Shown piece after piece: positions 1-28,055 of a stretch of DNA of 28,055 nucleotides (positions are counted from its first letter, which is position 1; each line of letters starts with the position of its first letter). The position numbers and the translations under genes were made by a program. Below the pieces are notes generated by a model, which saw only the letters and a program-made list of their open reading frames with translations, had not been told where the DNA came from and searched no databases. The DNA comes from a virus, in the IMG/VR virus record IMGVR_UViG_3300046168_000065, positions 1 to 28,055 of that record; one strand, written 5' to 3'.

Positions 1-236
1 GTTGATGATACATAGAGGATCAAGCGGAAGACTTGGGTTGCTGTCAGCGTCAAATGAGAACGAGCTGAACATGTTGCTCAGCGTCGGAGCTTTGGTTGAC
101 TACTTCAGCGAGAACAGGGACCCATGACTTCAGCTAAAGCAGCTTGAGCTTCATAAGCAGTACGTCGCGATTGCGAGAAGCCATAGCTTTTACAAGCTCG
201 ACTTGTTCGTCGGTACGTTTAAGAGTTAATATTCAT
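1..236 (-). CDS. Major capsid protein, N-terminal part, broken by indels
   Basis: The gene starts at 236 with ATG behind a good Shine-Dalgarno site (AAGGAG at about 245-250) and runs off the left edge. No single frame stays open. Switching frame gives a start MNINS, then LKRTDEQVELVKAMASRNR, then TAYEAQAALAEVMG, then PVLAEVVNQ, APTLSNMFSSFSFDADSN and PSLPLDL. The order and style match the N-terminus of major capsid proteins of large myoviruses, as does the place downstream of protease and portal genes. At least four single-base indels are needed within 236 bases. This is more likely low-quality sequence at a contig end than a dead gene, because a phage cannot lose its capsid protein. The family call rests on memory of capsid N-termini and on gene order. 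Confidence 0.6.
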
Positions 237-292
237 TATATCTTTTCTCCTTATAATTAGCAGTTGATTCTGATGACAGCATATTTTCAGCA

Positions 293-927
293 TTAGCTTC
301 CTGCAGCGAACCAGTTACCAACTGCACTTCCAGCGAATGGATCAGCTAGATACACCGTCTGTTTACTCGTTCTCCTGTGGCCAAACTTTGACCAAAAGGA
401 TGCCATCGCCAGATTGGCTAGCTAGCTCCACTGATTTTTCCTGCGTTATGCTAGAAAGCGTCACGAAGCTCGCCGGGAGCTGGCCGAGCCGTCAATAGCA
501 CTAGAATCGGTGTCAACTGTAACAATTCCTTTTCCAAGGACTGGTACTGCCTCACCTGTTAATACTGATTGGGTCTCCAAGCTTCTTCTGGGGGTAGTAA
601 AGGAGTTTTTCGTCGTTTTCATCCTTCAATTGCAGTCTGCAACAAAGTGATTCCAAGACAGGAATCTCCAGCAGCTGCAGCTGTAACTTTCAATGGGACG
701 CTTGGATACTGATTGCGTCCGATGAAAGGATAATCAGTCTTACCGAGGTAAGAATTATCTGAATATCCAACGGGATCAGCACTGAAGTCCCCAGCACTTA
801 CTTTGACGAATACGCCTGCGTCTCCAGCTCCTGAATCGATAACTTTATCGTTAACGCCTTCATTTGCAAAGAGATTTACAACGTCTTCTTCAGCGTACTG
901 ACGGAATGGTAGTAATCTAATAGCCAT
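293..927 (-). CDS. Small phage structural (head) protein, broken by indels
   Basis: The first 102 residues from ATG 927 are open (MAIRLLPFRQYAEEDVVNLF...). Beyond about 620 the protein continues only by changing frame: DENDEKLLYYPQKK, then VLTGEAVPVLGKGIVTVDTD, then SQSGDGILLVKV, and finally VYLADPFAGSAVGNWFAAGS with a stop at 293-295. The repaired product would be about 210 residues. It lies between the protease-scaffold gene and the capsid gene, so a head decoration or capsid-associated role is likely, but I do not recognise a named family. The frame breaks fall in the same first 620 bases as those in the capsid gene, which points to sequencing error. No Shine-Dalgarno site precedes 927; the upstream ACATAAATTAT resembles a phage late promoter. 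Confidence 0.6.
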
Positions 928-937
928 GATTAATAAT

Positions 938-2545
938 TTATGTTAATGTTTTCTTTTGTGAAAGCAGTATTAAACTTCTCACGAAGAGATTGCTCTTCGT
1001 TGAAGCTGCTTCATTGTTATTTGAAATGCTTGCAGCAGATTCTTCTTCTACGTTTTCCAGAACTTCCTCTGCAACTTCTTCAGAGGCTTCTTCAGATGAT
1101 TCTTCGGAAACTTCTTCAGAAGCGGTGCTTTCTGAAAGGTCTTCAACGCGTTTTTTGATTTCTGCTTCGAGTTTTTCTTGAAAAGCCTTTTCTTGTTCTT
1201 CGATGAAAGCTTTAGTTTTGTGTTGCCACATTACTTTAAGCTTATCTTCGTAAGATGCGAAAGCCTCTTCGGTAGATTCGAGCTCGGAAACTTCGGAAGC
1301 GACAATTTTAAGATCCTCTTCATTCAAATCGAAAGCTTCAGTAACTGAGGCCATTCTTGAATTGAAAAGATCTTTTGCTTCGCGAAGACGTTTTTCTTCA
1401 GCCAATTCGTTCCATTGTTCTTCGGATGCTGTGAGTTTTTCTTTAACCTCTTCCAATTCCTTGGAAAGGGTTTCTTGACGCTCAGTAGCTTCAGCAAGAG
1501 CTTTTTCTTTTTGCTCTTTTTCGTCTTGCCAGGATGCGTCTTTCTCACGAATAGCTTCCATCATAACCTTAGAAACGCTAGCGACAGCTTCTTCGAATTG
1601 TTGGCTGTCGCCAATCTTTTCCGAAAGCATGCCTTCGATTTGTTTAAGTAGATCTTGATTATCCATAGTTATTTCGTTTGTGTTGTTTACAGAATTTTCT
1701 TTTGAAAGGGAACAATTATTTTCACTTTTATTATAAAGTTTTTGATTATCTATTTCAATTTTTTCGTTTGATGATGTTTCTTTTTTTACATTTTGGGCTT
1801 GACTATTTTCCATAATCACTCCCTTGACATCAGCCGCAGGGTTAGTAGTAAAGCCGATTCCGAGAGGATAGATGTCTCCAACGACTAGCCTGAAAATTGG
1901 CGTACCGTCATCCATTTTTCCTTCTCCGTCATAAGCTTTTAAATATTGATTAAATTCTTCGATTTGTTTTTTATCTGAAACGATTTCAGCTTGACTTAAG
2001 TCATCACTACCAACTGCTATCACATAATCATTGAATCCTATCTCCCAGCTCGCTGAAACGATGTTTTTAAATTCTCCTTCTTCCTGGCTTTGCTCAAGAA
2101 GTTTTGCGAAAGTTGGATTAACAATTTTATATACTAATGCACCTAATGCTATATTAAATGCACCTTTTTCATCTTCAAGTTCAGAAGCTTCTAATATTTT
2201 ATTAGTTCCATACTCGCTAAAAGAAGAAGATATAATATGTCCGACAACTTTATTCTTTTGGTGTTCGATGTTGGTTGGTTTATGAATAAAATAATCTTTT
2301 ATAGCAAGAGCTGTGGAAGTATCAATACCGTCACCATTCTTATTGAATCTATTAACAACGGCGGCGTTAAATGCAACAGCCATTAAATCAATATTTTTAT
2401 CAAGATCAACATCTTCTGGTATTAAAGTTTTTAAACTATCTAAAGATGCTTCGCTGACATTGAACATTTTGCAGGATCCATCAACGCAAGAAGCTTCAAT
2501 CTCACTCTCAAAATGACTCGTGAACTTAAAAGGGTTATTATTCAT
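938..2545 (-). CDS. Prohead protease fused to scaffold-like coiled coil
   Basis: The protein has 535 residues. Residues 1-260 resemble prohead maturation proteases: a His region (NIEHQ around H95, VGHI around H103) is followed by a Ser motif (VSASWEIGF, S164/S166), matching the His...Ser layout of the U9/gp21-type proteases. An Asn/Ser-rich linker (about 255-292) leads to a long Glu/Lys-rich coiled coil (about 295-500) with a run of SEE/EEA repeats, typical of scaffold proteins. In many myoviruses these are separate genes. A second ATG at 1666 (MDNQDLLKQIEG) begins exactly at the scaffold part and could give a scaffold-only product, though I see no Shine-Dalgarno site there. Placement between portal and capsid genes is canonical. 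The protease call is strong by position and moderate by motif. Confidence 0.75.
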   Translation of the reverse strand: MNNNPFKFTSHFESEIEASCVDGSCKMFNVSEASLDSLKTLIPEDVDLDKNIDLMAVAFNAAVVNRFNKNGDGIDTSTALAIKDYFIHKPTNIEHQKNKVVGHIISSSFSEYGTNKILEASELEDEKGAFNIALGALVYKIVNPTFAKLLEQSQEEGEFKNIVSASWEIGFNDYVIAVGSDDLSQAEIVSDKKQIEEFNQYLKAYDGEGKMDDGTPIFRLVVGDIYPLGIGFTTNPAADVKGVIMENSQAQNVKKETSSNEKIEIDNQKLYNKSENNCSLSKENSVNNTNEITMDNQDLLKQIEGMLSEKIGDSQQFEEAVASVSKVMMEAIREKDASWQDEKEQKEKALAEATERQETLSKELEEVKEKLTASEEQWNELAEEKRLREAKDLFNSRMASVTEAFDLNEEDLKIVASEVSELESTEEAFASYEDKLKVMWQHKTKAFIEEQEKAFQEKLEAEIKKRVEDLSESTASEEVSEESSEEASEEVAEEVLENVEEESAASISNNNEAASTKSNLFVRSLILLSQKKTLT

Positions 2546-2568
2546 ATTTATTTAAATACACAAAAACC

Positions 2569-4587
2569 TTATTCTTGAGAATCTGGCTGACTATGATAAT
2601 ACAAAGCTGAAGGATATAGTTCCATTTCATTTTCATTAGAGACATCTAATATTCCTTTTAATGGAGAAAGTTTTTCAATATTATTAAAATCCGAAACACA
2701 GGATTGTATTTCACTTTCCCAATCGTCTTTTTCTGAAGAAATAATAACTGTTTTGCATAGTTCTTCTAATAATGATTTTTTGTCTTTAGAAAGCCTTTTA
2801 ATATTGTTAGCTTTTTTCATTTCAGCTTGAGCAAATTTAAATAATTCTTCTGTTTTATAAACGGTAGCTTGAATACTTTTTCTATCAGCGAAAGCAGTGC
2901 GTCCTTCTTTGTTTGTTCCTGCTGGCCTTCCTTCTTGTTGCGGAGTGCTTTGGGGTTGAGGTTGATTTTGTGCTGGATTAGGTGTTTCAGTATCTCCTTC
3001 TACATCTAATGGTAATGGTTGACCGCCCACTAAAGGAGTATAATGCCCTTTTTGTCGATCTTCAATGTATTCATCTTGACCTTCACCAATCTTTGAGTTT
3101 TCTGGATACAAGCCAGTTTTGATTGTTTGAATGCCTTGCTCTGGCGTAAGAATGCCAAGCTCCATCAGTCTAGTTGTTACCCTTTGAAATTGAACTTCGT
3201 CTTTAAGATCGATCTCCTGGAACTTAACAATAGGATATTTTCTAAAGCCTAAGTTTTTACAAACTAATTTGATTTGTGGCTGCAAGAAATCATTGATAAA
3301 AGCATTTCTCGCTTCCTTTAGCCTCTCAAGAAATATTTGAGCCTTGACCTGGGTATTACTATACCTTTCGCTTCCAACTACAACATTCTGTAAAGCTTCT
3401 TTGATGTCTTGATCGACAATCTCATATTTCTCGGGGCCTAATACTCTATTTAAATCAGGAATGATAAATTCTGCTTTAGTTGTATAATCACTAACCAATA
3501 CTCTACCAATACTCTCATTTTTAAACAAAGATTGCATGGCCTGTAAATTATGAGGATTTACGCCTCCTTTATCAGGAGTATTTCCCATGGTAATTAAAAG
3601 AATAACATTTTCAATTGTACGGGTAACAGCCTGATCAACTTTTTTTAATTCAAGCTTCCAATTCAGATCATCTAATACAGGATAACCAAAAGGAATAGCA
3701 AAAGGTTCATAATCTTGTTTCTTGTAAAAAGAATAAACTAACTTATTCGGGTCTAGTCCAACATAAATACCATCAGTTCCAAACCTACCGTCTTTAATTG
3801 CTTGTTGATCTTTTGGATCTAAAGTTTTTAATACTTCCTGATCATACTCGGTCTTCGGATCTTTCAGCCTTTCCAATTCATAGTGAGAAAGTATTTTACG
3901 ATAAACATTGCCATCAAAGTTAGAAGACTTTAATGTTGTAATATCATAAGGATTTAAAAGAATATACTTAATTGGAATATCACCTTTACTTATTAATTCA
4001 GACCCATAAATAGTTGACATTCTGTTAAAATCATCATCTGTAAATTTAGTATCAAGTCTATACATAAAAACATTACCACTACGATAATATTCTCTAAAGT
4101 ATTGATCTTTAATGCCCCAGATTTTAATTTTTTGCATCCATTTGTCAATAAAGCCTTTTGATTTTTCAGTCCCGCCTTCTAGCACCAATTCAGTATTAGC
4201 GAACTCAGACATGATATCGATAACGTTTCTGAAAATTGGAATATTTGCATAAGCTTTTTGACAAAGCATTATAGCGTCCCTTATGTCGCAACCAGATTTA
4301 TTATAGTAATATGGTAATTGACCTTCTCGAATATTTTGATACTTCCAGAGTTTTTGTCCTTTTGCCGCGAAATTACTTCTGGTATTTGTTCTTGCCTTGC
4401 CTGCTGACTCTGAACTTCCAGTCCTCTCGTAGCTAGCTTTAATGTTTTGTGTATAGTACGCGTCTCCTGCTATGATCGGCTCCCAATCTTTGGATGCGCT
4501 ATTAGTTTCTTGGATAAGTTCATTAAGATCTTTTTTGTTGAATTGATCCCAATAATCTGACTTTTTAGTATATTTACGCTTGGACAT
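2569..4587 (-). CDS. Portal protein (gp20-like)
   Basis: This 672-residue protein lies directly downstream of the large terminase and upstream of the protease, the standard portal position. The core looks like a myovirus portal: an N-terminal part with a Tyr-rich segment, a mixed alpha/beta body (FREYYRSGNVFMYRLDT, YDITTLKSSNFDG), a helical stretch (KKVDQAVTRTIENVILLITM) and a C-terminal part with TRLMELGILTPEQGIQTIKTG. It would form the dodecameric ring at the capsid vertex through which DNA is packaged. It is longer than T4 gp20 (about 520 residues); the extra length includes a Gln/Pro-rich segment near residues 545-570 and a charged tail. The start has no Shine-Dalgarno site but follows GTGTATCATAATGT, a motif shared with other late genes. 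Confidence 0.85.
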   Translation of the reverse strand: MSKRKYTKKSDYWDQFNKKDLNELIQETNSASKDWEPIIAGDAYYTQNIKASYERTGSSESAGKARTNTRSNFAAKGQKLWKYQNIREGQLPYYYNKSGCDIRDAIMLCQKAYANIPIFRNVIDIMSEFANTELVLEGGTEKSKGFIDKWMQKIKIWGIKDQYFREYYRSGNVFMYRLDTKFTDDDFNRMSTIYGSELISKGDIPIKYILLNPYDITTLKSSNFDGNVYRKILSHYELERLKDPKTEYDQEVLKTLDPKDQQAIKDGRFGTDGIYVGLDPNKLVYSFYKKQDYEPFAIPFGYPVLDDLNWKLELKKVDQAVTRTIENVILLITMGNTPDKGGVNPHNLQAMQSLFKNESIGRVLVSDYTTKAEFIIPDLNRVLGPEKYEIVDQDIKEALQNVVVGSERYSNTQVKAQIFLERLKEARNAFINDFLQPQIKLVCKNLGFRKYPIVKFQEIDLKDEVQFQRVTTRLMELGILTPEQGIQTIKTGLYPENSKIGEGQDEYIEDRQKGHYTPLVGGQPLPLDVEGDTETPNPAQNQPQPQSTPQQEGRPAGTNKEGRTAFADRKSIQATVYKTEELFKFAQAEMKKANNIKRLSKDKKSLLEELCKTVIISSEKDDWESEIQSCVSDFNNIEKLSPLKGILDVSNENEMELYPSALYYHSQPDSQE

Positions 4588-4601
4588 ACATTATGATACA
4601 C
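4588..4601 (-). promoter_or_regulatory. Candidate late promoter motif before the portal gene
   Basis: GTGTATCATAATGT directly precedes the portal ATG; TATCATAA is at 4591-4598. The same core lies before 9594 and, as TATCATTA, before 10224. It is similar in length to the T4 late TATAAATA. No -35 element is seen. Confidence 0.45.
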
Positions 4602-4644
4602 GAAAGTCTAAGAAAAGTCTAAGAAAAGTCTAAAGTTGACTTTT
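4602..4644. repeat. Short tandem repeat with hairpin between terminase and portal genes
   Basis: An 11-bp unit AGAAAAGTCTA occurs about 2.6 times (4602-4631). The last unit overlaps a hairpin, AAAAGTC and GACTTTT around 7 bases (4624-4644). It lies in the gap between two essential late genes and could act in RNA stability or termination. Confidence 0.6.
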
Positions 4645-4648
4645 GACT

Positions 4649-6520
4649 TTACGCTACAAACATAGGAGTAAAAGTTGCCTGAACATCTTCAGTCTCAGCA
4701 TGCATCATGTCGTAGTAAGTTTTAATCATCCAGTTTCCAAGTATTAAAGCTGAGTAGGAGTCTTTTCTTGCTTTTTCTGGTCCGCTTTGTCTTTTTAGGT
4801 TATCAGGCAAATCAAAACTTTGAGTTCCTTGCGCCGTAGTTTTTATCTGAATCAAAGCACATTCTGATTTTGTCAATTCCATTAAATCAACTTGATGTTC
4901 CACTAAGTCAATCATTTTTGCAGCCGAACTTTGTTTTTCGTCTTCTGTATTCTTTAAGAATTTTAACTCTTTTATTGGTATTCTTTTATTGCGTTGCTTT
5001 TGGTAATCATCGTTTACAGCTCTAGACCCAAAGTAGATCCTTTTATGGTCAAAATTTGATTGTAATAATTCATTAGCAGTTCTAATCCATTGGGATGTTG
5101 GCTTGCGCAATATACAAATTTTTTTCTTTTCTAAATTATATTCTAACTTAGCATTTCGCAATCCCTGTTGATAATTTTCCAAATTATCAAGATCTGAACC
5201 AATCGTGTCAATCTTCAAATTATTTTGCTTGAAGAGGCTACTTTCGTTACAAGCGTTTAAAAATTGGACTCCACCGTTATAGTCACCGACTATAGCGACA
5301 ATATTAAAATTATTTAATAGATAATGAAAATAAAATATATGATCTTTCAGGCGAGCGCCAGACATGGCGTAATTATGAACGAGGGTGCCTGTGCGGTTTT
5401 CATCGTTCAATTTAAACACTTGAATTGCAAAATCGTCAGAACTTTCGCTCTCAGCCCAGCTTGGGTCGAAAGCAAGAAGATATTTGTCTGATGGTTCGCC
5501 AGCGACTTCAACACATGGACTTTGTCCATCAGGAACTGTACAAGCGGCCATTTTTGAAATTTTAAAGTATCCAGAACTATCGTCTGTAAACACAGCCCCA
5601 AACTCACGATCAAACTGGCTCTGACTCATACTAGCCTTAGCTTGATTTATAAGATTTTGATCATATAATTGTTTTGGGGCGCAATCATAACTAAAATGCA
5701 TAATTGTGCGATGAGCGGTGCCATCTTCAACAATCTCTCCATTTATTAATGATTCAAATTTCTGATATAATTTATACATGTACTCAAATTTATAAGAGGC
5801 AGAAGAAAGCATAATCAACTTATTGTTTGGCCAGACATGCCTGTCCTCTTCTTTCATTTTGCCTTCTGCTATCATTTGGGTTTCCATATTGTATAATTCT
5901 TCTCTTTCAGTAGGATTCTCAACAACAGAAAGAAAAGGGACTATAACTTCGTTATAAATCCTTTCTGGCATAAGAAGAAACTCATCAATAATAATACGAT
6001 GAAATCTAAAACCACGAAGTTTCTCACCATCGCCTAACGGCAATGCATGGATCTTGCTTTCGCCAATTTCCAAAGTCCATTGGTCATTAGCCTTAGATTT
6101 TCGGGTAACGCACTGCGCTAGCATTGCGGCTTCAGGTTTATTTAATATATCTTCAATTTTTTTAAATATCATTTTCGCTTGGCGAAAAGACTTTGATACA
6201 ATGCCTATTTCAACCCCTTGGTTCATGATGGCATCTAAAAAAGCAAATACGCCTGTGGTAAATGACTTTGACATACCACGTGACCAAACGCCCATAAAAT
6301 AATCTGATTCAAGCATAGCTTTAATAGCCATATGTTGAAATGGAAATAATTTGATACCACTAAGCATATCAACTGTAAAAGTGACATTACCTCGCATAAA
6401 TTCATATAAAAGAAGTTTCGCCTCTTTTTCTTCAAGAAAACCTTTCTTCTCAAGAATCTTTTGATTGATCTCGGAAGTGTATTTGTCTCTTGGCTGTTGT
6501 TTACCTGCTATCCAAGTCAT
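4649..6520 (-). CDS. terL: Terminase large subunit
   Basis: This is the ATPase-nuclease that cuts and pumps DNA into proheads. The ATPase domain shows a Walker A-like loop SRGMSKS (residues 80-86), a Walker B RIIIDE (175-180) and a downstream SS motif (LIMLSSASY, about 236-243). The RNase H-fold nuclease has its expected acidic residues: D352 (LLAFDPSW), D413 (IVGDYNGG) and D587 in the conserved KDSYSAL motif. At 623 residues it has the usual length and appears complete. Its start overlaps the end of the zinc-finger nuclease gene by 20 bases, so the two are probably translated together. The Walker A loop lacks the usual GKT/GKS ending but keeps Lys and Ser, as other phage terminases do. Confidence 0.93.
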   Translation of the reverse strand: MTWIAGKQQPRDKYTSEINQKILEKKGFLEEKEAKLLLYEFMRGNVTFTVDMLSGIKLFPFQHMAIKAMLESDYFMGVWSRGMSKSFTTGVFAFLDAIMNQGVEIGIVSKSFRQAKMIFKKIEDILNKPEAAMLAQCVTRKSKANDQWTLEIGESKIHALPLGDGEKLRGFRFHRIIIDEFLLMPERIYNEVIVPFLSVVENPTEREELYNMETQMIAEGKMKEEDRHVWPNNKLIMLSSASYKFEYMYKLYQKFESLINGEIVEDGTAHRTIMHFSYDCAPKQLYDQNLINQAKASMSQSQFDREFGAVFTDDSSGYFKISKMAACTVPDGQSPCVEVAGEPSDKYLLAFDPSWAESESSDDFAIQVFKLNDENRTGTLVHNYAMSGARLKDHIFYFHYLLNNFNIVAIVGDYNGGVQFLNACNESSLFKQNNLKIDTIGSDLDNLENYQQGLRNAKLEYNLEKKKICILRKPTSQWIRTANELLQSNFDHKRIYFGSRAVNDDYQKQRNKRIPIKELKFLKNTEDEKQSSAAKMIDLVEHQVDLMELTKSECALIQIKTTAQGTQSFDLPDNLKRQSGPEKARKDSYSALILGNWMIKTYYDMMHAETEDVQATFTPMFVA

Positions 6521-7457
6521 ATTTATCTAAAAAGTATTGTATATCTACATTCCATAAACTTTTACCATAATATAATAAATTAGGAATTAATAATTCAGAG
6601 TTTTCGCGGCTGCCAGAAAAAACAAATTGGCAATGCCCCTTAAACTGATGAGTTAATAATCTCATTCGATGGAATATATAATTTAAATTCGAAGCACTCT
6701 TAAAGTTTTTGTATTTTAAATACTTGTTGTTTTTAATTAATTGGGGTAGTGATTGTTCTACAACAATAAACAAATAAGCATTAAATTGTTTTGCTCTCTC
6801 GAGCTCTTTTGTGAATCGGTTGAATCCGACCCCTAGAGTGCCCTTAAAATCGCTTTCACTCTTTCGATCAACATAGGTATAGTTATAGTTCTCGCCTCCC
6901 ATTGTATAGTCTCCAAAGTCTAATTTATGGTCTTTACTGTTTTTGAAAGAAAGAGGTTTCTGTTCGCGAGTGTCAATGTATATTTGAATGTTTTCGATTT
7001 TTGATTCTGCTTTTAAAATATTATGTTTGATTCCTGAACTATATATTGGTTCAAGGCCAAGCTGTTGACAAGCTTGTCCATAACCGCCGAAGTTATCTTT
7101 ATATACATCAATTGGCGGTAGATTATTTATTTCTAATTCTAAATGATTAGGTGCATACTTTAATTTCTTATTATCTACTCTATTCTTTAGTTGTTGTGTT
7201 ATATATTCTTTTACTTCTGTATTGCCTTTGTTTAAGTTGCACCATTTGATCATTTGTGCTCTTGTAGAGAAATCGGTATTGAAGTATGACATTTTGTCCT
7301 TGAAAGGTAATAACTCTTGTGTGAGTCTATTCTTTCGCGGATAGTAAGTTGTATAATACTGTGCCATGTCCATATTGTGAACTTTTAGGTGTTTATGCAG
7401 GGCGCCTTCGCTCTTAAAGGCCTTTTGACATACCATGCACCTAACTTCGTCATTCAT
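6501..7457 (-). CDS. C2H2 zinc finger plus ERCC4/XPF-type nuclease
   Basis: The 318-residue protein opens with a textbook C2H2 finger: C7, C10, H23 and H27 with spacing 2-12-3. Residues 158-235 look like an ERCC4-type nuclease: IYIDTREQKP (D162, R164, E165), LDFGDYTM (D180, D183), YVDRKSESD (D197, R198, K199; ERK in classic members) and then RFTKELERAKQF...FIVVE. Such enzymes cut branched or flap DNA. The gene lies between the large terminase (20-base overlap) and the 352-residue gene (4-base overlap), so it is expressed with the packaging genes. A role in trimming or resolving replicative DNA before packaging is an inference. The finger may give DNA or protein targeting. Confidence 0.75.
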   Translation of the reverse strand: MNDEVRCMVCQKAFKSEGALHKHLKVHNMDMAQYYTTYYPRKNRLTQELLPFKDKMSYFNTDFSTRAQMIKWCNLNKGNTEVKEYITQQLKNRVDNKKLKYAPNHLELEINNLPPIDVYKDNFGGYGQACQQLGLEPIYSSGIKHNILKAESKIENIQIYIDTREQKPLSFKNSKDHKLDFGDYTMGGENYNYTYVDRKSESDFKGTLGVGFNRFTKELERAKQFNAYLFIVVEQSLPQLIKNNKYLKYKNFKSASNLNYIFHRMRLLTHQFKGHCQFVFSGSRENSELLIPNLLYYGKSLWNVDIQYFLDKYDLDSR

Positions 7458-8512
7458 GCAACATCTCCTTTACGTAAACCTAAAACTCTTGCTTTCCAAT
7501 CAGGCATCGATTCTAAATTAGAAATCTCTTCTTCAACAAGCTGCTTTTGCATTTCAGCTATTTTTATCATTACTTCTCTTTCTTCCTCTTCTTGAAATAA
7601 TTGTACCAAATTTAATATTGATGCATTCTGACTTTGTTTATTTTGTACGCGCTTTGCTCTATCACCATTTAATCTAGTAATAAGGCTTTCCATTCTTTTT
7701 TCGCATTGATTGTATTCTTCACTCTTTGTTTTTAACAACTCAGCTAATCTTACAGTCATATCTCTTTGATCTTCACATTCTTCAAACATATGATTAAGCT
7801 TATCAACTGCTTTTTGTATGTTCATAAGGTTAATATAATCAATACAAACATTAATATATAAATTTACTTCATCTGATGTAAGATCTGGCTTGTCCCATGT
7901 AGCTCTTACAAATTCAGCTTCGAATAACGCCCGATCTGCCTTGTTTGTGTAGTTGCCTATTGTTTGCACTAATCTAGGGGCTTGCATGAAGCCTATTAGC
8001 GCTTCTATACCTTTTTTTATCTGAGCTTGCATCTTTCCGTCTTCCAGTTCTTGGTTGGTTGCATTGTTTACAAGCTGCAAAGCCTCTTTAAAGTTTCTGA
8101 CGGGTTTATATCTTTCTCCTACTGCACTTTCTTTTGGATGAATCTTTTCAGGAGCTTGCTTTTTAAGAAATTCAGTGATAACAATTGTTTCTTTGCTTAA
8201 CGGACTAATCTCTTTTTCCGAGAATAGTATTTTGGCCATGTCAAACGCTTTCATCTTTCCATCAGCATTAGCCATAATAAATTCTTTATGCTCTTCAGTC
8301 AAATTCACGGGAGGGACTTTTTTATGATCTCTGGTATTGTATTTATAATCTTTGGCAGCCATATATTGACGAACTGCTCGACCTTCTTTGGTTCTGCCGT
8401 CTAAATCTTCGCCCATAAAAACAGCATTTGTTAATTCATTTAAATTATTAATTTTTTTGTAATTTTTATTAATGAATTCCTTCTGTTCGTCTGTTAATTC
8501 AATTTTTTCCAT
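7454..8512 (-). CDS. Unknown protein, possible small terminase subunit
   Basis: The 352-residue protein is not recognised by sequence. Two similar N-terminal motifs, LTDEQKEFINKN (about residue 6) and LTEEHKEFIMAN (about residue 71), suggest a repeated helical unit, perhaps a helix-turn-helix pair. The middle is helical, and residues 250-345 form a long Glu/Lys/Gln-rich coiled coil. It overlaps the nuclease gene by 4 bases and the sigma gene by 14 bases, so all are one operon. The location upstream of the large terminase, possible DNA-binding repeats and an oligomerising coiled coil would suit a small terminase subunit. That assignment is inference only. Confidence 0.6.
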   Translation of the reverse strand: MEKIELTDEQKEFINKNYKKINNLNELTNAVFMGEDLDGRTKEGRAVRQYMAAKDYKYNTRDHKKVPPVNLTEEHKEFIMANADGKMKAFDMAKILFSEKEISPLSKETIVITEFLKKQAPEKIHPKESAVGERYKPVRNFKEALQLVNNATNQELEDGKMQAQIKKGIEALIGFMQAPRLVQTIGNYTNKADRALFEAEFVRATWDKPDLTSDEVNLYINVCIDYINLMNIQKAVDKLNHMFEECEDQRDMTVRLAELLKTKSEEYNQCEKRMESLITRLNGDRAKRVQNKQSQNASILNLVQLFQEEEEREVMIKIAEMQKQLVEEEISNLESMPDWKARVLGLRKGDVA

Positions 8513-9215
8513 AGAATATATCCTTCGTTTTCAATATTTTTTCTGCTTTTTCTTTGAATTGTTTTTTAAGGTTTTTTATTTGTTTATATCCAGCTTTTCT
8601 TCCTTTTTCGGAAGTTTTATATCCTAATAGATTTGCTACTTCTTCATCTGGTATATTTTTAATAAAAAGCATTTCATAGATGGAGTAATGTTTTTCTGAC
8701 AGCTTATCCTTCATTTCTTTATGAAGCCGCACTTCTGCAGATTCAAGCTCAAATGAGTCAACAGATTTGTGATGAATTTCTTGCCCAAAGTTTTCTAAAG
8801 CTACTGGCATTTTTACTTGGTAGGCTGATTTTTTTGTTTTTTCCCATTTGGCATATAATGGACATTCGTTGCATTGAGTCTTGCTTTCTGTAAAGCCGCA
8901 TAGTCCTACTTCAGCTTCTTCGGTAACGCCGCTTTGATTAAAAGGACAGCTTAGGCAGGGTTTGGCAAAATTACTATAATAATTTCTTAGTATGTTTTTA
9001 AGCTGATTTGATATGATTCTGTTAAGCCAAGGTTTTAATGGTCTAGATTGATCCCATAGGCCCCACTTTTTGTGAAGGTGCAATCTAATGATTTGCTTAA
9101 CATCATCAAAGTCAATCCAAGCTAAGGAAGTTAAAAACCACTTTCCTCTACGCTTGTTTAATTCTTCTTCAATTATTTCTTGATGATCTTCGTACTTTTG
9201 TTTTTTATTGGCCAC
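8499..9215 (-). CDS. Phage sigma factor with an inserted cysteine cluster
   Basis: The 238-residue protein looks like a divergent sigma-70-family factor. Residues 35-80 (FDDVKQIIRLHLHKKW, then PWLNRIISNQLKNILR) have the region 2 pattern for core binding and -10 recognition. Residues 178-215 (YEMLFIKNIPDEEVANLLGY followed by a basic helix) fit a region 4 helix-turn-helix. Between them lie five cysteines (C87, C90, C106, C115, C118) in CLSC, CGF and CNEC motifs, probably a zinc site. It would redirect host RNA polymerase to late promoters, as gp55 does in T4. It sits within the late head operon, overlapping its neighbours by 14 and 11 bases. The zinc insert is unusual for a sigma factor. Confidence 0.75.
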   Translation of the reverse strand: MANKKQKYEDHQEIIEEELNKRRGKWFLTSLAWIDFDDVKQIIRLHLHKKWGLWDQSRPLKPWLNRIISNQLKNILRNYYSNFAKPCLSCPFNQSGVTEEAEVGLCGFTESKTQCNECPLYAKWEKTKKSAYQVKMPVALENFGQEIHHKSVDSFELESAEVRLHKEMKDKLSEKHYSIYEMLFIKNIPDEEVANLLGYKTSEKGRKAGYKQIKNLKKQFKEKAEKILKTKDIFYGKN

Positions 9216-9594
9216 CTATGTCTTCAGGTTCTCGTTTGGAGCGACACTGTTGCATAGTAGATTTAATAATATCTTCGTCAGGGTTATATTCAGCGTTTGG
9301 CCTAATGTTTTGTTTTGAATATTGTTCGTTTGAGTCTTGTGAAGCCTGACTAATAAGGTCACCAAAAGTTAGCTTACCATTATCTTTATTAATTGTATAT
9401 TCTAACTTGGAAATATTAGAAAAATTATTTGTAGACTGTTCCTCTTCTATAGAAGCTTCGGCTTTTTCAGTCTTTTCGGTTTGATTGTTTTTTGAGTCGT
9501 TATTTAATGGAGAACCACAAGAAGAACAAAAATTAGGCTTATGTAGAGCATATTCGATCTTATTTCCACAATGCATGCAAAATTCAGTAATCAT
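9205..9594 (-). CDS. Zinc ribbon protein
   Basis: The 129-residue protein begins with a zinc ribbon: C6-X2-C9 (FCMHCG) and C23-X2-C26 (FCSSCG). A low-complexity, Glu/Asn-rich linker (residues 33-60) and a polar tail follow. There are no membrane segments. It overlaps the sigma factor gene by 11 bases, so the two are co-expressed. A role in transcription or in binding a nucleic acid partner is possible but not shown. The start at 9594 has no Shine-Dalgarno site; the motif TATCATAA lies 3 bases upstream of the ATG, as at the portal gene. Confidence 0.7.
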   Translation of the reverse strand: MITEFCMHCGNKIEYALHKPNFCSSCGSPLNNDSKNNQTEKTEKAEASIEEEQSTNNFSNISKLEYTINKDNGKLTFGDLISQASQDSNEQYSKQNIRPNAEYNPDEDIIKSTMQQCRSKREPEDIGGQ

Positions 9595-9597
9595 ACT

Positions 9598-9605
9598 TTA
9601 TGATA
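9598..9605 (-). promoter_or_regulatory. Candidate late promoter motif before the zinc ribbon gene
   Basis: TATCATAA ends 3 bases before ATG 9594, as at the portal gene. Confidence 0.4.
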
Positions 9606-9633
9606 TGGTTATTAACGTTTTTTTTCTAATCAA

Positions 9634-10224
9634 TTAAATTAAATACCCCGCTATTATTCTAGCTTGTCTTCTCATAAAAGCGAATGTTTCTTCAGATTCT
9701 CCTTCGCTAGGTATTTCATCTTTAACGTAATCAACACCTAGTATACCTATGATTTTACCGTCTAAAGTTTTAACTGGAACATTAAAAATACTCTTAATTC
9801 CTTTTCGTGATATCATTTGATAAAAAGACTGATCATTTATTTTTGCAATATCTCTATACAAAAAATATCCATTAGTTACTATTTCATTTATATAATTATG
9901 ATAGTTTGATACCCTATGATTTTGAGAATTCGAAGCTTCTGGACTAATTCCCTCTTCAACGATTTCGTAAGTACAACTAAATTTTTGTTGCCCTCTTCCA
10001 GAGAAATAAATTTCACCATTATGAAATTCTAGTATATAGCCTCTGTCAGCTTTCATCTCTTGCATGATGTAATGCAAGGCGGTATAAACATTAGCGTTTT
10101 GCGCAGTCTCTCTGACAACACAGCTTTTTTGCTTTCTGTTAACAAAGCGCTGACCTAATAAAACACTAGCAACAGTTGCAATCGCAGTAATTACTGCAGC
10201 TAATATTGGAGTGAAATCTATCAT
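9634..10224 (-). CDS. Membrane-anchored GAF-domain protein
   Basis: The product has about 196 residues. Residues 5-25 form one hydrophobic segment (PILAAVITAIATVASVLLG) followed by basic residues, so the rest should face the cytoplasm. Residues 40-195 look like a GAF sensor domain: a helix (NVYTALHYIMQEMKADRGY), ILEFHNGEIYFSG, then NVPVKTLDGKIIGILGVDYV and a final helix. GAF domains bind cyclic nucleotides or other small ligands, but the ligand cannot be told. No output domain follows. I chose ATG 10224 rather than GTG 10227 because TATCAT stands six bases upstream of it. PhoH is the next gene upstream. A sensor of host state during infection is an inference. Confidence 0.6.
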   Translation of the reverse strand: MIDFTPILAAVITAIATVASVLLGQRFVNRKQKSCVVRETAQNANVYTALHYIMQEMKADRGYILEFHNGEIYFSGRGQQKFSCTYEIVEEGISPEASNSQNHRVSNYHNYINEIVTNGYFLYRDIAKINDQSFYQMISRKGIKSIFNVPVKTLDGKIIGILGVDYVKDEIPSEGESEETFAFMRRQARIIAGYLI

Positions 10225-10228
10225 CACT

Positions 10229-10236
10229 TAATGATA
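10229..10236 (-). promoter_or_regulatory. Candidate late promoter motif before the GAF gene
   Basis: TATCATTA ends 4 bases before ATG 10224, within GTGTATCATTAAGTG. Confidence 0.4.
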
Positions 10237-10238
10237 CA

Positions 10239-10946
10239 CTATTTTTTGTAATTATCTTCCAATTTTCCGATGATGTATTTTTGAAGCTCGCTTCTTAAAA
10301 TGTCGTTTTTATTAAAGCTAAAGCAGTGAATTCCATTGTCTTGACTCTCTCTATCTTTGAAAAGATTAAACATGTCTGCGTAACCACTTTTTCCATTGAT
10401 GTCGCTCTGCATGAAATCGCCACAAATAAACAATTTGCTATTATTACCAAGCCTTGTGATTAATGTAGTTAACTCTTTAAATGTAAAGTTTTGAGCTTCA
10501 TCCGCAACAACTACTTTATCTTTCCAGCTGGCGCCGCGTAAAAAATTAATAGGCATTGCTTGGATTCTTCCGCTATCGATCAATTCCTTTCGAACTGTTT
10601 TGTTCTGAGGAAGCATTTCTATCAGCTTATCTTCCAATGGGGCCATATATGGATTAATCTTTTCTTCCACGCTGCCTGGGAGAGCTCCAAGGCCTTTATC
10701 TGCGCTTTCAATGACTGTGCGAACATAAAACATATCTAAATCATCATTTGAACTTAGATGTCTTAATGCCGCATAAACCGCCATATATGTTTTTGTTGAG
10801 CCTGCTGGTCCACTAACAAAAATAATATTGGTTTCCTCTTCTAATGCTAAAGCTAAAAATGTTTTTTGCTTTTCAGTTAATCGAAGGTTGTTAACCTTGA
10901 ACGTTAATTTTAATTGAGGTATTTCTACCTTATCCTTTTTTGGCAT
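10239..10946 (-). CDS. phoH: PhoH-like P-loop ATPase
   Basis: This 235-residue protein has the PhoH family motifs: Walker A GPAGSTKT (46-53), Walker B VVVADEAQN (145-153), TRLGNNSK and the conserved ICGDFMQSD (174-182). PhoH-like proteins are common in large phages and are ATPases linked to RNA metabolism; their role in infection is unsettled. Length and motifs indicate a complete protein. It is the most upstream gene of a minus-strand block leading through GAF, zinc ribbon and sigma genes to the packaging genes. The upstream sequence is AT-rich with no clear sigma-70 promoter, in keeping with late transcription. Confidence 0.9.
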   Translation of the reverse strand: MPKKDKVEIPQLKLTFKVNNLRLTEKQKTFLALALEEETNIIFVSGPAGSTKTYMAVYAALRHLSSNDDLDMFYVRTVIESADKGLGALPGSVEEKINPYMAPLEDKLIEMLPQNKTVRKELIDSGRIQAMPINFLRGASWKDKVVVADEAQNFTFKELTTLITRLGNNSKLFICGDFMQSDINGKSGYADMFNLFKDRESQDNGIHCFSFNKNDILRSELQKYIIGKLEDNYKK

Positions 10947-11036
10947 ATGTAATAAACTATTTTAATATAATACACGCCAAATATTGAATTTATCAAATGT
11001 TTTTAATAAAATAAATTAATTAGTGTAAATATTAAC

Positions 11037-11285
11037 GTGAGCAAAAAACCAAAAATAAACAAAAGCAAGAAAAGTATTGAATTAACTGTTGGAGAGAGCA
11101 GTCCAACAAAATATGATGTCATGAAATTAATCGCTCAAAAATATTCAATTTATGGCTCTACTGTTTGGCTAAACACTCCACTTGTGGCGCACGAAAATAA
11201 AACGCCTGCCGAGCTTATGATTGAAGGCGAAATATCTATTGTTTACGATTTGATAGAAAAATCAAATGGAAAATTCGATTTATAA
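11037..11285 (+). CDS. Small protein with Xre/MbcA/ParS-like C-terminus
   Basis: This 82-residue protein starts at GTG 11037 and is one of two plus-strand genes inside the minus-strand late block. After a basic N-terminus, the C-terminal half (VWLNTPLVAHENKTPAELMIEGEISIVYDLIEK) has the N-x-x-L...P-x-E-L...G pattern of the toxin-binding domain of Xre/MbcA/ParS antitoxins (DUF2384-like). No classical helix-turn-helix is obvious. The next gene overlaps it by 20 bases. A toxin-antitoxin or anti-defence role is possible but untested. The assignment is by motif memory and is moderate. Confidence 0.6.
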   Translation: MSKKPKINKSKKSIELTVGESSPTKYDVMKLIAQKYSIYGSTVWLNTPLVAHENKTPAELMIEGEISIVYDLIEKSNGKFDL

Positions 11286-11496
11286 CTTTTGTTGGGAATT
11301 CTGTTACGAAATTGCAATTGCTGATCCTAAGGCTAACAATCAAAATTCTTTGATTATGAATTTGCCTGTTAAGTTCCTTCCGATACTAAAAACCCGCCTT
11401 AATTTGGCGGGCTTTAATTGTGTTTCGCTTAAACTGCACGGAAACGAATCCGTGATAGCGAGGTTTGCTAAAAACTCTAAGACTGCAAGTATTTAA
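11266..11496 (+). CDS. Hypothetical protein downstream of the ParS-like gene
   Basis: The reading frame gives 76 residues (MENSIYNFCWEFCYEIAIAD...) with balanced composition and a mixed hydrophobic and charged pattern like a real folded protein. It overlaps the previous gene by 20 bases, which suggests translational coupling, and its stop meets the stop of the minus-strand gene ending at 11493. A GC-rich hairpin at 11393-11411 lies within it, with a U-run on the minus strand, so the same DNA may serve as coding sequence here and as terminator for the opposing transcript. I recognise no family. If the first gene is an antitoxin, this could be its partner, but there is no motif to show it. Confidence 0.5.
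   Translation: MENSIYNFCWEFCYEIAIADPKANNQNSLIMNLPVKFLPILKTRLNLAGFNCVSLKLHGNESVIARFAKNSKTASI
11388..11411 (-). terminator. Terminator of the Hsp20 transcript
   Basis: CCCGCC and GGCGGG form a stem with a 7-base loop; on the minus strand five U follow. It lies about 80 bases past the stop at 11493 and inside the plus-strand 76-residue frame. Confidence 0.65.
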
Positions 11497-11717
11497 ACAG
11501 GAGTCGCTTCTGCAACTTCCTCATTTTGTTTCTGAGCTGTTTGCTTCGCTTCTAGAATTTGAGCTTCTATGTCGGACCTTTGATCATCTGTCAAAGAAGC
11601 ATAGTATTCTTCTGCTTTTTGTATCGCGAATCCTCGCGCAACGTTTACTATTTCGTTAATGTTCATCTTGTGTAGAATGTCATTAGCGACTTGAGTTACA
11701 ATTTCTTGTTTATCCAT
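11493..11717 (-). CDS. Small helical protein of unknown function
   Basis: The 74-residue protein (MDKQEIVTQVANDILHKMNI...) is predicted largely helical, with a central NVARGFAIQKAEEYYASLTDDQRSDI and a polar Glu/Gln-rich tail. It has no membrane segment and no cysteine. It lies downstream of the Hsp20 gene on the same strand with a 31-base gap, and a terminator-like hairpin with five U follows on the minus strand at 11388-11411. No Shine-Dalgarno site is visible before ATG 11717. The function is unknown. Confidence 0.65.
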   Translation of the reverse strand: MDKQEIVTQVANDILHKMNINEIVNVARGFAIQKAEEYYASLTDDQRSDIEAQILEAKQTAQKQNEEVAEATPV

Positions 11718-11748
11718 AGTTAATGTTATGAAGCATTCGGGGCATATT

Positions 11749-12120
11749 CTAGTTTATTTTTATTTTTTTTGGCTTTTGCTCTTCAAGCTTATATATTTTA
11801 ATATTTAATATTCCATTTTTAAGAACCGCCGATATACTATCTTTGTTTAGACTCTTGTCTAAAATATAACTTTTTGATTTCTGTCGCTTGTTGTTTTTGG
11901 CCTCGATGATCAATTGATCATTTATTGCTTCGATGTTCACCTCGTTCTTTGAGAAGCCTGGAAGCTCGCATTCTATTTCGATATGATCTGTGTTTTGTGA
12001 TACTTCTGAGTCAGGTTGTCTCATGGTTGGGAAGAAGATTTCGTCTAATAATTGTGAATGTGTCATAATGTTACGTTTTATAGGGTTAATAATACCTATA
12101 CATTGCATCTTGTATGCCAT
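11749..12120 (-). CDS. Hsp20-type small heat shock protein
   Basis: The product has 123 residues from ATG 12120, or 105 from an in-frame ATG at 12066 (MTHSQLLDEIFFP). Residues 45-115 form an alpha-crystallin domain: HIEIECELPGFSKNEVNIEA, QLIIEAKN and the C-terminal AVLKNGILNIKI, which is the family's A-x-x-x-N-G-x-L signature. It would be an ATP-independent holdase chaperone; phage copies have been proposed to aid capsid folding or scaffolding. The first 18 residues (MAYKMQCIGIIN...) look unlike the family, so 12066 may be the true start. Both ATGs follow AT-rich late-like motifs (CATAAATTAT; TATAAAAC). T4-like phages often carry this gene. Confidence 0.85.
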   Translation of the reverse strand: MAYKMQCIGIINPIKRNIMTHSQLLDEIFFPTMRQPDSEVSQNTDHIEIECELPGFSKNEVNIEAINDQLIIEAKNNKRQKSKSYILDKSLNKDSISAVLKNGILNIKIYKLEEQKPKKIKIN

Positions 12121-12354
12121 TATAATTTATGTCTGGAATAAAAATAGGCGCCGATTTTTTTCGGGCTAAGCAATATATAGAAATTATGAATTTAAATTTT
12201 GATTTTGAAAATTACCACCCCCCGCCCGATCTATAAGCCGAGCTAATAGGGCGAATTAGTAAAACTAATACCCCCTATTTGTAGGGTTCGAGATTCGCTT
12301 TTGCTATCTGTCTTTTTTTTGTTTGCCGTCGGTGTTTTTAAAATTTTAAAATAA
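12121..12354. other. Intergenic boundary between late and early regions, with a strong hairpin
   Basis: No reading frame on either strand looks real here. The region separates the minus-strand Hsp20 gene from the plus-strand gene starting at 12404. At 12245-12279 a two-part hairpin can form: AATAGGG pairs with CCCTATT around a 3/3 internal loop, then ATTAGT with ACTAAT around AAA. Neighbouring sequence is very AT-rich (12170-12215), followed by a C-rich run (12212-12224). No U-run makes it a clear terminator. A leader RNA, regulatory site or replication-linked site are all open. Confidence 0.5.
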
Positions 12355-12395
12355 TTCACTTTGTGCTTGCAATTCGACAAAAAATTTCTTAGAGT
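12355..12395 (+). promoter_or_regulatory. Early sigma-70 promoter with extended -35 region
   Basis: The element TTCACTTTGTGCTTGCAA contains the -35 TTGCAA (12367-12372). After 17 bases comes the -10 TAGAGT (12390-12395). The ATG is 8 bases further on, so the mRNA would have a leader of two bases or none. The same 18-base element recurs at 12610 and 13586. Confidence 0.75.
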
Positions 12396-12403
12396 ATACT
12401 TAT

Positions 12404-12604
12404 ATGACAAAAACAACAGAACAAATAAAAAGCGAAATCGCTCTCGAACAAAACCAACTTGCAATGTGGAATGGTCGCATGGATCAAAGCGAAATTGATT
12501 GGATTAACGCTCGAATCTCTGAGCTGAAAGCTATGCTTCCACAAGCTCGTTATAACGATAAAGTCCGTGCTTTTGGTTGGCGATCAGTCGAAAGAAATGC
12601 ATAA
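12404..12604 (+). CDS. Small hypothetical protein
   Basis: The protein has 66 residues, rich in Glu, Gln and Arg, with a helical middle (QLAMWNGRMDQSEIDWINARISELKAML). It has no membrane segment and no recognised family. The ATG lies 8 bases after the -10 hexamer and has no Shine-Dalgarno site, so the mRNA should be leaderless or nearly so. It is the first plus-strand gene of the accessory region; the next gene begins with a copy of the same promoter directly after its stop. Confidence 0.65.
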   Translation: MTKTTEQIKSEIALEQNQLAMWNGRMDQSEIDWINARISELKAMLPQARYNDKVRAFGWRSVERNA

Positions 12605-12609
12605 AATAA

Positions 12610-12650
12610 TTCACTTTGTGCTTGCAATTCACTAAAAAATTTTTTAAAGT
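12610..12650 (+). promoter_or_regulatory. Early leaderless promoter
   Basis: TTCACTTTGTGCTTGCAA carries the -35 TTGCAA at 12622-12627. A 17-base spacer and the -10 TAAAGT (12645-12650) follow. Exactly six bases separate the -10 from ATG 12657, placing the expected start of transcription on the A of the ATG. Confidence 0.78.
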
Positions 12651-12656
12651 AATAAT

Positions 12657-12902
12657 ATGTTAAACGATAAGACACAAATAACAATAGAACAAGTGCAAGA
12701 AAAATTGAATGCTGAGTTGGATCTCGGACTCTCTCTTTCTAAGGCTTTGGGTAGTCTTCGCCATCTTGCTCGCGAATCCAATAGTCCCGAATGGAAAGGC
12801 TCAATCACGCAAGGCGTAGCAATCTTGGACGCACTAAACGCCGTTCAGCTTGCCGTAAAATCTCGTCAAAAAATCATTGACATTGATCAGCAAAAAGGTT
12901 AG
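12657..12902 (+). CDS. Small hypothetical helical protein
   Basis: The 81-residue protein is helix-rich (IEQVQEKLNAELDLGLSLSK, LRHLARES, GVAILDALNAVQLAVKSRQK), without cysteines or membrane segments. It has its own promoter, with the -10 exactly six bases before the ATG and no Shine-Dalgarno site, so it is probably read from a leaderless mRNA. The next gene follows after 9 bases, so the two are likely one transcript. The function is unknown. Confidence 0.65.
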   Translation: MLNDKTQITIEQVQEKLNAELDLGLSLSKALGSLRHLARESNSPEWKGSITQGVAILDALNAVQLAVKSRQKIIDIDQQKG

Positions 12903-12911
12903 TCTACTATC

Positions 12912-13136
12912 ATGGAAGCTCATTGGATACTCACAAAATTAGGATCAACAGGCATACCAATTATATGCTCTTCTGCTCATCCCGATCTCAAGCGAGAGCA
13001 GTATGACATACAAATAGGACAAGCCTGTTTCAACAAAAATTATAATAACGGGAATATAGTTGACATATCAGAGAAAATCAATCTCACTCAAGGTCATTAT
13101 GTTTTTGCGTTCAAGGAATCACTAGAAAGTTTATGA
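12912..13136 (+). CDS. Hypothetical protein
   Basis: The 74-residue protein has a mixed composition (MEAHWILTKLGSTGIPIICSSAHPD...QGHYVFAFKE) that suggests a small folded beta-rich domain with two cysteines. I do not recognise it. It begins 9 bases after the preceding stop without a clear Shine-Dalgarno site, and its stop overlaps the start of the 31-residue membrane peptide by 4 bases (ATGA). Confidence 0.6.
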   Translation: MEAHWILTKLGSTGIPIICSSAHPDLKREQYDIQIGQACFNKNYNNGNIVDISEKINLTQGHYVFAFKESLESL

Positions 13137-13228
13137 AAGAATTAATCGGATTGTTTTTGGTTGTTGGTTTAGGTGGCACGATCATCATGCTTGCTGCTGC
13201 AGGATTAACTCACTTAATAACGGGATAA
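13133..13228 (+). CDS. 31-residue single-pass membrane peptide
   Basis: ATG 13133 overlaps the previous stop (ATGA), a strong sign of coupled translation. The peptide MKELIGLFLVVGLGGTIIML continues with AAAGLTHLITG; nearly all of it is one hydrophobic segment (about residues 4-25). It would insert in the inner membrane. Phages make many such miniproteins, with roles in superinfection exclusion, lysis control or holin-like action; none can be chosen here. It is short enough to be missed by standard gene callers. The first 80-bp repeat begins 13 bases after its stop. Confidence 0.55.
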   Translation: MKELIGLFLVVGLGGTIIMLAAAGLTHLITG

Positions 13229-13241
13229 AATAACGGTTTTT

Positions 13242-13321
13242 ATAAGCCCTTCTATATCAAGGGTTTATGGCAGGTCGCCCGCGCGGGTTGTGCTGTAAGT
13301 CGTTGAATAACAACGCTTTGC
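13242..13321. repeat. 80-bp three-hairpin repeat, copy 1
   Basis: The left palindrome is ATAAGCCCTT, 7 bases, AAGGGTTTAT (13242-13268). The GC-rich centre contains the self-complementary CCCGCGCGGG (13269-13295). The right palindrome is TAAGTCGTTG...CAACGCTTTG (13296-13321). Here the left arms use the CCCTT/AAGGG flavour. It lies between two plus-strand transcription units. Confidence 0.85.
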
Positions 13322-13350
13322 AACAAAATAAAAATAATTGTAAAAAAAGT

Positions 13351-13379
13351 TTGACAGAGTACCTTTTCTGTATTAGATT
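13351..13379 (+). promoter_or_regulatory. Sigma-70 promoter
   Basis: The perfect -35 TTGACA (13351-13356), a 17-base spacer and the -10 TAGATT (13374-13379) lie just downstream of repeat copy 1. The ATG of the next gene is 8 bases after the -10, giving an almost leaderless mRNA. Confidence 0.8.
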
Positions 13380-13387
13380 ATTCTTAT

Positions 13388-13579
13388 ATGATTAACACAA
13401 ATAGTAAAGTAAACGGCTTCATTGCCAAAGTAAATATCATTGATCGTAAGACAGGCGAGCTGATTAGCTCAAATGTAATGATGAAATGCGAACACCACGC
13501 AACAATTGAGGATCTAAATAAAGATCTTGCCAAGTTTGGACTGCCTCGAAAGTTTGAGCTTGTCGAATGGATAAGCTAA
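13388..13579 (+). CDS. Small hypothetical protein
   Basis: The 63-residue protein (MINTNSKVNGFIAKVNIIDR...FELVEWIS) looks like a small beta/alpha domain with no recognised family. It has a strong promoter and no Shine-Dalgarno site. The following promoter begins 6 bases after its stop, so this gene and the next can be transcribed separately. Confidence 0.65.
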   Translation: MINTNSKVNGFIAKVNIIDRKTGELISSNVMMKCEHHATIEDLNKDLAKFGLPRKFELVEWIS

Positions 13580-13585
13580 AAATAA

Positions 13586-13626
13586 TTCACTTTGTGCTTG
13601 CAATAATAATAAAAATAAACTAAATT
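13586..13626 (+). promoter_or_regulatory. Early leaderless promoter
   Basis: This is the third exact copy of TTCACTTTGTGCTTGCAA (-35 TTGCAA at 13598-13603). After 17 bases comes TAAATT (13621-13626), then six bases (CATCCT) to ATG 13633. Confidence 0.75.
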
Positions 13627-13632
13627 CATCCT

Positions 13633-13821
13633 ATGAAAGAAAAATTAAGAAATCAAATCAACCGACTCGAAGAATTACAAAACATCATTGACGCTCAGGC
13701 TGAAGCCGCAAATCTTGGTCATAGTCAAGCAATGTCGGCAATTATCGAAGCCCAAGAGGAACAGAACAAAATTACGCAAAGATTCAAGGCTTTAGCTCTT
13801 TGGGTCGCACTCGCTAACTAA
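13633..13821 (+). CDS. Small coiled-coil protein
   Basis: The 62-residue protein is almost wholly helical and Gln/Glu/Ala-rich (LRNQINRLEELQNIIDAQAE, then MSAIIEAQEEQNKITQRF), so it is a likely dimeric coiled coil. It is expressed from its own leaderless promoter. The next gene follows after 13 bases with a good Shine-Dalgarno site. No family is recognised. Confidence 0.65.
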   Translation: MKEKLRNQINRLEELQNIIDAQAEAANLGHSQAMSAIIEAQEEQNKITQRFKALALWVALAN

Positions 13822-13834
13822 GAAAGGAAAAATT

Positions 13835-14056
13835 ATGGAAGGATACAACGGATGGAAAAATTGGGCAACTTGGAATGTCGCCCTTTGGTTAGGCAATGAC
13901 GAATTCCTTTACAAGCTCTCTCGTAGATGTGTAAGCTTTAAGGATCTTGCAAATCATCTTGAAGATGCAGGAATGATTGCTACCCCTGACGGGGCAAGCT
14001 TTAAGGATGAAGACCTTGACACCTACGCTCTTGATGAATGGCTTATGGACGAATAA
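13835..14056 (+). CDS. Phage/plasmid small protein of the YNGWKNWATWNVALW type
   Basis: The 73-residue protein starts MEGYNGWKNWATWNVALWLG, a motif I know from a widespread family of small phage and plasmid proteins of unknown function (DUF7249-like; name from memory). A helical middle and an acidic C-terminus follow. It has a clear Shine-Dalgarno site (AAAGGA) and is translated from the transcript of the preceding gene, unlike the leaderless genes around it. Repeat copy 2 begins 3 bases after its stop. Confidence 0.75.
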   Translation: MEGYNGWKNWATWNVALWLGNDEFLYKLSRRCVSFKDLANHLEDAGMIATPDGASFKDEDLDTYALDEWLMDE

Positions 14057-14059
14057 TCC

Positions 14060-14139
14060 ATAAGTCGTTAAATATCAGCGACTTATAGCAGGGTCGCCGC
14101 AGCCATTTTGCTGTAAACCCTTGATTATAAACGACTTAT
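14060..14139. repeat. 80-bp three-hairpin repeat, copy 2
   Basis: The left palindrome is ATAAGTCGTT...AGCGACTTAT (14060-14086). The centre starts AGCA and ends TTTTGCTG (14087-14113). The right part starts TAAACCCTTG (14114-14139) but ends AACGACTTAT, so its arms are of mixed flavour and pair poorly. It lies between convergent genes. Confidence 0.85.
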
Positions 14140-14188
14140 GTCAAAAGTCGTACTGGGCATGATAACCATAATCAATGTCCTCGCACTC

Positions 14189-14332
14189 CTAAAAGTCTAA
14201 GAGAGCGACCTTGTCTTCAAGGCGACCAATCTCGTTGCGGATCGCAATGCGATCTCCAGGCGTGAGGTCAGCAGAGCTTTTTAAAGCTTTGTGAAGATTG
14301 GCGATTTCGTTAAGCATTTCTGTTTTAGTCAT
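14189..14332 (-). CDS. 47-residue hypothetical helical protein
   Basis: ATG 14332 opens a 47-residue frame (MTKTEMLNEIANLHKALKSS...EIGRLEDKVALLDF), a helical, amphipathic protein. A full promoter (TTGCAA, 17 bases, TAGTTT, six bases, ATG) precedes it and overlaps the end of the upstream gene, which supports it as real. It has no Shine-Dalgarno site, so a leaderless mRNA is expected. The function is unknown. Confidence 0.65.
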   Translation of the reverse strand: MTKTEMLNEIANLHKALKSSADLTPGDRIAIRNEIGRLEDKVALLDF

Positions 14333-14338
14333 AATAGT

Positions 14339-14367
14339 AAACTAGCAAAGCAAGAAACTAATTGCAA
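14339..14367 (-). promoter_or_regulatory. Early leaderless promoter inside the end of the upstream gene
   Basis: The -35 TTGCAA (14362-14367) overlaps the last codons of the 121-residue gene. After 17 bases comes -10 TAGTTT (14339-14344), then six bases to ATG 14332. Confidence 0.75.
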
Positions 14368-14723
14368 ACTTTTTCGTGAATAATTATATCTTTATGCAAA
14401 CCCCTAGAGTGCAAGTCTTTTACTACTTTAACTATGGCTTTCATTTTCTTTTCTCGGCTTAAGCCAGGAAAGCCTGCGACATACTCGCCGCCATCTCCTG
14501 TGAAAACCATTTCAAACTGATATCTTCTCCAGCCAGATGAGGTATATTGGCCAAGCTCGCCCGCAAGCATTCTTAACTGAGGGATAACTAATGATCCAAT
14601 CTCGATAAATTCTTTCTTTTTTGGCTCCTGTGGCTTTTGCTCTTGTAATGATAATTTTAATTCTAGAAATTTAATTCTTGCCTTTAGTGCTTCGTTTTCT
14701 GCTTGTAGTAGTGTGTCATTCAT
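14358..14723 (-). CDS. Hypothetical protein with N-terminal coiled coil
   Basis: The protein has 121 residues. Residues 1-35 form a coiled coil (LLQAENEALKARIKFLELKL), followed by a Lys/Pro/Glu linker and a compact C-terminal domain (GWRRYQFEMVFTGDGGEYVAGF...HSRGLHKDIIIHEKV). The coiled coil suggests an oligomer; no family is recognised. It has its own leaderless promoter, facing away from the duplicated plus-strand gene across repeat copy 3. Confidence 0.65.
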   Translation of the reverse strand: MNDTLLQAENEALKARIKFLELKLSLQEQKPQEPKKKEFIEIGSLVIPQLRMLAGELGQYTSSGWRRYQFEMVFTGDGGEYVAGFPGLSREKKMKAIVKVVKDLHSRGLHKDIIIHEKVCN

Positions 14724-14729
14724 AAGAGT

Positions 14730-14758
14730 AAACTAACCCAATCTAAAATAAAACACAA
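14730..14758 (-). promoter_or_regulatory. Early leaderless promoter
   Basis: The -35 is TTGTGT (14753-14758), followed by a 17-base spacer and -10 TAGTTT (14730-14735). Six bases then lead to ATG 14723. Confidence 0.7.
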
Positions 14759-14787
14759 GCTTTTTTTAATGTTTTTTTCTTTTTGTT

Positions 14788-14867
14788 GCAACTCATTGAG
14801 TATCAAGGGTTTACGGCACAAGGCCCGCACAGGTTTTGCTGTAAGTCGTTGGTAGTAAAGAGTTTAC
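14788..14867. repeat. 80-bp three-hairpin repeat, copy 3
   Basis: The left arm pair is degenerate (GCAACTCATT...AAGGGTTTAC), the centre begins GGCACAAGG and ends TTTTGCTG, and the right arm starts TAAGTCGTTG. The 54-bp spacing between the two palindrome starts is kept. It lies between divergent promoters. Confidence 0.85.
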
Positions 14868-14880
14868 AACAAAAATACAT

Positions 14881-14899
14881 AGAGACGCCATTTGTCTCT
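14881..14899. other. Small hairpin upstream of the duplicated gene
   Basis: AGAGAC and GTCTCT form a 6-bp inverted repeat around GCCATTT. It ends 7 bases before the extended -10 (14907-14915), where a regulator could bind. The copy at 17715-17733 is identical. Confidence 0.4.
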
Positions 14900-14906
14900 G
14901 GGTGTG

Positions 14907-14915
14907 TGTTATACT
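14907..14915 (+). promoter_or_regulatory. Extended -10 leaderless promoter
   Basis: The sequence TGTTATACT is an extended -10 (TGN before TATACT, 14910-14915). No good -35 is seen 17 bases upstream. Six bases follow to ATG 14922. Confidence 0.65.
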
Positions 14916-14921
14916 GTAGGT

Positions 14922-15248
14922 ATGATTACAATAGAACACATTGATGACCAAACTTTCAACGCCACCGTAGAGTGGGATATGTACCTAATCGAGGTCGAGG
15001 GTACAGTATGGACTGAGCAGGAAGATAATCTGTGGGGTGACCAGGTCGAGTCAGTTTCGACCATTGCCCATTTTGATGCAGTGACCGATATGAAGGTGTC
15101 AAGCAAAATGACTGGCGATGAAGTTGAGGTGCTGAACCTGGACTTTGCCGAGCTAGTGGTTCGCCAGCTCAAGGAGGCTATCTGTGAGGAGGTCTACTCA
15201 GAAGAATGTCAAGTAGATTATTCACCACACTATCACGATCTCGTGTAA
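14922..15248 (+). CDS. Duplicated 108-residue acidic protein, copy A
   Basis: I start the gene at ATG 14922 (MITIEHIDDQTFNATVEWDM...), six bases after TATACT, rather than at the upstream TTG, which would lie before the promoter. The 108-residue protein is very acidic, with a beta-rich N-terminal part and a helix (FAELVVRQLKEAICEEV), and ends DYSPHYHDLV. No family is recognised. Its base composition is visibly more GC-rich than its neighbours, suggesting recent arrival. Its stop codon lies inside the left arm of repeat copy 4. An identical gene is at 17756. It is the cargo of the duplicated cassette. Confidence 0.8.
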   Translation: MITIEHIDDQTFNATVEWDMYLIEVEGTVWTEQEDNLWGDQVESVSTIAHFDAVTDMKVSSKMTGDEVEVLNLDFAELVVRQLKEAICEEVYSEECQVDYSPHYHDLV

Positions 15249-15324
15249 GTGTTTGAATATCAAGGGTTTACGACACAAGGCCCGCACAGGTTTTGCTGTA
15301 AGTCGTTGAATATCAGCAACTTAT
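15245..15324. repeat. 80-bp three-hairpin repeat, copy 4
   Basis: The left part (GTAAGTGTTT...AAGGGTTTAC) contains the stop codon of the preceding gene. The centre starts GACACAAGG, and the right palindrome is TAAGTCGTTG...GCAACTTAT (from 15299). It lies between convergent genes, ahead of a terminator. Confidence 0.85.
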
Positions 15325-15352
15325 GGAAACTTTAGGCTTTTAGGCTAGACGG

Positions 15353-15376
15353 CAAAAACCCGTCCGAGGAGCGGGT
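15353..15376 (-). terminator. Intrinsic terminator of the 15478-16435 genes
   Basis: On the minus strand, ACCCG and CGGGT arms (extended by TCC/GGA) are followed by a run of five U. It lies about 100 bases beyond the stop at 15478. Confidence 0.65.
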
Positions 15377-15477
15377 ATTTGGCAAATTTGTATTTGCTAT
15401 TTAGGGATTTCCTATTTCTTTTTTATCCTTTCCATATCATGTAAAATACAAAAACCCAAGGCGAGAACATTATTAAT

Positions 15478-15744
15478 TCAAGAATCATGATAAACTCCTT
15501 TCATCTCATCAGATACTCCCATGTCTTGATCTTCTTCGTCGATTTCTTCGGCAGATTCATTATAATCAAATAATGAAATTTCATCTTCCAAATCAGATTC
15601 CTGAACATTAAGTAAACCATGCTCTCCAAAAATCTTTTCGGTTTTAACATCTGCGATGAAATCTTCAATGATTTCGTTAGGTTGGAAAGCTTTGGATGCT
15701 TCCACTGCGTTAGCGATAATTGCGATTCTTTGTTCTTCTGTCAT
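15478..15744 (-). CDS. Acidic hypothetical protein
   Basis: The 88-residue protein is strongly acidic, especially residues 45-80 (NVQESDLEDEISLFDYNESA, then EEIDEEDQDMG), with a helical N-terminus (EEQRIAIIANAVEASKAF). Acidic small phage proteins often mimic DNA, but no evidence beyond charge supports that here. It has its own leaderless promoter, whose -35 overlaps the stop of the upstream gene. Confidence 0.65.
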   Translation of the reverse strand: MTEEQRIAIIANAVEASKAFQPNEIIEDFIADVKTEKIFGEHGLLNVQESDLEDEISLFDYNESAEEIDEEDQDMGVSDEMKGVYHDS

Positions 15745-15750
15745 AATAGT

Positions 15751-15779
15751 AATTTAATATAGTTGGTTTAGTGTGTCAA
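15751..15779 (-). promoter_or_regulatory. Early leaderless promoter inside the end of the upstream gene
   Basis: The perfect -35 TTGACA (15774-15779) includes the TGA stop of the 79-residue gene. After 17 bases comes TAAATT (15751-15756), then six bases to ATG 15744. Confidence 0.8.
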
Positions 15780-16015
15780 GAAATTTCTTGCAAATCCTTG
15801 TTTAATGCCATTTCTGCGTCTACTTGTTCTTGTAACAAGTTGAGCTTTTGGAGTAGAGTTTTGTAGCCAGGATACCCACCATTTAGCCAACCTTCCCATT
15901 TTCCGTTGATCTTTTTAAATGTCACATCCCAAGCAGACTGATAGTCATAAGTCCTGAGTAAGCCGTTTGGTAAACGCTCGAAATGAAACTCTTGTTCTTT
16001 GTCTTTGATTGTCAT
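15776..16015 (-). CDS. Hypothetical protein
   Basis: The 79-residue protein has an N-terminal beta-rich part (EQEFHFERLPNGLLRTYDYQ, WDVTFKKINGKWEGWLNGG) and a C-terminal helix (LLQKLNLLQEQVDAEMALNK). It is not recognised. It is expressed from its own leaderless promoter, which lies in the end of the 131-residue gene upstream. Confidence 0.65.
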   Translation of the reverse strand: MTIKDKEQEFHFERLPNGLLRTYDYQSAWDVTFKKINGKWEGWLNGGYPGYKTLLQKLNLLQEQVDAEMALNKDLQEIS

Positions 16016-16021
16016 AATAGT

Positions 16022-16050
16022 AATGTAGTTTAGTTTGGTTTAATAGTCAA
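16022..16050 (-). promoter_or_regulatory. Early leaderless promoter inside the end of the upstream gene
   Basis: The -35 TTGACT (16045-16050) lies in the last codons of the 131-residue gene. After 17 bases comes TACATT (16022-16027), then six bases to ATG 16015. Confidence 0.72.
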
Positions 16051-16435
16051 GCCCTAAATCTCTTCTAAATTCTGCTTTGTCTTCGATTAGCTCGTCAACC
16101 CAAACACTTCCTTCGGCTTGAGCTTTTGCCATTAAGATAGATACTTGGGCAGGAGATTGCCAACCGACAACATCATCTGAAGGAGAAAGAGGAATCATTC
16201 CATTCTTGTCAAAAATTGCAACTTCGTACAAATCTTCTTCCACACTTCCATATAATCCTTTGTGGTCATCTAATCCTGCGACAACAGAAATTTCTAGTCC
16301 GTTGCCAAAGTTAAGTCTTGCTTGGACTGCGTCATCAGAACCACGATGTGGCTTAAAATCAAGATCATTAAAATCTAAAATAGAAGGTAATGGTTGATAT
16401 TGTGAGATGTAGTCTGGTAATATGTAGTTAATCAT
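16040..16435 (-). CDS. Hypothetical protein
   Basis: The 131-residue protein begins MINYILPDYISQYQPLPSIL and has a beta-rich centre (LEISVVAGLDDHKGLYGSVE, DLYEVAIFDKNGMIPLSPSD) and a C-terminal helix (QVSILMAKAQAEG). The mix suggests a soluble globular protein. No family is recognised. Its leaderless promoter has the extended upstream element seen at six other genes. Repeat copy 5 lies just upstream of that promoter. Confidence 0.7.
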   Translation of the reverse strand: MINYILPDYISQYQPLPSILDFNDLDFKPHRGSDDAVQARLNFGNGLEISVVAGLDDHKGLYGSVEEDLYEVAIFDKNGMIPLSPSDDVVGWQSPAQVSILMAKAQAEGSVWVDELIEDKAEFRRDLGLDY

Positions 16436-16441
16436 ATAAAC

Positions 16442-16482
16442 ACACTAAAACTTTTTGTCAATTAATGCAAGAAAAAAGTGAA
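16442..16482 (-). promoter_or_regulatory. Early leaderless promoter with extended -35 region
   Basis: On the minus strand TTCACTTTTTTCTTGCAT (16465-16482) carries the -35 TTGCAT. A 17-base spacer and TAGTGT (16442-16447) follow, then six bases to ATG 16435. A TTGACA inside the spacer is badly placed for the start and is probably chance. Confidence 0.75.
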
Positions 16483-16499
16483 GTTTTTTTCATTTTGTT

Positions 16500-16579
16500 C
16501 TAAGTCGTTGAATATCATGCACTTATGGCACAGCGGCCCCGCGCGAGCTGCTGTAAGTCGTTGACCTACAGCAACTTAG
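16500..16579. repeat. 80-bp three-hairpin repeat, copy 5
   Basis: The left palindrome is CTAAGTCGTT...ATGCACTTAT. The centre, starting GGCACAGCGG and ending GAGCTGCTG, pairs CAGC with GCTG. The right palindrome is TAAGTCGTTG...GCAACTTAG. It lies between two minus-strand units. Confidence 0.85.
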
Positions 16580-16598
16580 GAAAATTTATCCTATATCA

Positions 16599-17327
16599 TT
16601 AATGTGCAAGGTATGCAATACCTTTTTTGCATCCCTTGATGAAACATAAGTTGCAATTATGAGCTTGGCAAGTTGCAAGAATCTTTCCATCCTCACCCTT
16701 AACATAAGTTGCGGGGCAAACAAAATGTCCGTCTTGCTCGGCTTTTACTTTGCTAGTGTAAACTGAAGTGCCCGCGTCGAGTCCGTCAACTTGTGGAGCT
16801 GGCTCATCTACATAAATGGCACTTGGCTTAATGTTTACATTTTTAAGGCTTGCCAACTTTTGTAAGTGTGGAAGCTGAGAGTCGCGTTTCCATTCACGAG
16901 TTGGAAACCAAAAGCGAATTGTTGGGAATTGTTCGCAAATGCGAATCCACGCGGCAATGTAGCGAGGGGAAAACAAATCGCCTGAATCATGAACGCGAAA
17001 CAAATCGGTGTTTGTCTTTTTGAGTTGCTTTTTGTTTCCGTGCTTGTCAAAATACTTTGCTCGAATTTGCTTGCACATTGCATCAACAAAAGTGTCGCCA
17101 TTGTCTTGATGTAGTGACTTTGTTATGAGATCCGCCTTGCCTTGCAAACTTGCCTTGACATTGGAAAACATATAAAAGCCCTTGCAAGCATAGCAAGAAT
17201 CACAAATGAACTTTTTTGCTTTGTCTTTAATCTTTGCCAATAATTGAGCTGCGGGGCAATACTTAAAAGCTGGAATGTTGAACGAATAGCAAGGCATCTT
17301 GCTTGGATTGGATAGTAAGTTAATCAT
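16599..17327 (-). CDS. Phage GP88-like cysteine-rich protein
   Basis: The 242-residue protein resembles the phage Gene 88 protein family (GP88): an N-terminal SKMPCYSFNIPAFKYCPAA, then CDSCYACKGFYMFSNVKA (C42, C45, C48) and a conserved middle (DLFRVHDSGDLFSPRYIAAW, FWFPTREWKRDSQLP). The C-terminus has a second Cys cluster (CQAHNCNLCFIKGCKKG), which suggests bound metal or an Fe-S cluster. No activity is known to me for this family. The length looks complete. It is transcribed from its own leaderless promoter. Confidence 0.75.
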   Translation of the reverse strand: MINLLSNPSKMPCYSFNIPAFKYCPAAQLLAKIKDKAKKFICDSCYACKGFYMFSNVKASLQGKADLITKSLHQDNGDTFVDAMCKQIRAKYFDKHGNKKQLKKTNTDLFRVHDSGDLFSPRYIAAWIRICEQFPTIRFWFPTREWKRDSQLPHLQKLASLKNVNIKPSAIYVDEPAPQVDGLDAGTSVYTSKVKAEQDGHFVCPATYVKGEDGKILATCQAHNCNLCFIKGCKKGIAYLAH

Positions 17328-17333
17328 ATAAAA

Positions 17334-17362
17334 AATATAGTCTAATTGTTTTGCAATTGCAA
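17334..17362 (-). promoter_or_regulatory. Early leaderless promoter
   Basis: The -35 TTGCAA (17357-17362), a 17-base spacer and -10 TATATT (17334-17339) are followed by six bases to ATG 17327. A second TTGCAA sits directly inside the spacer. Confidence 0.78.
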
Positions 17363-17365
17363 GCT

Positions 17366-17557
17366 TTAAAGCACTAAATCTTCAAAAAAGTTAGGCTCTA
17401 GACCGAACTCACCTGAGAAGGAATCTTCCCAATCAAAAAGGCTTCCGCCTTGTTCAACATCCATCCACATTTCAGAAGTAAATGCAGTAACTTGATCCTC
17501 CGCCTCTTCACGGGAAAGTCCGTCGCGGGTCATTAAGGTTTCAATTATTCGTTTCAT
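17366..17557 (-). CDS. Small phage protein with DGLSREEAE motif
   Basis: The 63-residue protein starts MKRIIETLMTRDGLSREEAE and continues acidic (DVEQGGSLFDWEDSFSGEFG). The motif 'rDGLSREEAe' occurs in many small phage proteins of unknown function (from memory). It has a leaderless promoter facing away from the second copy of the duplicated gene across repeat copy 6. Confidence 0.7.
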   Translation of the reverse strand: MKRIIETLMTRDGLSREEAEDQVTAFTSEMWMDVEQGGSLFDWEDSFSGEFGLEPNFFEDLVL

Positions 17558-17563
17558 AAGTAT

Positions 17564-17604
17564 ACTATCGCAGAAAAGACTACTAGACGCAAGAAAAAAG
17601 TGAA
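17564..17604 (-). promoter_or_regulatory. Early leaderless promoter with extended -35 region
   Basis: On the minus strand TTCACTTTTTTCTTGCGT (17587-17604) is followed by 17 bases, then GATAGT (17564-17569) and six bases to ATG 17557. Confidence 0.72.
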
Positions 17605-17621
17605 TTAAATTGCATTTTGTT

Positions 17622-17701
17622 GCAACTCATTGAGTATCAAGGGTTTACGGCACAAGGCCCGCACAGGTTTTGCTGTAAGTCGTTGGTAGTAAAGAGTTTA
17701 C
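17622..17701. repeat. 80-bp three-hairpin repeat, copy 6
   Basis: This copy is identical to copy 3 and forms the left end of cassette copy B. It lies between divergent promoters. Confidence 0.85.
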
Positions 17702-17740
17702 AACAAAAATACATAGAGACGCCATTTGTCTCTGGGTGTG

Positions 17741-17749
17741 TGTTATACT
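17741..17749 (+). promoter_or_regulatory. Extended -10 leaderless promoter, copy B
   Basis: TGTTATACT is identical to the promoter of copy A; six bases separate it from ATG 17756. Confidence 0.65.
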
Positions 17750-17755
17750 GTAGGT

Positions 17756-18082
17756 ATGATTACAATAGAACACATTGATGACCAAACTTTCAACGCCACC
17801 GTAGAGTGGGATATGTACCTAATCGAGGTCGAGGGTACAGTATGGACTGAGCAGGAAGATAATCTGTGGGGTGACCAGGTCGAGTCAGTTTCGACCATTG
17901 CCCATTTTGATGCAGTGACCGATATGAAGGTGTCAAGCAAAATGACTGGCGATGAAGTTGAGGTGCTGAACCTGGACTTTGCCGAGCTAGTGGTTCGCCA
18001 GCTCAAGGAGGCTATCTGTGAGGAGGTCTACTCAGAAGAATGTCAAGTAGATTATTCACCACACTATCACGATCTCGTGTAA
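17756..18082 (+). CDS. Duplicated 108-residue acidic protein, copy B
   Basis: The DNA and protein are identical to the gene at 14922-15248, including promoter, start and the stop inside the downstream repeat. Exact identity over a coding region with no visible drift means a very recent duplication, gene conversion, or an assembly artefact. Two copies would double the dose of this unknown acidic protein. The five minus-strand genes between the copies would be lost if the copies recombined. Confidence 0.8.
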   Translation: MITIEHIDDQTFNATVEWDMYLIEVEGTVWTEQEDNLWGDQVESVSTIAHFDAVTDMKVSSKMTGDEVEVLNLDFAELVVRQLKEAICEEVYSEECQVDYSPHYHDLV

Positions 18083-18158
18083 GTGTTTGAATATAAAGGG
18101 TTTACGACACAAGGCCCGCACGGGTTTTGCTGTAAGTCGTTGAATATCAGCAACTTAT
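18079..18158. repeat. 80-bp three-hairpin repeat, copy 7
   Basis: This copy matches copy 4 apart from two bases and forms the right end of cassette copy B. It is followed by a terminator module that also follows copy 8. Confidence 0.85.
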
Positions 18159-18174
18159 GTAATTTTCGAGGTTA

Positions 18175-18201
18175 ATAAAAACCCCCCTCGAATGAGGGGG
18201 G
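18175..18201 (-). terminator. Intrinsic terminator of the DUF932-like gene
   Basis: On the minus strand CCCCCCTC, loop ATTC and GAGGGGGG are followed by TTTTTA. It lies 26 bases beyond the stop at 18227. A nearly identical terminator stands at 19643-19669. Confidence 0.85.
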
Positions 18202-18226
18202 CTTTAACGATACGACAAACCACTAT

Positions 18227-19090
18227 TTAAACTGATACCAATTCGTTTTCGACAACCTCAACATCCAAAACATTTGGAACATGGTTGTCAATATCAAAAT
18301 CGACAACGCTATCGAGAACAGAATGAAGAGCGTCTGAACGATTTGGCAATGCTACAAGATTACCTTTATAAATTTCTGTGAATGCGTTATAAAGTGAATT
18401 TACATTGCGGTCACGAAATTCAAGATGATCACTAGATGCCCATTGATCCGCAACATCAAGAATTTTGGATTTAGGTAAAGCACCTGCACGAACCGCTTTT
18501 ATGATAAGGTCATGAGCATAGACATTGCCAATTGAGCGGTTTTTGTAAGCCTCGATTCTTTGATCTTGACCATGCCAAAAGTTAAAGAGCTTTCCAATTG
18601 CTCGATTGATGGTCGTATCAAGATCGTTTAAGATGTTGCGAGTGTGCCTACGAGCAAGTTTAATTGTATTGGTGAAGATTAAATTGTCACAAACAAAAGG
18701 GGCATCACCTGCACAAAGTCCTGCGGGAAATGTTTTGTCGTGAGAGTTGCGGATTCCTACAACGCAACCACGATCTGACGCTTCGCGGTTAGGATGATCA
18801 ACGGCAAACAAACCAAAATAATGTTGGTTGCCCCTAGCGAGAGAATGCACTTCGTCTTGAATAGTGAACCCATTTTGATTAAGAAAGCCCTTTGTGCGAT
18901 CAACCACTTCGTGATGGGCGATAGGCTGATAAGAAACGGCTCGCTCGCCATTAGCATTTTCTTTTTTGCGGTACTCTTTAGGTGGAGTAGGAACTGCGAC
19001 AACTTGTTCGAAATCGACAAGCGAACGATTGCCTCCGCAAATGTGAAGGTTAACTTTAGGTGATGTGGATTGTGTGTTTTCGTTATTCAT
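18227..19090 (-). CDS. DUF932-like phage/plasmid protein
   Basis: The 287-residue protein matches the DUF932 (phage/plasmid-like) pattern: QHYFGLFAVDHPN, then GIRNSHDKTFPAGLCAGD, APFVCDNLIF and KLARRHTRNI. These motifs cluster at about residues 85-155. The C-terminal part holds helical regions and an acidic end. The function of the family is unknown; it is common on phages and conjugative elements. The promoter (TTGACA, 16 bases, TATTAT) ends 7 bases before the ATG. A terminator follows the gene, so it is probably monocistronic. Confidence 0.75.
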   Translation of the reverse strand: MNNENTQSTSPKVNLHICGGNRSLVDFEQVVAVPTPPKEYRKKENANGERAVSYQPIAHHEVVDRTKGFLNQNGFTIQDEVHSLARGNQHYFGLFAVDHPNREASDRGCVVGIRNSHDKTFPAGLCAGDAPFVCDNLIFTNTIKLARRHTRNILNDLDTTINRAIGKLFNFWHGQDQRIEAYKNRSIGNVYAHDLIIKAVRAGALPKSKILDVADQWASSDHLEFRDRNVNSLYNAFTEIYKGNLVALPNRSDALHSVLDSVVDFDIDNHVPNVLDVEVVENELVSV

Positions 19091-19097
19091 AGCTTTG

Positions 19098-19125
19098 ATA
19101 ATATAGTTATATAGGTTTTTGTCAA
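19098..19125 (-). promoter_or_regulatory. Sigma-70 promoter
   Basis: TTGACA (19120-19125), 16 bases and TATTAT (19098-19103) precede ATG 19090 by 7 bases. With a 17-base spacer the hexamer would be ATTATC and the distance six bases. Confidence 0.65.
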
Positions 19126-19128
19126 TAA

Positions 19129-19368
19129 TTAATTTAAAGAATTAGGGTTTTTTTCATAACCTTTTTCTTGAAGTTGATAATACGCCTCGGCTTTTTCGGC
19201 AATATCTTTAAACATTATGCCAATTAAAGTGATGGATGCAAGATCATCTTGGTCAAGGTTTTCTTCTTGTGGTTTGATAAATGTGTTAAATAAATAACTC
19301 ATTGCATCCTCAACTACCATTTGGACATCTGGTCTTTCTTCTGATTGAAATTCAGGGTTAATATTCAT
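19129..19368 (-). CDS. Small hypothetical acidic protein
   Basis: The 79-residue protein (MNINPEFQSEERPDVQMVVE...AYYQLQEKGYEKNPNSLN) is helical and acidic, with no membrane segment or known family. It has a strong Shine-Dalgarno site (AAGGAGG), and its ATG overlaps the stop of a 38-residue upstream frame. It would be translated from that frame's transcript, with coupling. Confidence 0.7.
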   Translation of the reverse strand: MNINPEFQSEERPDVQMVVEDAMSYLFNTFIKPQEENLDQDDLASITLIGIMFKDIAEKAEAYYQLQEKGYEKNPNSLN

Positions 19369-19481
19369 ACTAATTCCTCCTTATGTTTTTGTTTTCTGTG
19401 GATAATTTTATTCTTCATTTTGTGTGGGCGGGATTTAGTGAAGAGAACCGCTTTTCTGATCTTTATCTCTCTCGCTTTCAT
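19365..19481 (-). CDS. 38-residue basic leader peptide or miniprotein
   Basis: ATG 19481 lies exactly six bases after a -10 hexamer, like the other leaderless genes here. The frame reads MKAREIKIRKAVLFTKSRPH, then KMKNKIIHRKQKHKEELV, and its TGA overlaps the ATG of the 79-residue gene (ATGA). The peptide is strongly basic (Lys/Arg/His-rich), fit for nucleic acid binding. Its end encodes the next gene's Shine-Dalgarno site, so translating it may control the downstream gene. It is too short for most gene callers. Confidence 0.6.
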   Translation of the reverse strand: MKAREIKIRKAVLFTKSRPHKMKNKIIHRKQKHKEELV

Positions 19482-19487
19482 ATGTAC

Positions 19488-19528
19488 ATACTAAGCTACT
19501 TTTATAATTAACACAAGAAAAAAATGAA
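19488..19528 (-). promoter_or_regulatory. Early leaderless promoter with extended -35 region
   Basis: On the minus strand TTCATTTTTTTCTTGTGT (19511-19528), 17 bases, TAGTAT (19488-19493), then six bases to ATG 19481. Confidence 0.75.
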
Positions 19529-19545
19529 TTAATTTTCACTTTGCC

Positions 19546-19625
19546 GTAAGTCGTTGAACTTCAATGGTTTATGGCACAACGGCCCCGCGCGATTTGCCGT
19601 AAGTCGTTGAAAGTAAGTGACTTAT
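19546..19625. repeat. 80-bp three-hairpin repeat, copy 8
   Basis: The left palindrome is GTAAGTCGTT...AATGGTTTAT. The centre starts GGCACAACGG and ends ATTTGCCG, so GGCA now pairs with TGCC, a compensatory change. The right palindrome is TAAGTCGTTG...TGACTTAT. It lies between minus-strand units. Confidence 0.85.
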
Positions 19626-19642
19626 GTAATTTTCTAGGTCAA

Positions 19643-19669
19643 TAAAAAACCCCCCTCGAATGAGGGGGG
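19643..19669 (-). terminator. Intrinsic terminator of the 19695-21797 operon
   Basis: The hairpin CCCCCCTC/GAGGGGGG with a minus-strand run of six U lies 26 bases beyond the stop at 19695. The stretch from the end of repeat copy 8 to here resembles the one after copy 7. Confidence 0.85.
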
Positions 19670-19694
19670 CTATAGCGACAACCAAAATTATTGA

Positions 19695-19907
19695 TTAAAT
19701 TTTCTTTTCGATTCGGTTGAGTCGATATAAGGCACGATCATGCTTGCGTTTAGTATCGAAATAGTCTTTCGAGTTCTCTCCGTAAATTTCACGCACAGCT
19801 AATTGATAACCTAATTCACGAACCTCAGCAGCGAGCCACATTGAAAGCTTGGCGTCATTCATTTGTCTGTCTGTGAGTCTGTTTACTAATTGGGATGATG
19901 CCGTCAT
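19695..19907 (-). CDS. Small basic hypothetical protein
   Basis: The 70-residue protein (MTASSQLVNRLTDRQMNDAK...KRKHDRALYRLNRIEKKI) is helical and basic at its C-terminus. It begins 2 bases after the previous stop with AAGG upstream, so it is the last gene of a nine-gene minus-strand operon. No family is recognised. Confidence 0.65.
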   Translation of the reverse strand: MTASSQLVNRLTDRQMNDAKLSMWLAAEVRELGYQLAVREIYGENSKDYFDTKRKHDRALYRLNRIEKKI

Positions 19908-19909
19908 AA

Positions 19910-20143
19910 TTAAGCCTTTACTATTGAAATGATTCTGTCATAACGAAATGAACGAACTGCGTCGCGATTATAACAATGAGCCCGAAAGCCAGCGACAGAG
20001 AGACCTTCTTTCAGATTTCCGAATTCATTTCTGTGCTTTGGTTTAGAGATGGTATACATTGCAGTAGTACCTTCTTGAGTTTTGTATACCACTTGGTAGA
20101 CGGGGTTAAATAAGCGAGCGATTTTAGCTAGCAATTTCTTCAT
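19910..20143 (-). CDS. Small protein with a WYL-like C-terminal motif
   Basis: The 77-residue protein has YQVVYKTQEGTTAMYTISKP followed by GFRAHCYNRDAVRSFRYDRI and ISIVKA. The second stretch resembles the end of WYL domains (an aromatic/basic strand, 'R-x-F-R-x-D-R-I'), which bind ligands or nucleic acid in bacterial regulators. Only a fragment-sized domain is present. It has a Shine-Dalgarno site (GGAGGA) inside the preceding gene, which it overlaps by 20 bases. Confidence 0.6.
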   Translation of the reverse strand: MKKLLAKIARLFNPVYQVVYKTQEGTTAMYTISKPKHRNEFGNLKEGLSVAGFRAHCYNRDAVRSFRYDRIISIVKA

Positions 20144-20363
20144 GTTGTACTTCCTCCTTTAGGGGATTTATGTTGTAGTGATTGTAAGCATCAGTGACTT
20201 GTTCAGCTGATTCGAAACTTACAGAAATAATGTCTCTCTCAAAATATGGATTCCATTGTTCGTGGTTCTCTTCGAAGAATAATTCCCATTGTTCAGTATC
20301 CTCGTTAAAGCTTGGTAAATCCAATGGTCTGCCTGTGCAGGTTGCCTCTATGTAATTGTTCAT
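20124..20363 (-). CDS. Acidic hypothetical protein
   Basis: The 79-residue protein is acidic (PSFNEDTEQWELFFEENHEQ) with a possible small folded core (FERDIISVSFESAEQVTDAY). Start and stop overlap neighbours (TAATG with the previous stop, 20 bases with the next gene). No family is recognised. Confidence 0.65.
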   Translation of the reverse strand: MNNYIEATCTGRPLDLPSFNEDTEQWELFFEENHEQWNPYFERDIISVSFESAEQVTDAYNHYNINPLKEEVQHEEIAS

Positions 20364-20578
20364 TATAGTGCCCTTTCGTCTACTTGTTCTAACATTAATT
20401 TGAATTGATCGAAAACTTTTTGCTTACTACCTTTAAGCCCAAACTCTTGTTTGACGATAGAATAACAAGATCTGCCTCGACTCATTTGTAGCCCTTGGGT
20501 CTCAAGCTTTAAACCTCTAAGAAGAGTTTTGTAGCGAAACATTTCGATTTGTTCGGGTGTGTCTAATACTGTTGTCAT
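20363..20578 (-). CDS. Small basic hypothetical protein
   Basis: The 71-residue protein (MTTVLDTPEQIEMFRYKTLL...GSKQKVFDQFKLMLEQVDERAL) is helical. The segment RGRSCYSIVKQEFGLKGSKQ recalls a conserved phage motif around 'RG-x-S-x-x-x-x-x-K-x-x-x-G', but I cannot name the family. It has a Shine-Dalgarno site (AAGGA) and a 14-base gap from the previous gene. Confidence 0.65.
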   Translation of the reverse strand: MTTVLDTPEQIEMFRYKTLLRGLKLETQGLQMSRGRSCYSIVKQEFGLKGSKQKVFDQFKLMLEQVDERAL

Positions 20579-20592
20579 GATTTTTCCTTGTG

Positions 20593-20820
20593 TTATAGTT
20601 GTGCTGATTGAAAAGATGATTCTATCCTAAGCTCATTTTGCAAGCTTGTCAAGTCTGTAATGATATCATCTAAAACTTCTTCTGCACTTTCAGTGGTGAT
20701 GTAATCAACCCCTAAACTCTCAGCCTTCTTTAGGTTAATTGGATCTGTAGGATTGCACCAACGAAGATTGCCATGAGTGATTTGCATTATCATTTGCCTA
20801 ATCTCTCCCTGCGTCATCAT
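20593..20820 (-). CDS. Hypothetical acidic protein
   Basis: The 75-residue protein (MMTQGEIRQMIMQITHGNLRW...) has an acidic helical C-terminus (EEVLDDIITDLTSLQNELRI). Its start overlaps the preceding stop (ATGATGA), so translation is coupled. Two adjacent ATG codons (20820 and 20817) can both serve. The function is unknown. Confidence 0.65.
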   Translation of the reverse strand: MMTQGEIRQMIMQITHGNLRWCNPTDPINLKKAESLGVDYITTESAEEVLDDIITDLTSLQNELRIESSFQSAQL

Positions 20821-20999
20821 TGTTTTGCCCTTTCTGCTTTAATCTTTGCGTTTTGGTCGTCAACGATTTTAGCTAAACGCTTTAATTCAAATATAACATT
20901 TTGCTTGTCTTCGTATCCTGCTTTTGGGTTCTTCAGTACCTCAATCATTGGAAGAATGAGTGCTGACCATGTTGGTGTTATATCTATTGTTTCTGTCAT
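20817..20999 (-). CDS. Small hypothetical protein
   Basis: The 60-residue protein (MTETIDITPTWSALILPMIE...KRLAKIVDDQNAKIKAERAKQ) has a hydrophobic first half and a helical basic end. It looks like one of a family of short phage proteins beginning with 'W-x-x-x-L-P-x-L' helices, but the match is weak. It has its own leaderless promoter within the operon, so this and the downstream genes can be expressed apart from the first three. Confidence 0.65.
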   Translation of the reverse strand: MTETIDITPTWSALILPMIEVLKNPKAGYEDKQNVIFELKRLAKIVDDQNAKIKAERAKQ

Positions 21000-21005
21000 A
21001 ATATA

Positions 21006-21034
21006 AAACTAAACTATCTGAGTGCTGTTGTCAA
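21006..21034 (-). promoter_or_regulatory. Early leaderless promoter inside the end of the upstream gene
   Basis: The perfect -35 TTGACA (21029-21034) lies within codons of the 67-residue gene. After 17 bases comes TAGTTT (21006-21011), then six bases to ATG 20999. Confidence 0.8.
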
Positions 21035-21217
21035 CTCATTTTCAAACTTTTTTGCTTCAACTAATTCTTTAAGGTCATAGCTGATAGTGCATAAACTTTC
21101 GTTAATGCCATTCATTACCTTGATGAGATCTGCCATGTTTCCATAACGACGATTTTCTAATAGTTCGTCGGCGACTCCATCAATTGCACATTCTATTCTT
21201 TTTAATTGTTCTTTCAT
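21014..21217 (-). CDS. Small helical hypothetical protein
   Basis: I take ATG 21217 (MKEQLKRIECAIDGVADELL), because GGAGGA lies 8 bases upstream and the ATG overlaps the stop of the previous gene (ATGA). A longer in-frame form from 21283 would run through that gene. The 67-residue product is helical (IKVMNGINESLCTISYDLKE). The function is unknown. Confidence 0.7.
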   Translation of the reverse strand: MKEQLKRIECAIDGVADELLENRRYGNMADLIKVMNGINESLCTISYDLKELVEAKKFENELTTALR

Positions 21218-21387
21218 AACATATCCTCCTCGTCTAATACTTTTTGTTGTAATTCTTTTAATGATTCGTAGGTGTTGTACCACGAATCTGTCGGATCTAC
21301 TTCGCCCTCCATTTCGCTATACTGAATGTAATCCATAACTTCTTGGATAGATTGTGATACGGGAATTTTAATCAATAATTGTTTCAT
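21214..21387 (-). CDS. 57-residue hypothetical protein
   Basis: The frame from ATG 21387 gives 57 residues (MKQLLIKIPVSQSIQEVMDY...SWYNTYESLKELQQKVLDEE). Both ends overlap neighbours by four bases (ATGA), which makes it almost certainly a real coupled gene. It is short and acidic at the end. No family is recognised. Confidence 0.7.
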   Translation of the reverse strand: MKQLLIKIPVSQSIQEVMDYIQYSEMEGEVDPTDSWYNTYESLKELQQKVLDEEDML

Positions 21388-21797
21388 GACATATATGCTG
21401 TTACTTTGTTGTGCGTTAATAAAACTTCGTCCGCATAGTATACAAAACTTTCATCCTTCTTGTCAACAAAAGTCTCATACTTGTATGGGTTATATGTTAC
21501 CTCGACTTCTTTCGTGATAACGGCAGGGTTACGAGATACATTCTCAGCATCCTGAAGATAGCCCTTGACAAAAGCATGGACATTCTTACGCTTCTCGCGA
21601 AGCACTTTCTCTCTACCCTTGACATCGACATGAAAATAGCAATCCCATAATCCAATAGCATGATCCTTTGGGATGTGTGCCTTGACTAATCCATGTTGCT
21701 TGATGCTCCAACAATCCTTGTGAAGATTCTTGTAAACATATACGGGACGATTCTTTTTAATCGTGTATCTTGGGTCGTGTTGGTTTCTCAGTATCAT
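21384..21797 (-). CDS. Hypothetical protein, first gene of the operon
   Basis: The 137-residue basic protein (MILRNQHDPRYTIKKNRPVY...) has segments such as VKAHIPKDHAIGLWDCYFHV and KGREKVLREKRKNVHAFVKG, plus a C-terminal beta-rich part. It resembles conserved phage proteins of unknown function with 'H-Lys-Cys-W...' blocks, but I cannot name the family. It is the promoter-proximal gene of the nine-gene operon and has a leaderless promoter with the extended element. Confidence 0.7.
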   Translation of the reverse strand: MILRNQHDPRYTIKKNRPVYVYKNLHKDCWSIKQHGLVKAHIPKDHAIGLWDCYFHVDVKGREKVLREKRKNVHAFVKGYLQDAENVSRNPAVITKEVEVTYNPYKYETFVDKKDESFVYYADEVLLTHNKVTAYMS

Positions 21798-21803
21798 ATA
21801 AGT

Positions 21804-21844
21804 ACATTAGTCTAGTTTTTTAAAAACCGCAAGAAAAAAATGCA
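21804..21844 (-). promoter_or_regulatory. Early leaderless promoter with extended -35 region
   Basis: On the minus strand TGCATTTTTTTCTTGCGG (21827-21844), 17 bases, TAATGT (21804-21809), then six bases to ATG 21797. Confidence 0.75.
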
Positions 21845-21861
21845 ATTAAATGAAGATTGTT

Positions 21862-21941
21862 ATAAACCGTTGATAATCAAGTGCTTATGACAAAACGGTG
21901 GCGGCGCTTGTTTCATAAGTTGTTAATAATCAACGATTTAA
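21862..21941. repeat. 80-bp three-hairpin repeat, copy 9
   Basis: The left palindrome is ATAAACCGTT...AAGTGCTTAT. The divergent centre starts GACAAAACGG and ends TTGTTTCA. The right palindrome is TAAGTTGTTA...CAACGATTTA. Although the sequence has drifted, the 54-bp spacing is unchanged. It lies between divergent promoters. Confidence 0.8.
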
Positions 21942-21966
21942 AAAATTAAAAAAAAAGATAAAAAGT

Positions 21967-21995
21967 TTGACATGAGGCCAGTAATCGATTAATGT
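21967..21995 (+). promoter_or_regulatory. Sigma-70 promoter with a leader
   Basis: TTGACA (21967-21972), 17 bases, TAATGT (21990-21995). Unlike most promoters here, about 33 bases of leader with a Shine-Dalgarno site precede ATG 22035. Confidence 0.75.
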
Positions 21996-22034
21996 ATATG
22001 TATATTAACAATAACCCTAACGAAAGGAAATATT

Positions 22035-22163
22035 ATGAAAAATACTGAAAACCAAAAACTTATTGACGGAGAGAAATTAACTTGGTCTTACGCTCAAAGA
22101 AAGTACTATCGCGAAGCTCCAACTGCACTCAGGAATTTGATAGCTAAACATTTCGACAGCTAA
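22035..22163 (+). CDS. 42-residue hypothetical protein
   Basis: ATG 22035 opens a 42-residue frame (MKNTENQKLIDGEKLTWSYA...APTALRNLIAKHFDS) with a good Shine-Dalgarno site (AAGGAA, 6 to 7 bases upstream), a consensus promoter before it and a strong terminator 20 bases after its stop. This complete unit makes it very likely to be a real gene. The protein is basic and helical; the function is unknown. Confidence 0.7.
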   Translation: MKNTENQKLIDGEKLTWSYAQRKYYREAPTALRNLIAKHFDS

Positions 22164-22183
22164 GCTTCTAGAGCAATAGCATC

Positions 22184-22215
22184 AAGCCCCAAAGGTGCAA
22201 GCCTTGGGGCTTTTT
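22184..22215 (+). terminator. Intrinsic terminator
   Basis: AAGCCCCAAAGG and CCTTGGGGCTT form a stem with one bulged A, followed by five U on the plus strand. It ends the 22035 unit. Confidence 0.85.
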
Positions 22216-22238
22216 GCTTTATAAAATACCTTTAACTC

Positions 22239-22318
22239 TTAACTTGTTCATAACCAAGCACTTACAAAATTTTCCCTGCAGCAATTTTGCCATAAGTCGT
22301 TGATATACAATAACTTAC
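22239..22318. repeat. 80-bp three-hairpin repeat, copy 10
   Basis: This is the most diverged copy: left TTAACTTGTT...AAGCACTTAC, centre with CTGCAG and ATTTTGCCA, right TAAGTCGTTG...TAACTTACG. The spacing of 54 bp is kept. It follows the terminator of the 42-residue gene. Confidence 0.75.
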
Positions 22319-22337
22319 GTAAACCTTTATGCGGACA

Positions 22338-22361
22338 CAAAAAGACCCCTGGCGGACCAGG
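22338..22361 (-). terminator. Minus-strand terminator
   Basis: On the minus strand CCTGG, loop TCCG and CCAGG are followed by GGTCTTTTTG. It implies a minus-strand transcript crossing 22362-22616, where only a weak 46-residue frame is seen. Confidence 0.65.
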
Positions 22362-22449
22362 AGCCTAATATTTGAATAAACTGTATTTGCTATTTAATTG
22401 ATTATATTTTTTATTTTAATAATTTTTGTATTTGTTTGTTTCATATTTA

Positions 22450-22590
22450 TTATTTCTCTACTGTTTTAATATTTCCGTATTGTATTATCCCTATGGATAT
22501 TATTAATAATGGAAGATATATTGTTATGTTACTAGGGTTTATACAAATGAGGGCCCCGAGAGTTAATAATGATAATTCTGATAAGTGCAT
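22450..22590 (-). CDS. Possible 46-residue hydrophobic peptide
   Basis: ATG 22590 opens MHLSELSLLTLGALICINPS, then NITIYLPLLIISIGIIQYGN and a short charged end. Two hydrophobic segments would make a small membrane peptide. It lies between two minus-strand terminators. No promoter at the usual spacing and no Shine-Dalgarno site are visible, and AT-rich DNA often gives hydrophobic frames by chance. A 33-residue plus-strand frame overlaps it (22493-22594) and is no better supported. Confidence 0.35.
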   Translation of the reverse strand: MHLSELSLLTLGALICINPSNITIYLPLLIISIGIIQYGNIKTVEK

Positions 22591-22614
22591 ATAATTTTTT
22601 CATAATTAGTATAT

Positions 22615-22643
22615 AAAAAGCCCCGCATCAAATGATGCAGGGC
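22615..22643 (-). terminator. Intrinsic terminator of the 59-residue gene
   Basis: GCCCTGCATC and GATGCGGGGC form a stem with one mismatch and a 4-base loop, followed by five U on the minus strand. It lies 18 bases beyond the stop at 22661. Confidence 0.85.
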
Positions 22644-22660
22644 AATAGTACTTGGCGGTA

Positions 22661-22840
22661 CTAAGGTGAAATATGAAGGGCCACTCTTAAGTTTTCGCAA
22701 TCTTTACCCGTAAGAAAAACCTCTCTGCAGTAATCGATATCGTCCGCTTCAACCTTTTTGATGCGTTGGATTGCTTCCCATGCGAGCTGAGCTGAGTTAA
22801 GATATCCGTAATTTGATAATATGTCTTTTAATGTTTGCAT
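22661..22840 (-). CDS. 59-residue hypothetical protein
   Basis: ATG 22840 opens a 59-residue frame (MQTLKDILSNYGYLNSAQLA...DIDYCREVFLTGKDCENLRV) ending LHISP. A promoter ends six bases before the ATG and a strong terminator follows, so it is a complete monocistronic, leaderless unit. The protein is helical and soluble with two cysteines. No family is recognised. Confidence 0.72.
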   Translation of the reverse strand: MQTLKDILSNYGYLNSAQLAWEAIQRIKKVEADDIDYCREVFLTGKDCENLRVALHISP

Positions 22841-22846
22841 GATATC

Positions 22847-22875
22847 AATTATGTATAAACTACCAGGATTGTCAA
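22847..22875 (-). promoter_or_regulatory. Early leaderless promoter
   Basis: TTGACA (22870-22875), 17 bases, ATAATT (22847-22852), then six bases to ATG 22840. The -35 lies 4 bases beyond the U-run of the ncRNA terminator. Confidence 0.78.
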
Positions 22876-22878
22876 CCC

Positions 22879-22916
22879 AAAAAAACCCCTTCTGCGAAAG
22901 GAAACAGAAGGGGTTT
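22879..22916 (-). terminator. Strong intrinsic terminator of the candidate ncRNA
   Basis: AAACCCCTTCTG and CAGAAGGGGTTT form a 12-bp stem with a 10-base loop, followed by a run of seven U on the minus strand. Confidence 0.9.
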
Positions 22917-23216
22917 AGATGAGGGGGATGAGAGAAAATTGGTGTGGGGAAGGACTACTGTATACCTTCAACTTTTCGGCGTGAACATCAGTTCATGGTG
23001 TACCTACTTCGAACTACAGACTAGACATGGTAATTGTCATTTGGCTCATCCGATTGGACTCCACCAACCCCACCACAGGGATCTGCATACCTTAGCCCGC
23101 TCACGACAGGCTTATTCGAGTCACCCACAGGAAGGATTATAAGCCCTTCCAAAAGTGTTTAAAATGTAAAAGATCAATTTATTTTATTTATTTGAGTTTA
23201 TTTCTCAATGATTTAT
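22879..23216 (-). ncRNA. Candidate structured phage non-coding RNA, about 340 nt
   Basis: A perfect promoter (TTGACA, 17 bases, TATAAT) and a strong terminator bracket this stretch, and no minus-strand frame of note lies inside. Bases 22935-23155 are clearly richer in GC than the AT-rich surroundings. Local hairpins on the minus strand include GGAAGG/CCTTCC (23130-23150), AGCCTGT/GCGGGCT with loop CGTGA (23094-23112), TTGG/CCAA (23054-23067) and TGAAC/GTTCA with loop TGAT (22982-22995). GTGGGG (23068-23073) can also pair at long range with CCCCAC (22944-22949). It is not a tRNA, and I find no tmRNA, RNase P or group I intron signature. The role is unknown. Confidence 0.65.
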
Positions 23217-23222
23217 ACGAGT

Positions 23223-23251
23223 ATTATACTATGTTATTTGTTATTTGTCAA
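23223..23251 (-). promoter_or_regulatory. Perfect consensus sigma-70 promoter of the ncRNA
   Basis: TTGACA (23246-23251), 17 bases, TATAAT (23223-23228). The -35 directly follows the TAG stop of the upstream gene. This is the best promoter in the window. Confidence 0.9.
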
Positions 23252-23512
23252 CTACTTTTTTATATTTAGTTGATTTTTATTTAGAATTCTTAATTCCTTT
23301 AATAATTCTTTTAATTTAAAAAAACTATTTTCGGGCGGAAATAATTTGGCATTATTCTCAGATGTTGTAGCTCTATATAAATCATCTACATACTCTTCTG
23401 CCTTAACCATTTTAATTAACATTAATTCCTTGTTAGTTAATTGTTCATATAACTCATCATTAGATGCAAACATACTAACTTTATCATTAATTGGTTTGAT
23501 TGATGCATCCAT
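23252..23512 (-). CDS. Hypothetical protein
   Basis: The 86-residue protein (MDASIKPINDKVSMFASNDE...) is helical, with a charged centre (ELYEQLTNKELMLIKMVKAE) and a Leu/Lys-rich end (FFKLKELLKELRILNKNQLN). Its ATG overlaps the previous stop (TAATG), so the two genes are coupled. Its stop abuts the ncRNA promoter. No family is recognised. Confidence 0.65.
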   Translation of the reverse strand: MDASIKPINDKVSMFASNDELYEQLTNKELMLIKMVKAEEYVDDLYRATTSENNAKLFPPENSFFKLKELLKELRILNKNQLNIKK

Positions 23513-23712
23513 TACGCTACCCCCTTTGCTTGACGAATTGATCGTTGAGCTTGGATCTCCTTTAACCTACGATCCGCTTCTCTTTGTTGGGCAAGAATAC
23601 CTTCGCTCGCCTCGTTATACCCCATGAATCTAAAGTTAAAGACAAAAGGATTGCCTCCTTTTACTTTGTTCATTACTTCTGTTGCTCTTGCGCATTTTGC
23701 TATGTTTGCCAT
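23512..23712 (-). CDS. Small basic hypothetical protein
   Basis: I start at ATG 23712 (MANIAKCARATEVMNKVKGG) because AAGGAG lies 6 bases upstream; an earlier ATG at 23781 lies before the promoter. The 66-residue product includes NPFVFNFRFMGYNEASEGIL and a basic Gln/Arg-rich helix (READRRLKEIQAQRSIRQAK). It is transcribed with the next gene. The function is unknown. Confidence 0.65.
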   Translation of the reverse strand: MANIAKCARATEVMNKVKGGNPFVFNFRFMGYNEASEGILAQQREADRRLKEIQAQRSIRQAKGVA

Positions 23713-23748
23713 GTTTTCTCCTTGTGTTATATGGTTGATAATGATCTT

Positions 23749-23777
23749 ACTATATACAATGCCCCCGAATCTGTCAA
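23749..23777 (-). promoter_or_regulatory. Sigma-70 promoter with a leader
   Basis: TTGACA (23772-23777) overlaps the stop of the thioredoxin-fold gene. After 17 bases comes TATAGT (23749-23754). A leader of about 30 bases with AAGGAG precedes ATG 23712. Confidence 0.8.
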
Positions 23778-24076
23778 GCATCTTCTTTAAAAATTAAATC
23801 AAAATATTCATATAAGTTTACGCATTTATGTATTTGCGGATATAATTGCATATTTTTTTCTATCAATCCTAAACAATAATCACTATAAGCATCATATAAT
23901 TCACCATCTTTCTCGATACGAATAAACGGAGTTTTCGGGGGGCGGTATCCACTTTTAATCTCATTAAAATTTTGTTTATTTATTTGATGACCATTATTTA
24001 TTAATTCATCAATAATTTTTGTGGTTTTCTTACATGGAACACAATCGGGCAAATAATAATATATTATCTTCTTCAT
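23774..24076 (-). CDS. Thioredoxin/glutaredoxin-fold protein
   Basis: The 100-residue protein has the fold's signature: a first strand KKIIYYYLPDC with the redox pair C12-V-P-C15, then TKIIDELI, and a later TPFIRIEKDGE with the cis-proline expected before the third strand. It probably acts as a glutaredoxin or thioredoxin-like electron donor, for example to ribonucleotide reductase as phage T4 NrdC does, though no reductase gene lies in this window. A C-terminal helical extension is present. The mRNA is predicted leaderless. Confidence 0.7.
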   Translation of the reverse strand: MKKIIYYYLPDCVPCKKTTKIIDELINNGHQINKQNFNEIKSGYRPPKTPFIRIEKDGELYDAYSDYCLGLIEKNMQLYPQIHKCVNLYEYFDLIFKEDA

Positions 24077-24082
24077 AAGAGC

Positions 24083-24111
24083 AGTATAATTTAAAAATTA
24101 ATATCAGTCAA
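24083..24111 (-). promoter_or_regulatory. Early leaderless promoter
   Basis: TTGACT (24106-24111), 17 bases, TATACT (24083-24088), then six bases to ATG 24076. The upstream CACATTTTTC is similar to the extended element. Confidence 0.78.
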
Positions 24112-24136
24112 GGAAAAATGTGTATTATTTGGCAAG

Positions 24137-24433
24137 ATGAATATAAACGAGGGAAAAATCGTCTTCAATTATTTGAAGGATAAACATGGTAATGATCGTG
24201 AGGCATATATTGCTTATGATCAACTAGACATGAATAACAGAAAAATAATTCTTAAAAATATTATAATAAGTTATTTGGTCGATTATTATTGGAACAACAC
24301 TTTATTATTTGATGGAGTTAATTGGTCGCCCGAAAAGCGAAGGTATCGTATAGTAGAATACTCAATGCATCAATATCAAAAAATGAATAGTGAAGAGCGC
24401 GAAATTATTATAGAAAAAATTTTGAATAATTAA
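24137..24433 (+). CDS. Hypothetical protein
   Basis: The 98-residue protein (MNINEGKIVFNYLKDKHGND...) is charged and aromatic-rich (IIISYLVDYYWNNTLLFDGV) with a helical C-terminus (YQKMNSEEREIIIEKILNN). No Shine-Dalgarno site is seen; TATTAT stands 8 bases before the ATG without a good -35. Its stop overlaps the end of the convergent gene at 24430 by 4 bases. No family is recognised. Confidence 0.6.
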   Translation: MNINEGKIVFNYLKDKHGNDREAYIAYDQLDMNNRKIILKNIIISYLVDYYWNNTLLFDGVNWSPEKRRYRIVEYSMHQYQKMNSEEREIIIEKILNN

Positions 24434-24939
24434 AATGGAAGATCATTATCATTATAGAAATCATCATTTTTGTTTTTATATTTCTTCCACATCTTTTTTA
24501 TTTGTTCTTTATTGAATTTCTTATAGTTCTTAATCGCTTGTCCCCATTCCTCGTGGGTCATTTTATTTGGCTTATGTTTATTTGCTTTCTCGCGCCTTTG
24601 TCGCTCTTTTGAGGGCTTGTCTTTTTGGGCGCGCTTTTTATTTGGGTTTTTTTCTTTTGCAATTATTTCTCTATCTTGCATACTATCATTAACATAATAC
24701 TTATTTGTAAATACATCTTTTACATTTTTACCATTATTTGTTATTTTATTTAAATCATTTTTGATTTCAGTTATTTGCCCTTGCACGAATTCCAATACCT
24801 CTTCTTTATTTACCTTCTTCCCTGTCTGCACATTCTTGAGCGTCTGTTCGGGGGTTATTTCGAGGTCTATCCTTCTTATTTCTGCTTTAATGTCTAATAT
24901 GTTATCTAATAATTCATTTATGTCTTTTGCTATACTCAT
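24430..24939 (-). CDS. Basic protein ending in an SSB-like tail
   Basis: The 169-residue protein has a helical N-terminal half (DINELLDNILDIKAEIRRID) and a long Lys/Arg-rich middle (about residues 96-150, with KERQRREKANKHKPNKM). It ends YNDNDLPF. The last residues DNDLPF match the acidic, Pro-Phe-ending tip (DDDIPF/DDLPF type) with which bacterial SSB recruits RecO, RecQ, PriA and other partners. No OB fold, the DNA-binding domain of SSB, is visible. It may recruit or titrate SSB-binding host proteins onto DNA or RNA. The promoter ends 6 to 7 bases before the ATG. Confidence 0.65.
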   Translation of the reverse strand: MSIAKDINELLDNILDIKAEIRRIDLEITPEQTLKNVQTGKKVNKEEVLEFVQGQITEIKNDLNKITNNGKNVKDVFTNKYYVNDSMQDREIIAKEKNPNKKRAQKDKPSKERQRREKANKHKPNKMTHEEWGQAIKNYKKFNKEQIKKMWKKYKNKNDDFYNDNDLPF

Positions 24940-24946
24940 ACTATCT

Positions 24947-24974
24947 ACTATATATATTAATGTTTATTTGTCAA
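24947..24974 (-). promoter_or_regulatory. Sigma-70 promoter
   Basis: TTGACA (24969-24974), 16 bases, TATAGT (24947-24952), then 7 bases to ATG 24939. With a 17-base spacer the hexamer is ATAGTA at six bases. Confidence 0.7.
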
Positions 24975-25014
24975 GATCTAAAAAGCGGGCAAATTATTTA
25001 TAAAAATATTTTCT

Positions 25015-25224
25015 TTAATTATTTGGGGCGAATGGCGGAAATAAAACAATTAAATTATTTAATGAATTATCTTCTAAATGATACATCTCTGCTATCGCGC
25101 GTATATTATTTGGCTCATCATCCTTCCAATACATCTCTTTTATTATATAATGTTTCATTATTTCGTCAAAGTTTGTTTGCATTTCGTTTTCTATAAATGC
25201 CACGCTTTGTTCAGAAATATCCAT
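25015..25224 (-). CDS. Hypothetical acidic protein
   Basis: From ATG 25224 the product has 69 residues (MDISEQSVAFIENEMQTNFD...NNIRAIAEMYHLEDNSLNNL) and ends FPPFAPNN. An in-frame TTG at 25287 would add 21 residues but has no start signals. No promoter or Shine-Dalgarno site is clear for either start. The protein is acidic and helical. No family is recognised. Confidence 0.5.
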   Translation of the reverse strand: MDISEQSVAFIENEMQTNFDEIMKHYIIKEMYWKDDEPNNIRAIAEMYHLEDNSLNNLIVLFPPFAPNN

Positions 25225-25287
25225 TATTTGTTCAAAAAGAATAAAACAGGCTGAAAAAGGTCGAAAAGATTTATCTTCTCTAAGCAA

Positions 25288-25696
25288 ACCTTTATGTTTG
25301 TGATGCCCGAATTATTTTATAATTTTTTTATTTTAATTATTTATTTATCTTCTATTTGTGGATAACCAAATTTATTTCTATAAATATTTTTTGTATTTGT
25401 TTTGGGGTTGATTTGCTTTTTATTTCTGCTGAACAGATATTTTATTATTGATAAAAATTTTTGTTTCATTTATTTTTGGCTGAATTTTTTAATTTGATAA
25501 ATATTTTTATATAATTAAGTCGGGTAGGTCACATTTAAAACTCAACTATTTTTATTATTATATTGTTTATCTTTATTTATTCTATGTTTTTCCTTATTTT
25601 TTAATGAATCTTTAATGTACTATCATATTTACTATCTTTATATATTACTCTATGTATTCTCTATATATCTGTTTTATAATATAGTTTATTAGTTAT
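25288..25696. other. AT-rich region with no convincing gene
   Basis: This stretch is extremely AT-rich and broken by stops in all frames. The only frame with some merit is a 42-residue minus-strand one at 25341-25469. A short GC-richer patch (TCGGGTAGGTCAC, about 25519-25531) stands out. I see no repeat copy, promoter at the usual spacing or terminator. Confidence 0.5.
25341..25469 (-). CDS. Possible 42-residue basic peptide
   Basis: ATG 25469 opens MKQKFLSIIKYLFSRNKKQI, then NPKTNTKNIYRNKFGYPQIE and DK. The peptide is very basic and Asn/Lys-rich, which AT-rich DNA produces easily by chance. There is no Shine-Dalgarno site or promoter at the usual distance. I keep it only as a possibility. 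Confidence 0.3.
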   Translation of the reverse strand: MKQKFLSIIKYLFSRNKKQINPKTNTKNIYRNKFGYPQIEDK

Positions 25697-25879
25697 TTAT
25701 GAATTATCGTTATTAGGTATATCTTCTGATAACAACTTATACCGCATTTCTGATCCGTAATCCTCAAGGGTTTTATTGACATAATTAGCCTCCCCCGAAG
25801 ACATTGTCACCCGAACAACAGGAGAGGCTAATTCGTTACTTTCAGCATTTACGAAAACATATTCGTATTCAGCAACCAT
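25697..25879 (-). CDS. Small hypothetical protein downstream of rIIB-like
   Basis: The 60-residue protein (MVAEYEYVFVNAESNELASP...GSEMRYKLLSEDIPNNDNS) is beta-rich and acidic. Its ATG follows the rIIB-like stop after one base, so it is co-translated. No family is recognised. Confidence 0.65.
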   Translation of the reverse strand: MVAEYEYVFVNAESNELASPVVRVTMSSGEANYVNKTLEDYGSEMRYKLLSEDIPNNDNS

Positions 25880-25880
25880 A

Positions 25881-26888
25881 TCAATTATTCAAAAAATTAT
25901 TATCTGTTTGATCCATATCATAATCATCATCTTCATCTTCATCATCTAGTAAATGAGGATTATTATGTAACAAATCTTTTGGATTATTAAGATAATGACT
26001 TACTACTCTTTCTTCCATGTCATCTTCTTCATCGACATAATCTGTATCATCTTCTTCATCATAATCCCCGAAATCTTCATCGTCATCTGAACCATAAATA
26101 GGCTTATTAGCCTCGTAGACAGGCTTATTAAGCTCTTTTCGAGTATCACTAATATCAGAGATCACCTTATACTTAGAAACACGCAATTTTTGGAAACCGC
26201 AGTCAGTTGGTACAGATACTGCATCAGCAGGATCAAATTCTACTAAAAGTAGCCTTCCACCTTCTCCTGCCCAACTATTAGCATAATCGTATGAACCGAC
26301 ATGAAGACCAAAAGAGCAATGATTATCCTTGTTATCATCTACGCATCTGCGAGCGACTTCTATTGTTGCACCAACCTCATTAAGAATTTGGTGACGATCA
26401 TTAGTTTTGCCTTGCAATACGATTGTATCAGCATTGCCTGTTGTACTCCAATAATCGGATTGAACACCTTTGTAGCCTAATACTTTACCTTCGGGAGTGC
26501 TTGCAAGAGACTTGTAGCTCATAAATGAATAGAGTTCATTGACTGAATTAGCGCTTGGATTAGCTTGCAAGCGAGTAATAAAGTTGGTAAGAGGAGCAGA
26601 ATCCTTCATACCTGCTCGCAACATTTCGAGTAATTTGTCAACGACAACACCATGCAAGCGATGACCTTTATAGAATACAACTTCATCCTTGACTTCGATG
26701 TCACCTTCGATAAAGTTTTCTACTGCCTTTGTGATGTCAATAAGATCACCTAGATCATCATATCGAGCTTCAAGAATTGCTTTCTTAGCGAGGTTGAAAT
26801 TAACATGATCTTTACGCAAAGTATAAGGTTTACCTTCCCAAAAGATAGTGAGTGAATTTTCAGTTAGTTGATATGGTACTTGGTTCAT
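25881..26888 (-). CDS. rIIB: rIIB-like protein
   Basis: The 335-residue protein follows the pattern of rIIB-like proteins of T4-type and other large phages: SLTIFWEGKPYTLRKDHVNF, LIDITKAVENFIEGDIEVKD, KLLEMLRAGMKDSAPLTNFI, ELYSFM, GKVLGYKGVQSDY and a C-terminal block with VDDNKDNHCSFGLHVGSYDY and VSVPTDCGFQKLRVSKYKVI. In T4, rII proteins counter exclusion by lambda Rex and affect lysis; the biochemistry is unresolved. The last 70 residues are an unusually acidic tail (DEEDDTDYVDEEDD). A promoter and a Shine-Dalgarno site (AGGAG) give it a normal leader. Confidence 0.75.
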   Translation of the reverse strand: MNQVPYQLTENSLTIFWEGKPYTLRKDHVNFNLAKKAILEARYDDLGDLIDITKAVENFIEGDIEVKDEVVFYKGHRLHGVVVDKLLEMLRAGMKDSAPLTNFITRLQANPSANSVNELYSFMSYKSLASTPEGKVLGYKGVQSDYWSTTGNADTIVLQGKTNDRHQILNEVGATIEVARRCVDDNKDNHCSFGLHVGSYDYANSWAGEGGRLLLVEFDPADAVSVPTDCGFQKLRVSKYKVISDISDTRKELNKPVYEANKPIYGSDDDEDFGDYDEEDDTDYVDEEDDMEERVVSHYLNNPKDLLHNNPHLLDDEDEDDDYDMDQTDNNFLNN

Positions 26889-26921
26889 AATGTTTTCTCC
26901 TATATAATTAATAATAAGTTT

Positions 26922-26950
26922 ACTCTAATGTATTTTCTATGTTCTGTCAA
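26922..26950 (-). promoter_or_regulatory. Sigma-70 promoter of the rIIB-like gene
   Basis: TTGACA (26945-26950), 17 bases, TAGAGT (26922-26927). A leader of about 27 bases with AGGAG precedes ATG 26888. Confidence 0.82.
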
Positions 26951-26983
26951 TATTTTTTTTAAAAAAGTTTAGGGAGAGAGAGG

Positions 26984-28055
26984 TCACACAATCCCCTCTC
27001 CCCCTTTCTTATCACACAAGGAAATATATTCTAAGATGATTTCGTTGGTTACATTTTTGTCATTGTCTTTCTTTAGATTGACCCAATTGCTAACATGACT
27101 TGTAACAACTTTAAGTAAAGGATAATTTTTATCAAGTAATTTAAAGTCTTGCATAACTGATTCTACATCAACTTTTGTATCCAATACATCATCTAACCAT
27201 GCTTGATCACCTAACTGAACTACATTGATTGCAACGCTAAATTTACGATCAGTTTCTTTTTCTTCCATAAGAAGATTCCAATTTTCTGCGCAACGAACGA
27301 GCAAATGATTATCGTCAAGACTAGAAATATCAAATGTATTATTGGTGAACACTTGACCATAACTCCAACGATATTCACCAAAATTATTATTGGTAGATTT
27401 TTTGAATTGAATTATCTTGTATGCTGATTCACATTCTTTCTTATTGTCACGAATGATGTTTTTGCAATAGTCAAGATAAAAGTCAAAGAATGATACCCAT
27501 GTGCTTTTATCTAATTTCTTTACATCGCTTGTGCGAACACCAAATAATTGAAAAGTTTTTTCGTCTGAATTATCTTCAGCACTCTTGCGAATACCTCTGC
27601 AAATTTTGTACACTCTGTCAAGATCATAATTTTCACTATCAACTTTGTAGTTCTTGATTGGAACATAAATGATTTTACCATTGACAGAACCTTCAACTTC
27701 GTCTAGCTCAAGCGAATTGATTGGTTCGTTAACATTTTGCCAATAGTCTGCATTACGATAAGAGTAAGAAGTTTTATCCGTTCTCATTTTGAACAATGGA
27801 ATAGAAGCGCGACTTGTACCCGAAACTTTATTGCGTACAATTTTTTCTTTATCTACTTGAGAAGAGTATCTCTTGTGTTTTGCGTCAACAAGATCAAATT
27901 GCCAACTATCGTAAACTTCTGACTTACCGCATTCGCTAGTAGGATAAACGACATAAACTCCTTTAAGGTCGGGTAAATCATTCATCAAGGTACGAACCCT
28001 AAGATTGTTGCCATGAGAAGAATCAATATCTTGAATCATTACAAGATAATTGTCT
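26984..28055 (-). CDS. C-terminal part of a large protein, possibly rIIA-like (runs off the window)
   Basis: The frame is open to the right edge (DNYLV precedes the first ATG at 28039), so this is the 3' part of a longer gene. At least 356 residues are visible. They are charged and contain VYVVYPTSECGKSEVYDSWQ, GTSRASIPLFKMRTDKTSYS and LVRCAENWNLLMEEKETDRK, with a helical end (NEIILEYISLCDKKG). T4-type phages place rIIA just upstream of rIIB, so rIIA (a GHKL ATPase-like protein) is a reasonable guess. The ATPase motifs would lie outside the window, so this rests on synteny. Confidence 0.5.
   Translation of the reverse strand, partial: DNYLVMIQDIDSSHGNNLRVRTLMNDLPDLKGVYVVYPTSECGKSEVYDSWQFDLVDAKHKRYSSQVDKEKIVRNKVSGTSRASIPLFKMRTDKTSYSYRNADYWQNVNEPINSLELDEVEGSVNGKIIYVPIKNYKVDSENYDLDRVYKICRGIRKSAEDNSDEKTFQLFGVRTSDVKKLDKSTWVSFFDFYLDYCKNIIRDNKKECESAYKIIQFKKSTNNNFGEYRWSYGQVFTNNTFDISSLDDNHLLVRCAENWNLLMEEKETDRKFSVAINVVQLGDQAWLDDVLDTKVDVESVMQDFKLLDKNYPLLKVVTSHVSNWVNLKKDNDKNVTNEIILEYISLCDKKGGEGIV

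Follow-up and report, generated by a model that had tools for sequence, protein, structure and literature searches.

A repeated double-dyad element marks module boundaries in a hypervariable region of large uncultured phages

Introduction

T4-type phages carry PeSLs, composites of a promoter and a stem-loop that are linked to module shuffling (Arbiol 2010, PMC2839356; Comeau 2014, PMC4122927; both via PMC4503421). The haloarchaeal virus HGTV-1 has a promoter-like box with an inverted repeat before many ORFs, and this motif was proposed to serve regulation and shuffling (PMC3950731). Cluster A mycobacteriophages have stoperators, many intergenic copies of a protein site (PMC6550527, PMC9283540), and some phages hold integron attC sites as CALINs (PMC9892861).

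Here we describe an element that shares features with each of these. Like PeSLs, as far as the cited accounts describe them, it combines a promoter with an inverted repeat and recurs between the small gene modules of a plastic region, in phages with a UvsX-like recombinase. The HGTV-1 motif is alike by description, and its box is archaeal and TATA-like, unlike here. Stoperators are single asymmetric sites spread genome-wide, whereas we found double dyads in one cluster whose orientation does not follow transcription. Little is known about how large phages trade the small uncharacterised genes of their variable regions; a defined DNA element that marks module edges at one genomic place across a whole phage group bears on this question.

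Results

Ten copies of a double dyad lie between genes in the window

The window, i.e. the whole stretch of 28,055 nucleotides analysed here (IMG/VR record IMGVR_UViG_3300046168_000065), is itself a 28-kb viral record. We found 10 copies of a 78-bp core element in it (Table 1), all at the places given in the earlier note. Each copy consists of two 25-bp dyads separated by a 28-bp GC-rich spacer. All four dyad arms can be read as variants of a single 11-bp half-site (consensus TAAGTCGTTGA); dyad positions 2, 3, 9, 17, 23 and 24 are nearly invariant and positions 4–7 are variable. A position weight matrix built from the ten copies scores them at 67–111 and the next best place at 3.5, a separation that arises by construction. 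With nhmmer, the copies have E-values of 1e-13 to 1e-22; searched with this model, independent contigs yield further copies. The reversed-sequence control gave 0 double units within the window.

In 10 of 10 copies, the distance from one dyad start to the other is exactly 53 bp. The constant distance noticed earlier is thus real, but its value is 53 rather than 54 bp, since the figure depends on the chosen unit start. All ten copies lie at module boundaries between genes, with some overlapping the last codon, and their settings include convergent (14061, 15246 and 18080), divergent (14789 and 17623) and tandem (16501) genes. This placement between transcription units, which had also been claimed before, is kept in related phages.

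Table 1. Elements, promoters, terminator-like hairpins and cassette units in the window. Promoters are given as −35 box, spacer length and −10 box.
Feature	Position	Strand	Remarks
Element 1	13243..13320	+	two 25-bp dyads, 53 bp apart
Element 2	14061..14138	-	polarity opposite to others; within segment inverted relative to L088
Element 3	14789..14866	+	outward promoters on both sides
Element 4	15246..15323	+	its first TAA ends gene 14922-15248
Element 5	16501..16578	+	
Element 6	17623..17700	+	identical to element 3
Element 7	18080..18157	+	its first TAA ends gene 17756-18082
Element 8	19547..19624	+	
Element 9	21863..21940	+	
Element 10	22240..22317	+	polarity weakly defined
Outward promoter TTGACA-17-TAGATT	13351..13390	+	ATG 67 nt from element 1 edge
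Outward promoter TTGTGT-17-TAGTTT	14721..14758	-	6 nt, then ATG; −35 starts 30 bp from element 3 edge
Outward promoter TTGCAT-17-TAGTGT	16433..16470	-	6 nt, then ATG; element 5
Outward promoter TTGCGT-17-GATAGT	17555..17592	-	6 nt, then ATG; element 6
Outward promoter TTGTGT-17-TAGTAT	19479..19516	-	6 nt, then ATG of short ORF; element 8; 30/65 geometry by eye
Outward promoter TTGCGG-17-TAATGT	21795..21832	-	6 nt, then ATG; element 9
Terminator-like hairpin	18177..18203	.	beside element 7, separate from it
Terminator-like hairpin	19645..19671	.	beside element 8, separate from it
457-bp cassette unit	17623..18157	+	absent from L088; L088 element 12860 aligns to both ends
Second copy of 457-bp unit	14789..15323	+	99% over 300 bp aligned

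Large uncultured phages carry one array each

The element belongs to a hypervariable region of early-gene type that is present in a group of large uncultured phages. With the model of the ten window copies, arrays were found in related IMG/VR contigs, and a strict double-arm pattern matched at least 119 viral stretches. The contigs are partly redundant, and elements were collected by score thresholds. Reversed-sequence controls were near zero. In 257 Gb of prokaryote genomes, the pattern matched 28 stretches, only one of them a true array (L126); the other 27 were other repeats or single chance pairs. The L126 array has 43-bp spacing with one 50-bp element and lies on a 4.7-kb contig binned as Flavobacteriaceae. 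No relative of the window terminase turned up in that assembly, and L126 is probably a phage contig.

Twelve large related phage records (61–229 kb) have one array each, with 7–24 elements, and no elements were found outside the array at the thresholds used. In one (G014), the elements form two groups on the contig, at 24–27 kb and 140–143 kb. Eleven of the twelve were chosen for carrying the pattern or an array; the other (G009), selected by terminase similarity alone, still has an array of eight. The twelve records have about 40 protein families in common, including PhoH, DnaB, a PolIII-like polymerase, primase and a UvsX-like protein, and the array is near PhoH in all of them (median distance 3.4 kb). 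Comparing terminases, we found no isolated phage close to the group, and BLASTN and megablast against isolated phages gave no relevant match. Beside a sigma-like gene, the window also encodes a 350-aa core protein (7454-8512) that by eye has two helix-turn-helix-like repeats and possibly binds DNA; nothing links it to the element.

An outward promoter often lies at a fixed distance from the element

We found that sigma-70-like promoters pointing away from the element often place their −35 box exactly 30–31 bp from its edge. With promoters called as consensus matches, 73 element sides from 23 arrays, i.e. a subset of elements, have a −35 box 28–32 bp from the edge, and inward promoters show no such peak. 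Since the ATG follows 6 nt past the −10 box, the nearest start codon is 65–66 nt from the edge far more commonly than at any other distance, and genes with this arrangement may be leaderless. The geometry recurs in arrays with unlike flanks, such as the 229-kb record of L192, and may come in part from common descent. Promoter distances also have weak bins near 20 and 40, from which we claim no helical phasing. On the opposite side, it is common for genes to terminate within the element, at a TAA in its first bases (62 sides) or a TGA at bases 9–11 (31 sides). Gene direction is independent of how the element is oriented.

The window also holds promoters of this sort that have no element beside them (family D6). 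A 66-nt promoter-like repeat precedes genes, again with no element, at 12339-12404, 12594-12659 and 13570-13635. In the related record L088, an additional small gene (11234-11419) lies between the promoter and the homologue of window gene 16040-16435, which itself starts right at the promoter.

The dyad arms vary without compensatory change

The earlier note proposed that selection acts on the exact spacing and on the fold, with compensatory changes in the central stem. Between phages, dyad spacing ranges from 40 to 65 bp (most often 50, 42, 53 and 58). It is constant within an array, though some arrays hold two classes. When arrays of equal spacing are compared, the middle segments of one array usually resemble each other more than those of another array; the exception is the 58-bp group, which lacks higher within-array identity. 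The spacing pattern looks like inheritance plus homogenisation and not like a fixed geometric demand.

Among the 53-bp elements (19 copies), 83.6% of cells pair under a three-hairpin model vs 84.1% in shuffles, and 82.4% vs 82.7% under a model of one long hairpin. When we permuted 232 oriented elements within 31 arrays, none of the pairings (local arms, long-range arms and spacer) had a total above expectation. Unoriented elements gave negative covariation z-scores; orienting them, to remove a suspected effect of mixed orientations, did not lift the values above expectation. Hence, the half-sites vary without compensation, which is what one expects of sites for DNA binding and not of a fold. 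Measured against the refuting outcomes that the note had named, covariation was not significant, and related phages did not share the 53/54-bp spacing, although they retained the boundary placement. Selection on fold and on exact spacing is thus not supported.

We asked what these results leave of the view that the element works as RNA, through terminator, processing or stability hairpins. Inverted repeats do lie at transcript ends, and among eight copies folded as single strands some were more stable than shuffles, but two (15246 and 16501) were not. The lack of compensatory change speaks against RNA, as does the lack of any Rfam match, and a terminator-like match was present at the edge of only 1 of 10 copies (19547), with separate hairpins adjoining several. 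An RNA role is therefore highly improbable, and the processing site suggested earlier is weak.

An asymmetric mismatch at L19/R7 (GG or CC) is present in 175 of 297 elements and marks polarity in some lineages. By this mark, most window elements are co-directed and 14061 is reversed; the block of gene 13835-14056 with element 14061 aligns inverted to L088. Arrays in general are mostly co-oriented.

Modules are gained and lost from element to element

Alignment ends between related arrays cluster at elements. Of 61 array indels, we found 12 that begin at one element and finish at another while the other phage has just one element at that place, although some of the 12 represent one event shared by two records. 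The 457-bp unit 17623-18080 of the window, with its near-identical copy at 14789-15246, is among these cases. From the 11% chance per end, about 0.7 of 61 would be expected. The earlier note had proposed this comparison of related phages for gene gain or loss bounded by the element. In hybrid elements, parentage switches at varying positions from the left dyad to the right dyad, as read from seven aligned triplets, some of them ambiguous after divergence.

These indels weigh against a solely regulatory role, in which a phage protein would bind the element as operator or insulator and the breaks would only reflect intergenic space, since the indels end on two elements far above chance. Such an operator would fit the −35 box at 30–31 bp in several lineages with unlike flanks as well as the independence of the half-sites; it fits less well with elements between convergent genes and with gene direction that is independent of element orientation. 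We consider regulation alone unlikely.

Gain and loss exactly from element to element would also be produced by an attC-like recombination site that folds as a single strand and is served by a recombinase from the host or of an unrecognised kind. In topology, a variable spacer flanked by two inverted pairs is like attC, the L19/R7 mismatch would give polarity, and as in CALINs (PMC9892861) mostly co-oriented arrays bound the cassettes, genes often end at the site and the record lacks an integrase. However, the attC boxes RYYYAAC and GTTRRRY are present in 1 of 297 elements, pairing of the conserved single-strand hairpin type is no better than in shuffles, crossover points differ, and genes here are served by promoters of their own and lie in both directions. 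Tyrosine recombinases (PF00589) were found in 0 of 53 viral records (11, then 42), with two cellular assemblies in the second search matching as expected. Serine recombinases/resolvases (PF00239) and the Y1 (RAYT) transposase that is the hallmark of REP/BIME (PF01797) were each found in 0 of 18; these viral records may be incomplete fragments, and the transposase may be host-borne. The strict pattern gave no chromosomal arrays, and the two CALIN phages checked (L331 and L332) have no arrays of this element. An attC-like site is thus distinctly unlikely. Slightly more doubtful again is an integron-like phage cassette system in which the double dyad would be the site of a new kind of recombinase, probably phage-encoded, and cassettes would move during infection.

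Discussion

We favour, at a probability of roughly 0.55, a PeSL-like boundary module as the explanation: the double dyad would act in the manner of an operator and would also provide homology for module shuffling. A putative protein, probably phage-encoded, would bind the dyads as DNA and regulate or insulate the adjoining modules. The element copies would offer homology for phage recombination, possibly through the UvsX-like protein of the group, and homologous exchange would then delete, insert, invert and homogenise modules. Counting for this reading are the independence of the half-sites, the single array per genome and its proximity to PhoH, the −35 peak and the internal stops, together with element-to-element indels, variable crossovers, within-array identity of the middle segments and the UvsX-like recombinase in the core. 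Counting against it are elements between convergent genes, which have no promoter to serve there, window promoters of like kind that lack an element, and the identity pattern of the 58-bp group.

The earlier note had suggested a counterpart of PeSLs, and the fixed promoter geometry and element-to-element gain and loss agree with this; the terminator role of the stem-loop does not carry over. In the PeSL accounts cited above, the stem-loop is a terminator, whereas here there are two dyads resembling protein sites and a terminator-like match at one copy in ten. The constant promoter-to-repeat geometry of PeSLs is seen here in the subset of 73 sides and 23 arrays, and the promoters are presumably early. 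Unlike the PeSLs so described, the element also lies between convergent genes without a promoter and has phage-specific dyad spacing, and by terminase its carriers are not closely related to any isolate. The best-supported view appears to be a new anatomy that works in a PeSL-like manner with different parts.

The exact promoter geometry and the recorded gains and losses make module exchange directly testable, and the element is a simple handle for finding cassette genes in metagenomes. In the window, the near-identical 457-bp units (14781-15325 and 17615-18159) each encode a protein of 108–118 aa, and the 108-aa protein has no relative in viral contigs. Cassette genes 16599-17327 and 21384-21797 match the GP88 and L5 gp82-like families, and gene 18227-19090 has a weak DUF932 match below the cut-off. 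Members of several gene families are also present within the arrays of the other phages.
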